This document shows, piece by piece, positions 1 through 64,000 of a stretch of 64,000 bases of DNA. Made by a program: the position numbers and the translations under genes. The DNA is from Vulcanimicrobiota bacterium. GTDB lineage: Bacteria; Vulcanimicrobiota; Vulcanimicrobiia; Vulcanimicrobiales; Vulcanimicrobiaceae. Numbering within the stretch: position 1 is the stretch's first letter; each line of letters opens with the position of its first letter. The notes below the pieces were generated by a model. That model was given only the letters and a program-made list of their open reading frames with translations. It ran no database searches and had not been told where the DNA came from. Location of the stretch: contig PLJL01000004.1 in the NCBI GenBank assembly GCA_003140215.1, positions 1,395,762 to 1,459,761 on the forward strand, in the 5' to 3' direction.

Positions 1-3000
1 TACGCGTGGACCGTCTCCGCGCGCAACTACCCGGGCGGTGGCGGCTCGTACTCCGCAACCTTCACCACCGACGCGAGCGGACGCTGTGAGGTTGTCAATG
101 GCGGCAACCTCGATCCGTACTACGCGAACCTCACCCTGCAAACGCCGCTGACGTCGTCGCCCTCGCCGGTCACGGCGATCGGAGCCGGCCGCGTCGGCGC
201 GACCGATCCGCCGTACTCGGGCGTGTGGGCGATCGCCGTGCAGAACACCGGCACGAACCAGTACGAGGCCGTCGCCTACGCCGTGGTGCTGGGTACCCTC
301 AACTTCACGACGTACTCCAACGCCGGGTTCACGACCAAGGCGAACGACTTCGCGTCGGGCACCACCGTCTACGTCGCCGCGGCCGGGCTCAACCCTGCGC
401 ATTTCTATTCGTTCGGGTTCGTCAACACCTCGGGCAACAATCTTCCCTGCGTGTTCACCATCCCGTCGGGTGCGCAGAACAACAACAACAACACCTGCTT
501 TCTGCAAGGTGCGACCGGCGTGCTGCCCACCAGCGGCGGATACAGCGGCCAATGGACCACGCCTGCGGCCGGGGCGAACAGCGTCGGCACCTACTCCGTG
601 CAGCTCTTCGACGCGTCGACGAACGACCTAATCTCGACCCAGCAGATCTCGCTCAACCCGGCCTCGGTCGTGTGGGGCGGGCTGGTCCCGTACAACGGCG
701 CGACCAACGGGACCAACCTCGGCGACATCTTCGCGACCGACGGTATCCTCAACGCGAACGGAACGCCGGTCGCCGAGCAGTCGGTGACCGGTTTGACGTA
801 TTCGGCGACCGGACTGACCGCCGGCCACTCCTATCAGATGACCGTGAGCAACGCCAACGGCGTGGTCATGAGCGGTACGACGAGCGACCCCAACGGACTG
901 TTCGGACCGCAGGCGTATTCACCGCCGACGGCGGTTGCGATCGCCGGGACGGCGCTCCCGGCGACGAAGATCCCGTTCCCCATAAACCTCCCCACGGCGC
1001 TCACAGCGTTCGGGCAGACGCAGATTCCGTTCGCACCCAACGTCTATACCGCCCAGCTCTACGACGTCACCGCGGGCGCGGTCGCCGGCTCGAAGTCGTT
1101 CTCGATCGTCTCGTATTCCGGGACGTTTCAGTGGACCAGCCCGCCCGGCGCCTACGTCAACGCGAACGCGGGCGGCGTCGCGACCAACGTCACGACGACG
1201 CTGCGCAACACGGCCGGCGTGCTGTACGGAAACTGGAACGGCGACGGCATCAAGACGATCACCATCACCCAGGACGCGGGAGCGAAGGTCACCCTCGGCG
1301 GGCAAGCCGGCGTGACGACGACGATTGACTCGTCCGGCCAGACCTGGAACATCGCCGCGACGCCGGCGACGATAACGCTGACGCCGGCCGTCGCCGGGCA
1401 GTCGTTGCCGGTGAACGGCACGATCCCGGTTCCGTTCACCGTCGCCACGACGACCTGTCCGACCGCCTGCACGCTGCGCACGTCGATCACGCCGCTGCAC
1501 GGTGTCCTGGGGAGTACGACCAACGCGACGATGACCAACGCGGCGACGAACGGGCTCGACGTGTTCAACTTCGGCGTGTTGGCGGCGAACACGCTGCCCA
1601 CGTACCGGTGGCAGATCGGCGCGTACTCCAATGCCGGGCAGCTTCCGACGCCGCGGTACAACCAGATGATGTATCGCTCGGGCACCAACGGTGCGGCCGG
1701 CGGTACGTACACGATCACGCTCACGGTGACGAACAACGGCGCCCCGCAGGCGCTCGGAAACCTGGAGCTCGTGATGCCGTCGACCGTCGACCCCAACAAC
1801 ACGGTGCCGGCCTTGGTGTCGGCGACGATCAACGGCGTCAACAAGACGGCCAACTGGTTCATCGCGGTGGAGTCGAACGCTACCGGACATCAAGACAACC
1901 GGCTGGGCAACAACGCCTTTGCGCTCGTGACGACGACCAATGCTGCGACCCTTGCGGTCGGCAAAACCGCGACCTTCGTCATCACGCTGCCGATTCTGGA
2001 CACGGCGTTCCCGTTCCAGGAAGTCCTCGGCACCGCCGACTATTACAACTCGGCAGCCGAAGGCGGCGCGTCTTACAACGTCGGCCCCGACAACGTCTTG
2101 AGCAACGCCGTCGCCGGCACCATGAACATCGACTCCACCGAGCTGGCCGTGTTCTCGCTCGACGCGACGTTGATGTCCGCCACGATCACGCCGGCGGTGG
2201 TCCCGGCCTTGGCCGGCTCGACCGCGACGCTCAAATTCATCAACACCTCGACCGGGCTCGATCCCAACCCTGACTACGTCAACCAGCTGACCTTCACGGT
2301 GCCGACCGGCGCCGTGCCCAGCTCGGTGACCGTCAACTCGCCCAGCCAAGGCGGGGTGACGTGGTTCGCGAACCCGACCGGAACCGCGGGCCAATGGCGC
2401 GTCGAGCTGTGTCAGCCCGGTCCGGCGCCCTGTCCGGGCAATACCGATGCGAACGCGCTGCCGCCCGGCGCCGAGCTCGACATTACGTTCAACTACGCCG
2501 CGGCACCGACGATCGGAACCTATCCGATCGCCTGGGCCGTGCGCGGGGCGAACGGCAACGCCGTCGTCACCGCGACCGCCGGGCAGCAGCCGCAGCTGGT
2601 GATCGCCAACACGACCGCGCAAACCAGCTTCACGTTCGTCGGCGGGTACACCGCGGCGCCGTCGTACCCGCCGGTCGCGCCGATCCAGCCGGTCACGGCG
2701 GGCAGCCAGCCGGTGGTCGGATCGTGGTCGAACTTCACCAACGGCAACGCGTTCGTCTTCGAGTTGCACAACAACGGTTCGACGGCGATCACCGACATCG
2801 ACATCGCGATCCCGTCGTCGAACACCTCGGGTCAGGTCTTTGACGCGCAAGCCTGGCAGGTCATCGCGTCCTCGATCAACGTCTACGGTTCGGGCGCGCA
2901 GGGCGCCAAGTGCCTGGCCAACGGCTACAACACGCTGACGCAGCCGGTGCGCGGATCACCGGGGACGCCGGGTCACATCATCCTGTCGGGCTGCAACCTG

Positions 3001-3666
3001 CCTGTCGGCCAGAATCTGGACGTGTTCTTCTACGCGCTCTCGCCGTACGACATCGGTTCGACCTTCAAGTTCCCGGCCTCGGTCGCCAACGGCGGTCCCG
3101 CGCCCAACCCGGTCACCAATCCCAACACGCTGGCGATCTATAGCCTCTCGAACACGGTGCGCGTCGTCATCGACGCGCGGCTCGCGATCCAGATCCCGAC
3201 CGGCGCGGCGTACGCACCGGCGCTCTTCGGCGGCTCGACGCCGGCCGTCAACTGTCCCGGCTGCACGTTCACGACCGCCGGCACGTACCCGCTGATCAAC
3301 CTCAACAACATCGTGGGGACCGTCACCGCAGTGGATTCGCTGGCGGCATCGGTGTACAGCGACTCCGCCAACGGGTGGAACCTCTCGGTATCGGCCGACG
3401 TGAACCCCGGGACCTCGAGCGGCCAGCTCAGCACCTGGGTCTCCGCGTCGTCCTCGGCGCCGGGTGTCGGAACGTACACGCGCAGCGTGACCGCGGCGAC
3501 GCTGGTCCCGACGGCCGGAACGCTCACGCTGTCGAGCTTCACGGGCGCGGTGCGCAAGCAGCCCATCGACAACATCATGTCCTACACCGTCAACGTGAAC
3601 CCGCTGTCCGTCAACAACAATGCGACGACGACGGTCACCCTCACGTACACGCTGATCGCGAATTGA
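1..3666 (+). CDS. large secreted beta-rich repeat protein (5' end outside window)
   Basis: The reading frame is open from base 1, so the gene starts upstream; 1221 residues are visible. The sequence is rich in Thr, Asn, Ser, Gly and Val, with few charged residues and almost no helix-forming stretches. It looks like many consecutive immunoglobulin-like or DUF11-like beta-sandwich units; phrases such as GTYTITLTVTNNG (near 1710) are typical of those adhesin and matrix domains. A run of five Asn lies near 480. The last residues form an alternating hydrophobic/Thr strand (TTVTLTYTLIAN). The next two genes end with similar strands. The three genes are co-directional with almost no spacing, so they probably form one operon of surface or extracellular-matrix proteins. 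No catalytic motif is visible. Cell-surface adhesin or S-layer-like material is inference. Confidence 0.75.
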   Translation, partial: YAWTVSARNYPGGGGSYSATFTTDASGRCEVVNGGNLDPYYANLTLQTPLTSSPSPVTAIGAGRVGATDPPYSGVWAIAVQNTGTNQYEAVAYAVVLGTLNFTTYSNAGFTTKANDFASGTTVYVAAAGLNPAHFYSFGFVNTSGNNLPCVFTIPSGAQNNNNNTCFLQGATGVLPTSGGYSGQWTTPAAGANSVGTYSVQLFDASTNDLISTQQISLNPASVVWGGLVPYNGATNGTNLGDIFATDGILNANGTPVAEQSVTGLTYSATGLTAGHSYQMTVSNANGVVMSGTTSDPNGLFGPQAYSPPTAVAIAGTALPATKIPFPINLPTALTAFGQTQIPFAPNVYTAQLYDVTAGAVAGSKSFSIVSYSGTFQWTSPPGAYVNANAGGVATNVTTTLRNTAGVLYGNWNGDGIKTITITQDAGAKVTLGGQAGVTTTIDSSGQTWNIAATPATITLTPAVAGQSLPVNGTIPVPFTVATTTCPTACTLRTSITPLHGVLGSTTNATMTNAATNGLDVFNFGVLAANTLPTYRWQIGAYSNAGQLPTPRYNQMMYRSGTNGAAGGTYTITLTVTNNGAPQALGNLELVMPSTVDPNNTVPALVSATINGVNKTANWFIAVESNATGHQDNRLGNNAFALVTTTNAATLAVGKTATFVITLPILDTAFPFQEVLGTADYYNSAAEGGASYNVGPDNVLSNAVAGTMNIDSTELAVFSLDATLMSATITPAVVPALAGSTATLKFINTSTGLDPNPDYVNQLTFTVPTGAVPSSVTVNSPSQGGVTWFANPTGTAGQWRVELCQPGPAPCPGNTDANALPPGAELDITFNYAAAPTIGTYPIAWAVRGANGNAVVTATAGQQPQLVIANTTAQTSFTFVGGYTAAPSYPPVAPIQPVTAGSQPVVGSWSNFTNGNAFVFELHNNGSTAITDIDIAIPSSNTSGQVFDAQAWQVIASSINVYGSGAQGAKCLANGYNTLTQPVRGSPGTPGHIILSGCNLPVGQNLDVFFYALSPYDIGSTFKFPASVANGGPAPNPVTNPNTLAIYSLSNTVRVVIDARLAIQIPTGAAYAPALFGGSTPAVNCPGCTFTTAGTYPLINLNNIVGTVTAVDSLAASVYSDSANGWNLSVSADVNPGTSSGQLSTWVSASSSAPGVGTYTRSVTAATLVPTAGTLTLSSFTGAVRKQPIDNIMSYTVNVNPLSVNNNATTTVTLTYTLIAN

Positions 3667-3675
3667 TGGTGCGGC

Positions 3676-4350
3676 GTGTTGCGTAGACTGGCCGCGCTCG
3701 GCGCGACGATCCTGTTGGCCGGCGGGAATCCGAGCTTCGCCGGCGCCGCGTCGCCCGCGGCCCAAGGGTCGGCGCAAGTCAACTACAAGATCATGCCGAC
3801 CGTGCGCGCGCAGGTCGTGCCGAACTACCTCAGCGGGTTCGGACCGACCGGCGGGCTGGGCAGCGGCTCGACGCCCGCGGCCGGAGCCAGCGCGGTGCTC
3901 GGCGGCGGGACGGTCGATTTCGGCAACGTCATCGTGGGCTACCAGTACCTCTACAAGTACGCGGCGCAGGTGAGCGTGCAGACCAACGACAGCGCGGGCT
4001 TCGTGGTCTACGGCGAAGGCGCGACCGACCTCAACGGCAGCAACCCGATTCCGGCGCCCGCGACCTTCCCGCTCTTCCAGACGCTGTACTGGCTGGTATC
4101 GGGTGCCGGCAACACGCCGTTCTCGCCCGCGACGTCGTTCAACCGCACCAACGGCAACCCGATCGCCGGCGGCGCCGGCGGGATCGACTACTCGGGCGTC
4201 GGCGGTAAGCCGTTGCCGGCGTCGGCGGTCTGGACCTACCCGACGTCGGGCAACGTCAGCCGAGGGTACGACTACGAGCTACGCCTGTCCGGCGCGATCC
4301 CGACCTCGCAGTTCAACGTCTACATCGTCTACACGGTGATCGGAAATTGA
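3676..4350 (+). CDS. secreted beta-sandwich protein
   Basis: 224 residues. The start is taken as GTG 3676, 9 nt after the preceding stop; TTG 3679 is equally possible, and an ATG at 3666 is out of frame and stops at once. The N-terminus (LRRLAALGATILLAGGN) is a signal peptide ending near residue 25. The mature part is Gly/Ala/Tyr/Val-rich with no charged clusters and ends in a hydrophobic strand (QFNVYIVYTVIGN), like its neighbours. It overlaps the next gene by 4 nt (TTGA). The composition resembles pilin-like or spore-coat-U/DUF4402-like beta proteins, but no family is certain. It is probably co-assembled with the large upstream protein. Confidence 0.6.
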   Translation: MLRRLAALGATILLAGGNPSFAGAASPAAQGSAQVNYKIMPTVRAQVVPNYLSGFGPTGGLGSGSTPAAGASAVLGGGTVDFGNVIVGYQYLYKYAAQVSVQTNDSAGFVVYGEGATDLNGSNPIPAPATFPLFQTLYWLVSGAGNTPFSPATSFNRTNGNPIAGGAGGIDYSGVGGKPLPASAVWTYPTSGNVSRGYDYELRLSGAIPTSQFNVYIVYTVIGN

Positions 4351-5099
4351 GACGCACGAACATCTTCGCATTGCTCGCGCTCGCCGTGCTGGCCGCCCTG
4401 GCGGTCGTCTCGCAAGCTGACGCGCTGCAGGCCCAAAAGGCGTACAAGGAGATGGTCGTCACGATCATCGTGACGCCCAGCCCGGCGCCGGTCGGCTTCT
4501 TGCGGCCCGCGGCGCCCGCCGCCGCGCCCGCCGCAGCCGTGGCGCAGTTCGCGCGACTCGTCGCCGATCCGTTCGCCGGGCCGGCGCAGATCGCGTCGTC
4601 GCCGAGCGCGTGGGATGTTGCTCCCGGCGTGACAGTCGCGCAGGCGAGCGCGCAGCCGCCGCCCGTGCCGGTGCAGTTCGTCGCCAAGCCCGATCCCAAT
4701 GCGGCGTTCATCCACATCGTGCCGCACACCCCGACGCTCTATGCGCCGTACGGGATCACCACCTTTACCTGCGTGTTCGAGGTCTACACCTTCTACACGA
4801 ACACCTACAATCTGACCGATTGGGGCTACGGCACGTCCAAGACGTCGGGCTCGGGCAGCGGCACCTTCCCGATCGAGAACTACTCGATGGTGAGCTACCT
4901 GTCGTGGGCGGTGCCGGACTTCTCGCCGACGTTCCGGCCGTACAACAACGCCGGCCCGCCGGGCGAGACGACCTGGTCGGGCGCCAAGGGCCAGGCGCAG
5001 CAGCACTGCGTCGACCTCACGCTCAACGTTCCGAACAGCCAACCCGCCGGGACCTACACGGCGACGGTCCAGTACAACCTCTACGTCACCTTGCCGTAG
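4347..5099 (+). CDS. secreted beta-sandwich protein, third of the surface operon
   Basis: 250 residues, starting at TTG 4347 inside the previous stop (TTGA overlap), which indicates translational coupling. It has an N-terminal signal peptide (FALLALAVLAALAVVSQADA), then an Ala/Pro-rich linker (residues about 50-100), then a Tyr/Thr-rich beta domain. The C-terminus (PAGTYTATVQYNLYVTLP) resembles the final strand of spore-coat-U/DUF4402-type domains, where a PAGxYxxTVxxxVxx strand is usual. Two Cys (in FTCVFEVY and QHCVDLTLNV) could form a disulphide. The function is probably structural, at the cell surface. No enzyme motif is seen. Confidence 0.6.
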   Translation: MRRTNIFALLALAVLAALAVVSQADALQAQKAYKEMVVTIIVTPSPAPVGFLRPAAPAAAPAAAVAQFARLVADPFAGPAQIASSPSAWDVAPGVTVAQASAQPPPVPVQFVAKPDPNAAFIHIVPHTPTLYAPYGITTFTCVFEVYTFYTNTYNLTDWGYGTSKTSGSGSGTFPIENYSMVSYLSWAVPDFSPTFRPYNNAGPPGETTWSGAKGQAQQHCVDLTLNVPNSQPAGTYTATVQYNLYVTLP

Positions 5100-5112
5100 T
5101 GGTGTCCCACCT

Positions 5113-5586
5113 TCACTCGTCGCGGCGGGCCGCCGCCAGCACGAGCGCGACGAGGATGAGGATCGCCACGCCGCTGTAGAGGCGCGTCGAGCGCTGGTGC
5201 AGCGCAAGAAAAGCCGGGTCGTGCAGGTTGGTGGTCGTTTCCATGAGCGGGACGACGGCGCGTTGCTCGTAGGTTGCCAGGCCGAGCGCCACGGCGACGA
5301 GCGCCGCACGCACGAGGTCCCACGTCCGGTCGCCGGCCGTTGCGGCACGCAACAGTGCCGCCACGATCGCGATTGCTCCGAGCACGTAGCCCCAGGACGT
5401 CAGGTGGCCGAGCGAGCCGGCCGTAAGGGCCGCGAAGCGGCGCATGTCCAGCAGCGCCAGCGCACGGAAGGTCAGCGGCGCCGAGATGAACGCGAAGCCG
5501 GCCAGCGCGCCGAGCCAGATCCCGAGCGCCGGAATCTCGATCGCCGCGAGGACGCGGTCGCGCTGTCCGGAACGCCTGCTCCTCAT
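5113..5586 (-). CDS. DUF4149-type four-helix membrane protein
   Basis: 157 residues from ATG at 5586. There are four hydrophobic segments, at about residues 12-35, 50-72, 82-102 and 132-152. The motif ALGIWLGALAGFAFISAPLTFRAL, and the late MExTTNLHDPAFLALHQRSTRLY before the last helix, match the DUF4149/TMEM205 pattern, where the LHxxS stretch is conserved. The function of the family is unknown. The gene is divergent from the phosphatase gene with only 27 nt between the starts, so a promoter region must be very compact or the two share one. Confidence 0.6.
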   Translation of the reverse strand: MRSRRSGQRDRVLAAIEIPALGIWLGALAGFAFISAPLTFRALALLDMRRFAALTAGSLGHLTSWGYVLGAIAIVAALLRAATAGDRTWDLVRAALVAVALGLATYEQRAVVPLMETTTNLHDPAFLALHQRSTRLYSGVAILILVALVLAAARRDE

Positions 5587-5613
5587 CGCCCCGCTCTTCA
5601 GAGGAGACGCTCG

Positions 5614-6375
5614 TTGGACCCGCTCGCGTTCATCACCGCGCTCGCTCGCGACGCCGGCGCACTCTTGTGCGAGCGGCTCGACGAGGTGCGCGAGGTAACC
5701 GAGAAGCGGCCGCACGACCTGGTGACCGATGCCGATCGCGCCGCCGAGGCGCTGATCCTGCGCGGTATTCGGGCGGCCTTTCCGAGCGCCGCGATCCTGG
5801 GCGAGGAGAGCGGGGCCCATGCCGGCAGCGGGGACGAGCGCTTTATCGTCGACCCGCTCGACGGCACCACCAACTACGCCCACCGCTATCCGGTGTTCTG
5901 CGTCTCGATCGCCTACGAGCGCGCCGGCCGCGTCGAGGCCGGCGCGATCTACGCGCCGATGCTCGACGAGCTGTTCGCGGCACGGCGGGGCGGCGGCGCT
6001 ACTCGCAACGGCGAGCCGGTGCGCGTTTCGGCGGTCGCGTCGGTCTCCGCCGCGCTGGTGTGCACCGGGTTCAACCCGGCGGGATACGCGCGCAACGGCA
6101 GATACTTTGCGCACCTCTCGGAGCGTGCGCAAGGTGTGCGGCGCGACGGCAGCGCGGCGCTCGATCTCGCCTACGTCGCGGCCGGGCGCTTCGACGCTTT
6201 CTGGGAGTGGGACCTCAAGCCGTGGGACGTCGCAGCGGGCGCGCTGCTCATCGAGGAGGCGGGCGGCCGCGCCGGCGCGATCGCGGGTGGTCCGCTGGCG
6301 CTGAGCGGCGGTTCGATTCTGGCCTCGAACGGCGCGCTGCACGCCGAGATGGAACGCCTGCTGGCCGAGGTCTGA
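5614..6375 (+). CDS. inositol monophosphatase family protein
   Basis: 253 residues. The start is TTG 5614, chosen because GAGGAG (5601-5606) sits 7 nt upstream. It has the Li+-sensitive, Mg2+-dependent phosphatase signatures: GEESG (Glu64-Glu65), the metal-binding DPLDGTTNY (residues 80-88) and the C-terminal WDLKPWDVAAG, which supplies the last metal Asp. Length and motif order are normal for the family. The substrate could be inositol-1-phosphate, histidinol phosphate or PAP; sequence alone does not decide. In two-membrane bacteria with few inositol lipids, a housekeeping SuhB-like role is also possible. Confidence 0.85.
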   Translation: MDPLAFITALARDAGALLCERLDEVREVTEKRPHDLVTDADRAAEALILRGIRAAFPSAAILGEESGAHAGSGDERFIVDPLDGTTNYAHRYPVFCVSIAYERAGRVEAGAIYAPMLDELFAARRGGGATRNGEPVRVSAVASVSAALVCTGFNPAGYARNGRYFAHLSERAQGVRRDGSAALDLAYVAAGRFDAFWEWDLKPWDVAAGALLIEEAGGRAGAIAGGPLALSGGSILASNGALHAEMERLLAEV

Positions 6376-6421
6376 CCGCGGCAGAAGGGAACCGTCGCGC
6401 GCCTCCGCCACTCACAGCCCA

Positions 6422-6790
6422 ATGGAACCCACCGAGGACATGGTCGTCGTCTCGCGCGCGTCGCTCGAGCAACTGCAACGCCAGATCGACAGCTTGCCCG
6501 ACGTGTTCGCTAAAACGACGCAAGAGCTCGGGCGTGCGCTCTCGGCGCGGTTGTCGACGGCGTTGGATGAGCTCGCGGCGCAACTGGGCGAGACGACCGA
6601 TGATGCTTTGCGGGCCATTCGCGATGCGATTCCAGTGGTTGTTGCGCAGTATGCGCCTGAGATCGAGCCGGTGGTGCTCGATGCGATTACCGAGGCGATC
6701 TATGCGCGGGCTGCGGAGCGGTTTGCTACCTTGCATGCGGCGCAGAGAATTTTGCGCGAGCGGTTTGCGGAGCAGTCGCCACAGGAGTAG
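6422..6790 (+). CDS. small helical hypothetical protein
   Basis: 122 residues from ATG 6422, 46 nt after the phosphatase stop. It is predicted almost entirely alpha-helical and acidic/Ala-rich, with heptad-like Leu spacing in residues 12-65 (LEQLQRQIDSLPDVFAK, then LGRALSARLSTALDELAAQL) suggesting a coiled coil. There is no signal peptide, membrane segment or catalytic motif. Codon use shifts toward lower GC at third positions in the second half (for example gcgattaccgaggcgatctatgc). I do not recognise the family. Confidence 0.45.
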   Translation: MEPTEDMVVVSRASLEQLQRQIDSLPDVFAKTTQELGRALSARLSTALDELAAQLGETTDDALRAIRDAIPVVVAQYAPEIEPVVLDAITEAIYARAAERFATLHAAQRILRERFAEQSPQE

Positions 6791-6814
6791 CCGTTGTTGG
6801 GATGGTGGCGCGGT

Positions 6815-6952
6815 GGCGGGGCGGGACATCGTCGCACCGGGGACGCTCCCTGCGCGCATCCTGCGCTCCAGTCGCTCCGCGCTCAGGCGCTCTCGGCCTT
6901 CCGGGCCTTCGCGCCTTCGCGAGGCCCCTGCGCGCCGACGTCCCGCCCCGCC
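6815..6952 (+). repeat. family A intergenic repeat, copy 1 (terminal inverted repeat element)
   Basis: Lies in the 327-nt gene-free stretch 6791-7117. The ends are GGCGGGGCGGGACATCG (6815-6831) and its near-perfect reverse complement (6936-6952; 16 of 17 match). The inside contains the core cgccggggacgctcc-like segment also found at 59346-59485 and, inverted, at 60199-60332. Two small internal hairpins are conserved: GCGCA-TCC-TGCGC and a GGCC...GGCC stem. Short open frames crossing it are not genes. Confidence 0.75.
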
Positions 6953-7052
6953 ATCTTCGGCCATCGTTGCACTCGGCGGATTGTGGCGGGTTTGCGCGTG
7001 GGGGTGGGTGTGGGGGATGGTGGAGTTGCCGTGTACGGGCGAGACTTCTGTG

Positions 7053-7097
7053 TCACCCTGACGGAGTCACGTGCGCGTGAGCCCCGTCGAAGGGTGA
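7053..7097. repeat. palindromic repeat, TCACCCT...AGGGTGA
   Basis: A 45-bp imperfect palindrome downstream of kynU: outer arms TCACCCT (7053-7059) and AGGGTGA (7091-7097), and an inner stem TCACG/CGTGA. The right half (CCCGTCGAAGGG) recurs at 27534-27556. It lies 20 nt past the kynU stop and could end that transcript, but it has no T-run. Confidence 0.5.
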
Positions 7098-7117
7098 TCG
7101 TTAGCAGGTCGGCGTGC

Positions 7118-8260
7118 CTAGTGGGTGAGGGTGTCCATGGTTTTTAGGAAGTGGTTGATTTCTTCGTCGGTGGTGTAGAGGTGGGGGCTGATTCTTAGGC
7201 CGCAGCCGGGGCGGTAGTCGACGAAGATGTGGCGTTCGATGAGGGCGTGCAGGATGCGCTCGGCGTCGGGGACGTCGATGCCGACCCAGCCGGTGCGCTG
7301 CGCGGCGGCGTGGGGCGTGCTGACGCGCCAGCCGCGTTCGAGTGCGGACTCGGTGAGCCGCGTCGTAAGTCGCACGTTGTGCTCGCGGATTGCGGGGACG
7401 CCGAACTCGCGAATGATGTCGTGGCCGGCCTTGGCAACCACGTAGCCGGGGATCGTCGGCGTGCCGGTCGCCCAGCGCAGTTGGTCGGTCGCGTAGTCGA
7501 TCGGCGGCGGCTCGAACGCGAACGGTTCGCGGTGCGCGAACCAGCCGGTGACCATCGGCGCGAAGGCCGTGCGCAGCGACGGCCGCAGGTACATCCAGCC
7601 GCAGCCCGGTCCGCCGCACAGCCATTTGTGCGACCCGCCGACCACGACGTCGAGGTCGAGCGCGACCACGTCGTACGGATACGTTCCGGTCGTCTGATAG
7701 GCATCGAGCACGACGAGCGCGCCGAGCTCGTGGGCGCGCGCGACGATCGCCGGAACGTCGATGAGCACGCCGCTCTGATAGTAGGCGTGCGAGAGCACGA
7801 CGAGCGCCGTGCGTTCGGTGATCGCCGAGCAGATGCGGTCGGTGGGGATCGTGCGGCCGTCGTCGGTCGGGACGCGAATCGCCTTCGCGCCCGCGCGCTC
7901 CCAGGCGGTCCAGACGTAGGCCAGCGACGGGAACTGCAGCGCCTCGTAGACGATCTCGTTGCGATCTCCCCGCAGATCCAGCGCCGATGCGAGGGCCGAT
8001 TGGAGCAGGCTGACGTTGGGCGCGAGCGCGACCGAGGCGCCGGGCGCGCCGATGATCGCGCCGATCCCGTCGCCGATGGCGCGCACTTCGTCGAGCCAGC
8101 CCGGCCAGGCGCCCTCGGGGCCGCCGGCCGCCCACTGCTCGTGATAGCGTATCAACGCGTCACGCGCGGCGAGCGGCGGCGCGCTCATCGAATGCGAGAC
8201 GAGCCACGTGTTGACGTCGAGCCCCGCGAAGCGGTCTCGCGCGGCCTGCGGCAGGCTCAT
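7118..8260 (-). CDS. kynU: kynureninase-like class V aminotransferase
   Basis: 380 residues from ATG 8260, which overlaps the kynA stop by 4 nt (ATGA). It is a fold-type I PLP enzyme. The Schiff-base lysine is in GGSHKWLCGGPG, and the earlier LSHAYYQSGVLIDV and VVLDAYQTTGTY supply the PLP-binding Asp and contacts, as in kynureninase. Family enzymes cleave kynurenine (or 3-hydroxykynurenine) to anthranilate (or hydroxyanthranilate) and alanine. The coupling to tryptophan 2,3-dioxygenase strongly supports a role in tryptophan breakdown. No kynurenine formamidase is nearby, so that step must be encoded elsewhere. A cysteine-desulfurase-like activity is the alternative, less likely in this context. 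Confidence 0.8.
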   Translation of the reverse strand: MSLPQAARDRFAGLDVNTWLVSHSMSAPPLAARDALIRYHEQWAAGGPEGAWPGWLDEVRAIGDGIGAIIGAPGASVALAPNVSLLQSALASALDLRGDRNEIVYEALQFPSLAYVWTAWERAGAKAIRVPTDDGRTIPTDRICSAITERTALVVLSHAYYQSGVLIDVPAIVARAHELGALVVLDAYQTTGTYPYDVVALDLDVVVGGSHKWLCGGPGCGWMYLRPSLRTAFAPMVTGWFAHREPFAFEPPPIDYATDQLRWATGTPTIPGYVVAKAGHDIIREFGVPAIREHNVRLTTRLTESALERGWRVSTPHAAAQRTGWVGIDVPDAERILHALIERHIFVDYRPGCGLRISPHLYTTDEEINHFLKTMDTLTH

Positions 8261-9057
8261 GACCCGTCCGGCGCTCCGGCGCCGTACGGGCCGCCGAGCA
8301 GCGTGCGCACTTCCCACAATTCGGGGAAGAAGCGGCGCTGCAGCGTCGTTTGGAGGTACGGGACGCCGAGGGAGCCGCCGGTGCCGGGCTTCATCCCGAT
8401 CATCCGTTCCACCATGGCGATGTGGCGACCGCGCCACAGCAGTAGCCGTTCGTCGAAGTCGATCAAGTCCTCGAGCAGCAGATAGGCGGCGTAGTGCTGC
8501 TGGTCGTTCTCGTAGACGGTGCGAAACGTGGCCAGAATCGCGTCGTGTGACGAGACGTCGAACCCGCGCCGGGTGAGGTAGCCCTTGAGCGCGTCGTAGA
8601 GCGTCGGCTCGCGCAGGCGGCGGTCGACCCGCGCGCGCTCGTCGGCGGTGAGGGCGAGGTGCGCGAGCGCTTTGTCGTTCCCGCGCAAGCCGCAGCGGAA
8701 CTCGATCTCGCGAAACTGCGCCGATTGAAACCCGCTGGCCGGGTTGAGGCCTTCGCGAAACGCGTTGAAGTCCTGCGGCGTCATCGTTTCGAGCACGTCG
8801 ACCTGCATCTCGAGGATGCGCTGGATCGCGTGGATGCGGCGGAACGCCTTGGCGACCTTGAACACGTCGTCGGCGTCGAGAAAGCGCACCGCGGCGTCGA
8901 GCTCGTGCAGCGTCTGCTTGAACCACAGCTCGTAGACTTGGTGGATCAGGATGAACAGCGTCTCGTCGTGCTGCGGCGGATCGCTGAGCGGCTGCTGGAG
9001 CGAGAGCAGCTCGGGGATCTTGAGATACGACCCGTAGGTGAGCGGTGCGGTAGCCAC
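8257..9057 (-). CDS. kynA: tryptophan 2,3-dioxygenase
   Basis: 266 residues. The start is taken as GTG 9057 (VATAPLTYGSYLKIPELL), which matches the usual TDO N-terminus; an upstream in-frame start at 9135 would add residues unlike the family. Diagnostic stretches are HQVYELWFKQTLHELD (substrate and heme contacts), NPASGFQSAQFREIE, and the proximal-heme region WRGRHIAMVERMIG followed by KPGTGGSLGVPYL. The enzyme opens the indole ring of L-tryptophan to N-formylkynurenine with O2. It is the first gene of a two-gene operon with kynU. Confidence 0.92.
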   Translation of the reverse strand: MATAPLTYGSYLKIPELLSLQQPLSDPPQHDETLFILIHQVYELWFKQTLHELDAAVRFLDADDVFKVAKAFRRIHAIQRILEMQVDVLETMTPQDFNAFREGLNPASGFQSAQFREIEFRCGLRGNDKALAHLALTADERARVDRRLREPTLYDALKGYLTRRGFDVSSHDAILATFRTVYENDQQHYAAYLLLEDLIDFDERLLLWRGRHIAMVERMIGMKPGTGGSLGVPYLQTTLQRRFFPELWEVRTLLGGPYGAGAPDGS

Positions 9058-9086
9058 CCGGCAGCCTTTCGCGCCGGCTCGCGCCG

Positions 9087-10742
9087 CTACTTCGTCGCCG
9101 CCTCGGGCCGCAGGCGCCAGGCGTAGGCGTTCCACAGATGTTCGCCGGTGACCGAGGGGACGATGCCCTCGAGCCCGTCGCGGTAAGCGACCGCTTCGCG
9201 GTTGAACCCCAAGAACACCAGATACGTCTGCTCGACGAGCCGGCGGGTGAGCGCGCGGTCTCCGGCGGCTTCGCGCGCCGGGTCGGCCGCGTCGAGCTCC
9301 TCACGCGCCGCGCGCTCGATCGCGGGATCGCAGATGCCGCCGAAGTTGTCGCCGTTGGGCGGCCGCGTGTCGCAGCGGAAGAGGTAGGAGTGGTCGGCGA
9401 CCGCGTTGGGCTGCCAGCCCGAGTACGTGATGTCGAAGCGTCCGGTCTGGAAGATCCCGTGGTCGGCCTTGGATGCCCAGATCAGATTGTAGTTGTAGGA
9501 CTTGAGGTCGATGCGGATTCCCAGTGCCGCGAGATCTTGGCGGACGAGCAGCCCGAAGCGCCCGGTCGCCTTCGATTCCGTGGTGGCGATGAACTCGAGC
9601 GTCAGCGCGCGGCCGCCCTTGCGGCGCGTCCCGTCGCTGCCGGCGCGCCAACCGGCTGCGTCGAGCAGCTTCGCGGCGCCGGCGGGGTCGAAGCGCGGCT
9701 GCACGATCGCCGGGTCGTAGGCGAACTGGCCGGGGAGCCGGTCGGTGTCGCCCGGAACCCAGAGCTCGCCGTCGAGGGTGCGCATGGCGCGCGTGCGGTC
9801 GATCCCCATCGCGATCGCGCGTCGCACGCGCACGTCGTCGAGCGGCGGATGCTGCAGGTTGAACAAGATGAAGTCGAACTCGTAGTGCGGCTGCAGGACC
9901 ACGTGCGCGTCGGGTCGCGTCCGTAGCGCGTCGAGAAACGTTCGGCCCAGCTGCACGCGGCCGAAGACCAGGTCCAGGCTGCCGGTCTTCCACAGCGTCG
10001 CGAGCGTGTTGGGGTCGGGGACGATCGCGATCTCGATCCGCCCGATCGCCGGCGCGCCGCGAAAGTAGTGCGGATCGGCGGCCAGGACGATGCGCGAGCC
10101 GCGTTCCCAGGCCGCCAGCTTGTAGGGGCCGAGTCCGATCGGAGCGGCGTTGTACGGATCGCGGTTGAGATCGTGCTTGCCGGCCAGCAGATGCGCCGGC
10201 AGGATCGGATACGGGTCGTTCGCACCCATGGTGAAGCACGACGCGACGAACGGCGAGAACGGCCGCGTCAAGCGCACCTGCACGGTATAAGGATCCAGCG
10301 CGCGGACCGCGGCGACGTGGTCGAACCCGGTGCGGTCGGGGACCGCGTTGTTGGGGTTCATCGCCGCCGCGAACGAGAACACTACGTCCTTGGCGTCAAA
10401 CGGCGCGCCGTCGTGCCAGCGCACGCCGCGCCGCAGCCGATAGGTCACCGTCCGGCCGTCCGGCGAGACCCCGCCGTTGGCGCGCGTGGGGATTTGCACG
10501 GCGAGATCGGGAACGAGCCGGCCTTCGCCGTCGGCGCGCATCAGATAGCCGTGGATCAGGGTCCCGAAATTCGAGACCGCGGCGTTGTCGAAAACGAGCG
10601 GGTTGAAGCCCGGCAGATCGCTGCCGCTCGACGTCCGCACGACGTCGCGTGGCAACGCCGCGCCGGTCCCGGCGCGCGTGCAGCCCGGCGCGACGGTGAC
10701 GAGCGCGGCGGCCAGCACGCACGCGCTACGCGCGTACCTCAC
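9087..10742 (-). CDS. ABC-type peptide/nickel-family solute-binding lipoprotein
   Basis: 551 residues from GTG 10742. The N-terminus VRYARSACVLAAALVTVAPGC is a lipoprotein signal with the lipidated Cys at residue 21. The body is SBP family 5 (DppA/OppA-like): SDLPGFNPLVFDNAA, then RRGVRWHDGAPFDAKDVVFSF, then DDVRVRRAIAMGIDR. It would sit on the outer face of the inner membrane and bind oligopeptides or another oligomeric ligand. No permease or ATPase genes are adjacent, so it is an orphan binding protein. The gene lies 29 nt upstream of kynA on the same strand and overlaps the acetyltransferase gene by 4 nt, so the four genes from 11272 to 7118 may form one transcript. Confidence 0.82.
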   Translation of the reverse strand: MRYARSACVLAAALVTVAPGCTRAGTGAALPRDVVRTSSGSDLPGFNPLVFDNAAVSNFGTLIHGYLMRADGEGRLVPDLAVQIPTRANGGVSPDGRTVTYRLRRGVRWHDGAPFDAKDVVFSFAAAMNPNNAVPDRTGFDHVAAVRALDPYTVQVRLTRPFSPFVASCFTMGANDPYPILPAHLLAGKHDLNRDPYNAAPIGLGPYKLAAWERGSRIVLAADPHYFRGAPAIGRIEIAIVPDPNTLATLWKTGSLDLVFGRVQLGRTFLDALRTRPDAHVVLQPHYEFDFILFNLQHPPLDDVRVRRAIAMGIDRTRAMRTLDGELWVPGDTDRLPGQFAYDPAIVQPRFDPAGAAKLLDAAGWRAGSDGTRRKGGRALTLEFIATTESKATGRFGLLVRQDLAALGIRIDLKSYNYNLIWASKADHGIFQTGRFDITYSGWQPNAVADHSYLFRCDTRPPNGDNFGGICDPAIERAAREELDAADPAREAAGDRALTRRLVEQTYLVFLGFNREAVAYRDGLEGIVPSVTGEHLWNAYAWRLRPEAATK

Positions 10743-11272
10743 GCCGGCGCCGCGGCGAACCGCGCGTAGATCAGCTCGTCGTGAACCGCACCGTGGCGGT
10801 CGACGATGGAGTGGCGCAGCGTCGCTTCGTGGACGTACCCGGCGCGTTCGAGCACGCGTGCCGAAGCGGCGTTCGTGGACATGACGTTGGCCCACATTCG
10901 CCGCGGCCGCAAGCGGTCGGTCGCGAACACGTGCTCGGTGAGCGTCCGCAGCGCGTCACCGGCCAGACCGCGACCCCAAAAACGCTTGCCCAGCCAGTAT
11001 CCGATCATCGTGCTCCCGGCGTGTTCGAGCATGCCGGGAGTCAAACCGATCCCGCCGGCCAGCTCGGCGTCGACCTCGATCGCCCAATGCAGCTGCACGT
11101 TCGCGAGCGAGTTGCCGGCGATCCAGGCTTGCGCGTCTTCACGCGTATACGGGCTCGGGAAGCGGTGGTTCATGAAGCGCGCGACGTCCGGATCGCTCGC
11201 GACGCCGGGCAGCACCCGAACGTCGTCGAGCCGCCACGGCCGCAGGGTGACCAGTTCGCCGCGGATTTCCAT
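10739..11272 (-). CDS. RimJ/RimL-type GNAT N-acetyltransferase
   Basis: 177 residues from ATG 11272. Typical family opening (GELVTLRPWRLDDV) and acetyl-CoA loop (YWLGKRFWGRGLAGDALRTL, with the R/QxxGxG/A element), followed by ANVMSTNAASARVLERAGY, the C-terminal signature of RimJ/RimL-like enzymes that acetylate alpha-amino groups of proteins or small molecules. It is first in the leftward cluster and divergent from the TonB receptor, with 76 nt between. The substrate is not predictable. Confidence 0.8.
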   Translation of the reverse strand: MEIRGELVTLRPWRLDDVRVLPGVASDPDVARFMNHRFPSPYTREDAQAWIAGNSLANVQLHWAIEVDAELAGGIGLTPGMLEHAGSTMIGYWLGKRFWGRGLAGDALRTLTEHVFATDRLRPRRMWANVMSTNAASARVLERAGYVHEATLRHSIVDRHGAVHDELIYARFAAAPA

Positions 11273-11348
11273 GCCGCACCGCTTCGCACTGCAGGCCCGC
11301 CCGCCCCGGGGCTCAGGGCCCGCGGCCCGGCGACCGATACCGAAGGTT

Positions 11349-14051
11349 GTGACAATCCCCGGGCCTCGGCTCACCGCGCTCGTTGCCGTCTTGAGCCTGG
11401 TCTTCGCGTGCGGTGCTCCCGCGCGTGCGGACGACGCCGCGGCCACGGTCGAGGGTGTCGTCGACGATGTCGGGACGGGCTTGCCGGTCGGCGGCGCGAG
11501 CATCGGAACCGTCGATCGCCTCACGCTGGTCACGACCGCGAGCGACGGCAGCTTTCACATCGCCGGATTGGCTCCCGGCATCTACCGCCTGCGCGTCGAA
11601 CGCGCCGGCTATCAACCCGCGCTTTCGGACGACGTTGCGATACCGGCAGGCGCCGTCGTCCGCGTAACCCTCGCGCTGCAGCGTAGCGCGGCGGGCGGCT
11701 CGCTACGCGTGATCGGGGCGACCGCGACCAACGCCGCTTCGGCACTGTTGCGCGCGACGACGACCTCGCGCACGCTCACGTCCGAAGCGCTCGAACAGCG
11801 CGGCATCACGCGCGCCGGCGACGCGCTGCGAGAGTTGCCGGGGATCACCAACGGAATCGCCGGCGACACCGCCGCGCTCGGCGACGACATTCCGCTCCAG
11901 CTGCGCGGGATCGGAACGCTCGAGACGACCACCGCGATCGATGGGCATCCGATCGCGTACGGCTTCCCGGGCGGCTACAACTACCAGCTTTCGCCGCTCG
12001 CGGCGTTCCGCGACATCGGCGTAACCTACGGCTCGGGCAGCAACGTGCTGGGCACCAGCGCGATCGGCGGCGTCATCGACTTTCGCACGCTCGTGCCGAC
12101 TCCCGACCAACGTATCACCGTCGGGCAAGGCATCGGCACGTTCGACAAGCTGTCCACGACGTTGCGCGTGACCGGAACGACCGGCAGGCTCGGTTACGCG
12201 CTGGCCTATGGCGCCAGCGGGCTCGACGGGCAATTCGCGCACAGTCGCCCCTACCAGCCCGGCGCCGCGTACGACGTCACGGCGACCGCGCCGTCCGTGC
12301 GTGCCATCGGCACCTATGACATGGACGCGAGCGCGAACGCGCACACCGGCTTGGTGAAGCTGCGTTACGACCTCGGCCCCAAGGACGCGATCGTAGCGAC
12401 CGGCGTCCTCGCGTCGTACTATGAGAACAAGACCGGCAACGGCGACGGCGATTTCCTCGCGACGGCACCGGCGACCGCCTTTGCGCAGCAATCGCTGGCG
12501 AGGTACGTGCCCAGCGGCACGAACCCGTGTGCGCCCGGAACCTTTGCCGTAGCCAACGGCGGTCACGGCCCGGACGGTACGCCCGACGGCGGAAGCCCGT
12601 GCGCGACCGTGGCGCAGTACGTCGCCGACACGGTCGGCTTTCAAGGCGCGGGGCCGTCGTTCCAGACCTTCAACCTCTACGATGGGCAACTTGCGTACGA
12701 GCACGCCGGCGCGACGCGTTTCGCGCGGCTGGCGCTGTTCGGAAACCGCTACGCAGATTTCACCACCCGGCAGTATCGTTTGCCTTTCGTCCACGCGCCC
12801 GGTGACAACTTTTCGATCACCGACAACCGGGAGAATGAAGGCGGCCTGATCGCGAGCGAAGACTTCTCCGGCCGCAACAACACCTTCGGCGTCGCTTATA
12901 CCTACCTCAACACCGCGTTTGCGTTGGTGCGCGCGACGAGCAAGGTGAGCTCGTACGGCGCGCCGATCGTACACCAGCAGACCTACGAGCTGCGCGACGT
13001 CTACCGCTCGGCGGCTTCTCCGCTTTCGCTGTTCGCCAACCTCGCCTTGACCCAGGCCAGCGCGACGCACAGCAGTGCACTCGACCCGCGCCTCTCGCTG
13101 CTCTATCAGCGGCCGGCGTCCCGCGACGTGTTCCGCATCTCGGCGGGTGCGACGACGGCGCAACCGTCGGGCGACGAGCTGGGCCAGCCCTTCGTGCCGC
13201 AACAACTCAGCAGTGCCGGCGGCGGCGGGGGAATCAAGTGCGGCGCGCTCAACTCGATCGGCAGCGTGCCGTCGTCGGCGTTGCATCCCGAGCGGGGGAT
13301 CGACGAAGAGGTCGCGTACGCCCACGGCTTCGGCGGCGATGCCTACGTCCAGGCGACGCTCTACAACGTCAACGTCCTGGACAAACTCTATAAGACGATC
13401 GTACCGCTCGCATCGACCGGCGGCGCCTTCGTCGACCCGGCGTTTCTCGTCCAGCAGACGCAGCTCATCACAAACGCGTGCGGCGCCGGCATCGCTCCGA
13501 CGTTGGTGGGCGTGACCGGAACCTACAACGTGGGGCGACTGCGTGCCCAAGGCTTCACCCTCGCCGGTCGGTATCGCTTTGACCGGCGCACCGCGCTGGA
13601 CTACGACTGGACGCTCGACTCGACCACGATCGTCTCCATCCCGACGCCGTTGCTGCAGTCGAACTTCACGTTGGTTCCGGGGAGCCAGCTGCCGGGATTA
13701 CCGCTGCACACGCTCGACGTCGCGCTCGACCGCCTGGTGGGCAGCACGCTCGACGTGCGCCTCTCGCTGCACGGCGTCTCCGACAACAACACGAAACGTT
13801 TGCCGGCCTACACGTACAGCGACCTCAAGCTGAGTCTGCCGCTGCGGCGCGGCACGCTGGCCCTCGAGATCGACAATCTCTTCAACGGGTACAGCGATCC
13901 GCGCGGCCTCCTGTACGAAGGCGAGCCCTACGCGCTCAACGGCTACGCGGGTGCTCTGCAGTATGCCCCGTTCACCGGCGCCGCCGCCAGCGAGCGCTTC
14001 GGCCTCCCACCGCGCACGCTCTTCCTCGACTACGTCGTGCGCATCCGCTAG
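11349..14051 (+). CDS. TonB-dependent outer-membrane receptor with N-terminal carboxypeptidase-regulatory-like domain
   Basis: 900 residues. Start GTG 11349 (VTIPGPRLTALVAVLSLVFA), a signal peptide cleaved after about residue 27 (ARA-DD); an AAGG lies just upstream. Residues about 33-105 form a CarboxypepD-reg-like Ig domain (VEGVVDDVGTGLPVGGASI, with YRLRVERAGYQP). The plug follows (GDALRELPGITNGI, then LRGIGTLETTTAIDGHPI), and the rest is a 22-strand-type barrel ending at a terminal aromatic/hydrophobic strand (RTLFLDYVVRIR). Such receptors import siderophores, cobalamin or glycans using TonB energy; the TonB system is at 47.7-50.1 kb. The ligand is unknown. A Cys pair in an extracellular loop (near 12527 and 12600) is notable. 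Confidence 0.88.
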   Translation: MTIPGPRLTALVAVLSLVFACGAPARADDAAATVEGVVDDVGTGLPVGGASIGTVDRLTLVTTASDGSFHIAGLAPGIYRLRVERAGYQPALSDDVAIPAGAVVRVTLALQRSAAGGSLRVIGATATNAASALLRATTTSRTLTSEALEQRGITRAGDALRELPGITNGIAGDTAALGDDIPLQLRGIGTLETTTAIDGHPIAYGFPGGYNYQLSPLAAFRDIGVTYGSGSNVLGTSAIGGVIDFRTLVPTPDQRITVGQGIGTFDKLSTTLRVTGTTGRLGYALAYGASGLDGQFAHSRPYQPGAAYDVTATAPSVRAIGTYDMDASANAHTGLVKLRYDLGPKDAIVATGVLASYYENKTGNGDGDFLATAPATAFAQQSLARYVPSGTNPCAPGTFAVANGGHGPDGTPDGGSPCATVAQYVADTVGFQGAGPSFQTFNLYDGQLAYEHAGATRFARLALFGNRYADFTTRQYRLPFVHAPGDNFSITDNRENEGGLIASEDFSGRNNTFGVAYTYLNTAFALVRATSKVSSYGAPIVHQQTYELRDVYRSAASPLSLFANLALTQASATHSSALDPRLSLLYQRPASRDVFRISAGATTAQPSGDELGQPFVPQQLSSAGGGGGIKCGALNSIGSVPSSALHPERGIDEEVAYAHGFGGDAYVQATLYNVNVLDKLYKTIVPLASTGGAFVDPAFLVQQTQLITNACGAGIAPTLVGVTGTYNVGRLRAQGFTLAGRYRFDRRTALDYDWTLDSTTIVSIPTPLLQSNFTLVPGSQLPGLPLHTLDVALDRLVGSTLDVRLSLHGVSDNNTKRLPAYTYSDLKLSLPLRRGTLALEIDNLFNGYSDPRGLLYEGEPYALNGYAGALQYAPFTGAAASERFGLPPRTLFLDYVVRIR

Positions 14052-14182
14052 GCCGCGGCGCGCTGCGGCGAGAGGGTTCGGCCTCGTATACCGGTTGCAG
14101 CGAGCCCAGGGGAGCGACAAAGCAAATCCACGAACCGATTCTGCGCGGGTGTTCCCTCGACACGCGGAGTGAGCACGCCACG

Positions 14183-17062
14183 GTGAACGGCAAGGTTCGC
14201 ACAGAGCAGGGCGATCGGGTCGATCTCAGCAAGCCGGCGGCCGGGCTGCCCACCGGGACGGTGTCGTTCTTGTTCACCGACGTCGAAGGCAGCACGCAAC
14301 TGTGGGAGCGCCATCACGACGCGATGCGCACCGCGCTCGCAGATCACGACGCGATGCTGCGCGAGGCCGTCGAGACGCACCGCGGCACGGTGTTCAAAAC
14401 CGTCGGCGACGCCGTCTGCGCCGCCTTCCTGCGGCCCGAGGACGCGCTGGGTGCGGCGCTCGAAGCGCAGCGGTGCTTGGCGGCCCATCCCTGGCCTGCG
14501 CCGATCGAGCGGCTGCGGGTGCGCATGGCGATCCACACCGGGAGCGCGGTCGAGTCGGAGGGCGACTATTTCGGCCCGACGGTGAATCGCGTCGCGCGCT
14601 TGATGGCGATCGGGCACGGCGAGCAGATCCTCGTCTCGAGCACCTCGGCGCTGCTGTTGCGCGACGTGTTGCCGCCGCAGGCGTCACTGCGCGATCTGGG
14701 GCTGCACCGGCTCAAGGACCTCAGCCATCCGGAGACCGCCTATCAGGTGGTCGCGGAGGGTCTGCGCGACGACTTCCCGGCGCTGCGTTCGCTCGACGGG
14801 CCGTCCAACGGCGCGGTCGCGCACAACTTGCCCCTGCCGCTGACGAGCTTCTACGGCCGCGAAGGCGAGCTCGCGACGCTGACGCGCGAGCTGGGAGAAC
14901 ACCGGCTGGTCACGCTCACCGGGTTCGGCGGCGTCGGCAAGACGCGCCTGGCGCTTGAAGCCGGCTGGAGTTTTCTCGAGCTGTTCCCCGACGGCGTGCA
15001 CCTGGTGGAGCTCGCGCCGCTGAGCGATCCGAACCTGGTTGCGCCGCGCATCGCGACGACGCTCGGGCTGCCGGAGCAGATGGGCCAACTGCCCGGAAAC
15101 CTGTGGGTCGACGCGTTGCGCGCCAAACGTGCGCTGCTGATCGTCGACAACTGCGAGCACGTGCTGCACGCCGTCGGCGACGTGGTCGAGAAGCTGTTGC
15201 AGCGCTGCCCCGACTTCCGCGTGCTGGCGACGAGCCGCGAGCCGCTGCACGTGCGGGGAGAGCGCGTCGTACGGCTCACGCCGCTCGCGCTCGCCGCCGC
15301 CGGCGCGCCCGCGGGCGCGACGCGCACCGCGCCGGCGGTCTCGTTGTTCCTCGACCGCATCTCCGATACCGCACCGGAGTTCTCGGTCGCCGACGACGAT
15401 GAAGAGAGCTGGAGAGCGATCGCGAGCGTCTGCAACAGGTTGGACGGAATTCCATTGGCGCTCGAGCTCGCCGCGGCGCGTGTTTCGACGCTGGGCCTGC
15501 AGACGCTCGAGCGCGGTCTGGAAAACCGGTTCCGCGTCCTGCGCGGGGGCTCGCGCACGTCGCTGCCGCGACAGCAAACGTTGCTGGCCACGCTGGACTG
15601 GAGCTATGCGGTTCTGGACGAGCGCGAACAAGCGCTCTTCAACCGCTTGGGCCTGTTCGCCGGGACGTTCTCGGCCGAGGCCGTCGCTGCCGTGTGCTCG
15701 GACGACCACATCGAGCCGGACGACGTGCTCGACATTCTATCGTCGCTGGTCGACAAGTCGCTCGTCGTGGCCGCCGGCGCGCGCCCGGCGCGTTACCGGC
15801 TGCTGGAGACGACGCGCGCGTACGCGCTGCACCGCTTGACGTCGGATCCCGGCGCGACCGCCACGCGACGCCGGCAAGTCGAGTACTTTCACGCGTTGAG
15901 CCTGCAGTTGAACGCCACGTTCGGTTACGGCCCGCTGGCGGAGTGGTTTGCGACCTACTCCCGGGACGTGGACAACTTCCGCGCCGCGTTGAGCTGGTCG
16001 ATCGACGAAGGCGGCGACGTGCTGCTCGGTGCCGGGATCTTGTGGAACCTGCGGCGTCTGATCGAGTGGCTCAACCTGAGCGCCGAAGGTTTGACGTGGT
16101 GCCAAAAGGCGCTGTCCGCGCTCGGCGGCGCGGCGCCGCCGCTGGTCGAAGCCAATATCCAAGTCGTCGCGACCCGGATGCATTTCGGACTCAGCGCGGT
16201 TCATGCAGCGATTCTGACATCGAAGCGCGCGGTCGACCTGTACCGCGCCGTCGGCGCCGAGGTGCCGCTGGCCTGTGCCCTGGCGTTCTACGGACGCGCC
16301 CAGGCTTCGGTTCCCGAGATGCGCGAAACGGCGGACCGTGCGCTGGACGAGTCGCTGGCGATTTTCGCGCGCAACGAAGGCCGCCCCGGATCCGGCGATG
16401 CCGAAGGTGACGCGGTGGTGATGCGCAACCTCTTCACGGCCTTCGCCACCGCGTACAAGTCGATGACGATCGACCCGAACGACTTTGCGCGGCGCCGCGC
16501 GTACATGGCCGAGGCGATCGAACGCTACAAAGCGATCTCGCCCGGACACTTCATCATCGGAACGATGCTGGTCCATCTGAGCGAGATCGAGATCGAGGCG
16601 GGGGAGTATCAGCGAGCGCTCGACCTTGCCCTGCAGAGTGTAGAATTTTATCACGGCTCCAGCACCATGTCCGGTTACATGAGGGCGCTCAATGCCGCAG
16701 GTGCCGCGTCGCTCGCACTGGGCGACGTCGCTGCGGCACGAACCGATGCCGGGGAACTGCTCTTGCAGGCGCGTCGCCTCGGCAGCGCGCCGGGGCTTGG
16801 CATGACGTTGTTGTTGCTCGCGGGGATCGAGGCGACGTCCGGCGATGGCATGCGAGCGGCGGGCCTGCTCGGTGCCTGGAGCACCTGCGGCGGCAAGATC
16901 GATACGCCGCAGGCGACGACGCGCTTTCTCTGCGATCGCGCGAACGAGTTGCTGCACGCCGCGCTCGGCGATGCCGTGCTGGCCGATGCCGTCGCCGGCG
17001 GCGGCCGCTGGACGATCGACGAAGCGATCGAGGTCGCTCAGGCCGTCCTCGAAGGGCGCTGA
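14183..17062 (+). CDS. class III nucleotidyl cyclase fused to AfsR/STAND-type ATPase and TPR-like helical tail
   Basis: 959 residues from GTG 14183. Residues about 25-190 are a class III adenylate/guanylate cyclase domain: both metal Asp are present (FTDVEGST and KTVGDAV), with the Lys of the K-D purine pair just before GDA and the transition-state Asn/Arg in GPTVNRVARL, so it appears active. Residues about 220-560 are a STAND/NB-ARC-like P-loop ATPase: Walker A GFGGVGKT (247-254), Walker B LLIVDNCEHV. The rest is a helical TPR/winged-helix-like region. This architecture is common in actinobacterial, chloroflexal and proteobacterial signalling proteins without a DNA-binding domain; it would make cAMP or cGMP in response to an unknown signal. 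It is monocistronic as far as visible. Confidence 0.85.
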   Translation: MNGKVRTEQGDRVDLSKPAAGLPTGTVSFLFTDVEGSTQLWERHHDAMRTALADHDAMLREAVETHRGTVFKTVGDAVCAAFLRPEDALGAALEAQRCLAAHPWPAPIERLRVRMAIHTGSAVESEGDYFGPTVNRVARLMAIGHGEQILVSSTSALLLRDVLPPQASLRDLGLHRLKDLSHPETAYQVVAEGLRDDFPALRSLDGPSNGAVAHNLPLPLTSFYGREGELATLTRELGEHRLVTLTGFGGVGKTRLALEAGWSFLELFPDGVHLVELAPLSDPNLVAPRIATTLGLPEQMGQLPGNLWVDALRAKRALLIVDNCEHVLHAVGDVVEKLLQRCPDFRVLATSREPLHVRGERVVRLTPLALAAAGAPAGATRTAPAVSLFLDRISDTAPEFSVADDDEESWRAIASVCNRLDGIPLALELAAARVSTLGLQTLERGLENRFRVLRGGSRTSLPRQQTLLATLDWSYAVLDEREQALFNRLGLFAGTFSAEAVAAVCSDDHIEPDDVLDILSSLVDKSLVVAAGARPARYRLLETTRAYALHRLTSDPGATATRRRQVEYFHALSLQLNATFGYGPLAEWFATYSRDVDNFRAALSWSIDEGGDVLLGAGILWNLRRLIEWLNLSAEGLTWCQKALSALGGAAPPLVEANIQVVATRMHFGLSAVHAAILTSKRAVDLYRAVGAEVPLACALAFYGRAQASVPEMRETADRALDESLAIFARNEGRPGSGDAEGDAVVMRNLFTAFATAYKSMTIDPNDFARRRAYMAEAIERYKAISPGHFIIGTMLVHLSEIEIEAGEYQRALDLALQSVEFYHGSSTMSGYMRALNAAGAASLALGDVAAARTDAGELLLQARRLGSAPGLGMTLLLLAGIEATSGDGMRAAGLLGAWSTCGGKIDTPQATTRFLCDRANELLHAALGDAVLADAVAGGGRWTIDEAIEVAQAVLEGR

Positions 17063-17301
17063 GCCCAGTCCCACGCTGCTCTGGTCGGGCTCGCGGATCC
17101 CGACCTCGTCGAGATGGCGGCCGAGATCGGCGGGATCGAAGTCGTCGCCATACTTGCCCCTTGCGCGCGTTACGAATGACCGCTCGAGCCTCATCGATGC
17201 CTTGCGGTGAGGGGTATATCTCGCGTGCCCGATGGAACGTTTTGTGCCCTCGTAGAGCAAGAGGACGACAAAGCCTTACGGGAAAACGGTCTGTCCTTCG
17301 T

Positions 17302-17387
17302 GGAGAGATGGCGGAGCGGTTGAACGCGGCGGTCTTGAAAACCGCTGGCCCTTCACGGGGCTCGTGGGTTCGAATCCCACTCTCTCC
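17302..17387 (+). tRNA. tRNA-Ser(UGA)
   Basis: 86 nt. The acceptor stem GGAGAGA (17302-17308) pairs with TCTCTCC (17381-17387). The anticodon loop CTTGAAA inside the GCGGT/ACCGC stem gives anticodon UGA. The T loop GGTTCGAATCC is canonical. The long variable arm (GGCCC/GGGGC-like) is the class II feature expected for serine. CCA is not encoded. Six T residues follow directly (17388-17393) and could end transcription. An open frame through this region is spurious. Confidence 0.97.
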
Positions 17388-17493
17388 TTTTTTGCGGTTC
17401 CGGCATTCGCGAAAAAAGAGAAACGAGCGGCCTGGACTCGGCGGCAAACCAAACGCAGGGGACGCGTTGGGCGTGGGCTGGGGATGATATTGC

Positions 17494-17967
17494 ATGCCTG
17501 CGAACGTTGACACGACCGAGCGGAAAATCAGGGAGTTCGGCTCAGCGCTTGAGAGTTTGGAAGTACGCTGGCGAAAAACGCCGCCGGCGCGGGTCGAATG
17601 GTACAAGCCGCCCCGAAGGAATACGTTGCCGCTCTTGCGCTACGCCGTGAATCCGGGCAAGACGATGATCCTGAAAGTCATGGTTCTCCCGACCGATTCG
17701 GAAGGGCTCGCCCACATTTCGTTCGCGGTCTTCCAAATCGACGGCCGGTTCATGTACGACACGAGCGTCGACCTCGACGATTCCCAAAAGGCCACGACCT
17801 GGCTGCGCCGGTTGTTCACCGACAAGTCTGTCATCGAAGTCGCCGAGAAGAACGGAGATTGGGCCGGGTCACAATGTCGCCCTCCGAACGGCCACCTCCC
17901 AGCAGTGGGCTACGCCTACGCTCGCTCCTGGCTGGGAACATATGATGCCCCTGAGGCTGGACAATAG
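17494..17967 (+). CDS. hypothetical protein beside tRNA-Ser, lower GC
   Basis: 157 residues from ATG 17494. A mixed alpha/beta soluble protein with no signal peptide or membrane segment; many aromatic and Lys/Arg residues in the first half (RKIREFGSALESLEVRWRK) and a short acidic strand region (FMYDTSVDLDDSQK). I do not recognise the family. Its base composition is visibly less GC-rich than its neighbours, and it begins about 100 nt after the 3' end of a tRNA gene, a common landing site for integrated DNA. No integrase or att repeat is visible, so transfer is only suspected. Confidence 0.5.
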   Translation: MPANVDTTERKIREFGSALESLEVRWRKTPPARVEWYKPPRRNTLPLLRYAVNPGKTMILKVMVLPTDSEGLAHISFAVFQIDGRFMYDTSVDLDDSQKATTWLRRLFTDKSVIEVAEKNGDWAGSQCRPPNGHLPAVGYAYARSWLGTYDAPEAGQ

Positions 17968-18005
17968 CGGGCTAAGGCGAAGCTCGTGACCGGAGGTCGA
18001 ACAGC

Positions 18006-18287
18006 ATGGCTCTCGACACAATTCGGTTGATGCGCAACATCTTGCTCAGAAGCGCGCTCATCGGCGTCGCCATCGCGCTGCTCATGGGAGTGGCGACGCT
18101 CGCGTTTTGGAGCTTCTGGACGGGGCTCGCGACGACGTGGTTTCGCACCGACGAGACCTATCTCAGCGGTCTGGTGATGTGGTTTTTCACCGCGGTCAGG
18201 TTTCTGCTCGTCTTCGTGCTCTTGACGCCGGCTTTGGCGCTGCACTGGACCTACAAGAGCGAGCAGGCGCGCCGCACTCCGGCCTAG
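18006..18287 (+). CDS. small two-helix membrane protein
   Basis: 93 residues from ATG 18006. A strong ribosome-binding site GGAGG (17992-17996) supports the start. Two hydrophobic segments are visible, at about residues 15-38 and 57-82 (WFFTAVRFLLVFVLLTPALAL), separated by a short polar loop, with a Lys/Arg-rich C-terminal tail, suggesting an inner-membrane protein with both ends in the cytoplasm. No family is recognised. It lies 8 nt upstream of the NUDIX gene and is probably co-transcribed with it. Confidence 0.6.
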   Translation: MALDTIRLMRNILLRSALIGVAIALLMGVATLAFWSFWTGLATTWFRTDETYLSGLVMWFFTAVRFLLVFVLLTPALALHWTYKSEQARRTPA

Positions 18288-18295
18288 CCGGCGAG

Positions 18296-18850
18296 GTGGC
18301 GAGCCCGTCCCGCGCCGGGTTGCTCGATGAGCTGCGCGACTACGTTCCGGCCGACGCGCGCGAGGCGGCGATGCGCGATCGGCTCGTGGCCTTCGTCGGC
18401 GCGCACCCCGACGCGTTCGAGCGAACGTCGACGATCGGTCACGTCACCGCCTCGGCCTGGATCGTCGACCCGAGCCGGACTCGCGCGCTGCTCATGCACC
18501 ATCGCAAGTTGGGCAAGTGGCTGCAGCCCGGCGGCCACGTCGACGGAAATCCGGACGTGCGCGCCGCGGCGTTGCGCGAGGCCGGCGAGGAGTGCGGCCT
18601 CGCGTCGCTGCGTTTCGCCGCGCCGGGCATCTACGATGTCGACGTGCACCGGATCCCGGGGCGCCCGGGCGAGCCCGAGCACGATCACTACGACCTGCGC
18701 TTCGCGCTCGAAGCGGATCCCGCCGAGCCGCTCGTCGTCAACGCCGAATCGAACCGGCTGGCGTGGGTCGCGCTCGACGCGCTGGCCGCCTACGGCGTCG
18801 ACGAATCGGTGCTGCGCTTGGCGCGTAAGACCGCGGCGCTGGCGCCCTAG
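18296..18850 (+). CDS. NUDIX hydrolase
   Basis: 184 residues with GTG 18296 as start; TTG 18320 is an alternative. The Nudix box is complete: G-H-V-D-G-N-P-D-V-R-A-A-A-L-R-E-A-G-E-E-C-G-L, fitting GX5EX7REUXEEXGU apart from the first Glu, which is replaced by Asp (P-D-V). Members hydrolyse nucleoside diphosphates linked to another moiety. The KWLQPGGH just before the box is usual in this subgroup. The stop overlaps the convergent S41 protease stop by 4 nt (CTAG). The specific substrate is unknown. Confidence 0.82.
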   Translation: MASPSRAGLLDELRDYVPADAREAAMRDRLVAFVGAHPDAFERTSTIGHVTASAWIVDPSRTRALLMHHRKLGKWLQPGGHVDGNPDVRAAALREAGEECGLASLRFAAPGIYDVDVHRIPGRPGEPEHDHYDLRFALEADPAEPLVVNAESNRLAWVALDALAAYGVDESVLRLARKTAALAP

Positions 18851-20205
18851 CGGCCCGCCAGGAGCTCGAGCGCGCGGTCGAGCGGGTCGTCGCGGCCCGG
18901 CTCACCGGGATGCGCGTCCGCGCGTTGCGCAACCACCACGTCGGGGGTGATCCCGACGCGGTCGATGTCGCGGCCGGCCGGCGTCAGGTAGCGCGCCGTC
19001 GTGAGCTTGATCGCGCCGCCGTCGGGGAGTGCATACGTCTCTTGCACGAGTCCCTTGCCGAAGGTGCGCGTGCCGATCACGGTCCCGGCCTTGTCGTCCT
19101 GCACCGCGCCGGCAACGATCTCGGCCGCCGACGCGGTGTCGCCGTCGACGAGCAGTGCCAGGGGCGCGTCGAGCACCGGGGTACCGGCCTTCGCGGCGAA
19201 CGGCACCGGCCGCCCACCGCGCTCTTGGGTCGTAACGATCGTGCCGTGCACGAAGTGCGAGGCGACCGCGATCGCCGCGTCGCGGTAGCCGCCGCCGTTG
19301 GCGCGCAGATCGACGACGTAGGCGCGAGCGCCGGCCGCGCGCAGGCGCGCGAGCGCCGCGTCGAGTTGCTGCGACGATTGCGCGCCGAACGACCGCAGGC
19401 GCACGTAGCCGATGCGGTCCCGCAGGATGCGACCGGTGACGTCGGGCGCGGTCACGATGCGCCGCACGACCGCGACCGGTTCGAGCGCGGCGTCGTCGCG
19501 GGTGATGCCCAGCCGCACCGTTGTGCCCGGCGCGCCGCGCAACGCTGCGGCGACCGCGCCGGGCGTGGTCGCCGGCGGTGGTAGCCCGTCGATGCTGGTG
19601 ATGAGGTCGCCGGTGCGCAGCCCCGCGGTCTCAGCCGGCGCGTCCGCAAACACGTCGACGATGCGCACGGCGTGCGTCTGCGGGTCGACGTCGAGCTCCG
19701 CGCCGATCCCGGCGGCCGGCTTGCCGTCGAGGAACCCGACGAATTGTTTGAACGCCGTCGGGCGAAACAGCACGCTGTAGGGATCGTGCAGCGCCGCCAG
19801 CTCGCCTTCGATGGTTTTCGCGACCAAATCGGCGGTGCGCACGCGCGTGGGATACCGTGCCACCGCGAGCGCGACCTCGCGATCGATCTCGCTCTCGGCG
19901 CGATAGCGGTCCGCGTGCAACGGTGCGAACGGGATGTTGGGGCGGGCCACGCCCCGCGACGTGAGGTACGCGACGATCCCCATCCGTGCGCCGCCCAGCA
20001 GCTGGGCGGGATCGACGGGTTGATAGTAACGCGCCATGACCGTCGTATAGCAGATCTCCAGCGCGATGATGTCGAGGGCACCGAGCGAGGCCGGCGTTGC
20101 GCGCGCGGGCACCGCCCCGCCGGCCGACGGAAGCAGGGCGAGCGCAAGCATGAGCGCGACCGCACGAACAGGCACGGCGGCGGTATTCACGCCCGGACGG
20201 AGCAT
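18847..20205 (-). CDS. S41 C-terminal processing peptidase
   Basis: 452 residues from GTG or ATG at 20205, with an N-terminal hydrophobic signal (VALMLALALLPSAGGAVPA). There is a PDZ domain at about residues 150-235 (AGLRTGDLITSIDG). The catalytic Ser lies in DTASAAEIVAGA and the general-base Lys in GTRTFGKGLVQE, as in CtpA/Prc. It is exported to the periplasm, where this family trims or degrades envelope proteins. Length and domain order are normal for CtpA. It is transcribed alone, convergent to the NUDIX gene and divergent from the membrane protein gene at 20271. Confidence 0.9.
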   Translation of the reverse strand: MLRPGVNTAAVPVRAVALMLALALLPSAGGAVPARATPASLGALDIIALEICYTTVMARYYQPVDPAQLLGGARMGIVAYLTSRGVARPNIPFAPLHADRYRAESEIDREVALAVARYPTRVRTADLVAKTIEGELAALHDPYSVLFRPTAFKQFVGFLDGKPAAGIGAELDVDPQTHAVRIVDVFADAPAETAGLRTGDLITSIDGLPPPATTPGAVAAALRGAPGTTVRLGITRDDAALEPVAVVRRIVTAPDVTGRILRDRIGYVRLRSFGAQSSQQLDAALARLRAAGARAYVVDLRANGGGYRDAAIAVASHFVHGTIVTTQERGGRPVPFAAKAGTPVLDAPLALLVDGDTASAAEIVAGAVQDDKAGTVIGTRTFGKGLVQETYALPDGGAIKLTTARYLTPAGRDIDRVGITPDVVVAQRADAHPGEPGRDDPLDRALELLAGR

Positions 20206-20270
20206 CGCATGCTCGGGAACTGCCGCACGGTCGAAGGGCCTGCTCGTCGCAGGCGGAATCCGCCGCTACC

Positions 20271-21635
20271 GTGGACCGCCGGGCAGCGATCGTAGTCTTC
20301 TGCGTTGCGTTCGCGGCGTGCGCCGCCTTGACCAAGCACCACGTCCTGTCCTGGAACGACGGTTCGCGCATCGCGACGGTCGACGCGCTGACCGCGAACC
20401 ACACGTTCGTCATCGACGGTTCGCCGTTCGCTGTGGGCCTCGGCGACAAGATTCGCTTCGGGGACAAAACGTACTCCGACAAGCCGCCGCTGCTCGCGCT
20501 GCAGGGAGCCGTCGTGGCGCTGGCGGTAGCTCCGCTGGGAGTCACGCTGCGGCAGACACCGGGCGCGGCGATCTATCTCGTCACGCTGCTCAGCGTCGGC
20601 GTGTGGTTCGCGATCGGCAGCTGTTACGCGTACGCATTCCAGCGCGAGCTCGGTTTCGGCCCGCGCGTGGCGGGGGCGGTCGCGGCGCTGACGGGAATCG
20701 GAACGCTGGCGCTGCCGTATGCGATCGTCTTGACCAACCACGTGCCGTGCGGTGCCAGTGTGCTCGCAGCGTGCTTCCATCTGGTGCGAGCGCGCCAGCG
20801 CGGGCTCGCGCACGTCGCTCTGGGCGGGATATACTTCGCGCTCGCCTACGCCTTCGACCCGGCGGGGATCATTCTCGCGCTCGCCGGTGCCGTGCTGTTG
20901 TGGGGCGCACCGGTCCGATGGTGGCTGACGTGCGCCGCGGCCGGAGCGCCGATCGTCGCGCTGCAGCTGGCGTACAATTTGGTCGTGTCGGGCAGCGTCG
21001 TCCCGACGGCGTTCAACGGCGCCGTCTGGGGAACTCCGCCCGTGCCGGCCGCGGCGCCGATGATCGCGCTCTTCTCCCCGGTCCAGTATGCCGGGTTCGT
21101 CATGAACCTTCTGTTTGGCGGCAAGGGGTTGTTCGCGTTCACGCCGCTCGTGTTCGTCGTGGCGTACGGTCTGGTGGTCATGTGGCGCAGCCGCGGCTTG
21201 ATGCGGCGGGTCGCGCTGGGCATCAGCGCGGCCTGCGCGGTGTTCTTCGCCCTGATCGTGTTGTTGCAGAACGACTCCGAAGCTCGAAACTTTGGCGAAC
21301 GGCGCTTCGTCGATCTCTTCTTTTTGCTCGGTGTCGCGCTCGGACCGGCGTTGACAACGGTTCGCACCGCCGCCGGAGTGGCATTGGTGCGACTGTGCGT
21401 CGCGAGCTCGGTCGCGCTCGCCGCGCTGGGCACGGTCGCCCCGTTCGGGGGCGCCGCGGGCGAGTCGGGGTTCTCGTTCGCGACCGCGGAGTTCGCGGCG
21501 CTCTACCGTCGCGCGCCGATCCAAGCCGTGATCGACGTCGTCGTGCTGCTGGTCGTCCTCGCGTTGGTGCAGCGGCTCCTGCCGTTGCGCGCGAACGGCG
21601 CCGCAGCTACGGCCGCGGCGCGGCCGCGCGGGTGA
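20271..21635 (+). CDS. polytopic membrane protein, probable GT-C-like glycosyltransferase
   Basis: 454 residues from GTG 20271, with about 10-11 hydrophobic helices. The first periplasmic loop after helix 1 contains NDGSRIATVDAL and FGDKTYSDKPPLLAL. The phrase KxYSDKPPLLxL after an acidic loop is typical of GT-C proteins related to ArnT/PMT, where the Asp-containing loop is catalytic. It would transfer sugar from a polyprenyl phosphate to an envelope acceptor; neither substrate is known. It overlaps the convergent Sua5 gene by 29 nt at the 3' ends. Confidence 0.6.
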   Translation: MDRRAAIVVFCVAFAACAALTKHHVLSWNDGSRIATVDALTANHTFVIDGSPFAVGLGDKIRFGDKTYSDKPPLLALQGAVVALAVAPLGVTLRQTPGAAIYLVTLLSVGVWFAIGSCYAYAFQRELGFGPRVAGAVAALTGIGTLALPYAIVLTNHVPCGASVLAACFHLVRARQRGLAHVALGGIYFALAYAFDPAGIILALAGAVLLWGAPVRWWLTCAAAGAPIVALQLAYNLVVSGSVVPTAFNGAVWGTPPVPAAAPMIALFSPVQYAGFVMNLLFGGKGLFAFTPLVFVVAYGLVVMWRSRGLMRRVALGISAACAVFFALIVLLQNDSEARNFGERRFVDLFFLLGVALGPALTTVRTAAGVALVRLCVASSVALAALGTVAPFGGAAGESGFSFATAEFAALYRRAPIQAVIDVVVLLVVLALVQRLLPLRANGAAATAAARPRG

Positions 21636-22530
21636 GGCGGTCGCGCACGGCGGCGTGTTCTTCGGTGTCGGGCGGCAGCGTTGCGACGACCGTGTCGTAG
21701 CCGTCGGCGTCGAGCGCGCGCAGCGCGGCGTAGAGCGTGCGCGCCGCGGTCGCGGGATCGTCGGGCAGCGTCAACAGCGCCACGCGCTCGCCGCCGGCGC
21801 CGCGCCGGCGCGCCTCGTCGTCGCGCGCGTCGGAGTCAACCAGCACGACCCGGGCGCGGGGCGCGTAGTGCGAGCGCAGCGTTCCCGGCGCGCGTACCGG
21901 GCCGCCGATGCGCGTGACGACAGGCGTGCCGAGCGCTTCACCCAGTTGCGAAGGCGTGATCGCGCCGGCCCGCAAGACCGCCGGCACCGCGCCGGTGAGG
22001 TCGACGATCGTCGACTCGACGCCCACGCTCGACGGGCCGCCGTCGACGATCGCGTCGACCTCGAGGCCGAGATCGGCGCGCACGTGCTCGGCGGTCGTCG
22101 GCGAGATGCGGCCGAAACGGTTCGCCGACGGCGCTGCGAGCGCGCCGCCGAAGGCGGCCAGGATCGCGCGCGCCAGCGGGTGCGCGGGGACCCGCACCGC
22201 CACCGTCTCTTGGCCGCCCGTCACGGTGAGCGGCGTGCGCGGGCCGCGCGCGACGACGATCGTCAACGGCCCCGGCCAGAACCGTGCCGACAGCGCGCGC
22301 AGCTCGGGCGTGATCTCGGCGACGTATCCGGCCAGAGCATCGACGTCGTAGGCGTGAACGATCAGCGGGTGGTCGCCGGGACGGCCCTTGATCGCGAACA
22401 CCCGCGCGATCGCTTGCGCATTTTCGACGTCGGCGGCCAGCCCATACACCGTCTCGGTCGGGATCGCGACGACATCGCCGCGGCGTAGCATGAACGCCGC
22501 CGTGCGAACGACGAGTGCGTCGACCGCCAA
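21607..22530 (-). CDS. threonylcarbamoyl-AMP synthase, Sua5/YwlC type
   Basis: 307 residues from TTG 22530, directly after the serS stop (zero spacing). YrdC domain at about 10-190: IPTETVYGLAADV, KGRPGDHPLIVH, and SANRFGRISPTTAEHV with VESTIVD. The extra C-terminal Sua5 domain (from about residue 205, SHYAPRARVVLV) identifies the long Sua5 type rather than TsaC. It makes threonylcarbamoyl-AMP from Thr, bicarbonate and ATP for t6A at position 37 of ANN-reading tRNAs. It is co-transcribed with serS, a sensible translation pairing. Confidence 0.92.
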   Translation of the reverse strand: MAVDALVVRTAAFMLRRGDVVAIPTETVYGLAADVENAQAIARVFAIKGRPGDHPLIVHAYDVDALAGYVAEITPELRALSARFWPGPLTIVVARGPRTPLTVTGGQETVAVRVPAHPLARAILAAFGGALAAPSANRFGRISPTTAEHVRADLGLEVDAIVDGGPSSVGVESTIVDLTGAVPAVLRAGAITPSQLGEALGTPVVTRIGGPVRAPGTLRSHYAPRARVVLVDSDARDDEARRRGAGGERVALLTLPDDPATAARTLYAALRALDADGYDTVVATLPPDTEEHAAVRDRLTRAAAPRP

Positions 22531-23829
22531 CTAACGCGTCGACCCGTCGGGCTCGATCGAGGCGAACCCGGCGTACGGGCGCAGCACCTCCGGGACGGTC
22601 ACGCCGCCGTCGGCGCGCTGGTAGTTCTCCAGCACGGCGGCGAAGGTGCGCCCGACCGCGCCCCCCGACCCGTTGAGCGTGTGCACGAACTCGGGCTTCG
22701 CCGTCGCCTCGGGGCGGAAGCGAATCCCGGTGCGGCGGGCCTGAAAGTCGGTGCAGTTCGAACACGAGCTGATCTCGCGGTACGCGCCGGCGCCGGCGAA
22801 CCACGCCTCGACGTCGTACGTCTTCGCGGCGTTGAAGCCGGTATCGCCGGCGGACAACAGCATGACGCGGTAGGCGATCCCGAGCTCCTCGTAGAGCGCG
22901 GTGGCGTTGCGCGTGAGCGTTTCGAGGTCGTCGAACGAGCGCTGCGGCGTCGTCAGCCAAACGAGCTCGACTTTCTCGAACTGATGCATGCGAATGAGAC
23001 CGCGCGTGTCACGCCCCGCCGCGCCGGCTTCCTTGCGAAAGCACGGCGTGTACGCGGCATACTGCAGCGGTAGGCGATCGGCCGCGAGGATCTCGTCGCG
23101 GTGCATCGCGGTCAGCGGCACCTCCGCGGTCGGGATGAGGTAGAGCACGTCGTCGGGGTCGTCACCCGCGAACGCGTACATCTGATCGGAGAACTTGGTG
23201 AGCTGTCCGGTCGCCCACATCGTCGAGCGCGCGACGAGCACCGGCGGATTGATCTCGACGTAGCCGTTGCGGGCCGCGCGATCCAGAAAGAACGAGACCA
23301 GCGCGCGCGACAGCCGCGCGCCCGGACCGCGCAGGATCGCGAAGCGCGTCCCCGACAGCCGAACCGCGCGTTCGACGTCGACGATCCCGAGCCGCTCGCC
23401 GATCTCCCAGTGCGGCTTGGCCGCGAACCCCAGCTCCGGCGGCGTGCCCCCAGCGCGCACCAGCCGGTTCGCGCTTTCGTCGCTGCCGTCGGGGACCGAA
23501 TCGTCGAGCAGGTTGGGAATCTCCGCCAGCTCGGCGGCGATCCATTCGTCGAACGCGGGCAGCGGTGTGCCGGCGACTCTGATGGCGGCATCCAGCTGGG
23601 TGATCTTTGGACGCAGCTCCGCCGCCGCAGCGCGCTTGTCGGCCGCTTTGGCGACGGCGGCGCTCAACGCGTTCTTCTCGGCCTTGAGCGTCTCGACGGC
23701 GGTGATCGCCGCGCGGCGGTCACGATCGAGCTGGAGGATCCGCTCGACGAACTCCGTTCCGATACCGCGCCGCCCGGCGGCGCGGCGCACGCGATCGGGC
23801 TCGCGCCGCAGCAGATCGAGATTCAGCAC
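22531..23829 (-). CDS. serS: serine-tRNA ligase
   Basis: 432 residues from GTG 23829 (VLNLDLLRREPDRVRRA), the usual SerRS N-terminus. The long antiparallel coiled-coil arm that contacts the tRNA long variable arm occupies about residues 28-105. Class II motif 2 is FRKEAGAAGRDTRGLIR with MHQFEKVEL, and motif 3 region has EISSCSNCTDFQARR. Full length, no anomalies. The matching tRNA-Ser(UGA) is 5 kb away. It is transcribed with the Sua5 gene. Confidence 0.96.
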   Translation of the reverse strand: MLNLDLLRREPDRVRRAAGRRGIGTEFVERILQLDRDRRAAITAVETLKAEKNALSAAVAKAADKRAAAAELRPKITQLDAAIRVAGTPLPAFDEWIAAELAEIPNLLDDSVPDGSDESANRLVRAGGTPPELGFAAKPHWEIGERLGIVDVERAVRLSGTRFAILRGPGARLSRALVSFFLDRAARNGYVEINPPVLVARSTMWATGQLTKFSDQMYAFAGDDPDDVLYLIPTAEVPLTAMHRDEILAADRLPLQYAAYTPCFRKEAGAAGRDTRGLIRMHQFEKVELVWLTTPQRSFDDLETLTRNATALYEELGIAYRVMLLSAGDTGFNAAKTYDVEAWFAGAGAYREISSCSNCTDFQARRTGIRFRPEATAKPEFVHTLNGSGGAVGRTFAAVLENYQRADGGVTVPEVLRPYAGFASIEPDGSTR

Positions 23830-23881
23830 AGCGCGCCGCGTTCGCGATGGCGCAAGCCCCCTCCGTGTCGAACGGAGCCGG

Positions 23882-25114
23882 ATGCGAGCGCTGCGGCCAG
23901 GTGCCACCTTCGAGACCGAGCGTCTCTCGGCGCCGGCCGAGGCGATCGCCGAGTACCTGCGCGTCGTGGCGCCCGGCCCCCTGGGGATCGAGGCCGTCAC
24001 CCTCGAGACCGCGTCGGGGCGCATCTTGGCGCGGGATGCGGTCGCCGAGGCGCACTACCCGGGCGACGACCGCTCGACCATGGACGGCTTCGCGGTGCGC
24101 TCGGCCGACGGCGTGGCACCGCGCCGGATCGTGGCGACGATTCGCATGGGGCACGCTCCGCCGGGGGTGCTGCAGCCCGGCGAGGCGATGCGCATCCCGA
24201 CCGGCGGCGTGCTGCCGGTCGGCGCCGACGCGGTGGTCCCGGTCGAAGACGCGGTCGAGCGCGAGGGCATGGTCGTCCCCGAGGGGGCACCGCAGGCGCG
24301 GGCGTGCTTCACGCCGCGCGGCGACGACATGGCGCCCGGCGACGTGGTCCTGCGGGCCGGACGGCGGATCGGGGCCGCGGAGCTGTCGGTGCTGGCGACC
24401 CTGGGGGCCGTCACCGTCGAGGTATTCCGGCGGCCACGCGTGGCGATCGTCTCGACCGGCGACGAGCTCGTCGACGTCCGCGAAGCGCCGCGCAGCGGCC
24501 AAGTTCGCGACTCCAATCGCTGGGCGGTGGCGGGCTGCCTGACCGCGCTGGGCTGCGAGGTGGTCCACCTGCCTCGCGCGGTCGACGAGGTCGCCGCCAT
24601 CCGGGACGGCATCGCCGCCGGGCTGCGCCTCGCCGACGCCGTGGTGCTCACCGGCGGCTCGTCGGTGGGCGCTCGCGACCACGTCCCGGCGGCGATCGAT
24701 GGGTTGGGCGCGCCCGGGATCGTTGTCCACGGGCTGCGCGTCAAGCCGGGTAAGCCGACGGTCCTGGCCGCGATCGGGCCGCGCCCGGTGATCGGGCTGC
24801 CCGGAAACCCCGCCAGCGCGCTGACGATCCTCGACGCCATCGCCGCGGAGATCTTCCGCGCGCTCACCGGCGAGACGCAGGCGCGCCGGGCCACGGTCGC
24901 GGCAGTCGCCGGCGAGCCCTTCGTCGGCCGCGCCGGCTGGACGTGGTACGTACCTGCGGTACTCGACCCGGCGGGGCGCGCGCGCCCGCTTCCACTGCGC
25001 TCCTCGCACACCAGCTTGCTGGCGCGTGCCGACGGTTACGTCGTGCTCGGACCCGAACGCGTGCAGATCGAGGCGGGTGAGCCGCTCGCGGTCGTGCGTT
25101 ACGGCGGCGGATGA
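23882..25114 (+). CDS. moeA: molybdopterin molybdenumtransferase
   Basis: 410 residues from ATG 23882, with GGAG 4 nt upstream. Signatures: DRSTMDGFAVR, RIPTGGVLPVGADAVV, VSTGDELVD, LTGGSSVGARDHV and GLPGNPASALTI. MoeA inserts molybdate into adenylylated molybdopterin, releasing AMP, to make Moco. It heads a tight rightward run with BON, hisC and metallophosphoesterase genes, each overlapping the next by 4 nt. Other Moco genes (moaC, mog) are at 54.7-55.7 kb. Confidence 0.95.
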   Translation: MRALRPGATFETERLSAPAEAIAEYLRVVAPGPLGIEAVTLETASGRILARDAVAEAHYPGDDRSTMDGFAVRSADGVAPRRIVATIRMGHAPPGVLQPGEAMRIPTGGVLPVGADAVVPVEDAVEREGMVVPEGAPQARACFTPRGDDMAPGDVVLRAGRRIGAAELSVLATLGAVTVEVFRRPRVAIVSTGDELVDVREAPRSGQVRDSNRWAVAGCLTALGCEVVHLPRAVDEVAAIRDGIAAGLRLADAVVLTGGSSVGARDHVPAAIDGLGAPGIVVHGLRVKPGKPTVLAAIGPRPVIGLPGNPASALTILDAIAAEIFRALTGETQARRATVAAVAGEPFVGRAGWTWYVPAVLDPAGRARPLPLRSSHTSLLARADGYVVLGPERVQIEAGEPLAVVRYGGG

Positions 25115-25659
25115 AGCGCGCGCTCGCGCTGGCCGCGGCGCTCGCCGCCGCCGGCTGCACCCAGCCGCCGCAGTCGCCGCCGAGCTCCGAGCAGACGCGT
25201 GCCCCCACCACCGTCTTGCGCGACGCGTTGATCCTGTCGGCGGTAAAGGCGAAGCTCATCGGCGAGGATCCCGACTCCACGACGACGGTTTCCGTCACGG
25301 TCATTGACGGGATCGTCACGCTGCGCGGCAGCGTGCACGACGACGGCGTGCGGCGCCGGCTCGTCGCGTCGGCCCGCGCCGGCGCCGGCGTCACCGGCGT
25401 GGTCGATCGGCTGCGAGTCGATCCGCACGGCCCGCGCGTCAAGGAACGCATCGCCGACGTCGCGCTCGCCGCGCGCGTCGAGACGGCGATCACCGCGCAG
25501 CTCGGTGTGCAGCACGTCATCGTGCGGGTCGAGCACCGCGTCGCAACGCTCGAGGGGAGCGCTCCCGACGCGAAAACGAAACGGACGATGCTCGCCACGG
25601 CACAAGCCACGTCCGGCATCCGCAACGTCGTGGACCGCATCCGGGTCGGAGTTCCGTGA
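25111..25659 (+). CDS. BON-domain lipoprotein
   Basis: 182 residues from ATG 25111 (ATGA overlap with moeA). Lipoprotein signal with lipobox AAAGC (Cys16), then a short Pro/Ser linker. There are two BON domains: the first at about 40-105 (VKAKLIGEDPDSTTTVSV with GIVTLRGSV), the second at about 110-180 (ETAITAQLGVQHVIVRVEHR with VATLEGSA, then IRNVVDRIRVG). BON domains bind phospholipid surfaces, so an outer-membrane or periplasmic stress role like OsmY/DolP is plausible. It has no obvious link to the Moco gene it overlaps. Confidence 0.85.
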   Translation: MKRALALAAALAAAGCTQPPQSPPSSEQTRAPTTVLRDALILSAVKAKLIGEDPDSTTTVSVTVIDGIVTLRGSVHDDGVRRRLVASARAGAGVTGVVDRLRVDPHGPRVKERIADVALAARVETAITAQLGVQHVIVRVEHRVATLEGSAPDAKTKRTMLATAQATSGIRNVVDRIRVGVP

Positions 25660-26783
25660 GCTCCCGGTCCGGCTTTCCGCAGCCTACCGCCCAGGTCGCT
25701 GCCGTGCCGGCCTCGACGCCGTTCGTCGCGCCTGAGGAGCTGGCTCGGCGCCACGGCGTCAAAGAGATGCTGCGCTTGGGCGCCAACGAGAGCGCCTTCG
25801 GCCCGTCGCCGCGCGCGATCGCCGCGATGCGCGACGCCGTCCCGCTGACGTCCTGGTACGGCGATCCCGAATCGCTGGAGCTGCGTGCGGCGCTCGCCGC
25901 GCGCCATCGCTGCGCGCTCGACGAGATCGTGGTCGCCTGCGGGATCGACGACCTCATGGGACTCATCGTGCGCGGCTTCTGTGCGCCCGGCGAGCCGTGC
26001 GTCGCCACGCGCGGGACCTATCCGACGCTGTTCTACCATCTGAGCGCGTACGGCGCGCGTCCGGAGTTCGCCGAGCCGGGTGAGGCCGGCGGGATGGTGC
26101 CCGCCAACATCGCCGCCGCGGTGCAGCGCTCGGGTGCGAAGCTGGTCTACGTTGCCAACCCCGACAACCCGTCGGGTGCGTTCGCGGATCGCGCCACGAT
26201 CGCGGCGCTGCGTGCGGCGCTCCCTGATGACGTGCTGCTGTTCTTGGACGAGGCCTACGCCGACTTCGTCGACCCCGCGCACCTGCCGCCCGACACGATC
26301 GACCCGCGCACGATTCGCACCCGAACCTTTTCCAAGGCCTACGGGATGGCGGGCGCGCGAATCGGCTACGCGCTGGCGTCGCGCGAGGTCATCGCCACCT
26401 TCCAGAAGTTGCGCCTGCACTTCGGCGTCAACCGCACCGCGCAGATCGGCGCGCTCGCTGCGCTGGCCGATGACGCGTTCATGCGCGGCGTCATCGCCGA
26501 GGTCGCACGCGGGCGTGACGAGTACCATGCGCTCGCCGCACGGCACGGGCTGCCGTCGCTGCCGTCGGCGACGAATTTCGTCTGCATCGGGATCGGCACC
26601 AAGCGTGCGGCCGAGGCGATGGTCGAGGCGCTGTTGCAGCGCGGCGTCTTCGTGCGCAAGCCCTGGGCGCCCCCGATCGACGGGTTCATCCGCGTGACCG
26701 TCGGGACGGCGGCGGAGCGGGCCGCCTTCGCCGAGCGTTTCGCCGAGGCGCTGGATAGCGTCCGGGAGAAGGCCGCCGGGTGA
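25656..26783 (+). CDS. hisC: histidinol-phosphate aminotransferase
   Basis: 375 residues from GTG 25656 (GTGA overlap). Fold-type I PLP enzyme: LRLGANESAFGPSP is the HisC N-terminal signature, NPDNPSGAF the substrate/PLP contact, LLFLDEAYADF the PLP Asp region, and the Schiff-base Lys is in TRTFSKAYGMAGARIGY. It converts imidazole-acetol phosphate and Glu to L-histidinol phosphate; many HisC enzymes also accept aromatic keto acids. No other his genes are near. It is translationally coupled to both neighbours. Confidence 0.88.
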   Translation: MSSRSGFPQPTAQVAAVPASTPFVAPEELARRHGVKEMLRLGANESAFGPSPRAIAAMRDAVPLTSWYGDPESLELRAALAARHRCALDEIVVACGIDDLMGLIVRGFCAPGEPCVATRGTYPTLFYHLSAYGARPEFAEPGEAGGMVPANIAAAVQRSGAKLVYVANPDNPSGAFADRATIAALRAALPDDVLLFLDEAYADFVDPAHLPPDTIDPRTIRTRTFSKAYGMAGARIGYALASREVIATFQKLRLHFGVNRTAQIGALAALADDAFMRGVIAEVARGRDEYHALAARHGLPSLPSATNFVCIGIGTKRAAEAMVEALLQRGVFVRKPWAPPIDGFIRVTVGTAAERAAFAERFAEALDSVREKAAG

Positions 26784-27505
26784 GATACGCGGTGGTCTCG
26801 GACGTCCACTCAAACATCGAAGCGCTCGACGCGGTGTTCGCGACGCTGCGCGACGACGATGCGCTGCTCTGCTTGGGCGATATCGTCGGCTACGGCCCCA
26901 ATCCCAACGAGTGCATCGAGAAGATCCGGGCCCGGGCGACGGCGACGGTGCTCGGGAATCACGACGTCGCGGCGATCGACAACTTCGGCTTGGCGTATTT
27001 CAACCCCGCGGCGCGCGCGGCGATGAAGTGGACGCAAAGCGTCCTGAGCGCGCACAACCTGGCTTGGCTCGACACCCTGGGCTACGAGTTCCGCATGCCG
27101 GAGTTCTTGCTCGTGCACGGGGCGCCGGTGAATTACTTCGAGTACATCCTCGACAAGGCTGGGGCGGGCCGCGCCTTTGCCGCGACCGACGCGCCGATCA
27201 TCTTCATCGGACACACGCACATCGCCGAGGTGTACGCGCTCCACCCCGACGGCTCGATCCACCACGAGCACCTGCAGCTGGGCGGCGAGATCGCGCTGGC
27301 GGACGGCGTGCGCTATCTCATCAACGTCGGCAGCGTGGGGCAGCCGCGCGACCTCAACCCGTTGTCCTCGTTCGGCTTCTACGATTCGGCGGCGCGAACG
27401 GTCACGGTGAGCCGGGTGGAGTACCCGATCGCGCAGGTGCAGGCGAAGATCACCGCCGCAGGCCTGCCGGAAGCCCTGGCTCGCCGCCTGCAGGTCGGAC
27501 GGTAG
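26780..27505 (+). CDS. metallophosphoesterase, YfcE/ApaH-like
   Basis: 241 residues from GTG 26780 (overlaps hisC by 4 nt). All calcineurin-like metal motifs are present: DVHSNIEAL, GDIVGYGPNP, GNHD, and GHTHIAEV, with NVGSVGQPRD after it. This close variant (VGYGPxPNEC) belongs to the cytosolic bacterial phosphodiesterase/protein-phosphatase-like group. The substrate is unknown; it may be a nucleotide or phosphoprotein. Last gene of the moeA run. The transcript runs into a short palindromic repeat at 27534. Confidence 0.88.
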   Translation: MRYAVVSDVHSNIEALDAVFATLRDDDALLCLGDIVGYGPNPNECIEKIRARATATVLGNHDVAAIDNFGLAYFNPAARAAMKWTQSVLSAHNLAWLDTLGYEFRMPEFLLVHGAPVNYFEYILDKAGAGRAFAATDAPIIFIGHTHIAEVYALHPDGSIHHEHLQLGGEIALADGVRYLINVGSVGQPRDLNPLSSFGFYDSAARTVTVSRVEYPIAQVQAKITAAGLPEALARRLQVGR

Positions 27506-27533
27506 AACCCTTCCAGCCGCGGTCAGTCGCCCT

Positions 27534-27556
27534 GTCACCCTGAGCCTGTCGAAGGG
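27534..27556. repeat. short palindromic repeat related to 7053-7097
   Basis: TCACCCTGAGCCTGTCGAAGG-type sequence between the phosphoesterase and TPR genes. The arms ACCCT/AGGGG can pair around GAGCCTGTCG. The same arrangement (TCACCCTGA...CGTCGAAGGGTGA) is at 7053-7097. Similar short intergenic palindromes are common in many bacterial genomes. Confidence 0.45.
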
Positions 27557-27598
27557 GCAAGCGGAGGTCCGCGTGCCCGGCGGGAACGGGAGCGCGCT

Positions 27599-28591
27599 GT
27601 GCTGCGCCGTTCTCTCGCCGCGTTCGTCCTTGCGACCCTGTGCATGGTCCCGCTGCTCGCCGCGGCGCCGGCGGTGCCCAAGGCGCCCGGCGCGTCGCCG
27701 GGGCCGCGTAACGACTACGCCGACACCGCGTTCACCGCGCCGCTGGGCCAAGGGCTGCGCGCGTTTTACAGCCGCGACTTCGTCGCGGCCCGCAAGGGCT
27801 TCGAGGACGCGATCGCCGTCGTGCCCGACAACACCCTCGCGATCTCGCTGCTCAACGCGACGGCGGCGCAGACGCCCGGCCAGCTCGACGTCCTCGTCGA
27901 CGCCGAGGAAGAGGCGCTGGCGAAGAACCCCAAGAGCCCGCTCGCGCACGTCCGGCTCGCGTTTTCGTACATGTTCGTGTCGATAACCGGCCGGGACCGG
28001 CGCATCGACGCGCGCGAGGAGCTCAACGCCGCCGTGCAGCTCGACCCGACCTCGCAGTCGGCACACACGGCGCTCGGTATCATGCGCGAGACCGAACGCA
28101 GCGCGAACCGGGCCAAGACCGAGTTTCTCACGGCGCTGGGGACCGATCCGCAGAACGTGCTGGCGCGCGAGTACCTTTCGCTGATCTATCAGAACGATCT
28201 CAAAGACCCGCAGCGTGCCCTCACCACCATCATCGACGTGCCGAACCTCGTCCCGGACTACGCCGACATCTACTTCCACTTGGCATCGCTCATGCACGAC
28301 CTGGGGCAATTCGACGCCGCGATCGGGTATGCGACGCGAGGTCTGCAAGCCGACGTCGGTCGCGTCGGCGAGGCCGGGCAGCACGGATACACCCTGCTGG
28401 CACGCATCTATCTCGACGAGAAGAAACCCGACGACGCGCGCCGCGTGCTGCGCGCCTCGATCACCGCTGGGACCGACACCGCGTACGCGAGCACGCTGCT
28501 CAAGAAGATCGACGACGGCGCGTACGGGAAACTCTCGCCGTCGCCGAGCCCGTCGCCTTCGACCTCGCCGGGCCCCAAGAAGAAGCCGTGA
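27599..28591 (+). CDS. exported TPR protein
   Basis: 330 residues from GTG 27599. Signal peptide (LRRSLAAFVLATLCMVPLLAAAPA). At least five TPR-like helix pairs cover residues about 50-300, e.g. GLRAFYSRDFVAARKGFEDA and ADIYFHLASLMHDLGQFDAA. It ends in a low-complexity tail of alternating Ser-Pro and a final KKKP. Probably a periplasmic scaffold for protein complexes. The stop overlaps the thioesterase start by 4 nt, so it leads the thioesterase-smpB transcript. Confidence 0.78.
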   Translation: MLRRSLAAFVLATLCMVPLLAAAPAVPKAPGASPGPRNDYADTAFTAPLGQGLRAFYSRDFVAARKGFEDAIAVVPDNTLAISLLNATAAQTPGQLDVLVDAEEEALAKNPKSPLAHVRLAFSYMFVSITGRDRRIDAREELNAAVQLDPTSQSAHTALGIMRETERSANRAKTEFLTALGTDPQNVLAREYLSLIYQNDLKDPQRALTTIIDVPNLVPDYADIYFHLASLMHDLGQFDAAIGYATRGLQADVGRVGEAGQHGYTLLARIYLDEKKPDDARRVLRASITAGTDTAYASTLLKKIDDGAYGKLSPSPSPSPSTSPGPKKKP

Positions 28592-29037
28592 GCGCGGAGC
28601 TCCCGGTCGACGACGGCCGCTGCTTCGCTTGCGGGCCGCACAACGCCGACGGGCTGCACTTGCGCTTCGAGGACGGCGACGGCGACGGCGTGCGCGCGCG
28701 CATCACCTTGCCGCCGCGGTTTCAGGGCTGGCGCGAAACCGCGCACGGTGGAATCGTGATGATGCTGCTCGACGAGGCCATGGCGCACGCCTGCCTGCGC
28801 GCCGGCGAACGCGGCGTGACCGCCTCGATGCAAGTCCGCTTTCGCGAACCGGTTCCGCTAGGGGCGCCGTTGGTGGTCAGCGGAAACGTGAAGTGGAAGC
28901 GGCGCGGGGTCATCGCGCTCGAGGCGACCGTCGCGCACGCCGACGGCACGCTGTTGGCCGGCGCCGAAGGCTCGTTCGTCTCGCGCGGCCCGCTGGGCAA
29001 GGGACCGTTCGGCGCGCCTGACCTCACCTTCGCCTAA
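28588..29037 (+). CDS. PaaI-family hotdog thioesterase
   Basis: 149 residues from GTG 28588 (overlaps the TPR gene). Hotdog fold: the N-terminal CFACGPHNADGLHLRF element, then the helix HGGIVMMLLDEAMAHA carrying the catalytic Asp/Glu of the PaaI/YbgC-like group, then strand residues TASMQVRFREPVPLG. It hydrolyses acyl-CoA thioesters, with the acyl specificity unknown. One nucleotide overlap (TAATG) couples it to smpB. Confidence 0.82.
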   Translation: MSAELPVDDGRCFACGPHNADGLHLRFEDGDGDGVRARITLPPRFQGWRETAHGGIVMMLLDEAMAHACLRAGERGVTASMQVRFREPVPLGAPLVVSGNVKWKRRGVIALEATVAHADGTLLAGAEGSFVSRGPLGKGPFGAPDLTFA

Positions 29038-29534
29038 TGGCGAAGATGAAGCAGGCTCGCGTCGCGGCCAAGGCCGAGCACGCGGCCAAAGCGCCCGAGC
29101 CGTCGTTGAACAATCGCCGGGCGCGCTTCGAGTACGAGAAGCTGGAGTCGCTCGAAGCCGGCGTCGCGCTCCAAGGCAGCGAGATCAAATCGATCCGCCG
29201 GGGCAACGTCTCGATCAACGAAGCCTTCGCGCGCTTGCGCGACGGCGAGCTGTTCTTGCTCAACCTCACCATCCCGCCGTACAAGGAAGCCTCGCACTTC
29301 AACCACGAGACGAATCGGCCGCGCAAGCTGCTGCTGCACCGCGAGCAGATCCAGCGGCTCGCCGGCCGCGCGGCGGAGAAGGGCCTTACGCTCGTGCCGT
29401 GGCGGCTGTACTTCAAAAACGGCCGCGTGAAGATCGAGCTGGCCTTGGTCCGCGGCAAGAAGCTGTGGGATCGCCGCCGGGACATTCAAGCGCGCGACGT
29501 CGAACGCGAGATCGCTCGCTCGACCACACGATGA
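29037..29534 (+). CDS. smpB: SsrA-binding protein
   Basis: 165 residues from ATG 29037. Starts with a basic extension, then the core NNRRARFEYEKLESLEAGVAL and GSEIKSIRRGNVSINEAF, then LLLHREQIQRL and the C-terminal basic tail GKKLWDRRRDIQARD, which places tmRNA in the A site. SmpB is essential for trans-translation rescue of stalled ribosomes. The 120 nt downstream is too short for tmRNA, so ssrA must be elsewhere. Confidence 0.95.
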   Translation: MAKMKQARVAAKAEHAAKAPEPSLNNRRARFEYEKLESLEAGVALQGSEIKSIRRGNVSINEAFARLRDGELFLLNLTIPPYKEASHFNHETNRPRKLLLHREQIQRLAGRAAEKGLTLVPWRLYFKNGRVKIELALVRGKKLWDRRRDIQARDVEREIARSTTR

Positions 29535-29596
29535 TGGTGATGGACCGAGCACTGCGGTATCGTCCTTTGCCGCCACGTTCGATGCGAGGTCGGACC

Positions 29597-29653
29597 GGGG
29601 GCCCCACGCAAGGCGTGGGGGGCGCGCAGCCTGGGGCGGAGCGCCTGTAAACC
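29597..29653 (+). repeat. family B leader repeat upstream of tilS
   Basis: Structure: hairpin CCCCACGC-AAG-GCGTGGGG (29602-29620), followed at once by GGCGC (29621-29625) which pairs with GCGCC (29641-29645) around an AGCC.GGGGCGGA-containing loop, then TGTAAAC. It ends just before the tilS ATG. The same layout lies before the chorismate mutase gene (45643-45700), with a different but self-complementary first stem. Confidence 0.6.
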
Positions 29654-29654
29654 C

Positions 29655-30473
29655 ATGCGCGGCGCTCGTCCGGAACGTGCTCTCGACGCGGTGGTGCGAA
29701 ACGCCGTCCGTTTCGCCCGCGGCGTTCGCGTGTGCGTCGCGTGCTCGGGCGGCCCGGACTCGGTGGCGCTCGCAGCGGTGCTCGACCGGCTCGCGCGTGA
29801 GGACGGCTACGACGTCGTGCTGGCGCACGTGAACCACGCGCTGCGTGCCGGTGCCGATCAAGACGAATGCGTCGCGTTCTCGGTGGGCGCGCGGCTCGGA
29901 CGCCGCGTCGTCGCGGCCCGTCTCGAGGTCGCACGTGCCGACGAGGCGACGCTGCGCGACGCGCGCTACGCGGCGTTGGCGCGGATCGCCGGCGACGCCG
30001 GCGCGTGCGCGGTGCTCACCGCGCACACCGCCGAAGACCAGACCGAGAGCGTCTTGCTGGCGCTGTTCCGCGGGACCGGGCTGGCCGGGCTGGCCGGGAT
30101 CGCGGAGCGGCGCGCGCTCACCGAGCACGTCGAGCTGGTGCGGCCGCTGCTGCGCGTCACCCACGCCGAGCTTGCAACGGAGCTGCGCCGCAGCGCGCTG
30201 CCCTACGCGCTCGACCCGACCAACGCGCAGCGGCGCTATCGTCGCAACGCGCTGCGCGAACCGCTCGACGCCTTGCGCGCGGAGTTCCCGCACCTCGACC
30301 GCGCGGTGGCGCGTTGCGCGGCGATCGTGCGCGACGAACTCGAAGGGACGCCGCGCGCGCAGGCGCGCCGCGCGCTGCGCGAGCGCCTGCGCGCTGAGGC
30401 CGCGCTCGCCGATGTCCCGTTCGAACGCATCGAAGCGGTGCGCAAGGCGGCCGAACGCGGGACGCGACCGTAG
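29655..30473 (+). CDS. tilS: tRNA(Ile)-lysidine synthase, short form
   Basis: 272 residues from ATG 29655. N-type ATP pyrophosphatase with the PP-loop CSGGPDSVALAAVL and the family signature HVNHALRAGADQDE, then TAHTAEDQTESVLL. It converts C34 of the CAU-anticodon Ile tRNA to lysidine so that it reads AUA. It ends after the substrate-recognition helices; the C-terminal domains of E. coli-type TilS are absent, as in other short forms. First gene of the conserved tilS-hpt-ftsH cluster; preceded by a family B structured leader. Confidence 0.9.
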   Translation: MRGARPERALDAVVRNAVRFARGVRVCVACSGGPDSVALAAVLDRLAREDGYDVVLAHVNHALRAGADQDECVAFSVGARLGRRVVAARLEVARADEATLRDARYAALARIAGDAGACAVLTAHTAEDQTESVLLALFRGTGLAGLAGIAERRALTEHVELVRPLLRVTHAELATELRRSALPYALDPTNAQRRYRRNALREPLDALRAEFPHLDRAVARCAAIVRDELEGTPRAQARRALRERLRAEAALADVPFERIEAVRKAAERGTRP

Positions 30474-30491
30474 AAGCGCGAAGGCGTCACG

Positions 30492-31061
30492 GTGCAGCAA
30501 ACGCTACCGCCGGGGATCGAGCGGGTTTTGATCGACGCCGGTGAGATCGCGGCCGCGAACCGGCGCATCGCCGAAGCGATCGCCCGCGACTACGCGGGCC
30601 GGTCGCTGATCTTGGTCGGCGTCCTCAAAGGGGCGCTCTTCGTGACCGCCGACCTCGCCCGCGCCCTGGCCGACGTGCCCGGCGGCCCCACCGACGTGCA
30701 GCTCGACTTCATCGCGGTCTCCTCCTACGGAAACGCGCACCGCTCGAGCGGCGAGGTCCGGCTGATCCAGGACACGACGCACGCCATCGAGGGCCGCAAC
30801 GTGATCATCGTCGAGGACATCGTCGACAACGGGCACACCCTGCACTACTTGCGGGCGATGCTGGAGAACCGCCGGCCGGCCTCGTTGCGAACGGCCGTCC
30901 TGCTGGACAAGCCGTACCACCGAGCGGTCGATGTGGCCCTGGATTACGTGGGATTGACGTGTCCCGACGAGTTCGTCGTAGGGTACGGTCTGGACTACCA
31001 GGAACGCTACCGAACTCTCCCCTATCTCGCGAAACTCCGGCCCGAGGTCCTGCCAGCATGA
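30492..31061 (+). CDS. hpt: hypoxanthine phosphoribosyltransferase
   Basis: 189 residues from GTG 30492, 18 nt after tilS. Type I PRTase: the PRPP-binding loop VIIVEDIVDNGHTLHYL, an earlier LVGVLKGALFVTADL, and the purine-contact region near VGLTCPDEFVVGYGLDY. It salvages hypoxanthine (and guanine) to IMP/GMP. In Bacillus and relatives TilS and HprT interact and co-regulate ftsH; the same order here suggests the link is conserved, though that is inference. Confidence 0.93.
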   Translation: MQQTLPPGIERVLIDAGEIAAANRRIAEAIARDYAGRSLILVGVLKGALFVTADLARALADVPGGPTDVQLDFIAVSSYGNAHRSSGEVRLIQDTTHAIEGRNVIIVEDIVDNGHTLHYLRAMLENRRPASLRTAVLLDKPYHRAVDVALDYVGLTCPDEFVVGYGLDYQERYRTLPYLAKLRPEVLPA

Positions 31062-31080
31062 GCCCGGCCACCATTCAGGC

Positions 31081-31137
31081 GCGAGACGTGTCCTACCGAG
31101 AAACGTTCTAAGGGTAGAACGGTACAAAGGGTCTCGC
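31081..31137 (+). promoter_or_regulatory. structured 5' leader of ftsH
   Basis: In the 81-nt gap before ftsH, GCGAGAC (31081-31087) is the exact complement of GTCTCGC (31131-31137). It encloses a hairpin CGTTCTA-AGGG-TAGAACG (31104-31121), a perfect 7-bp stem. The only Shine-Dalgarno-like bases (AAAGGG, 31126-31131) abut the outer stem. This could hide the ribosome site, as in RNA thermometers or protein-controlled leaders; the function is inferred. Confidence 0.45.
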
Positions 31138-31142
31138 AACCA

Positions 31143-33055
<1,913 letters not shown>

Positions 33056-33059
<4 letters not shown>

Positions 33060-34384
33060 GCGCTTCGCGGACGAGCTGCCGGGCCGCGATCGTCGCGGCC
33101 CTGTTCGTCTGCGCCGCCTGGAGATCGGCCGGCGCGCAAGATGCGGCGCCGGCCAACGGAACGCTGCCGGGCGGCGTCGTGTACGAGCTCCGTCCCGACG
33201 CTGCCCAATCCGCGGCGGCGGTCGCTTTGTGGTATCGCGCCCCGGCCGGCGGCTTCGACGGCACGGCGCTGCCCGGGCTCTCGCGGCTGGCCGCCGCGAC
33301 GGTGGCGGCCTCAACGCCCGTCACCGGGACCTCGTTGGCGCAGCTCGTGGACCGCTGGGGCGGCCGCCTCAGCGTCGCGGCCTATGCCGACAGCGTGTCG
33401 GTGACGGTGCTCGTCGCTCCGGACCACGTCGCCCGGGCCGTGCGCGCGCTGACCGCCGACTATTTCGCACCGGTGATCACCGCGGAGGGATTGCGTGTCG
33501 CGCAACGCGATTCGACCGAGGACGCGATCTATCGTTCGCTGGCGCCCGACGCGATCGAGGACGCGCTCGGCGCCGCGCTCTTCGCAAGCGGCCCGCTGCA
33601 CGACGGCGCGATCGGTAACCCCGACGGGCTCGCCAACGCGAAGCTCGAGCGCGTCCGCGCGTTTGCCGACCGGGCCTTTCGCCCGGGCAACGCCATTCTG
33701 GTACTGACCGGCAACGTCGATGCGACCGCGCTGTCCAACGTCGCCGCGCGCGCGGGTGCTACGCCCGCGTCGGCGTTGCCCGAGCCGGCCGCGGCGCAGG
33801 CGCCGCGACCGGACGGCGCGCCGCTGAACCGCGAGGGGGACTTCGCCGGAACCGGCTTGGGGTGGCTCGGACCGCCGATCGCCGACGAGGCCGCCGCGAC
33901 CGCGCTCGATTTCGTCGCCGACGCCTTGTTCGTACCGAAGCGCGGCATCGTCGCCAAGGCGCTGGGCAGTCGCAAAGCCGTGGTCACCGGGAAATTCGTG
34001 ACCTATCGAAATCCCGGCGTCTTCTTGGTGACGATCAGCGGCGACGAAGCCGATGCGGCGCGCCCGTTGGTGGACAAGGCGCTCGCGGATGCCGCCAAGC
34101 CGATGTCGCCGGCGCTCTTCGCCGTCGCGCGCGCGGCCTTCGTGTATCGGCTGCTCGGTGACATGGAAACGCCGACGGAGATCTCCGACACCTACGGTTG
34201 GTACGCCGTCGAAGGCGCTCCGGCGTACGCGCCGGCGGAGGGCGGAATGCGCGGCCGCTACTTCACGCTGGCGGCGCAGTTGACGCCGGCGAGCGTCGCT
34301 CAGGCGGTCGCCACGTTCCTGGGCCGCCCGCCGGCCGTCGTGACGGTCGTCAAGCGCGCGCTGCGCCCGCGGACGCAGACGTGA
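33056..34384 (+). CDS. exported M16-peptidase-like protein lacking the zinc site (first of pair)
   Basis: 442 residues from GTG 33056 (overlaps the ftsH stop). A signal peptide ends near residue 26 (SAGAQ). The two-domain M16/pitrilysin fold is visible: after the VALWYRAPAGGFDG strand comes GLSRLAAATVAA where active members have GLAHFLEHM, and WGGRLSVAAYADS where they have GGxxNAxTS. HxxEH is therefore missing. Half of a duplicated pair with the next gene. M16 proteases often work as one active and one inactive subunit; here both lack zinc ligands. Probably a periplasmic chaperone-like or scaffold complex. Confidence 0.75.
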
Positions 34385-35685
34385 TTCGCGCGCTCGCGGC
34401 GGCCGGTCTGTGCGTCGCATTGGCAGCGCCCGCCGCCGCGGCTCCGACCCGGACGACGATGGTCGACCTGGGTGGACTGCGGGCCTACGTCAGCAGCGAT
34501 CAGGGCCTCCCGCTGGCTGCCGTCGAGCTCGTCGTGCGGGCCGGACTCGAGCGCCAAACGCCGGCGCAGAGCGGGCTGGCGGCGCTGGTCGCGGAGGCGG
34601 TCCTGCAGACGCCGGTCGAGCCGGCGCCGGGCTCCGGACGAACGGTCGCCCTCACCGACGCGGTCGACGCGCGCGGTGCATCGATCGGGTACGCCGTCGC
34701 CGCGCAGCACGTGCGCTTCTTCCTCGAAGGGACTCCCGAGGGCGTCGCGGCGACGGCGCCGCTGGTCGCCCGGGCACTCGCCGAACCGTCGTTCGATCCG
34801 CCCGTGCTCGAGGCCGCGCGCGCCGTGTTGGGCGAGCGCATCGCCGACGAGGATTTCGATCCCACGGTCGTGGGCGTGGGGATGCTGCGCGCATCGTACT
34901 ATCGCGGCGGCGCCGGGCTCCCCGCGCTGGGGACCACCAGCACGTTGGCGGCGTTCACGCCGGCGGATGCGCGGGCGTTTTACGATCGCTGGTACCTGCG
35001 CGGCGGCGCGTTCGTCGCGGCCGTCGGCCACACCGGCGAGGCGACCGATGCGGCGGCGCGTTCCTTGGCGGGTGCGCTGCGCGAAGGCACCGCCGCCGCC
35101 GAGCGGCTCGTCACCCGGCCCTACGGCGCGCAGCCCAAGCGGATCGTGACGCATCGCGACGTGGGGTCCCTGTACGTCGCGCTCGGGTTTGCGGCGCCCT
35201 CGCTGGGCGACGCCGATTTTGCGACGGCGTGGGTGATTCGCGCGTTGCTGACCAGCGTCTTCGGCCGGGTGAGCGCGACGACGCAGCCGCCGCAACTGCG
35301 CTCGGTCGGTGCGGTGTACGGCTACGACACGTCGCCGGCGCAGTTCGTGCTCTGGCTCAACGGCAGCCGAATCGATGCCGCGGCCGGGCTCGGCGCGCTC
35401 GACACCGTGGTGAAGGCCGCGGCTGCGAAGCCGCTCACCGCCGCGGTGCTCAGCCGCTACAAGGAGACCGCGCGGGGCGACTGGGCGCTGCGCACGCTGA
35501 CCCTCGACGAGCGTGCCTTCGCGATCGGAAACGCTGTCTCGCACGGCCTGGACGCCGACGCCGGCGATGCCGTCGGCGCCGCGATCGGGCGCGTGACCGC
35601 CGCCGACGTGCAGCGCGTGGCCAAGAAGTATTTCCAGAGATTCGATGTCGCGCTGGTGATGCCGCGCGCAAGCTCCGGCGGCTGA
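34381..35685 (+). CDS. exported M16-peptidase-like protein lacking the zinc site (second of pair)
   Basis: 434 residues from GTG 34381 (overlaps its partner by 4 nt). Signal peptide (VIRALAAAGLCVALAAPAAAAP). The M16 pattern is clear: LRAYVSSDQGLPLAAVELVVRAG, then SGLAALVAEAVL in place of the HxxEH helix, then FTPADARAFYDRWYLRGGAFVAAVG, which is the usual M16 segment ahead of the second subdomain. No zinc ligands remain. The overlap and shared fold make co-assembly with the first protein likely. Confidence 0.75.
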   Translation: MIRALAAAGLCVALAAPAAAAPTRTTMVDLGGLRAYVSSDQGLPLAAVELVVRAGLERQTPAQSGLAALVAEAVLQTPVEPAPGSGRTVALTDAVDARGASIGYAVAAQHVRFFLEGTPEGVAATAPLVARALAEPSFDPPVLEAARAVLGERIADEDFDPTVVGVGMLRASYYRGGAGLPALGTTSTLAAFTPADARAFYDRWYLRGGAFVAAVGHTGEATDAAARSLAGALREGTAAAERLVTRPYGAQPKRIVTHRDVGSLYVALGFAAPSLGDADFATAWVIRALLTSVFGRVSATTQPPQLRSVGAVYGYDTSPAQFVLWLNGSRIDAAAGLGALDTVVKAAAAKPLTAAVLSRYKETARGDWALRTLTLDERAFAIGNAVSHGLDADAGDAVGAAIGRVTAADVQRVAKKYFQRFDVALVMPRASSGG

Positions 35686-35720
35686 ACATCGGCGCCGCGC
35701 AGCGAAGCGCGCGTGAAACC

Positions 35721-36815
35721 ATGTCCACCGCCCTCGTGCACGACTACCTCAACCAGCGCGGCGGGGCCGAGCGCGTCTTCGCGCACTTCGTGCGCGAGTG
35801 GCCCGATGCTCCCGTCTACACGGCGCTCTACGACGAACGGGCGGTTGGCGATCTCGTCCCGCGCGAGCGCGTGCGCACCTCGTTCGTGCAGCGCTTCCCG
35901 CTGCGCGGCCGGCTCTTCCGAGCGTATGCGCCGTTCTACCCGCGCGCCTTCGAAGCGTTCGATCTGTCGGCGTACGACGTCGTCGTCTCGTCCACCACGG
36001 CCTGGGCGAAGGGCGTGTTCGTGCGCCCCGATGCGGTCCACGTGTGCTACATCAACACCGTCTCGCGTTTCGTCTTCGACGCCGCGCAATACGTCGCCGG
36101 TTTCGGTGCGGGGACGTTCGCGCGCCCGCTGCTGCGGCAGCTGGCGGCCTGGGACGTTCGCGCGGCGCAGCGGCCGACGCGGTTGGTGGCCAACTCGCGC
36201 AACGTCGCCGCGCGCGTGCGGCGGTGGTACGGCCGCGAAGCCGACGTGTTGCCGTGCCCGGTCGACGTCGAGCGCTTCACGCCGGGCGCGGGGCGCGGTG
36301 ACTACTTCATCGTCGTCTCGCGGCTGCTGCCCTACAAGCGCATCGACCTGGCGATCCGCGGCTGCGCGCTCGCCGGGGTGCCGCTGCACGTCGTCGGCGA
36401 CGGACCGGATCAGCGCCGCCTCGCGGGGCTCGCGCGCGGCACGGCGACGACCTTTCACGGCCGCGTCGACGACGCGACCCGCAACGCGCTGCTCGGCGAC
36501 GCGCGCGCCGCGATCGTGCCGGGCGAGGAAGATTTCGGGCTGGTTCCGCTCGAGGCCGCCGCCGCGGGGCGGCCGACGATCGCCTACGCCGCCGGCGGCG
36601 CGCTCGAGACGATCGACGCCGGCGCGACCGGCGCGTTTTTCGGCGAGCCCGACGCGCGCTCGTTGGCCGCGGCCATTCGGGGCTTCGATCCGGCGCGGTA
36701 TCAGTCCGCGCGCCTGCGCGCGCACGCCGAGCAGTATCGGCCCGAGCAGTTTCGCGCGCGGCTGCGGGCGATCGTGGACGAGACCGTCGCCGCGCGGCGG
36801 GGTGCAACGGGGTGA
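35721..36815 (+). CDS. GT4-family glycosyltransferase
   Basis: 364 residues from ATG 35721. GT-B fold: N-terminal LVHDYLNQRGGAERVF, typical of GT4 mannosyl/glycosyl transferases in envelope polysaccharide clusters, and the C-terminal nucleotide-sugar site VVSRLLPYKRIDLAI followed by PGEEDFGLVPLEAAAAGRPT (the EX7E motif). It transfers a sugar from a nucleotide donor onto a lipid or polysaccharide acceptor on the inner face of the membrane. It overlaps the DUF2079 gene by 4 nt, suggesting one envelope-glycan pathway. Confidence 0.85.
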   Translation: MSTALVHDYLNQRGGAERVFAHFVREWPDAPVYTALYDERAVGDLVPRERVRTSFVQRFPLRGRLFRAYAPFYPRAFEAFDLSAYDVVVSSTTAWAKGVFVRPDAVHVCYINTVSRFVFDAAQYVAGFGAGTFARPLLRQLAAWDVRAAQRPTRLVANSRNVAARVRRWYGREADVLPCPVDVERFTPGAGRGDYFIVVSRLLPYKRIDLAIRGCALAGVPLHVVGDGPDQRRLAGLARGTATTFHGRVDDATRNALLGDARAAIVPGEEDFGLVPLEAAAAGRPTIAYAAGGALETIDAGATGAFFGEPDARSLAAAIRGFDPARYQSARLRAHAEQYRPEQFRARLRAIVDETVAARRGATG

Positions 36816-38110
36816 GCGAGCGCGCGTCGCTGCGGCCGCCGCGTGCGGTCGTCGTCGCGGCGGTGGTCTTTGCGCTGGTCTACATCGCGCTGGATCTCAA
36901 CAAGCTCTACGCGCTGCGCTACGGCGCCGATACCGGCACGTTCGTCCAGTGGCTCACCGGCGAAGCGCACGGGCGCGGCTCGTGGAACGGCGCCGAGTAC
37001 CGCCCGCATCTGCAGGTGCACGACTCGTGGGTGCTGCTCGCGCTCGTGCCGCTCATGGCCGCATTCCCCTACGCCCAGACGCTGTTGGTCGTGCAGGTCG
37101 TGGCGATCGCCGGCGCGGCGCTTGCGCTCGCCGCGTTCGCACGCAGCTGCGGCGCGAACGCTTGGGGCGCCACGGCGGTCGGGATCGCGTATCTGCTCTC
37201 GCCCTCCGCGCAGGGGATCGCGTACGGTAATTTCCTCGAGAACGTCTTCGTGCCGTTGCTCGCCGCGCTGGGCGCGCTCGCGGTACGGCGCCGCGCGCCC
37301 ATCGCGGCGCTCATCATCGCGCAACTGCTGCTGGGGCTCAAAGAGGACGAGGCGCTGTTCCTGGCCTGGTTCGGCGCGGCTTGCGCGTTGTGGTGGGATC
37401 GGCGGATCGGCGTCGCCGTCGCCGCGCTGGCGCTGGTGAACTGCGTGGCCTTCGTGGTGTTCGAACGGCTCGCCGGCGCGCAGCCCTCGCTGCCGGGCTA
37501 CGCCCTGCACGTCGACGAACCGCTGCAAAAGCTGGCGTTCTTCGCCGCGCTGCTCGCGCCGTTCGCCTTCGCTCCGCTGCTGCTGCGATGGCGGCTGCTG
37601 CTGGCGGCTCCGCTGGTCGCCGAGCTGGTCTTCAACCGCCCCTGGGCGTATCCGATCGCGCGCATCGGCACCCATTGGACGGCACCGCTCGTCGCGGCGA
37701 CCGCGCTCGCGGCCGCCTATGCCGTCGCGAAATACCCGCGCCTGGCGACACCGATGCTCGGCTGCGCGGTGTTGTGCGCGCTGTTCTTCAACGACACCGC
37801 GCTCAAGATCGGCCGCTACCCCTACGTCGTCGACCGCGGCGCATACGCCGCCGCGACGGCGTTGCGCGACGCACCGCGGCGCGTCGTGGTCCGCCGGCCC
37901 GTCGAGGGCGTCTACGTCGTCGCGGCGGCGAACCCGAACGTCGTGCTGGCCAAGTACGATCCGCGCGAGACCGGCTACTGCCCGGCCTACAACAAGGACC
38001 CGCGCGCGTTTCTGGCCTCGCTCGGCGTCGGTCCCTGGCCGGCGAATATCGCGCTATGCGGCGGCGTCCCGCTTAGAGCTGATGCAACGCCAGGACCGCC
38101 GCGACGGTGA
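36812..38110 (+). CDS. DUF2079 polytopic membrane protein
   Basis: 432 residues from GTG 36812 (GTGA overlap). About nine hydrophobic helices. DUF2079 features: DTGTFVQWLTGEAHG after helix 1, and RPHLQVHDSWVLLALVPL after it. The family is GT-C-like and is often found with envelope glycosyltransferases; it may use a polyprenyl-linked sugar. The soluble C-terminal part contains ANPNVVLAKYDPRETGY. Its last 38 nt overlap the convergent CPBP gene. Confidence 0.78.
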   Translation: MSERASLRPPRAVVVAAVVFALVYIALDLNKLYALRYGADTGTFVQWLTGEAHGRGSWNGAEYRPHLQVHDSWVLLALVPLMAAFPYAQTLLVVQVVAIAGAALALAAFARSCGANAWGATAVGIAYLLSPSAQGIAYGNFLENVFVPLLAALGALAVRRRAPIAALIIAQLLLGLKEDEALFLAWFGAACALWWDRRIGVAVAALALVNCVAFVVFERLAGAQPSLPGYALHVDEPLQKLAFFAALLAPFAFAPLLLRWRLLLAAPLVAELVFNRPWAYPIARIGTHWTAPLVAATALAAAYAVAKYPRLATPMLGCAVLCALFFNDTALKIGRYPYVVDRGAYAAATALRDAPRRVVVRRPVEGVYVVAAANPNVVLAKYDPRETGYCPAYNKDPRAFLASLGVGPWPANIALCGGVPLRADATPGPPRR

Positions 38111-38834
38111 GCAAGTTGAAGAATGCGTGGGCCAGCATCACGGCGACGAGCGAAGCGGTGCGATAGTATATCGCTGCCAGCACCATCCCCACCGCGGCGA
38201 GCGGCACGATGGCGCCGAGATTTCCGGGCAGCCAATGCGCCAAGCCGAACACCGCGCCCGCGAGTATCACCGCCAGCCAAACCGGCAGGTAGCGCAGCAG
38301 CGCGTTGAAGACGAAGCCGCGAAAGGTGAGCTCCTCGAAAAACGGCGCTGCGACGCAGGCCAGAAAAACGAATCCGCCCACGAGCGAGCCGCGCGCCGCT
38401 CGCAGCATCTGGACTTGTACCTCGTCGGCCTTGAGGTGAAAGACGCGCTCTTGCAGCGATCCGACCAGCGCGGCGACCGCGACCATGGCGAGCGCACCGC
38501 CGATCCCCCAGCCTAGGTCGTCGAGGCGCGGCATCCGCAGCCCGAGCTCGCGCAGCGAGCGGTGCGCGAGCAGGGGCAAGGCCGCGAACAGGATGGCGAG
38601 CGCGACGACGTACGAGGCGAACGTGGCCGCGAGGAGCGGCCAGGAGAAGATTCGGAGATCACTCTCCCGAGCGACGCCGAATACCAGCAGCGCGGCGCCG
38701 AACAGCGCGCCGGGGATCAGCTGCGCCGCGATGATGAGAAAGGCGAAACCGAGCGACCAATACCAGCGAAACGACTCAGCCGGCCAGCGCTTCGGCGAGA
38801 GCGGCGAAGGAGAAAAGGTCGAGGTCTTCACCAC
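38073..38834 (-). CDS. CPBP family intramembrane metalloprotease
   Basis: 253 residues from GTG 38834 (GTG 38831 also possible). About seven hydrophobic helices. The Rce1-like active-site motifs are present: EELTFRGF (two Glu), FGLAHWLPG (His), and MLAHAFFNL (His/Asn). Family members cleave prenylated or leader peptides, or serve in bacteriocin immunity; the substrate here is unknown. Its first 59 nt overlap the 3' end of rsmA in another frame, so the two are probably co-transcribed. Confidence 0.85.
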   Translation of the reverse strand: MVKTSTFSPSPLSPKRWPAESFRWYWSLGFAFLIIAAQLIPGALFGAALLVFGVARESDLRIFSWPLLAATFASYVVALAILFAALPLLAHRSLRELGLRMPRLDDLGWGIGGALAMVAVAALVGSLQERVFHLKADEVQVQMLRAARGSLVGGFVFLACVAAPFFEELTFRGFVFNALLRYLPVWLAVILAGAVFGLAHWLPGNLGAIVPLAAVGMVLAAIYYRTASLVAVMLAHAFFNLLTVAAVLALHQL

Positions 38835-39579
38835 GCACGTCCGGTTTCAGAGCGATTGAAGCGATCGCCGCGGCCACGCGTTCGCGCGGAAGATCGAGCG
38901 CGAGCGACAACGAATTCGCCAGCGTCTTGCGGCGGTACGCGAACGCTCCGCGCACGACCTGTTCGAAACGCACGCGATCGCGTACCACGACCGCGGGCTG
39001 CTCGAGGCGGTGCAGCACGACGACCGTCGAGACGACGCCGGGTCGCGGGTAGAACGCCGACGGCGGAACGTTGAACGCGCGCTCGACGCGCATGGTCAGC
39101 GCGAGCGCGATCGTGAGGCTACCGTATTGTGCCGTCCCCGGCTTGGCGATCAGCCGCTCCGCGACGTCGTGTTGGATCATCGCGACGATGCGTTCGGGCG
39201 GCCGCGGCAGCGTGGCCAGCTTCACCAGCAGCGGCGTCCCGACGTTGTACGGCAGGTTGCCGGCGGCCCGCCACTCGCGCGTCCCGGCCCACGCCGCGTA
39301 GTCGAATGCAAGCGCGTCGGCTTGCTGCAGCTCGACCCCGCCCAGATCGTCCCGAGCGCGCAGGATCGCGACCATCTCGGGATCGATGTCGAAGGCCGTT
39401 ACCGCGGCGCCGAGGCGCAGCAGCGCCGCGGTGAGCGCGCCGGTGCCGGCGCCGATCTCGAGCACGCGCTCGCCGGGCGCGTCGACCGCACGGCGTGCGA
39501 TGCGCGCCGCGATGGCGCCGTCCATGAGGAAATGTTGGCCGAGGCGCTTTTTCGGCCGGATTCCGCGCGCACCGAGCAG
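38776..39579 (-). CDS. rsmA: 16S rRNA dimethyladenosine transferase
   Basis: 267 residues if it starts at CTG 39579. The RsmA/KsgA signatures are clear: KKRLGQHFL, VLEIGAGTGALTAALL (SAM motif I), FDIDPEMV, and the catalytic NLPYNVGTPLL, with FAYRRKTLANSL in the C-terminal domain. It methylates two adjacent adenines in 16S helix 45. No in-frame ATG, GTG or TTG precedes KKRLGQHFL before the neighbouring gene; the first ATG (39525) would remove part of that motif. CTG 39579 gives a normal length. It follows the yabE-like gene, as in Bacillus. Confidence 0.88.
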   Translation of the reverse strand: MLGARGIRPKKRLGQHFLMDGAIAARIARRAVDAPGERVLEIGAGTGALTAALLRLGAAVTAFDIDPEMVAILRARDDLGGVELQQADALAFDYAAWAGTREWRAAGNLPYNVGTPLLVKLATLPRPPERIVAMIQHDVAERLIAKPGTAQYGSLTIALALTMRVERAFNVPPSAFYPRPGVVSTVVVLHRLEQPAVVVRDRVRFEQVVRGAFAYRRKTLANSLSLALDLPRERVAAAIASIALKPDVRGEDLDLFSFAALAEALAG

Positions 39580-39623
39580 CGCACGCGGATGCTGAGCGCC
39601 GCCCCGCTCGTCCCCTTCGTGCG

Positions 39624-40631
39624 CTATTTTATCAAGTACACGGTGATCGACCGGCGGCCGAACTGAAACGCCTGTGCGTTCGAGTTGAACCCGAGGTCGA
39701 TGCGGTTGCCGCGGATCGCACCGCCGGTGTCGCCCGCCACCGCGTGACCGTAGCCTGGAATGTACATGCGGGTCCCCAACGGTATCACCCGCGGGTCGAC
39801 CGCGACGATGCCGTGGCCGGCCGGCCGTCCGCTGGCGGTCGTGCCGCTGCAGCCCGCGCACTCGGCCGTGTACGCCGTCGCGACCATCGACAGCGCCGAG
39901 CTGGCGAACTTGAGCGTCCCGGCGACGTTGCGCTCGGCCAGCTCCGACAAGGCGGTGTACTCACCGATCCCCTCGGCGACGATGCGCGCGCGCGGCGCGC
40001 GCAGGACGCGTGAGACCAACGCGCTGCGCCGGACCGCCCTGCGATTGGCGCTACGGCTGACCGCATACGCGACTTCGGCCAGCCCCGGCTTTCCCGGGTC
40101 GATGACTTTGGAGGTACCCTCAGGCAGCGTAAACGCCCAGCGCTTGACCACCTTGGGCGCGATCTTCTTGCGGACGGTCTCCGTCCAAGCGTCGACGTGG
40201 GCAACGACAACGACGGTATCGTTCTCGAGCGCGCTGGCGGGGCCGGGCGCGATCGTATCGTGACGGTCGAAGGGTACTCGCTGCGCTCGCAGCAGGTCGG
40301 CCACGGACAGTGCGGCCGAGCGCAGAGCGCGGGGCTGGCCGTCGATCACGACGGTGACCGGGACGGCCGGCCGGTAGACGATCGTTTCGCCGTCCGTCAG
40401 CGAGCTGGCGGGGTCGACGGACAGGGCGTCTTCGGGGCTGCGGATCAGGTTGCGTTCGTAGAGCAGTTCGTCGGCGGTTTCGGCGCGGGTCTCGATGGTT
40501 TCGGGGAGGCCGTCGTGGACGAGCGTGACGTGCTTGACGGGGGCAGTGGACGCCAGCGCGGCGACCGTTTTGGCGACCCTATCGGGCACCGTGCCGGCGC
40601 CGAAGGGGATCAACAAACCCAAGGAAAGCAT
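39624..40631 (-). CDS. YabE-like protein: DUF348 repeats plus C-terminal 3D domain
   Basis: 335 residues from ATG 40631. A short hydrophobic N-terminal anchor or signal, two DUF348-like segments at about 35-80 (HVTLVHDGLPETIETRAETA) and 88-135 (PVTVVIDGQPRALRSAALSV), a G5-like region to about 200, then a 3D (Asp-Asp-Asp, MltA/RlpA-type) domain: MVATAYTAECAGCSG, DPRVIPLGTRMYIPGYG, and GDTGGAIRGNRIDLGF with the Asp residues. It probably cleaves or remodels peptidoglycan, as with Rpf/YabE/YocH proteins. In Gram-positives this gene also precedes rsmA; finding it in a TonB-carrying genome is notable. The 5' leader is long (over 300 nt). Confidence 0.87.
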   Translation of the reverse strand: MLSLGLLIPFGAGTVPDRVAKTVAALASTAPVKHVTLVHDGLPETIETRAETADELLYERNLIRSPEDALSVDPASSLTDGETIVYRPAVPVTVVIDGQPRALRSAALSVADLLRAQRVPFDRHDTIAPGPASALENDTVVVVAHVDAWTETVRKKIAPKVVKRWAFTLPEGTSKVIDPGKPGLAEVAYAVSRSANRRAVRRSALVSRVLRAPRARIVAEGIGEYTALSELAERNVAGTLKFASSALSMVATAYTAECAGCSGTTASGRPAGHGIVAVDPRVIPLGTRMYIPGYGHAVAGDTGGAIRGNRIDLGFNSNAQAFQFGRRSITVYLIK

Positions 40632-40740
40632 GCCCGTCGCCGCAAGCGGCGTTGGAAGATCGTTGCGGATCGTCCGACTCCTTTCTCGTGCGGAGGGTGC
40701 GTTCCATCAAGCCCGGATAGTAATCCGTGCCATTCTGGTT

Positions 40741-40918
40741 CGCACTCGACGTCGTAGCGGTGGTCGGCGAGCCTATCCCAAGCGGCAACGCTCGGTACTG
40801 GGGCAACCCAGGGGGCTCGGTCGAGTGCCCCCAGGACCCGACGGGTCCCGGTGAACCCGAGTACGGTACCACGGGCGTCCGGATCCCGTCAAATACAAGG
40901 GTCGTAGATCCGCGGGGG
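40741..40918 (+). ncRNA. candidate structured leader RNA (possible riboswitch)
   Basis: The 352-nt gene-free stretch 40632-40983 holds stacked hairpins. On the + strand they are CTGGG-GCAA-CCCAG (40798-40811, a GNRA tetraloop), GGGGGC/GCCCCC (40811-40832) and GGACCC-GAC-GGGTCC (40834-40848), followed by GGTGAACC and GATCCCGTCAAATAC...GGTCGTAG. The GNRA loop favours + strand transcription, toward the glycosyltransferase at 40984. GGTGAAxCC and CCGTCAxxTAxC resemble parts of the ydaO (c-di-AMP) riboswitch, but the match is partial and the class is unproven. Open frames through it lack family resemblance. Confidence 0.4.
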
Positions 40919-40983
40919 CCCCGTCTGGTACGCGCACGTGGCCCCAGGCGTCCCGCAATAGCCACGGCGAAGCTCCGTTTGCC

Positions 40984-42111
40984 ATGCAACCGCGCCGCGT
41001 AGGATTCTTCACCGAGTGCTACAAACCGATCGTGAACGGCGTCGTTGCCAGCATCGACGCACTGCACGACGGCTTGCGCGCGCACGGCGTCGACGTCACC
41101 ACGATCGCACCGCATTTTCCGCATTTCGTCGATGCCGAACGCGACGTCGTGCGCGTGCCCTCGCTGCCGCTTCCGACGCAGACCGCGTATCGTTTGTGCG
41201 TGCCCTACTTGAATGCGGACGACCGCGCACGGATGCGCGGCATCGACCTCGTGCACGCGCACTCGCCGTTCGTCACCGGCTGGATGGGCGCATCGTATGC
41301 GCGGCGACACCGCATTCCATTGGTGTTCACCTATCACACGCGGTTGGATGCCTACGCGCACTACGCGCCGTTCGACCGCGGTGCGACCGAGCGCGCGATG
41401 GTCGAGCTGACGCGCCGCTACGCCAATGCGGCCGACGCCGTCGTCGTGCCGACCGGCGCGATGGAGATCCGTTTGCGCGAGCTGGGCGTCCACGCTCCGA
41501 TCGCCGTCGTTCCCAGCGCGATCGACGTCGAGCGTTTCGCCGCGGGCCGGCGCAGCGCGATGGTGCGCGCGCGGTTGGGTGCCGACGACGACGCGCCCTT
41601 GGCGCTGGTCGTCTCGCGGCTGGGGATGGAGAAGAACGTCGAGCTCGTCCTCGACACGCTGCCGCTGCTGCCGCAGCTGCGCTTGGCCGTGGTGGGCGAC
41701 GGGCCCCACCGCGCCGCGCTCGAGGAGCGCGCGCGGCGGCTGGGTGTGGCGGGCCGCGTCAGGTTCACCGGCGCGCTCGACCGCGCCAGGCTCCCCGACG
41801 TGTACGCCTCGGTGGACGCCTTCGTATTTGCGTCGACCACGGACACGCAGGGCCTGGTGCTGGCCGAGGCGCTGGCCGCCGGCCTGCCCGTGGTGGCTGC
41901 GGACAGCGCGGCGTCCCGCGACGTGCTGGTCGGTGCGGGCCGGATCGTTCCGCCCGATCCGGCGGCCCTGGCGGCCGCCTTACGCGAAGCGTTGGCCGCC
42001 GGCCACGATCAGAGTGCCGTACATTTGGCATTCTCGCGGTTTACGGTGGAGATGCAAACGCGGCGAATCCTCGAGCTCTACCGGGAGGTGCTGGCCGCGC
42101 GCGCAGCCTGA
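40984..42111 (+). CDS. GT4 glycosyltransferase, glucosyl-diacylglycerol/PimB-like
   Basis: 375 residues from ATG 40984. The N-terminus VGFFTECYKPIVNGVVASI (GFFTExYxPxxNGVxxS) is the acceptor-side signature of GT4 enzymes that glycosylate diacylglycerol or phosphatidylinositol. The C-terminal donor site has VVSRLGMEKNVELVL and STTDTQGLVLAEALAAGLPV (EX7E). It likely makes membrane glycolipids. It is preceded by a structured leader and ends inside the first of the phased dyads (stop TGA 42109-42111). Confidence 0.85.
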   Translation: MQPRRVGFFTECYKPIVNGVVASIDALHDGLRAHGVDVTTIAPHFPHFVDAERDVVRVPSLPLPTQTAYRLCVPYLNADDRARMRGIDLVHAHSPFVTGWMGASYARRHRIPLVFTYHTRLDAYAHYAPFDRGATERAMVELTRRYANAADAVVVPTGAMEIRLRELGVHAPIAVVPSAIDVERFAAGRRSAMVRARLGADDDAPLALVVSRLGMEKNVELVLDTLPLLPQLRLAVVGDGPHRAALEERARRLGVAGRVRFTGALDRARLPDVYASVDAFVFASTTDTQGLVLAEALAAGLPVVAADSAASRDVLVGAGRIVPPDPAALAAALREALAAGHDQSAVHLAFSRFTVEMQTRRILELYREVLAARAA

Positions 42112-42174
42112 CGAATGTCAGCTCCGGCTGACGAATGTCAGCTCCGGCTGACGAATGTCAGCTCCGGCTGACTT
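42106..42174 (+). repeat. 20-bp tandem repeat of dyads, CTGACGAATGTCAG
   Basis: A 20-bp unit (gctccggctgacgaatgtca) is repeated: a partial copy, two full copies (42121-42140, 42141-42160), then a partial copy. Each holds a 14-bp dyad CTGAC-GAAT-GTCAG at 42108-42121, 42128-42141 and 42148-42161, and a last half-site at 42168-42172. The 20-bp spacing equals about two helical turns, placing all dyads on one DNA face directly upstream of the LexA-type promoter. Could be protein-binding sites or stacked RNA hairpins. Confidence 0.8.
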
Positions 42175-42201
42175 GACTCGAACATATGTTCGATATAGGA
42201 T
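42173..42201 (+). promoter_or_regulatory. LexA-type SOS box within a promoter
   Basis: TCGAACATATGTTCGA (42178-42193) is a perfect 16-bp palindrome. It matches the Bacillus/Actinobacteria LexA box (CGAAC-N4-GTTCG) exactly. It sits between a -35-like TTGACT (42173-42178) and a weak -10-like TAGGAT (42196-42201) at 17-bp spacing, the classic repressed arrangement. The predicted transcript would begin near 42208, so translation might be leaderless from ATG 42215 rather than ATG 42200. Confidence 0.8.
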
Positions 42202-42655
42202 GATCGCACGAGCCATGCAACAGACCGCCACTCGCCACCGCTCCGCCGACGTCGCCCTGGGCTACGCGGCCGACCGCTCCGGAACCGGGATCGCCTATGC
42301 GGCGATCGCGACGGGGACGGGCCGCGCCACCGTCAAGGTGCCCTTCAGCGCGGTACCCCTGGCCGCTCTCGAGGGCCGGGAGTTCGGCTACGCCGCGGTC
42401 GCGGCCGTCGGCGGGTACCTGCGCGGTCGCGGCTTCACCCGGATCCGCATGCGGCTCGCCGACGGCTCGCTCGTCGACGACCTCAACGCTCGAGGTTGCG
42501 TCCCGCCGGCGTTGGCGCTGGCCTACGTCAAGGCGCGCTGCACCCTGCACGGCTTCGCCGTCGCGCGCGTCGAACGCGGCGAACCGATTGAAACCAACGA
42601 CCTCGAGACCCGCGCCCGAGCCGACATCTCGCTCCAAACGACCGCCGCCGCCTGA
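42200..42655 (+). CDS. SOS-controlled RNase-H-fold protein
   Basis: 151 residues from ATG 42200 (ATG 42215 if the start follows the predicted transcript start). Its pattern fits the RNase HI-like fold: a first strand with ADRSGTGIAYAA, then LEGREFGYAAVAAVGGYLR (the helix that carries the second acid in RNase HI), then RMRLADGSLVDDLN (third acid), and finally IETNDLETRARA (last acid). All four acids could be present, but the first-strand motif is not the usual DGSxxxNPG. Family members cut RNA of RNA-DNA hybrids; some are inactive. Expressed with mpg from an SOS promoter, 25 nt apart, suggesting a DNA damage role. The assignment is by pattern only. Confidence 0.55.
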   Translation: MIARAMQQTATRHRSADVALGYAADRSGTGIAYAAIATGTGRATVKVPFSAVPLAALEGREFGYAAVAAVGGYLRGRGFTRIRMRLADGSLVDDLNARGCVPPALALAYVKARCTLHGFAVARVERGEPIETNDLETRARADISLQTTAAA

Positions 42656-42680
42656 CCCGTCGGGGCCGGCCGGCCGGCGC

Positions 42681-43265
42681 TTGAATCACGCCGACCTGCC
42701 GCACGAGACCAGCGCGCTCGCGCGCGCCCTCATCGGCAAGCTGCTGGTCCGCCGGCTCGAGGGCGAGCTCCTGGTCGGGCGCATCGTCGAGACCGAGGCG
42801 TACTTCGCCGACGACCCGGCCTCGCACGCCTTCCGCGGGATGACGCGGCGCAACCGCGCGATGTTCGGCCCGCCGTTGCATGCCTACGTCTACTTCATCT
42901 ACGGCACCAATTGGTGTCTCAACGTCACCAGCGAGAGTGAAGGTACCGGCGCGGCGGCGCTGGTGCGCGCCTGCGAACCCATCGGCGGCACGGCGACGAT
43001 GCGCGCGCTGCGCGGACGGCCCGCGCTGCGCGACCGCGACCTGGCGCGCGGGCCGGGGAACCTCTGCCGAGCCTTCGCGATCGGCCCCGAGTTCGACGGG
43101 GCCGACCTGTCGGCGAATCCGACGCTCTGGCTCGCCGACGACGGCACCATCCTGCCGACCGGGGTGAGCGCCCGGATCGGGATCAGCAAGGCCGCGGCGG
43201 AGCCGTGGCGCTTCTACGCCCAGGGCAACCGCAGCGTCAGCGGACCTCGCGCCTTGTCGCCCTGA
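42681..43265 (+). CDS. mpg: 3-methyladenine DNA glycosylase, AAG/MPG family
   Basis: 194 residues from TTG 42681 (LNHADLPHETSALARAL). MPG-fold signatures: LLVRRLEGELLVGRIVETEAYF with the catalytic Glu (GRIVETEAY), PASHAFRGMTRRNRAMFG, and HAYVYFIYGTNWCLNV, the Tyr-intercalating motif. It removes N3-methyladenine, hypoxanthine and other alkylated purines, starting base excision repair. Second gene of the SOS operon, which fits an alkylation/SOS response. Confidence 0.92.
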   Translation: MNHADLPHETSALARALIGKLLVRRLEGELLVGRIVETEAYFADDPASHAFRGMTRRNRAMFGPPLHAYVYFIYGTNWCLNVTSESEGTGAAALVRACEPIGGTATMRALRGRPALRDRDLARGPGNLCRAFAIGPEFDGADLSANPTLWLADDGTILPTGVSARIGISKAAAEPWRFYAQGNRSVSGPRALSP

Positions 43266-43380
43266 CGCGGCTGTGATAGACTGCGTTGCGTCGCGCGGTC
43301 TCGCACCGGCGACGTTCTCGTTCCTCGGCGCTTCGCGCCGACGAGCGGCCCCGGCAGCCTCGCCGGCCTGGCCGCGTCGT

Positions 43381-44814
43381 GTGAAACGCCCGTCTCCCCG
43401 AGGGAGCATTTCGCTGCAGTTCGACAATCGACCCCAGCACAACGGTAAGCCGGAAGGTGGCCGTCGCCGCCGTTCGCGGCGTAACCGCCAGCGTTTCAAC
43501 GAAGCCGGCGCGCCGCAGCAGCCGCACGACGTCTTCACCCAACCGGAGTTCCCGCAGGCCGTCGGGCCGCCGCTGCTCTCCGCCGACCAGCTCGCCGAGA
43601 TGAGCAAAGCCGAGCTCAACGAGCTGGCCAAGACCTTCGAGATCGAAAACCCGACCAAGATCAAGAAGGACGAGCTCGTCGCGCAGATCCTCGAGCTGCA
43701 AGCGCAGCGCAGCGGCCTCGAAAAGGCCAACGGCGTCCTCGACGTCTTGCCCGAGGGCTACGGCTTCCTACGTCGCGACGGCTACCTCGTCGGTGCGGAC
43801 GACATCTACATCTCGCAGTCGCAGATCCGGCGCTTCGAGCTGCGCCGCGGCGACCTCGTCGCGGGCCAAGTCCGCAAGCCCAAAGAGAACGAGAAGTATT
43901 ACGGTATCGTCAAGGTCGAGACGGTCAACGGCTACGCGCCCGAGGCGCTCGCCAACCGGCGGGTCTTCGAAGAGCTCGGCGCGGAACCGCCGACCCAGCG
44001 TTTCGTGCTCGAGACACGCGGCGATTTGGCGATGCGGGCGATGGACCTCTTCGCGCCGCTCGGCCGTGGCCAGCGAGCGCTCCTGCTCACGCCGCAGCGC
44101 GCCGACGAAGCCGCGCTGCTGGTGCGCATCGCAAGGGCGCTCGAAAAGAATCATCCCGACGCGCAGGTCATCGTCCTGCTCGTCGACGAGCGTCCCGAAG
44201 CGGTCACGCACTTCGGGCGCATGCTCGACGTCGAGGTCGTCGCGACCACGTTCGAAGAACACCCCGACAACCACGTGACGACCGCCGAGCTCGTCTTCGA
44301 GCGCGCCAAGCGACTCGCCGAGATCGGCCTCGACGCGGTCGTGCTCGTTTCGTCGTTCACGCGCCTGGTCCGTGCCTACGCCGCGATCTCGCACCACAAG
44401 GGCAATCCCGCACTGATGGACGCCGCGCTCTTGGGGCGCCCCAAGCGCCTGTTCGGAGCGGCGCGCGCCGTCGCCGGCGGGGGTTCGCTCACCGTGATCG
44501 CGGCGGCCGGCGCAGGCAGCTCCGCGCTCGATGCGCTCGTCGTCGAAGAGTTCTCGCCGGCGTCCAACGCCGAGATCGTGCTCTCGCGCGAGCTGGCCGA
44601 AGCGCGCGCGTATCCTCCCGTCGATCTCTTGCGCAGCGGCAACTCGTACGAGGAGCAGTTGCTCAGCGAGATCGCGCTGCACAAGGTGACCGATCTCCGC
44701 CGCGCCCTGGCGCGAACGCCGACGGTCGAAGCTTCGGAGCGGATCTATGCCGCGCTTGCGCGGACGGAGACGAACGACGAGTTCGTCACCAAGTTCGATC
44801 TGAAGAAGGTCTGA
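43381..44814 (+). CDS. rho: transcription termination factor Rho homologue with degenerate Walker A
   Basis: 477 residues from GTG 43381. A CTG at 43414 with GAGGGAG 7 nt upstream is a better-placed start and would shorten it to 466. It has a basic N-terminal insert (RRRRSRRNRQR), the Rho N-domain (LSADQLAEMSKAELNELAK), the RNA-binding cold-shock fold (GYGFLRRDGYLVGADDIYIS with QSQIRRFELRRGD) and the RecA-like core: Walker B VIVLLVDERPEAV, the R-loop SSFTRLVRAYA and RPKRLFGAARAV. The P-loop, normally APPKAGKT, reads TPQRADEA (residues 237-244): GKT is DEA (44104-44112). The Q-loop GGVD element is also changed. So RNA binding is likely but ATPase-driven translocation is not. If this is the only Rho, termination must work differently; otherwise it is a paralogue. 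Next gene overlaps its stop. Confidence 0.88.
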   Translation: MKRPSPRGSISLQFDNRPQHNGKPEGGRRRRSRRNRQRFNEAGAPQQPHDVFTQPEFPQAVGPPLLSADQLAEMSKAELNELAKTFEIENPTKIKKDELVAQILELQAQRSGLEKANGVLDVLPEGYGFLRRDGYLVGADDIYISQSQIRRFELRRGDLVAGQVRKPKENEKYYGIVKVETVNGYAPEALANRRVFEELGAEPPTQRFVLETRGDLAMRAMDLFAPLGRGQRALLLTPQRADEAALLVRIARALEKNHPDAQVIVLLVDERPEAVTHFGRMLDVEVVATTFEEHPDNHVTTAELVFERAKRLAEIGLDAVVLVSSFTRLVRAYAAISHHKGNPALMDAALLGRPKRLFGAARAVAGGGSLTVIAAAGAGSSALDALVVEEFSPASNAEIVLSRELAEARAYPPVDLLRSGNSYEEQLLSEIALHKVTDLRRALARTPTVEASERIYAALARTETNDEFVTKFDLKKV

Positions 44815-45569
44815 GACTCCAGAAATACCTCGCGGCGGCCGGCGTAGCGTCGCGCCGCCGCGCCGAGGAACTCATTGTCGCCGGACGGGTGCGCGTCGGC
44901 GGTCGCGTCGTGCGCGAGCTCGGCACGGGAGTCGAGGCGGATGCGCGGGTCGAGGTCGACGGACGTATCGTGCGGCCCGCCGCGACCCGCACCTACGTCG
45001 TGCTGCACAAGCCTCCCGGCGTGATGACGACGCTGCGCGATCCCGAGGGCCGGCGCACCGTCGCCGACGTCGTGCGCCGTGCCGGCGTCACGGCCCGCGT
45101 GCTGCCGGTCGGGCGGCTCGACTACGACACGAGCGGCGTGCTGCTGCTCACCGACGACGGCGAGATCACCAACATCCTCACGCATCCCCGCTTCGGTGTC
45201 GAGAAGACGTACCGCGCGACGCTGCGCGGCCGGCTCGAGCCGGCTGCCGTCGAGAAGATCTTGCGCGGCGTGCGCCTCGACGAAGGCCGCGCCGCGCCGG
45301 CGCTGGTGCGCGTCGTCGCGGTGCGGCGTGACGTCTCGCTCGTCGACATCACCATCCACGAGGGCCGCAACCGCCAGGTGCGCCGCATGTTCGAGGTCGT
45401 CGAGCATCCGGTGCTCGCGCTCGTGCGGCTGCGCTTCGGCCCGATCTCGCTGGGCGAGCTCGCCCCCGGCGCGGTCCGCCCCGTCACCGAGCGCGAGCTA
45501 GCCGCCCTCCACCGCATCGCCGCCGAAGCCAAAGACGACGCCGACTCGCGTAGCGAGTCCCCCGGGTGA
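44811..45569 (+). CDS. RsuA/RluB-family pseudouridine synthase with CTG start
   Basis: 252 residues starting at CTG 44811, inside the rho stop (CTGA). The N-terminus then reads LRLQKYLAAAGVASRRRAEELI, a perfect S4-domain opening for this family; the next possible standard start (GTG 44889) would delete the S4 domain. The catalytic Asp lies in VGRLDYDTSGVLLLT. HEGRNRQVRRMFE near the C-terminus is the family's signature. It isomerises uridines in 23S or 16S rRNA. The short C-terminal tail is charged. Coupled to rho by overlap. Confidence 0.9.
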   Translation: MRLQKYLAAAGVASRRRAEELIVAGRVRVGGRVVRELGTGVEADARVEVDGRIVRPAATRTYVVLHKPPGVMTTLRDPEGRRTVADVVRRAGVTARVLPVGRLDYDTSGVLLLTDDGEITNILTHPRFGVEKTYRATLRGRLEPAAVEKILRGVRLDEGRAAPALVRVVAVRRDVSLVDITIHEGRNRQVRRMFEVVEHPVLALVRLRFGPISLGELAPGAVRPVTERELAALHRIAAEAKDDADSRSESPG

Positions 45570-45642
45570 AAGAAAGCAGCATGGTCTTTCGCGCGCCCTG
45601 GGGGAACGTTGCCTTATGGTAGTCGCGAGCGCGCGCACGGTC

Positions 45643-45700
45643 GGGGGCCCCATCGCGGAGCGATGGGGGGCGCGGAGCCAGGGGCGGAGCGCCGTTAAAC
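45643..45700 (+). repeat. family B leader repeat upstream of chorismate mutase
   Basis: Hairpin CCCCATCGC-GGA-GCGATGGGG (45648-45668), then GGCGC (45669-45673) pairing with GCGCC (45689-45693) around an AGCC.GGGGCGGA loop, then GTTAAAC, 17 nt before the aroH start. Same architecture as 29597-29653; the first stem differs by compensating changes on both arms. A tail-only remnant (gggcggagcgccgtgaaacc) precedes moaC at 54657-54676. Confidence 0.6.
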
Positions 45701-45716
45701 ATGCGAGCCGCCAACC

Positions 45717-46082
45717 GTGATTCTTCGCGGCATTCGCGGCGCGACTACCGTATTGCGGGACGAGCCGGCGCTGATTTTGGCGGCGACCGAACGGCTGTTG
45801 CGCGAGATCGTTGCGCGCAACGGCTTTGTCCCCGAAGACGTGGCGTCGGCGTTGTTCACGGTCACGCCGGACTTGATCTCGGAGTTCCCGGCCGCGGCCG
45901 CGCGGGGGATCGGCTGGACGCTGGTTCCGCTGTTGAATTTCACCGAAATCGGGGTACCCGGAAGGTTGGAACGCTGCATCCGGGTCTTGATTCATATCAA
46001 CACCGACCTGACCCAGGACCGGATTGCGCACGTCTACCTCGAGGGAGCAACCGTCCTGCGGCCGGACCTCGCCGGGCGCTAG
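45717..46082 (+). CDS. aroH: chorismate mutase, AroH class
   Basis: 121 residues from GTG 45717. The trimeric AroH fold is recognisable: LRGIRGATTVLRDEP at the N-terminus (with the active-site Arg of RGATT), then FTVTPDLISEFPAAAAR and a C-terminal VLIHINTDLTQDRIAHVYLEGA with the Cys/Arg region before it (GRLERCIRV). It converts chorismate to prephenate for Phe and Tyr. It has its own structured leader of family B, so it may be regulated separately. Confidence 0.92.
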   Translation: MILRGIRGATTVLRDEPALILAATERLLREIVARNGFVPEDVASALFTVTPDLISEFPAAAARGIGWTLVPLLNFTEIGVPGRLERCIRVLIHINTDLTQDRIAHVYLEGATVLRPDLAGR

Positions 46083-46084
46083 CT

Positions 46085-46114
46085 GCAACCGCAGTTGCGG
46101 GCGCTAGGCGCCCG
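46085..46114 (+). terminator. tandem hairpins after aroH
   Basis: Two back-to-back stems just after the aroH stop: GCAAC-CGCA-GTTGC (46085-46098) and CGGGCGC-TAG-GCGCCCG (46098-46114). The second is a strong 7-bp GC stem. No T-run follows, so an intrinsic terminator is uncertain; it could also stabilise the mRNA 3' end. Confidence 0.45.
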
Positions 46115-46251
46115 GCAGGTGAAGGGCCAACGGTGAGGCAATCGCGCTCGGTCGCAGCGTGCGTCGTGAGTCGCCGGAGACCCGCGCACCAGGAACTGAC
46201 CGCGTCCCTCGCGCGTTAGTCCCCGTACCCCACCGCATGTCACGAGGTATC

Positions 46252-47589
46252 ATGGCTCATCCGACCTCTCGTCTGTTCGCCGCGCTCGCGCTCGGAACGC
46301 TCGCGCTCGCCGTGAGCCCGCCCGGCGCCTGGGCGCAGACCTCGACCTACTACACGCCGCCGAAGATGATCAAGCAGGCGCAGACCAGCGTCACGATCGC
46401 CGGCACCGGCGCGGTCACGGTCCAAGTCTTCGTGCACAAGGACGGTACGATCGGCACGATGACGCTGAAGAAGTCGACCAATCACGGCGACGACGCAGCG
46501 GCACTCGACATCGCGAAGAACTCGAGCTACAAGGCCGGCGTGCGGGACGGGAAACCGATCGATGCCTACTACACGATGGCGCTCAAGTTCAACGGCTCGT
46601 CGGTCGTCAACGATACCGGAACGAGCTCGAACCAGCTGCTTGCCGCGAACGGCCTGATTCGCGCCGGCAAGTACGCCGAAGCGAAGGCCGAGGTCGATAG
46701 CTACTTGAGCTCCCACGCCGGCGACAAGAACGCCGAGCTGCTGCTCGGCATCGCCGACACCTACCTCAACGATGCGCCAGGAGCGGTGGCCGCGTTCGAC
46801 CAGGCCGGAACGATCCCCGAGCGCTTCCAGGTCGCGGCGGCAAAAGCATATGCCGACGCCGCCGTCGCCGCGCTCAAAGCGAAGAACAACGACCTGGCCA
46901 TCGCCTTGGCGGACAAAGCCCTCGCGCAGCAGGTCAACGTCAACACGTTGTTCATCCGCGGGACCGCCTACGCGAACGCGCAGAAGTACCCGCAGGCGAT
47001 CGCCGACCTCGAGCGGGCCAAGACCAATGCGGTCTCCGGCAAGGCCGACACCGCGACGATGAACGCGATCGACGCCTCGCTGGCGACGTCGTACATCTTC
47101 GGGGGCCAGACCGACAAGGGCGTCGCGCTGGCGAAAGCGCTCAAGGCCCGCGATCCCTCGAACACCCGCGTCGACGACACCTTGGCGGCGTACTACAACC
47201 AGCAGGCCATCGCCGCGATGAACGCGGGCAAGAAGGCCGAGGCTGTGGCCGACCTCGAGGCCGCGGCGAAGGCTGTCCCATCGCGAGCCGTCATCCTCTA
47301 CGTTCAGGCGGCCAACATCCTCTCGCAAGGCGACAAGCCCGACTGGAGCGTCGTAAAGGCGGAAGCCGACAAGGCGCTCGCCATCAACGCCAACGACGCG
47401 CGCGCCAACTACGTCGCTGGGATCGCGCTCGCCAACGCGCTCGACCCCAAGGGCGCCAAGCCCGACACGAAGCCTGCGCTGGCATACCTCCAGAAGGCCA
47501 AGGCCAACGTCGGCGCGGACGCATCCCTCAGCGCCGATATCGACAAGGCCATCGCGGCGCTCGCCAAGATGGGTACGCCCAAGCAGTAG
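46252..47589 (+). CDS. exported TonB-C-like plus TPR protein of the TonB operon
   Basis: 445 residues from ATG 46252, preferred to ATG 46237 because GAGG lies 5-9 nt upstream. Signal peptide (LFAALALGTLALAVSPPGAWAQ). Residues about 35-105 resemble a TonB C-terminal domain (VTIAGTGAVTVQVFVHKDG, with AALDIAKNSSYKAG), the fold that touches receptors. Residues about 110-440 are TPR-like helix pairs, Ala/Lys/Asp-rich. First gene of a co-directional run with exbB, two exbD genes and tonB. Possibly a periplasmic adaptor in TonB-driven transport. The preceding 169 nt holds two hairpins but no gene. Confidence 0.72.
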   Translation: MAHPTSRLFAALALGTLALAVSPPGAWAQTSTYYTPPKMIKQAQTSVTIAGTGAVTVQVFVHKDGTIGTMTLKKSTNHGDDAAALDIAKNSSYKAGVRDGKPIDAYYTMALKFNGSSVVNDTGTSSNQLLAANGLIRAGKYAEAKAEVDSYLSSHAGDKNAELLLGIADTYLNDAPGAVAAFDQAGTIPERFQVAAAKAYADAAVAALKAKNNDLAIALADKALAQQVNVNTLFIRGTAYANAQKYPQAIADLERAKTNAVSGKADTATMNAIDASLATSYIFGGQTDKGVALAKALKARDPSNTRVDDTLAAYYNQQAIAAMNAGKKAEAVADLEAAAKAVPSRAVILYVQAANILSQGDKPDWSVVKAEADKALAINANDARANYVAGIALANALDPKGAKPDTKPALAYLQKAKANVGADASLSADIDKAIAALAKMGTPKQ

Positions 47590-47714
47590 GAATGGACGGC
47601 GGTGCCGCCAACACCTAGGCCCGCGTCGGGGGCACCGCGCCGTCGCCGTCGGCCTAGCCCGGCCCGGTAGCCGGACTCCCCAGCTCGCTCGAAGACTCGG
47701 AGGCTACACCAGAG

Positions 47715-48392
47715 TTGTTGGATTTCAAAGGCTTTTTCTCCATGATCAACGCGGGCGGCCCGGCGATGTATATGCTGCTCGTCATGTCGATCGCCGCCGT
47801 AGCCATCGTCATCGAGCGACTGCTCTTCTTCGCGAGCCAGCACTCGGACTCGAAGGGCCTGCTGCGGTCGATCGGCCAGCGCATCGCTGCCGACGACCTC
47901 GACGGCGCGATCAAGATCTGCCAGCAGAACAAGGGCATGCTCCCGAAGATTCTGGAATTCGGCCTGCAGCGCGGCGAGAAGAACCGCGCCGACATCACCG
48001 ACGCCCTCTCGATCGCCCTCATGGAGAACCTCAACTCCCTGGAGCGCAATCTCGGCGTCATCGGCACGATCGCCGTCATCGCTCCCTTCGTCGGGTTGTT
48101 CGGGACCGTGCTCGGCATCATCCGCGCCTTCCAGGACATCGCCCTCAAGGGCAACTCGACCCCGGCCGTCGTCGCGGCGGGCGTCTCGGAAGCGCTGATC
48201 ACGACCGCTGCGGGGCTGTTCGTGGCCGTGATCGCGGTCATTTTCTTCAACTACTTCAAGACCCGGATCAAGGCGTACAACCAGGAGATGATCGTGGCGG
48301 CCAACCAGCTCGCCGAGATGCTCCACTTCCACAACACCGGTACGCCGATCCCGACCGACCTGTACAAGCCGTCGCCCGCCGGGTCACCCTAA
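47715..48392 (+). CDS. exbB: ExbB/TolQ-type proton channel subunit
   Basis: 225 residues from TTG 47715 (TTG 47718 or ATG 47742 are alternatives). Three hydrophobic helices at about 12-36, 118-142 and 158-184. MotA/TolQ/ExbB features: NLNSLERNLGVIGTIAVIAPFVGLFGTVLGIIRAF and EALITTAAGLFVAVIAVIF, with the Thr/Ala positions of the proton path. It forms the pentameric channel around ExbD and drives TonB. Followed by two exbD genes, so it may use alternative ExbD partners. Confidence 0.9.
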   Translation: MLDFKGFFSMINAGGPAMYMLLVMSIAAVAIVIERLLFFASQHSDSKGLLRSIGQRIAADDLDGAIKICQQNKGMLPKILEFGLQRGEKNRADITDALSIALMENLNSLERNLGVIGTIAVIAPFVGLFGTVLGIIRAFQDIALKGNSTPAVVAAGVSEALITTAAGLFVAVIAVIFFNYFKTRIKAYNQEMIVAANQLAEMLHFHNTGTPIPTDLYKPSPAGSP

Positions 48393-48422
48393 CCTGAACC
48401 TCACGGCCGGAGAGCTCGACTC

Positions 48423-48836
48423 ATGAGCATGGTGTCCGCCCAGCAGGACGATGCGGTGATGGCCGAGATCAACATCACGCCGTTCACCGACGTGCTGCTG
48501 GTCCTGCTCATCATTTTCATGATCCTGGCAGCGCTCGTGGCGCCGCCTGGTTTCGAAAAGCAACTTCCCGACAAAAACGACAACACGCCGGTGCAGCAAC
48601 AGAAGAAGACCGACAGCATCGAGGTGCTCGTCAACGAAACCGGGGTAATCTATGTCGACGGCAAGCGCACCGACGAGGCGCACATCTATGCCGACATGTC
48701 CGACGTCCGGCGCCGCCGTGGCGACAAGCACGTATCGCTGACGGCGGACGTCAAGGCGCCCTACGGCACGATCATCAGGATCCTCGACGCTGCCAAGATC
48801 GCGGGCCTCGAGGACGTCGGTTTCGTCACCTCGTGA
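48423..48836 (+). CDS. exbD: ExbD/TolR-type subunit (first)
   Basis: 137 residues from ATG 48423, with GGAGAG upstream. A single N-terminal helix with the membrane-buried proton-accepting Asp in INITPFTDVLLVLLIIFMI, then a periplasmic domain including YVDGKRTD. It uses the proton gradient with ExbB. A paralogue follows directly; two ExbD subunits could form heterodimers or serve different receptors. Confidence 0.92.
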   Translation: MSMVSAQQDDAVMAEINITPFTDVLLVLLIIFMILAALVAPPGFEKQLPDKNDNTPVQQQKKTDSIEVLVNETGVIYVDGKRTDEAHIYADMSDVRRRRGDKHVSLTADVKAPYGTIIRILDAAKIAGLEDVGFVTS

Positions 48837-48892
48837 GCACGCCCAACATTTCCGGCAAAGCCGGAAGCCGCTAGGAAAAGGAAGCCCGCTTC

Positions 48893-49321
48893 GTGGCCGT
48901 CACCACCGGACAAGGCGAAGAAGAAGTGATGTCGACGATCAATATCACGCCCTTCACGGACGTGCTGTTGGTCCTGCTGATCATCTTCATCATCCTCGCC
49001 TCGGTCGTCAAAGAGCCTCGGCTCCCTGACGCCAAGAACAAGATCAAGGTCCATCCCTCGCAGATCGTGGTGCTCGTCGACGAGAAGAACCAGGTGCAGA
49101 TCGGTTCGAACATCGTCAACGAGATGCAGGCGAAGGAGCAGTTCGCGCAACTCGTCAAGTCGACGGGCAGCGGCCTCAAGACGGTCATCATCAAGGCGAA
49201 CCCCAAGGCGAGCTTCGGCACGATCTTGCGCGTGATGGACGCGGCCAAGTCGGCGAACCTCACCACCTTCGGGCTGGCCAACCACATCGAAGGCTTGCCG
49301 GAAGGCGCAACGGGCACCTAG
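48893..49321 (+). CDS. exbD: ExbD/TolR-type subunit (second)
   Basis: 142 residues from GTG 48893. Same design as the preceding gene: INITPFTDVLLVLLIIFII with the essential Asp, then a periplasmic domain with HPSQIVVLVDEKNQVQIGS. The stop is immediately followed by the tonB ATG (zero spacing). Some systems with two ExbD proteins serve special receptors or gliding motors; here tonB linkage argues for nutrient import. Confidence 0.92.
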   Translation: MAVTTGQGEEEVMSTINITPFTDVLLVLLIIFIILASVVKEPRLPDAKNKIKVHPSQIVVLVDEKNQVQIGSNIVNEMQAKEQFAQLVKSTGSGLKTVIIKANPKASFGTILRVMDAAKSANLTTFGLANHIEGLPEGATGT

Positions 49322-50080
49322 ATGGCGAACACGCCCGACTCGGCGCCCCCGGTCTACACGTCCGAGCGGGCCAAGAGCTTCCTTGTCTACGGCTTCGCGA
49401 TCTCGATCGTGTTGCACCTGACCCTCGGACCACTCTTGCCGAAAGAGCGCACGCAAGTCGAAGAAGACCAGCCGCAAAAGGTGACGGTCGTGCGCGTCCC
49501 GACACCGCCGCCGACGCCGCCGCCGACTCCGACCCCGCACCCGACGCCGCCGCCGACGCCGCCGCCCAAGACGACGCCGCCCCCCAACACGCCCGCGCCG
49601 CAGCAGCCCAAGATCAAGATCAACACGCAGAAGACCGAGTCGAAAACGAACACCGGTCCCAGCGAAGCGACCAACAAGTACACGACGGGCAACACGCAGG
49701 GCATCCCGCAGGGCTTGGGCACCTCCGCGCCGTCGACCGCCCCGCCGGCGACGCCGGCTCCCGCGCCGCCGACGCCGCAGCCGACGCGTACCCCGCAGTC
49801 GTGCGCGCGACCCAATGTCCCCGCGTCCACCATTCACGCGATCGAGCCCGATACGCCGGCGCTGGCGCAGCAACAGGGGATCCAAGGCACGGTTCAAGTC
49901 GTCGTTTCGCTCAACGAGGGCAGTCGCGTCACCGGCACCCGCGTGCAGAGCTCGCCCAGCGCGGTGCTCAACCAGGCCGCACTCTCGGCGGCGCGGCAAT
50001 CGTCGTTCCAAACCGAGATCCGCGATTGCAAGCCGATCGCCGCAGACTACATCTTCAGCGTCGAGTTCACTTCGCAATAA
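49322..50080 (+). CDS. tonB: TonB energy-transducing protein
   Basis: 252 residues from ATG 49322. One N-terminal helix (SFLVYGFAISIVLHLTLGPLL), with the His of SxxxH that couples to ExbB-ExbD. A long Pro-rich periplasmic span (PTPPPTPPPTPTPHPTPPP) follows. The C-terminal domain (residues about 165-250) has the TonB pattern: QGTVQVVVSLNEGSRVTGTRV, then SSPSAVLNQAALSAARQSSF. It transmits energy to outer-membrane receptors such as the one at 11349. Last gene of the operon; PilZ is convergent. Confidence 0.93.
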   Translation: MANTPDSAPPVYTSERAKSFLVYGFAISIVLHLTLGPLLPKERTQVEEDQPQKVTVVRVPTPPPTPPPTPTPHPTPPPTPPPKTTPPPNTPAPQQPKIKINTQKTESKTNTGPSEATNKYTTGNTQGIPQGLGTSAPSTAPPATPAPAPPTPQPTRTPQSCARPNVPASTIHAIEPDTPALAQQQGIQGTVQVVVSLNEGSRVTGTRVQSSPSAVLNQAALSAARQSSFQTEIRDCKPIAADYIFSVEFTSQ

Positions 50081-50114
50081 CCCTGGCGCGAAGGGGCGGG
50101 GCTCCGGTTTGGGG

Positions 50115-50477
50115 CTAGATTACGCCCAGGTCGCGGAGTTTGTACATCATGTCGATGTAGCCTAGGAGCTGCGACTCTTGTTCCGGCGTGCGGCCGGTGA
50201 ACTCGATCCCGGTGCGAAACTTGCCGAGCGCGTCGTCGAAGCGGCACCAACGGACCTCGCCGGTGAGCTGGAGCGCCGGCCGCGGATCGCCGCGCAACTC
50301 CAGCTCGAGCCGCAGCGACTGTCCCGACGGAAGCTCGCTATCGCACAGCATCGCCAAGCCGCCCAGGCCGATGTCGTACGTTTCGGTACGTGCCGCGGCA
50401 AAGTCGCCGCCGATCGTGTATGCAACCAGCAGCGGCGCGTCGGCCAGGCGGCGGTGCGAGCGCGCGTCACTCACCAC
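50115..50477 (-). CDS. PilZ-domain c-di-GMP-binding protein
   Basis: 120 residues from GTG 50477. PilZ fold alone: the RxxxR-like SDARSHRRLADAPL and the DxSxxG-like YDIGLGGLAML bind c-di-GMP in family members (here Gly replaces Ser in the second motif). Short cytosolic PilZ proteins regulate motility, polysaccharide or transport machinery. Divergent from uppP with 35 nt between; the window also encodes an HD-GYP c-di-GMP phosphodiesterase candidate at 60344. Confidence 0.82.
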   Translation of the reverse strand: MVSDARSHRRLADAPLLVAYTIGGDFAAARTETYDIGLGGLAMLCDSELPSGQSLRLELELRGDPRPALQLTGEVRWCRFDDALGKFRTGIEFTGRTPEQESQLLGYIDMMYKLRDLGVI

Positions 50478-50512
50478 TACGCCTTCCTCGCGAGCGGGAA
50501 AGCCTCCCCCGC

Positions 50513-51394
50513 GTGCGAACCGACCCGCTCGTGACGTTCGCGCAGGCGATGATACTCGCGGTGCTGCAAGGCGTCAGCGAGCTGTTCCCGGTCAGCAGCC
50601 TCGGGCACACGGTACTCGTCCCCGCGCTGCTGCGGTGGGGCGTCGACGAAGGCTCCGACTCGTTCCTGGCGTTCGTCGTCGTGCTGCACCTCGGAACGGC
50701 GCTGGCGCTGATCGCGTTCTATCGGTCCGATTGGGTCCGAATCGTGCGCGCGTTCGTCGCCAGCATCGTGCGGGGCCGTTTCAGCGACGACGTCGACGAG
50801 CGCACCGCGTGGCTGCTCGTCGCCGCCACGATACCGGTCGGCATCCTGGGCGTGCTGCTCGAGTCGAGCGTCAAGAAGCTCTTCGCTTCGCCGATCCCGG
50901 TGTCGGCGTTCCTGCTCGTCAACGGCTTCATCATGCTGCTGGGCGAGCGGCTGCGGCGCCGCCAGCACCCTGCTACCGGCTCCGGCAAACAGTATCGGCG
51001 GCTCGAAGAGCTCACGCCGCAAGATGGCGTGATGGTGGGTTTCGCGCAATCGCTCGCCCTGCTGCCGGGGATCTCGCGCTCCGGCTCCGCAATCGTGGCG
51101 GGGCTCCTGCGCGACCTGCACCACGAGGACGCAGCGCGCTATTCGTTCCTGTTGGCAACGCCTGTCATCCTCGCCGCGAGCGTGCTCGAATTCCCCAAGC
51201 TCTTCGTCCCCGGCGCGCACGTCGTGCTCCAGCAAGCCGTCATCGGCGGCATACTAGCCGGCGTCACCGCCTACGCATCGGTCGCATTCTTGACCCGCTA
51301 TTTCCGCCACAACGACCTCTCGCCGTTCGCCTGGTACTGCATCGCCGCCGGAGCGCTTTCGCTCACCCTCTTCGCCACGAAAGTAATCGCATGA
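50513..51394 (+). CDS. uppP: undecaprenyl-diphosphatase
   Basis: 293 residues from GTG 50513 (GTG 50531 is an alternative). About eight hydrophobic helices with both BacA/UppP signatures: ILAVLQGVSELFPVSSLGHT and LALLPGISRSGSAIVAG. It dephosphorylates undecaprenyl diphosphate at the membrane, recycling the lipid carrier for peptidoglycan and envelope glycans; bacitracin resistance is a side effect. The stop overlaps the start of the small membrane protein. Confidence 0.93.
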   Translation: MRTDPLVTFAQAMILAVLQGVSELFPVSSLGHTVLVPALLRWGVDEGSDSFLAFVVVLHLGTALALIAFYRSDWVRIVRAFVASIVRGRFSDDVDERTAWLLVAATIPVGILGVLLESSVKKLFASPIPVSAFLLVNGFIMLLGERLRRRQHPATGSGKQYRRLEELTPQDGVMVGFAQSLALLPGISRSGSAIVAGLLRDLHHEDAARYSFLLATPVILAASVLEFPKLFVPGAHVVLQQAVIGGILAGVTAYASVAFLTRYFRHNDLSPFAWYCIAAGALSLTLFATKVIA

Positions 51395-51564
51395 AAACGC
51401 TAGCGCTGGTACTCGCCGCCGTCCTCCTCGTCATCGCCGTCCTCTACTGGACCGGCCACGCCATCCCCACCGGAGTCCACACCAAACACGGCATCGTAGC
51501 AATAGTCCTAGCCCTACTCTGCCTAGTCTGGTACCGCTTCCAATCGGCAACCCCAGCCCGCTGA
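51391..51564 (+). CDS. 57-residue two-helix membrane protein
   Basis: Starts at ATG 51391 (ATGA overlap with uppP). Residues 2-20 and 33-48 are hydrophobic, joined by GHAIPTGVHTKHGIVA, with a basic C-terminus. No family recognised; coupling suggests it works with UppP or the same membrane step. Base use is slightly lower in GC than the neighbours. Confidence 0.6.
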   Translation: MKTLALVLAAVLLVIAVLYWTGHAIPTGVHTKHGIVAIVLALLCLVWYRFQSATPAR

Positions 51565-51587
51565 CCCCCTCCCGCCGAGCGACAGCG

Positions 51588-52502
51588 CTACTTCTTCCCG
51601 ATCACGTAGATCTCGTCAGGATCCTTCTCGACGACTTCAACACTCGCGCGATGCTCGCGCATGAGCCGCTCGAACCGCGCAGCATCACGCAGCGTCGTCT
51701 GCAAGATCACATACGGGGAAGCCGCCGCGGCCAAGAGGACGTCGCCGACCGCCCGGTCGTAGCTCGCATCGTCGTTGGTCGTCGCGCCGAACACCGTATC
51801 GCGATACAACCGCTCCACGTTGAGATACGGATCTCCCTGCCACCACGCTTCCCACATCCAGACGCGCGCGTCGATCCGCTTCGCGCCGCTGCGCCCCGGC
51901 GGCGCAAGGTACACGGCGTCCGCACGCACCGCACCCAGCGTGGCCGCGAAGTCCCCGCGGCGCACGGTATTGCGCTTACCGTTCTCGACCACCCAGCGCT
52001 CGATCTCGCGGATGTGATGCCAGGCCAGCTCGCTGGGCGGGATGTCGACCATCTCGTCGGGGTTGCGGGCTTTGAGCAGCCAGTGACACAGCACGTGCCA
52101 GAGCCCGGCGACGGCGAGTCCGGTCTGCCCGTCACTGCGCAGCGCGTGGACGTTGGCGTGCCACACGCCCAGATAGCGACACTGGTCCTCGCTGAAGAAG
52201 ACGCCTTCCCAGGCGCGAAACTGATCGGTCGGATAGATGCGCCCGGGGAGCATCTCGACGACCTCGGCGACCTCGCTGTCGCGCAGCAGCGTGAAGTCGT
52301 TGACGACCAGGCCTTCGCCGGCGCGCACGAACCACTCCAAAAGATCGCCCCCGTGCACCGCCAGGCCGTGCCGCTTGAGGACGTTGAGGTGCATCGGTAG
52401 GCCCATGAAGGGGTCGACGACGCTGCCGATCCCACGCGCCAGCGCGAGGTCGAGCAGCCGCGTCCCCGAGACGCGCCGGGTGCGGGCCGGGAGATCGATC
52501 AT
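51588..52502 (-). CDS. degenerate D12-type adenine methyltransferase-like protein
   Basis: 304 residues from ATG 52502. The N-terminal part has VVDPFMGLPMHLNVLKRHG, like the DPFxGxG SAM site of D12 (Dam/DpnIIA) methylases, then GGDLLEWFVRAGEGLVVND as the acidic follow-up. A long insert with Trp/His follows. Near the place where D12 enzymes have DPPY, the sequence is DAVYLAPPGR (DPPY is APPG), so base methylation is unlikely. It overlaps the HD protein gene by 4 nt. It may bind SAM or DNA without catalysis. The assignment is by pattern only. Confidence 0.45.
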   Translation of the reverse strand: MIDLPARTRRVSGTRLLDLALARGIGSVVDPFMGLPMHLNVLKRHGLAVHGGDLLEWFVRAGEGLVVNDFTLLRDSEVAEVVEMLPGRIYPTDQFRAWEGVFFSEDQCRYLGVWHANVHALRSDGQTGLAVAGLWHVLCHWLLKARNPDEMVDIPPSELAWHHIREIERWVVENGKRNTVRRGDFAATLGAVRADAVYLAPPGRSGAKRIDARVWMWEAWWQGDPYLNVERLYRDTVFGATTNDDASYDRAVGDVLLAAAASPYVILQTTLRDAARFERLMREHRASVEVVEKDPDEIYVIGKK

Positions 52503-53578
52503 ATCTCGGTCTCCAACATGCGCAGGTACGTGCTCGTGACACGCGGGTCGAACTGCGTCCCGGCCGCAGCGCGCAGCCGCCGTGAGGCCTCCAACCGGGG
52601 GAGCGCGTCGACCGCCAGGACCAGCGCGAGCAACGCGGCGAGCGGTTCCATCGCGCCGTCCTCGTGCCAGGCGGCGGAGGCGGCGAGAAAGGGTGCGTCG
52701 GCCGCGTAGCGCTCGACCGATGCCGCGATCCCGGCGGCGCGCTGGGCGGCCGCGGTGCGGCGCTCGCGCGCGAACCGCGAGAGCGGGTCGAAGTCGTCGT
52801 GCGGTACGTCGGCGGCGGCTCGACCAAGCGCGAGCAGCCGGCTCAGGCGGCCGGCATGGGCGGGATCGAGGTCGAGCCGCCCCGCCAGCGTCCCGGCGAG
52901 CTCCGCCAGCCGTTCGCTGCGCCCGGCGGTTCGGGAATCCCGCGCGTCGATCCGCGCGGCCAACTCGGCGCAGGCGCGGTCGGCGTCGAGGGCCGACACG
53001 GCGACGTCGAGGGGTCCGTCCCAGTCCTCCGGCGCGGTGCTCACGAACTCGCGGAACGCGCGCACCAGCTCGATGCGAAAGCGGCGGCCGCTCTCGGCGA
53101 CGATCGCGAAGACTGCCTCGGTGGCCTCGCGCGGCTCGTCCGGATCCTCCACCGCCTCGAGGAAGGCCTGGGCGATTCCCAGCGCCGCAGCGTCGTTGGG
53201 AATGCCGTCCCAGCGCAGGCGGTCGGGGACCCCGGTCCCGTCGTCGTGCTCGCGATGCCAGCGCACGGTGTCGGCGGCACCGGGCGGCAAGCCGGGCAGC
53301 GCGCCGACGATACGTGCAGCGTGCAGCGGTGCGTCGGCCAGCGCCAGGACCTGTTGTTGCGCCGTCGCGTCGGGGCCGATGACGACCTCGACGAGCCCGA
53401 TCTCGGCGAGCGCGCCCGCGACCCAGTTGGCGGCTACATTGCGGTCGTCGCCCCCGCGGTGACGCGCGAAGCGCGCCGCGAGCGCGGCGCGACGGCGCCC
53501 GAAACCGAGCCTCCGCCCCGCGAACGCATCGCCGACCGCGCTGTACAACCCCAGCGCACCACCTGCCGCATCATTCAT
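52499..53578 (-). CDS. HD-GYP-like phosphohydrolase, second half degenerate
   Basis: 359 residues from ATG 53578. In the first half, HAARIVGALPGLPPGAADTVRWHREHDDGTGVPDRLRW includes an HxExxDGxGxP pattern like the HD-GYP region, and DVAVSALDADRAC follows. The usual HD metal pair is not obvious, and the second half is helical without motifs. Possibly a c-di-GMP-related protein or a regulator. Its start codon overlaps the cysteine synthase start on the other strand by two bases, leaving no room for a promoter between them; the real start of one gene is likely internal. Confidence 0.55.
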   Translation of the reverse strand: MNDAAGGALGLYSAVGDAFAGRRLGFGRRRAALAARFARHRGGDDRNVAANWVAGALAEIGLVEVVIGPDATAQQQVLALADAPLHAARIVGALPGLPPGAADTVRWHREHDDGTGVPDRLRWDGIPNDAAALGIAQAFLEAVEDPDEPREATEAVFAIVAESGRRFRIELVRAFREFVSTAPEDWDGPLDVAVSALDADRACAELAARIDARDSRTAGRSERLAELAGTLAGRLDLDPAHAGRLSRLLALGRAAADVPHDDFDPLSRFARERRTAAAQRAAGIAASVERYAADAPFLAASAAWHEDGAMEPLAALLALVLAVDALPRLEASRRLRAAAGTQFDPRVTSTYLRMLETEI

Positions 53579-54653
53579 GAGCGCCGCGAAACAGGAACCG
53601 TCATCCTTGCCGGACGACGTTCACCGCACCGTGCCGAAACCCTCACTCACGATCGACGGCGAAATGCGCGACGGATTCGTCGGCGCCATCGGCAACACGC
53701 CGCTCATCGCGCTGCCCAAGCTCTCCGCAGCGATCGGTCGCACGATACTGGGCAAGGCGGAGTTCCTCAATCCGGGTGGTTCGGTCAAGGATCGAGCCGC
53801 GCGCGGCATCATCGAGGATTTCGAGGCGCGCGGGATGCTCGTCGCGGGTGGGACGATCGTCGAAGGCACCGCCGGGAACACCGGGATCGGCTTGGCGCTC
53901 GTTGGCAACGCGCGCGGTTACCGCACCATCATCGTGATGCCCGACGATCAAGCTCCCGAGAAGTACGGCCTGTTGCGTGCCTACGGAGCCGACCTGCGGG
54001 TGGTCGCGGCCGCGCCCTTTACCAACGACGCAAACTACTATCATGAGGCGCGCCGGATCGCGCAGGCTACACCCGGCGCGGTGTGGGCGAACCAGTTCGA
54101 AAATACCGCCAATCGCGACGCGCACGAGCGCACCACCGGGCCCGAGATCCTCGCGCAGACGGGCGGCTCGCTGGCGGCGTTCGTCGCCGCCGCCGGAACC
54201 GGCGGGACGATCGCGGGCGTCGGCCGTGCACTCAAAGCGCACGACCCCGGCATTCGCATCGTGCTGGCCGATCCGTACGGCTCGGCGCTCTACAGTTACG
54301 TCAAGACGGGGACGCTCGCCGTCGAGGGCGACTCCAACGCCGAAGGGATCGGAATCAAACGCATCGTCGCGAACTTCGACGGTGCCCCGGTCGACGACGC
54401 GTTGCGCGTCGACGACGCGGCGATGGTGGAGATGGCGCATTGGCTGGTGCGCGAGGAAGGACTGTTCGTCGGCGGCTCGGCCGCTCTCAACGTCGTCGCG
54501 GCCGCGCGCTACGCGCGCACGCTTCCCGCCGGCAGCCGGGTAGTGACGATCTTGTGCGACGGCGGCGACCGCTACCGATCGCGCCTCTACGACGCCGAGT
54601 GGCTGCGCGCGAACGAGGTGGTGCCGAAAGCCCGGGACCTGTCGTTCTTATGA
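53577..54653 (+). CDS. cysK: cysteine synthase (O-acetylserine sulfhydrylase)
   Basis: 358 residues from ATG 53577; ATG 53664 would remove a 29-residue extension and matches the family start (MRDGFVGAIGNTPLIAL). Fold-type II PLP enzyme: Schiff-base Lys in LNPGGSVKDRAARGI, substrate loop EGTAGNTGIGLAL, and GTGGTIAGVGRALK as phosphate loop. It makes cysteine from O-acetylserine and sulfide. The long N-terminal extension and the overlap with the divergent HD gene suggest the shorter start may be real. Confidence 0.88.
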   Translation: MSAAKQEPSSLPDDVHRTVPKPSLTIDGEMRDGFVGAIGNTPLIALPKLSAAIGRTILGKAEFLNPGGSVKDRAARGIIEDFEARGMLVAGGTIVEGTAGNTGIGLALVGNARGYRTIIVMPDDQAPEKYGLLRAYGADLRVVAAAPFTNDANYYHEARRIAQATPGAVWANQFENTANRDAHERTTGPEILAQTGGSLAAFVAAAGTGGTIAGVGRALKAHDPGIRIVLADPYGSALYSYVKTGTLAVEGDSNAEGIGIKRIVANFDGAPVDDALRVDDAAMVEMAHWLVREEGLFVGGSAALNVVAAARYARTLPAGSRVVTILCDGGDRYRSRLYDAEWLRANEVVPKARDLSFL

Positions 54654-54669
54654 CGATGGGCGGAGCGCC

Positions 54670-55152
54670 GTGAAACCAAAGCCCAAGCTCTCGCACGTGC
54701 GCGACGACGGTTCGCTCGCGATGGTCGATGTCGGCGCGAAGCCGGCGACCGCGCGCACCGCGCGGGCGGAGGCGCGCGTTCGGCTCAGCCCCGCCGCCGC
54801 CGCCGCGCTGCGCGCCGCGACGCTGCCTAAGGGAGATGCCTTTGCTGCGGCTCAGCTCGCCGGAATCATGGCGGCGAAGCGCACCGACGAGTTGATCCCG
54901 CTGGCCCACCCGATCGCGCTGGGCGCGGTCGACGTGTCGTTCGCGTGGGACGGCGACACCACGCTGTGCATTGCCAGCCGCGCGACGACGTTCGGGCAGA
55001 CCGGCGTCGAGATGGAGGCGATGGTCGCGGCGAGCGTCGCCGCGCTGACGATCTACGACATGTGCAAGGCGGTCGACAAGGGGATCGTGGTCGAGCACGT
55101 GCGCCTCGTTGAGAAGACCGGCGGAAAATCCGGCGACTGGCGCCTCGCGTGA
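54670..55152 (+). CDS. moaC: cyclic pyranopterin monophosphate synthase
   Basis: 160 residues from GTG 54670. MoaC signatures: LSHVRDDGSLAMVDVGAK, then LIPLAHPIALGAVDVSF, TGVEMEAMVAASVAALTIYDMCKA (the active-site helix) and EKTGGKSGDW. It rearranges the MoaA product into cyclic pyranopterin monophosphate, the first stable Moco intermediate. It overlaps mog by 4 nt. A family B remnant precedes the start. Confidence 0.94.
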   Translation: MKPKPKLSHVRDDGSLAMVDVGAKPATARTARAEARVRLSPAAAAALRAATLPKGDAFAAAQLAGIMAAKRTDELIPLAHPIALGAVDVSFAWDGDTTLCIASRATTFGQTGVEMEAMVAASVAALTIYDMCKAVDKGIVVEHVRLVEKTGGKSGDWRLA

Positions 55153-55658
55153 CGATCTACCCGGTGTCGATCATCATCTTGTCCGACCGCGCCCACTCCG
55201 GCGAGCGTCCCGACGCCTGCATCCCCGTGGTCAAGGATGCGCTGCTCGGCACCGCGCTCGGCGTCGACGACGAGCGCATCCTTCCCGACGATCCCGCCGT
55301 GCTGCAAGCCGCGCTCATCGAACTGTGCGAAGGCCCGACGCGGCTCGTCCTGACCTCGGGCGGCACGGGCCTGGGCGAGCGCGACCGCACGCCGCAAGCG
55401 ACCGCGGCGGTGCTCGACTACGAGGTTCCGGGGATCGCCGAAGCGATGCGCGCCGCGGGGTTGCGCGCGACGCGCGCCGCGATGCTCTCGCGCGCGGTCG
55501 CCGGCGTGCGCAACCGCTCGCTCATCGTCAACCTGCCGGGCAGTCCGAAGGCGGTTCGGGAAACCCTCGACGCGGTCGTCGCCGCGTTGCCGCATGCGCT
55601 CGACCTGCTGGCGGGGACCGCAACAGATGCACACCCTACCGGGTATCACGCCTCGTGA
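55149..55658 (+). CDS. mog: molybdopterin adenylyltransferase, MogA/MoaB family
   Basis: 169 residues from GTG 55149 (GTGA overlap with moaC). Signatures: SIIILSDRAHSGERPD, and LVLTSGGTGLGERDRTPQAT with the conserved Asp and Gly-Gly-Thr loop, and NLPGSPKAVRETL. It activates molybdopterin by adenylation before MoeA inserts molybdate. Overlaps folC by 4 nt, so Moco and folate genes are one transcript here. Confidence 0.9.
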   Translation: MTIYPVSIIILSDRAHSGERPDACIPVVKDALLGTALGVDDERILPDDPAVLQAALIELCEGPTRLVLTSGGTGLGERDRTPQATAAVLDYEVPGIAEAMRAAGLRATRAAMLSRAVAGVRNRSLIVNLPGSPKAVRETLDAVVAALPHALDLLAGTATDAHPTGYHAS

Positions 55659-56977
55659 CGTTCATGTCCGCGCAGTCCTACTTGCTGGGACTGATCAACG
55701 AGAACGCATCGCGGCGGATGCCCAACCGTCTCGATCGCATCGTTGCCTTCCTCGAAGCGCTGGGCAACCCGCAGGACCGCTATCCGACCTTGCACGTCGC
55801 CGGCACGAGCGGTAAGGGCTCCACGGCGACGATGATGGCGGCGGTCCTGCAGGCAACCGGCCGCCGGACCGGACTCCACACCAAACCGCACCTGACCAGC
55901 GTGACCGAGCGGGCGCGCATCGACGGCCTGGCGATCTCCGAAGACGTCTTTGGCGAGTTGCTCGGAGAGATGCAGTCCGCGGTCGATCGCATCGCCTTCG
56001 AGCACGGCCGGCCGACCTACTACGAGACGCTCCTCGCGCTGGCGTTCCTGTGGTTCGCGCGTTCCGAGGTCGACGTCGCGGTGATCGAAGCCGGCGTCGG
56101 TGGGACGCTCGACGGTACGAACGTGCTGCGTCCGCGGGTCGCGGTCATCACCAACGTCGCCCTCGACCACACCGACATTTTGGGCGACACGGTCGAGGAC
56201 ATCGCACGCGACAAGGCCGGCATCGCGAAGCCGGGTGTGCCGCTGGTGAGCTTCGTCCGCGATCCCGGCGCGCGCCGCGTCATCGAAGCTGCCTGCGCCG
56301 GCGCGTGCGCACCGTTCGTATCGGTCGCCGACACCGTCACGATCGAAGCGCGCACCGGCGAACGCTACGGCCAATCTTTTGCCGTCGTCACCCCCGAAGA
56401 CCGCTACGAGATCGCGCTGCCGGTGCTCGGCGACTTCCAGCAAGAGAACGCCGCTACCGCGATCCGCACGCTCGAACAGCTCGAGGCCGACCTGCGCCCG
56501 TCCCGTGAGGCGATCGAAACGGGGCTCGCCCGTACCGTGATCCCGGGGCGGATGGAGTTCTTCCCGTCGCATCCCGGCGTCATCTTCGACATCGCGCACA
56601 ACCCGGACAAAGCCGCGCACTTGGCGCGCGCGTTGGCGGAGACGTTCCCCAACCGCCGCTTCACGTTCGTGATGGCGATCGGGACGTCCAAGGACGCCGC
56701 ACAAGTCATCGCGCCGTTTCTGGCCCTGCGCGGCTCCTTCACGTTCACCAGCTTCTCGACTGCCGGCCGCGTCGCGTCGCGCCCGCAGCGTTTGGCGTCG
56801 ATCGCCGACGAGCTCGGCGGCTGGGGACGCGCCGTGACCGATCCGGTCGAGGCGTTCGCCATCGCCCGGCGTAACGCCGATGCCGACGACATCATCGTGG
56901 TCACCGGTTCGACCTTCGTCGTCGCCGAATTGCGCGAATGGTGGATGGCGAACGTCGTGCCCTCCTCGAATGTCTGA
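55655..56977 (+). CDS. folC: folylpolyglutamate/dihydrofolate synthase
   Basis: 440 residues from GTG 55655 (overlaps mog). Mur-ligase fold: P-loop HVAGTSGKGSTATMM, the region LDHTDILGDTVEDIARDKAGI (family signature, carbamylated Lys region) and ENAATAIRTLEQL, then FDIAHNPDKAAHLA. It attaches Glu to dihydropteroate and extends polyglutamate tails. Overlaps folP by 8 nt; the next three genes complete the folate set. Confidence 0.92.
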   Translation: MTFMSAQSYLLGLINENASRRMPNRLDRIVAFLEALGNPQDRYPTLHVAGTSGKGSTATMMAAVLQATGRRTGLHTKPHLTSVTERARIDGLAISEDVFGELLGEMQSAVDRIAFEHGRPTYYETLLALAFLWFARSEVDVAVIEAGVGGTLDGTNVLRPRVAVITNVALDHTDILGDTVEDIARDKAGIAKPGVPLVSFVRDPGARRVIEAACAGACAPFVSVADTVTIEARTGERYGQSFAVVTPEDRYEIALPVLGDFQQENAATAIRTLEQLEADLRPSREAIETGLARTVIPGRMEFFPSHPGVIFDIAHNPDKAAHLARALAETFPNRRFTFVMAIGTSKDAAQVIAPFLALRGSFTFTSFSTAGRVASRPQRLASIADELGGWGRAVTDPVEAFAIARRNADADDIIVVTGSTFVVAELREWWMANVVPSSNV

Positions 56978-57854
56978 GAGCGGAGGCGGCACGGCGCTTG
57001 CGGGCCCACGCGGTGCGATGCGCATCCGCGGACGGGTGTTCCCCTGGGGCCGGCGCACCTACCTGATGGGAATCGTTAACGTCTCGCCCGACTCGTTCTC
57101 GGGAGATGGTGCCGCCGACACCGGCGCCGCCGTTGCGCGCGCCCTCGAGCAGCTCGCCGATGGCGCCGACATCGTCGACGTCGGCGCGGAATCGACGCGT
57201 CCCGGCTACCATCCGATCGATGCCCGCACCGAGAGCGCTCGGCTGCTGCCGGCCCTGAGGGCGTTGCGCGCAGCGGCCCCGGACGCGCCGATCTCGGTCG
57301 ACACCTTCAAACCCGATGTCTTTCGCGCCGCGCGCTCCGCCGGGGCCGACTTGCTCAACTCGATCTGGGGTGCGCCCGAAGCGCTCGTCGCGGCGTGCGC
57401 CGAGACCATGACCCCGCTCGTGGTCATGCACAACAAAGCGGTCGCGGTGTACGAGTGCGACGTGATGGACGAAGTGCTCGGCTTTCTGGACGAGGCCGCG
57501 GCGCGCTGCGTGCGCGCGGGGATCCCGGCGGACCACGTGCTGCTCGATCCCGGCATCGGCTTCGGCAAGCTCCCCGAACACAACATCGCCGTGCTGCGCC
57601 GGCTCGACCGGCTCGTCGCGCTCGGTTTTCCGACGCTGATCGGCACGTCGCGCAAGTCCACGATCGGCAAGCTGACCGGCCGCGGCGTCGGCGCGCGCGC
57701 GTTCGGCACCGCGGCTACGGTCGCGCTTGCGGTCGCCGCCGGGATAGACGTCGTGCGCGTGCACGACGTGGCCGAGCAACGCGACGTGGTGCGCGTCAGC
57801 GACGCGATCGTGCGCGGCTGGCGGCCCGACGGCTGGAGCGAGGGCCTCCCATGA
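56970..57854 (+). CDS. folP: dihydropteroate synthase
   Basis: 294 residues from ATG 56970 (ATG 57018 is an alternative start). TIM barrel: LMGIVNVSPDSFSGDGA (the pterin/PP signature), DVGAESTRPGYHPI, SVDTFKPDVFRAA and LLDPGIGFGKLPEHN, then TLIGTSRKSTIGKLTG with the substrate Ser/Arg/Lys region. It joins pABA to the pterin diphosphate; target of sulfonamides. Stop overlaps folB by 4 nt. No anomalies. Confidence 0.95.
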   Translation: MSESGGGTALAGPRGAMRIRGRVFPWGRRTYLMGIVNVSPDSFSGDGAADTGAAVARALEQLADGADIVDVGAESTRPGYHPIDARTESARLLPALRALRAAAPDAPISVDTFKPDVFRAARSAGADLLNSIWGAPEALVAACAETMTPLVVMHNKAVAVYECDVMDEVLGFLDEAAARCVRAGIPADHVLLDPGIGFGKLPEHNIAVLRRLDRLVALGFPTLIGTSRKSTIGKLTGRGVGARAFGTAATVALAVAAGIDVVRVHDVAEQRDVVRVSDAIVRGWRPDGWSEGLP

Positions 57855-58207
57855 GCGCGCTCGACACGATCGAGCTGCGCGGGATCCGAGCGTGGGGACA
57901 CCACGGGGCCGACCCCGGCGAACAAACCGTCGCGCAACCGCTCGACATCGATCTCGCTTTCGAGCTCGATCTTGCGGCGGCGCGCGGTAGCGACGACCTC
58001 GCCGACACGGTGAACTACGCGCAGGTGCACGCCGACGTCGTGCGCATCGTCGCGGGGGGGCGCTTCGCGTTGCTCGAACGGCTCGGCGACGCCATCCTCG
58101 AGGCGCTCATGGCCGACCCGCGCATCGTGCGCGCGCGCATCGCGATCGCCAAGCCGGGCCTGCTTGCCGGTGCGACCCCGGCCGTCGCGCTGCAGCGCGA
58201 ACGCTGA
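57851..58207 (+). CDS. folB: dihydroneopterin aldolase
   Basis: 118 residues from ATG 57851 (ATGA overlap). T-fold: IELRGIRAWGHHGADPGEQ, with the conserved Glu near the N-terminus, and DTVNYAQVHADVVRIVAG, then LERLGDAILEAL and IAIAKPG. It forms 6-hydroxymethyl-7,8-dihydropterin. Six nucleotides separate it from folK. Confidence 0.93.
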   Translation: MSALDTIELRGIRAWGHHGADPGEQTVAQPLDIDLAFELDLAAARGSDDLADTVNYAQVHADVVRIVAGGRFALLERLGDAILEALMADPRIVRARIAIAKPGLLAGATPAVALQRER

Positions 58208-58212
58208 CCGCG

Positions 58213-58677
58213 ATGCCGGTGGCGGCGATCGGCATCGGCTCCAACGTCGGCGACGCCGCCGCCAACGTGCGCGGGGCGTTCGAATCGCTGGCCGCGCTCG
58301 GCGAAGTCGTGGCGCGGTCGCGGCTGTACCGCAGCGAACCGTGGGGCCTGACCGACCAGCCCCCGTTCGTCAACGCGGCGGCACTGCTGGAGACGGCGCT
58401 CGCGCCGCGCGAGTTGCTCGCCGCGCTCCAGCGCATAGAAACCGAGCGCGGCCGCGTAGCGACCGTACGCTGGGGGCCGCGCGTCCTCGACCTCGACATT
58501 CTGGCCTACTCCGGGGTGAAGCTCGACGGGCCCGATCTCACCATCCCGCACGCGCACCTGCACGAGCGGGCCTTCGCGCTGGTGCCGCTGGCCGAGATCG
58601 ACCCCCGGTTCGCGGCGCTGCGTGACGCCCTTCCGCCCGGAGAGCGAGCCGGGGTCGTCGAACACAGCGCAAAATGA
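58213..58677 (+). CDS. folK: 2-amino-4-hydroxy-6-hydroxymethyldihydropteridine diphosphokinase
   Basis: 154 residues from ATG 58213. HPPK signatures: IGIGSNVGDAAANVRGAF, YRSEPWGLTDQPPFVNAA, RGPRVLDLDILAY-like WGPRVLDLDILAYSG (metal Asp pair) and PHAHLHERAFALVPL. It pyrophosphorylates hydroxymethyldihydropterin using ATP. Last gene of the folC-P-B-K set; overlaps the next gene by 4 nt. Confidence 0.95.
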   Translation: MPVAAIGIGSNVGDAAANVRGAFESLAALGEVVARSRLYRSEPWGLTDQPPFVNAAALLETALAPRELLAALQRIETERGRVATVRWGPRVLDLDILAYSGVKLDGPDLTIPHAHLHERAFALVPLAEIDPRFAALRDALPPGERAGVVEHSAK

Positions 58678-59327
58678 TCCGCCGCTTCGCCGCCGCATCG
58701 TATGCCGCGGCGCTCGCTACCCTCCCCATAGCGGCGCGCGCCGACTTGTTCTCGTCGGTCTCGTACGGCGTCCATGCGAGCACGATCGGCCACGGCATCA
58801 CCCTCGAAAAACCGCTGCTGTACGACTTCAGCCTCCGCATCTCGACCGGAGCATTGAGCGTCTCGGACGAATCGACGTACGACAACAACCGCTACACCAC
58901 CACGACCCACTACAACAACGTCGCGGTAATCGCCGACTTCCGGCCTTCGGCCGGGCGGTACCGCATCAGCGGCGGCCTCGTGTTCGGGAACGACCGCATC
59001 GACAACGTGGCGCGCGACGAGGCTGCGCAAGTACGCATCGGCCAAGGCCTCTATCCGATCGGCGGAACCGGAACGGTGACCGCGCGCGTGCGTTTCGACC
59101 GGCCCTCGCTCTACGCCGGCGTCGGCACCGGGACGGGTCTGATCCGCGGCCTCGCGCTGCAGTTCGATGCCGGCGCGCTGGTGCGCAACGGCACCGCCAG
59201 CGCCAGCGCCACCGGGCCGCTCGCCGCAAACCCCGCCTTCCAAACCGACCTCGAGCGCTTGCGCAACGAACAACGCACCCACATCGTCGTCCCCGTCATC
59301 AGCGTCGGCCTCGTCTACCGCCCATAG
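58674..59327 (+). CDS. exported beta-rich, outer-membrane-like protein
   Basis: 217 residues from ATG 58674, overlapping folK. Signal peptide (IRRFAAASYAAALATLPIAARA). The mature protein alternates Val/Thr/Tyr in strands with an aromatic-proline C-terminus (VVPVISVGLVYRP), similar to small 8-stranded outer-membrane barrels such as OmpW/YfaZ-like proteins. Its YxxxG-rich middle (SLRISTGALSVSDES) fits. No functional hint; coupling to folK is probably accidental. Confidence 0.6.
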   Translation: MIRRFAAASYAAALATLPIAARADLFSSVSYGVHASTIGHGITLEKPLLYDFSLRISTGALSVSDESTYDNNRYTTTTHYNNVAVIADFRPSAGRYRISGGLVFGNDRIDNVARDEAAQVRIGQGLYPIGGTGTVTARVRFDRPSLYAGVGTGTGLIRGLALQFDAGALVRNGTASASATGPLAANPAFQTDLERLRNEQRTHIVVPVISVGLVYRP

Positions 59328-59345
59328 GCCCTGCTATCGTGGCGC

Positions 59346-59485
59346 GGCGGTGGAGCGACATCGCCGCGCCGGGGACGCTCCTTGCGCGCATCGTGCGCTT
59401 CAGTCGCTCGGCGCTCCGTCGCTATCGGCCTTCCAGGCCTTCGCTCCTCCACGACGCCCCCGCGCGACGACGTCGCTCCCCCGCC
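59346..59485 (+). repeat. family A intergenic repeat, copy 2
   Basis: Ends: GGCGGTGGAGCGACATCG (59346-59363) and its complement (59468-59485; 16 of 18 match). Core identical in type to copies 1 and 3; internal hairpins GCGCA-TCG-TGCGC and GGCCT-TCC-AGGCC. The outer stem differs in sequence from copies 1 and 3 but still pairs. It forms one side of the bracket around the atypical gene at 59533-60102. Confidence 0.8.
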
Positions 59486-59532
59486 TCCGGCTCGATTCTA
59501 CCAAGTGAACTCGCGGCAGCCGTGGCAATGCT

Positions 59533-60102
59533 TCATTGGAGCGACTTCCACCAGTCATCCTCGGATAAAGCGCGACGTAGCTTCGTCGTCACCTCCGCAG
59601 GTGCTCGATCGATATATTGGCGAGCCTCGGCCAAAGCCGAAGGTAACAAGCCGCCCAGATATTTGATAGCTCTCGGAATCGAGAATGGATCTGTTGTCTC
59701 GTCCTGAAAATTGCTGCGCAGATTCGTCCAGATTACCGCATCAAAATCGTGCTTTGCCAGCCAATCCCAGATGATTCCCGCTGCCTCATCCGATCTAGGT
59801 GCGGCAGGGACAGATTTACGAATGAGGCCGATGCGCCTGATTACAGTGCCTTCCCGATCTCTCAGGTCGCAGGCGGCGTCGTCTGGATTTGTACGGCTAC
59901 TTTCGATAAATTGCGTGGGGACTGTGTCTCCGTTTGCCTCGTCAATGACCAGAGTAAGCGCACCGCTTCGACTACCGGAAATCCTAGAGAATTCTATTGG
60001 CAGTTCCGGACCTCCGGAGCGCCATGTGCCGCGTACATGTTGGGAAAGGCACCGCAGGTCGTAAATCAGCGATCCCCAGCCTAAGATTGCCGTTCTGGCC
60101 AT
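59533..60102 (-). CDS. gamma-glutamylcyclotransferase-like protein, lower GC, between inverted repeats
   Basis: 189 residues from ATG 60102; a GTG 9 nt further upstream is possible. The N-terminus MARTAILGWGSLIYD fits the GGCT-fold YGSL/GWGSL substrate loop, and the expected acidic residue could be in VIDEANGDT or the WDWL region. Members act on gamma-glutamyl amines or are of unknown role. Base composition (about one half G+C) is far below the window average, and the gene sits between inverted copies of family A at 59346-59485 and 60199-60332. Acquired DNA is likely, the mechanism is unknown. Confidence 0.55.
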   Translation of the reverse strand: MARTAILGWGSLIYDLRCLSQHVRGTWRSGGPELPIEFSRISGSRSGALTLVIDEANGDTVPTQFIESSRTNPDDAACDLRDREGTVIRRIGLIRKSVPAAPRSDEAAGIIWDWLAKHDFDAVIWTNLRSNFQDETTDPFSIPRAIKYLGGLLPSALAEARQYIDRAPAEVTTKLRRALSEDDWWKSLQ

Positions 60103-60198
60103 TCTGTTCACATTCCGTATTGGTCGCGATAGCATCGCTGCGCGTGAACTGATTCGGCGCATCTCCGCGTGGACATTGTCAAGGAATCGTGCAGAGCG

Positions 60199-60332
60199 GG
60201 TGGCGTGCGGTGCTGCGGCGGGGCGTTGCGGAGTTCGCGGAGCCTGGATGGCGGGAGCGAACGGAGCACCGAGCGACCGGAGGCGCACGATGCGCCGCAG
60301 GGAGCGTCCCCGGCGCAGTACCGCACGCCACC
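60199..60332 (-). repeat. family A intergenic repeat, copy 3 (inverted)
   Basis: Ends GGTGGCGTGCGGTGCTGC (60199-60216) and its complement (60315-60332; 17 of 18 match). Read on the minus strand the core matches copies 1 and 2 (gccggggacgctccctgcg, then GGCGCA-TCG-TGCGCC). Its stem differs from both other copies but is self-complementary. It lies in the 241-nt gene-free stretch 60103-60343. Confidence 0.8.
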
Positions 60333-60343
60333 TGCGACGCCAG

Positions 60344-62227
60344 CTAGGTTAGTCCCGCCAGAACCGGTTCGTAGACGCGCTGGGCGATGAAGACGTCGAG
60401 CAAGTCGCGGTCGATCTTGCCCCGATCGGCGAACTCGCGCTCCATGATCCCCAGCGCGCGCGCGACCGACATCGCCGGCTTGTAGGGACGGTCGTTGGCG
60501 GTGAGCGCGTCGAACACGTCGGCGATCGTCAGCATGCGCACCTGCGGAACGATCTGGGCGCCTTTGAGGCCGCGCGGGTACCCCGTTCCGTCGAGGTGCT
60601 CGTGGTGTCCGTAGGCCATTTCGGGGACGCGCTGCCAGGGCGTCTTGGACCACGGTATCTCGCGCAGGAAGTAAAACGACTGCGTGACGTGTTGCTCCAT
60701 GGTGCGGCGCTCGTCGCTCGACAGCGAGCCGCGCGGGATGCGCAGGAACTCCAGCTCGGCGCCGTCGAGCAATGGCCGCTCGCCCCCGAGGTCGCGGTAG
60801 CTCGTCTGCGCGAGCGCGTCGAGCCCTTCGCCGTGGCCCGTAGCGACCATGTGCGGCTCGTTGGCGGCCTCGACGCGCGCGAGCAGCGCGTGCAACTCGG
60901 CCCGCCGCAGTTCGTCGGGACACTGTTCGATCGCCAGCAGGAAGCGCAGGCGAATCGTGTCGATGCGGCCGTCGGGGAGCTTCTTGGCCTTGCCGAAGAT
61001 GTATTCGGGAACCGCGACCTTGCCGAAGTCGTGGAGCAGCGCGGCGTAGCGCATCTCGCGAATCTGGTCGGGATCGAAGTGCAGCCCGGCGAGATTGCCG
61101 GCTTGTACGGCGTTGACGGCTTCGGCTTGGCGGACGGTCAGGTCGGCGACCCGTGACGAGTGACCTTGGGTGGACTTGTCGCGTACTTCGATCGCTTTGA
61201 CCGAGGCGCGCACGAACTGTTCGAACAGGTCCTGAATCGACTCGAGCAGCGCTCTGTTCTCGAGCGCCACGCCCGCTTGTGAGGCCAGCGAGCGCAACAC
61301 GTGCTCGTCGCGGGCGCTGAACGGGAGCACGACCTCTTCGGTATGCGCGGGCGAGGTCAGCGCCAGCCCGAAATCCGGCTTGCGATTGATGAGCATGATG
61401 ACGCCCACGATCGCATCCTCGTGGTCGCGCATAGGCATCGCGAGCACCGACATCGTGCGGTACCCGTTGGCGAGATCGAAGCTGCGGTTCACGCGGTATT
61501 CGGCCGACCCGGGGACGCGATAGGCGTCCGCGATGCGGACCGTCTCACCGGTCAGGGCGACGTAGCCCGAGATGGAGGTGCGCGAGAGCGGCAGCACCGC
61601 GCCCAGGTACGTCCCGGCGTCGCGCGGCCCGGTCTGCGCGACCGCGAACCGCAACACGCGCTCGCCGCCGGGCCCGTTCTCGAGCAGGTACAGCGAGCCC
61701 GAGTCCGCCCGGGTCAACTCGCGGGCGTTGCGCACGACCGTCTGCTGCAGTTTGGTCACGTCCCGCTCCGACGACAGGGCCAACCCGATCCCGAGCAGAC
61801 GTTCGCTCTCGCCGCGGGCATCGCGTACGCGCTCCCCGGCCGCCAGCGTCGCGGCTGCGGCGCGGACCGTCGCGGTGAGGGCGGCTCCATCGATCGGCGC
61901 GACGATCCAGCCCCCGACGTGGCGATGGGAGGCCAGCCAGCCGTTCTCCGAACCGCGCTCCGCCACGATGACGGTGGTTGCGCCCTGCGCCTCGCCGATG
62001 AGCTCGAGCGCGTGCTCGATCGTCGTTCGCGGGCCCAGCGAGAGCAGCCGCGCCTCGTCGACGAGGTACACCACCGGTACGCCGGCGTCGTCGGGGAGGT
62101 ACGGAAAATGGCCCTCCCGGTGCCCGATCCCGGCGGTATCGAGCGCGCGGGCCGCCGCCCCAAGCGAAAGCCCGCACGGGTAAACGACTACAAACGCCGA
62201 GTCCATGGCGATAGTGCGGGCGATCAC
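60344..62227 (-). CDS. GAF plus HD-GYP domain protein, probable c-di-GMP phosphodiesterase
   Basis: 627 residues from GTG 62227, chosen because AGGAGG (62235-62240) sits 7 nt upstream; the longer start at 62257 lies before that site. Residues about 10-130 resemble a degenerate receiver-like fold (FVVVYPCGLSLGAAARALD). GAF domain at about 140-320 (LTRADSGSLYLLENG, SISGYVALTGETVRIADAYR). The HD-GYP domain follows a signalling helix: STQGHSSRVADLTVRQ, LLHDFGKVAVPEYIF, GHHEHLDGTGYPRGLKG, IADVFDALTANDRPYK. HD and GYP are intact, so c-di-GMP hydrolysis is likely. With PilZ at 50115 it points to c-di-GMP signalling. Confidence 0.88.
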   Translation of the reverse strand: MIARTIAMDSAFVVVYPCGLSLGAAARALDTAGIGHREGHFPYLPDDAGVPVVYLVDEARLLSLGPRTTIEHALELIGEAQGATTVIVAERGSENGWLASHRHVGGWIVAPIDGAALTATVRAAAATLAAGERVRDARGESERLLGIGLALSSERDVTKLQQTVVRNARELTRADSGSLYLLENGPGGERVLRFAVAQTGPRDAGTYLGAVLPLSRTSISGYVALTGETVRIADAYRVPGSAEYRVNRSFDLANGYRTMSVLAMPMRDHEDAIVGVIMLINRKPDFGLALTSPAHTEEVVLPFSARDEHVLRSLASQAGVALENRALLESIQDLFEQFVRASVKAIEVRDKSTQGHSSRVADLTVRQAEAVNAVQAGNLAGLHFDPDQIREMRYAALLHDFGKVAVPEYIFGKAKKLPDGRIDTIRLRFLLAIEQCPDELRRAELHALLARVEAANEPHMVATGHGEGLDALAQTSYRDLGGERPLLDGAELEFLRIPRGSLSSDERRTMEQHVTQSFYFLREIPWSKTPWQRVPEMAYGHHEHLDGTGYPRGLKGAQIVPQVRMLTIADVFDALTANDRPYKPAMSVARALGIMEREFADRGKIDRDLLDVFIAQRVYEPVLAGLT

Positions 62228-62362
62228 ACGTGCACCTCCTGAGGCCATCCTACCCATCTATCGGCAGGACCTATGCACTAACGTGAAGCGGGGGTTCGCT
62301 CGCTGGGGGCGGCGGCGCGGCACCCGGGGGCGGGTGGCCCGGGACGTCGAACCCGACGCCGG

Positions 62363-62791
62363 ATGACCGAAGACGTGATCGCGGCGCGCGCCCGCGCGCT
62401 CGCCGGGGCGCTCACGGAGGCCGGCTTTGCCCGCCTGCGTGTCCGCGACGGGGACACGGAGATCGAGCTGCGGCGGGCGCCGGGGGCGGTCTCCGGGGCC
62501 GCGCCTTCGCCTTCGTCCGCTCCCGCGGCCGCAGCGGCGGAGGTAGCGGATCGGCCGCCGGAGCGCCGCGTAGAGGTCGTCGCCAGCGACGTCGTCGGGA
62601 TCGTGCGGTTGCTGCGCCCGGCCATCGGGGAGGGGCAGGAGCTCGACGGCGACCGCGAGCTGGCCTACGTCGAGACCCTCGGGATCCGCAACCCCGTGCG
62701 CTCGCGCGGAGGCGGCCGCGTCAGCACCGTTTTCGTGAGTGAGGGCCAGCCCGTCGAATACGGCCAGCCCCTGTTCGCCATAGATAGATAA
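62363..62791 (+). CDS. accB: biotin carboxyl carrier protein homologue lacking the biotinyl lysine
   Basis: 142 residues from ATG 62363. Ends as AccB does: an N-terminal helix (ALAGALTEAGFARLRV), a Pro/Ala linker at about 45-65, and the swinging biotinyl fold from about residue 70 with GRVSTVFVSEGQPVEYGQPLFAID. The site that should read EAMKM reads ETLGI (residues 104-108): Gly107 (GGG 62681-62683) replaces the biotinylated Lys. The reading frame is clean, so this is a real substitution. It stands 3 nt before accC. It may be a structural or regulatory subunit, or a degenerating paralogue of an active AccB elsewhere. Confidence 0.85.
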   Translation: MTEDVIAARARALAGALTEAGFARLRVRDGDTEIELRRAPGAVSGAAPSPSSAPAAAAAEVADRPPERRVEVVASDVVGIVRLLRPAIGEGQELDGDRELAYVETLGIRNPVRSRGGGRVSTVFVSEGQPVEYGQPLFAIDR

Positions 62792-62794
62792 CCC

Positions 62795-64000
<1,206 letters not shown>

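Follow-up and report, generated by a model that had tools for sequence, protein, structure and literature searches.

We report that a Rho homologue encoded in the window, the whole 64,000-nt stretch of DNA that was analysed, has lost the residues of the ATP-driven motor and has retained those of the primary RNA-binding site. Judged from its sequence, the protein is homologous to Rho by descent and fails the motor features that define Rho activity. Our main reading, to which we assign a probability of roughly 0.6, is that it is a vertically inherited Rho that would have lost its motor and been kept as an ATP-independent RNA-binding protein. The window genome belongs to the Eremiobacterota and carries the same genus code (g1, 11 genomes) as Vulcanimicrobium alpinum WC8-2 (G005), a cultured bacterium with a complete circular chromosome that also encodes a dead Rho; the accessible text of PMC9758169 gives the length of this chromosome as 3,508,363 bases.

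The frame at 43381–44814 (forward strand, as for all features below unless stated) is open, and its product matches the Rho profile NF006886 (419 bits, E 1.4e-125), passing the cut-off of 315 bits, and scores 414.3 bits against TIGR00767, which is under the rho equivalog cut-off of 509.45 bits. Pfam searches revealed Rho_N, Rho_RNA_bind and ATP-synt_ab domains, the closest solved structures are those of Rho, and the architecture of Rho_N, Rho_RNA_bind and a RecA-type core is that of Rho. Translation probably starts at a CTG (43414), giving a protein of probably 466 aa (43414–44814), and 7 bases upstream of this codon lies a putative Shine–Dalgarno sequence, gagggag (43400–43406), within a purine-rich stretch found at the same place in relatives. 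The rho start place is a CTG in 16 of the 17 loci compared, the window copy included and dead and active genes alike (a script did not locate the start place in the 17th, L015), and the GTG at 43381, from which the frame had been drawn in the preliminary description, has no support from a Shine–Dalgarno sequence or from conservation. Such a conserved non-standard start could point to translational regulation. The protein begins with a basic extension (43414–43575) containing RRRRSRR (43462–43482), an extension that active relatives have too, followed by the Rho_N helix bundle (PF07498; 43588–43716) and the Rho_RNA_bind OB domain (PF07497; 43729–43944).

The accessible text of PMC4499133 lists Walker A and B, the catalytic Glu, the Arg valve, the Arg finger, the Q-loop and the R-loop as essential motor motifs of Rho; the limits of the P-loop, Q-loop and R-loop were taken from the corresponding text of PMC1950744, and R366 is named as the Arg finger in that of PMC11829017. 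In an alignment to E. coli K-12 Rho, the P-loop of the window protein (44089–44112) reads TPQRADEA instead of APPKAGKT, with K181R, G183D, K184E and T185A, so the preliminary description was right that GKT is replaced by DEA at 44104–44112. It was also right that the Q-loop (44389–44421) is altered and shortened, having lost its GG. Two elements that it considered intact turned out otherwise: the supposed Walker B, VIVLLVDERPEAV, is the catalytic-Glu segment, in which the catalytic Glu (E. coli E211) is kept as part of DERPE (44185–44199), and the true Walker-B Asp (D265) is Ser (44350–44352); the R-loop (44515–44526) has one residue fewer, with Lys326 replaced by Ala. Beyond the damage listed at first, therefore, Asp265, Lys326 of the R-loop and the Arg finger R366, which is Ser (44644–44646), have been lost, and K336 is Ser as well. 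The same alignment revealed that R212, R269 and R272 are kept beside E211, both in the window protein and in genus g1.

These changes extend to all eight alignable Rho proteins of the genus: Lys184 is Asp or Glu, D265 is Ser or Gly, and R366 is Ser, Trp, Phe, Met or Val in 8/8 rows, with E211 kept in 8/8. The secondary RNA site (the Q-loop GG, and R-loop K326 with its neighbours) is lost in g1 too. At the primary RNA-binding site, the 13 positions checked are as in active relatives, in the eight g1 rows and in two rows from the neighbouring genus g19, with the exception of the Q59 position, which is Ala in one of the eight g1 rows. The choice of these 13 positions partly reflects our own assumption as to which residues form the site, and the assignments in E. 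coli Rho other than the cited motif limits and R366 are likewise those that we presume. Compared with bacterial Rho as described by NF006886 and TIGR00767, the window protein shares the domain order, full-length homology, the place before rluB and the primary RNA-binding residues, whereas the Walker A Lys and Thr, the Walker B Asp, the Arg finger, the Q-loop GG and the R-loop Lys are missing. The residues fit the earlier proposal of a protein that would bind RNA and would not translocate. That the protein could still be an ATPase, by means of non-canonical residues or of another P-loop close by, gains something from the retention of the catalytic Glu, R212, R269 and R272 in g1, but we consider it very unlikely given the loss of Lys184, Asp265 and Arg366 in every g1 row, and the translated window frame, read by eye, contains neither GKT nor GKS anywhere that might serve as a substitute P-loop.

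The destroyed P-loop recurs in 8/8 readable genomes of g1, in the form P-x-R-x-[N/D]-[D/E]-[A/S]; in the other three genomes (G003, G006 and G009) contig breaks or fragments leave the P-loop unreadable. In G003 the contig ends inside rluB, and we rejected a real loss of rho there; we likewise rejected a real absence at rluB in G006, where the contig also ends inside rluB and an N-terminal Rho fragment lies elsewhere, and G009 carries a C-terminal part of Rho only. In g19 both Rho proteins are also dead, with another pattern: K184 is Ala and E211 is Gly, D265, T185 and R366 are kept, and the C-terminus is shortened. The remaining 20 of the 30 aligned Rho loci have an intact GKT, and the nearest intact relative by identity is G038, of genus g29. 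A sequencing or assembly error at 44095–44115, which would have restored GKT, is excluded in practice by the dead motif in all eight readable genomes, a complete, circular chromosome being among them.

A wider survey placed these genera among mostly intact relatives. The window protein found some match in 114 of 118 related genomes, several of the matches being weak and of ATPase type. Within the family, the Rho RNA-binding domain was detected in 79/99 genomes and the PPKAGKT pattern in 69/99; 12 of the 79 have the domain without the pattern, namely nine of g1 (counting G006, whose fragment stops before the P-loop), two of g19, and G023. Outside the family the pattern occurs in 40/45 genomes, and of the five that lack it G102 and G111 have no Rho match, G087 and G089 have weak ATPase-type matches and G115 has pieces of Rho. 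A rough motif finder applied to 80 named loci from genome contigs returned a GKT-type P-loop in 72 and a dead motif in four, and missed the place in four; the four dead loci (G002, G008, G010 and G054, 'Candidatus Eremiobacterota' MAGs) are among those already counted. The match in G023 was set aside as a further dead Rho: judged from one ORF list, it contains GATRAGKT and looks foreign. This Rho-like frame (L164, 3–1031, reverse strand, at the start of G023:C39), in which GVRPEE replaces DERPE, has a folP-like frame close by; its contig includes N, and the frame may be contamination. Separately, L104, a record titled Pleurocapsa minor (a cyanobacterium), holds a Rho gene, even though cyanobacteria are reported to be without Rho (PMC13289151), and is perhaps a misbinned contig.

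The preliminary description had offered two alternatives, a second, active rho in the genome or termination without any need of Rho ATPase activity. No second active Rho was found in the window's own genome (assembly 86.7% complete) by searches with PF00006, PF07497 and a PPKAGKT DNA pattern; PF00006 matched four times and PF07497 once, the latter match being the window rho, and the DNA pattern did not occur. Nor was a second Rho found in the complete V. alpinum genome, where PF07497 matched once and the PPKAGKT pattern was absent. The incompleteness of the window assembly might be cited in favour of an artefact of sequencing or assembly, or of an active Rho elsewhere in the genome with the window gene as its inactive second copy, but a dead Rho occurs in eight genomes, one of which, a hybrid assembly, is a complete chromosome that yielded no second Rho, and we regard either idea as extremely improbable. 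The other alternative is supported: with rho lost altogether from sister genera, the lineage appears to do without Rho ATPase.

Evidence for this loss comes from the locus. Upstream of rho in the window lie a G5/3D-domain protein (encoded on the opposite strand), a family-4 glycosyltransferase, an ORF without a Pfam match and a methylpurine-DNA glycosylase (PF02245; 42708–43265); directly downstream are an RluB-type pseudouridine synthase (44811–45569), whose start is uncertain, a frame-compatible CTG overlapping the rho stop, and then a type I chorismate mutase (45717–46082), the next conserved neighbour. The rluB start in the window may thus also be CTG. The ORF without a Pfam match (42155–42655, 166 aa) belongs to an unnamed family and has matches of 36–42% identity next to the glycosylase of six rho-less relatives. 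The link to the pseudouridine synthase that had been pointed out holds in 8/8 rho-bearing genomes whose rluB locus reaches rho (G000, G005, G009, G016, G021, G028, G034 and G038), where rho stands directly before rluB; the 'SOS operon' said to precede the gene was not recovered, there being no SOS gene among the seven neighbours scanned. The conserved row is glycosyltransferase, ORF, methylpurine-DNA glycosylase, [rho], rluB and chorismate mutase, and rho is missing between glycosylase and rluB in 7/8 rho-less genomes examined at the locus (G013, G015, G017, G026, G030, G040 and G049), in which the glycosylase match ends approximately 2–80 bases before the rluB match; the eighth, G031, has a glycosyltransferase at that place instead of the glycosylase. 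These counts leave out the rho-less G024, G025, G032, G047 and G048, and G023. In intact relatives, too, rho precedes rluB, which makes loss rather than gain of rho the simple reading.

In an RpoB tree the family splits in two: one side consists of 17 sampled genomes, all with intact Rho, and the other, clade B, of 18 genomes comprising the rho-less genera together with g1, g19 and g29 (SH-aLRT 93). A tree of RpoB, NusG and RluB with fewer genomes (15 versus 3) supported the split at 100/100 and grouped the intact g29 with the dead g19 (74/85). An AU test did not reject a clade of g1 and g19 (p 0.28) and gave p 0.02 for g1 with g29; the motor may have been lost once or twice, both being compatible with the three-gene tree and the AU test. 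As a side observation from five genomes, the clade whose Rho motor was lost seems to have a split rpoBC unit: rpoB and rpoC are about 20 kb apart in the window genome (G000:C3, 391–3606 and 23522–27001), about 30 kb apart in V. alpinum (G005:C1) and on different contigs in the rho-less G015 (C3 and C1), and they lie within 3 kb of each other in the Rho-intact G021 (C5) and G077 (C8).

The outright loss of rho in seven sister genera (eight genomes examined at the locus) is also what would be expected if Rho had become dispensable, the P-loop had been lost first and the gene were a long-lived near-pseudogene awaiting deletion. The preliminary description had suggested that the gene is not decaying and had proposed an alignment with dN/dS as a check. 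Each alignment half was given a single omega under the MG+F3X4 codon model of IQ-TREE, which printed kappa as 1. For the eight g1 rho genes, omega was 0.047 over residues 66–190 and 0.130 over residues 191–470; the corresponding values were 0.067 and 0.025 for active Rho from 13 of 15 sister-clade loci and 0.036 and 0.006 for active Rho from four loci of the next family, and RpoB of six g1 genomes gave 0.064. Fixing omega at 1 lowered the log-likelihood of the g1 genes from -1212 to -1389 (a cost of 177) for residues 66–190 and from -3922 to -4224 (a cost of 302) for residues 191–470. The RNA-binding half of g1 Rho is thus as constrained as active Rho and RpoB, and the constraint on its motor half is about five times weaker than in active relatives, yet that half is far from neutral; since a single omega was fitted per half with kappa at 1 and synonymous sites have diverged, the residual selection on the C-terminal half could partly reflect an overall folding constraint. 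At finer scale, omega in g1 versus active Rho was 0.023 versus 0.045 for the OB domain, 0.050 versus 0.089 for the helix bundle, 0.153 versus 0.018 for the catalytic segments and 0.115 versus 0.027 for the rest of the C-terminal half. Walker A, the Q-loop and the R-loop are among the fastest-evolving stretches in g1, with mean pairwise identities of 0.62, 0.70 and 0.65 versus 0.99, 0.95 and 0.93 in active relatives, and the OB domain has an identity of 0.96. The claim that the gene is not decaying is therefore borne out in the sense of purifying selection, omega lying far below 1 in both halves. Slow decay finds further support in the relaxation of the C-terminal half and in the shortened C-terminus of g19, but selection on the RNA-binding half speaks against it, as do the absence of an internal stop from the eight full-length g1 frames and the large likelihood cost of omega 1 even in the C-terminal half; we judge it an improbable account and the second rival of our main reading.

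A termination route that does not rest on Rho ATPase raises the question of intrinsic terminators. A rough test for a hairpin and T-tract after gene 3′ ends, relying on home-made gene calls from 400 kb of each genome (64 kb in the case of the window and 150 kb in that of E. coli), found such sites at 2.8% of ends in V. alpinum (reverse strand 2.8%, shuffled 1.7%; n = 144), at none in the window (reverse 0, shuffled 0.9%; n = 22), at 9.7% in the rho-less G015 (reverse 8.6%, shuffled 3.4%; n = 93), and at 10.8% and 11.5% in the Rho-intact G021 (reverse 10.8%, shuffled 3.6%; n = 111) and G034 (reverse 11.5%, shuffled 4.6%; n = 104). The E. coli control gave 29.1% (reverse 14.5%, shuffled 2.5%; n = 55), a two-fold sense excess. 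No excess of the sense over the reverse strand was seen in any of the five Eremiobacterota sets, and two-way terminators may exist, as all of these sets but the window exceed shuffled sequence. Over whole stretches, sites per 100 kb, observed versus Markov-shuffled, numbered 10.2 versus 6.8 in V. alpinum, 7.8 versus 4.7 in the window, 25.0 versus 18.8 in G015, 23.8 versus 24.5 in G021, 38.0 versus 21.2 in G034 and 56.0 versus 40.7 in E. coli; a standard terminator scan of window positions 40001–60000 returned 14 sites versus 11.0 (sd 3.2) in shuffles. In convergent gaps, T-tracts stood at 28% and 39% of 18 ends each in two intact genomes (shuffled 6% and 0), at 11% of 18 ends in G015 (shuffled 6%) and at 0/38 ends in V. 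alpinum (shuffled 0), where G+C content confounds the comparison. The convergent-gap hairpins of V. alpinum, too, are stronger than shuffled ones (mean -18.1 versus -15.2 kcal/mol), which leaves room for hairpins that act even though no T-tract follows. In this rough scan we saw no compensation by canonical intrinsic terminators. Nor did purine bias serve as a sign of Rho loss, the differences in coding purine fraction being too small to use (0.498 in V. alpinum, 0.491 in the window and 0.498 in G015 versus 0.502 and 0.500 in intact genomes).

Taken with these data, the main reading suggests the following mechanism. Rho would have become dispensable as a motor in this clade, with g1 keeping the protein for RNA binding and sister genera deleting the gene. 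By sequence, the nucleotide site and the RNA grip of the ring interior, formed by the Q-loop and R-loop, are destroyed, leaving the catalytic Glu and some arginines, and the primary RNA site, helix bundle and basic N-terminal extension are preserved. The OB domain would probably still bind C-rich single-stranded RNA, without ATP, and g1 Rho would probably be a static oligomer, an RNA-occupying or scaffold protein rather than a translocase, incapable of translocation and of classical termination. If the motor has been lost and the protein kept only as an RNA binder, termination in the clade would not rest on Rho ATPase. A broader version, which we hold more tentatively and rate somewhat below even odds, is that g1 Rho may be a selected, static RNA-binding pseudo-ATPase regulator, possibly polymerase-bound, in a clade with neither a Rho motor nor abundant canonical intrinsic terminators that would use an unknown termination route, the motor possibly having been lost twice.

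In the main rival reading, dead Rho would bind elongating RNA polymerase and/or NusG together with nascent RNA, and would stall, inactivate or protect the polymerase without translocating. NusG was found in 27/28 genomes searched (25 above cut-off), dead-Rho and rho-less ones included, but its retention in rho-less genomes means that its presence says little. According to the accessible text of PMC9908020, open-ring E. coli Rho sits on RNA polymerase before it engages RNA, yet termination is still postulated there to need ring closure and translocation. We consider such a stand-by role unlikely, though it ranks ahead of slow decay.

Several known systems resemble the RNA-binding, motor-dead Rho proposed here in part. 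The E. coli Rho E211A and M. tuberculosis Rho E386A mutants are reported in the excerpted text of PMC4499133 to have lost ATP hydrolysis and kept the oligomer, RNA binding also being kept in E386A. These mutants are engineered single changes that keep ATP binding, whereas in g1 Rho the nucleotide site was lost by natural evolution and the catalytic Glu retained. Rho inactivated by stacking, through Psu, ADP or ppGpp, demonstrates that non-translocating Rho assemblies exist (accessible text of PMC11829017 and PMC11718236), but the stacked form is a state of an active enzyme, whereas in g1 Rho the motor residues are gone. Synechococcus has no known Rho and terminates 22% of its units intrinsically, as stated in the available part of PMC13289151; cyanobacteria and this clade would thus share life without a Rho motor and with few canonical intrinsic terminators, with the difference that cyanobacteria, on the same partial source, have no known Rho homologue and g1 keeps a selected, motor-dead one. 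In titles and abstract openings of the literature, with the 2013 phyletic and 2024 (PMC11347177) Rho surveys outside the scope, we found no natural P-loop-less Rho.

Since V. alpinum WC8-2 is available in culture and its genome is complete, the expression, RNA targets and polymerase binding of its dead Rho, and the 3′ ends of its transcripts, are directly measurable. Rho is regarded as above all a motor, and the termination field is still asking whether its binding of RNA and polymerase achieves anything in the absence of translocation. In this clade, evolution would have separated the two functions of Rho, the motor being gone and the RNA-binding half remaining under selection, beside lineages that deleted the gene. 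Should most transcripts be ended neither by Rho nor by intrinsic terminators, the clade would join the cyanobacteria as a place in which to look for unknown termination.
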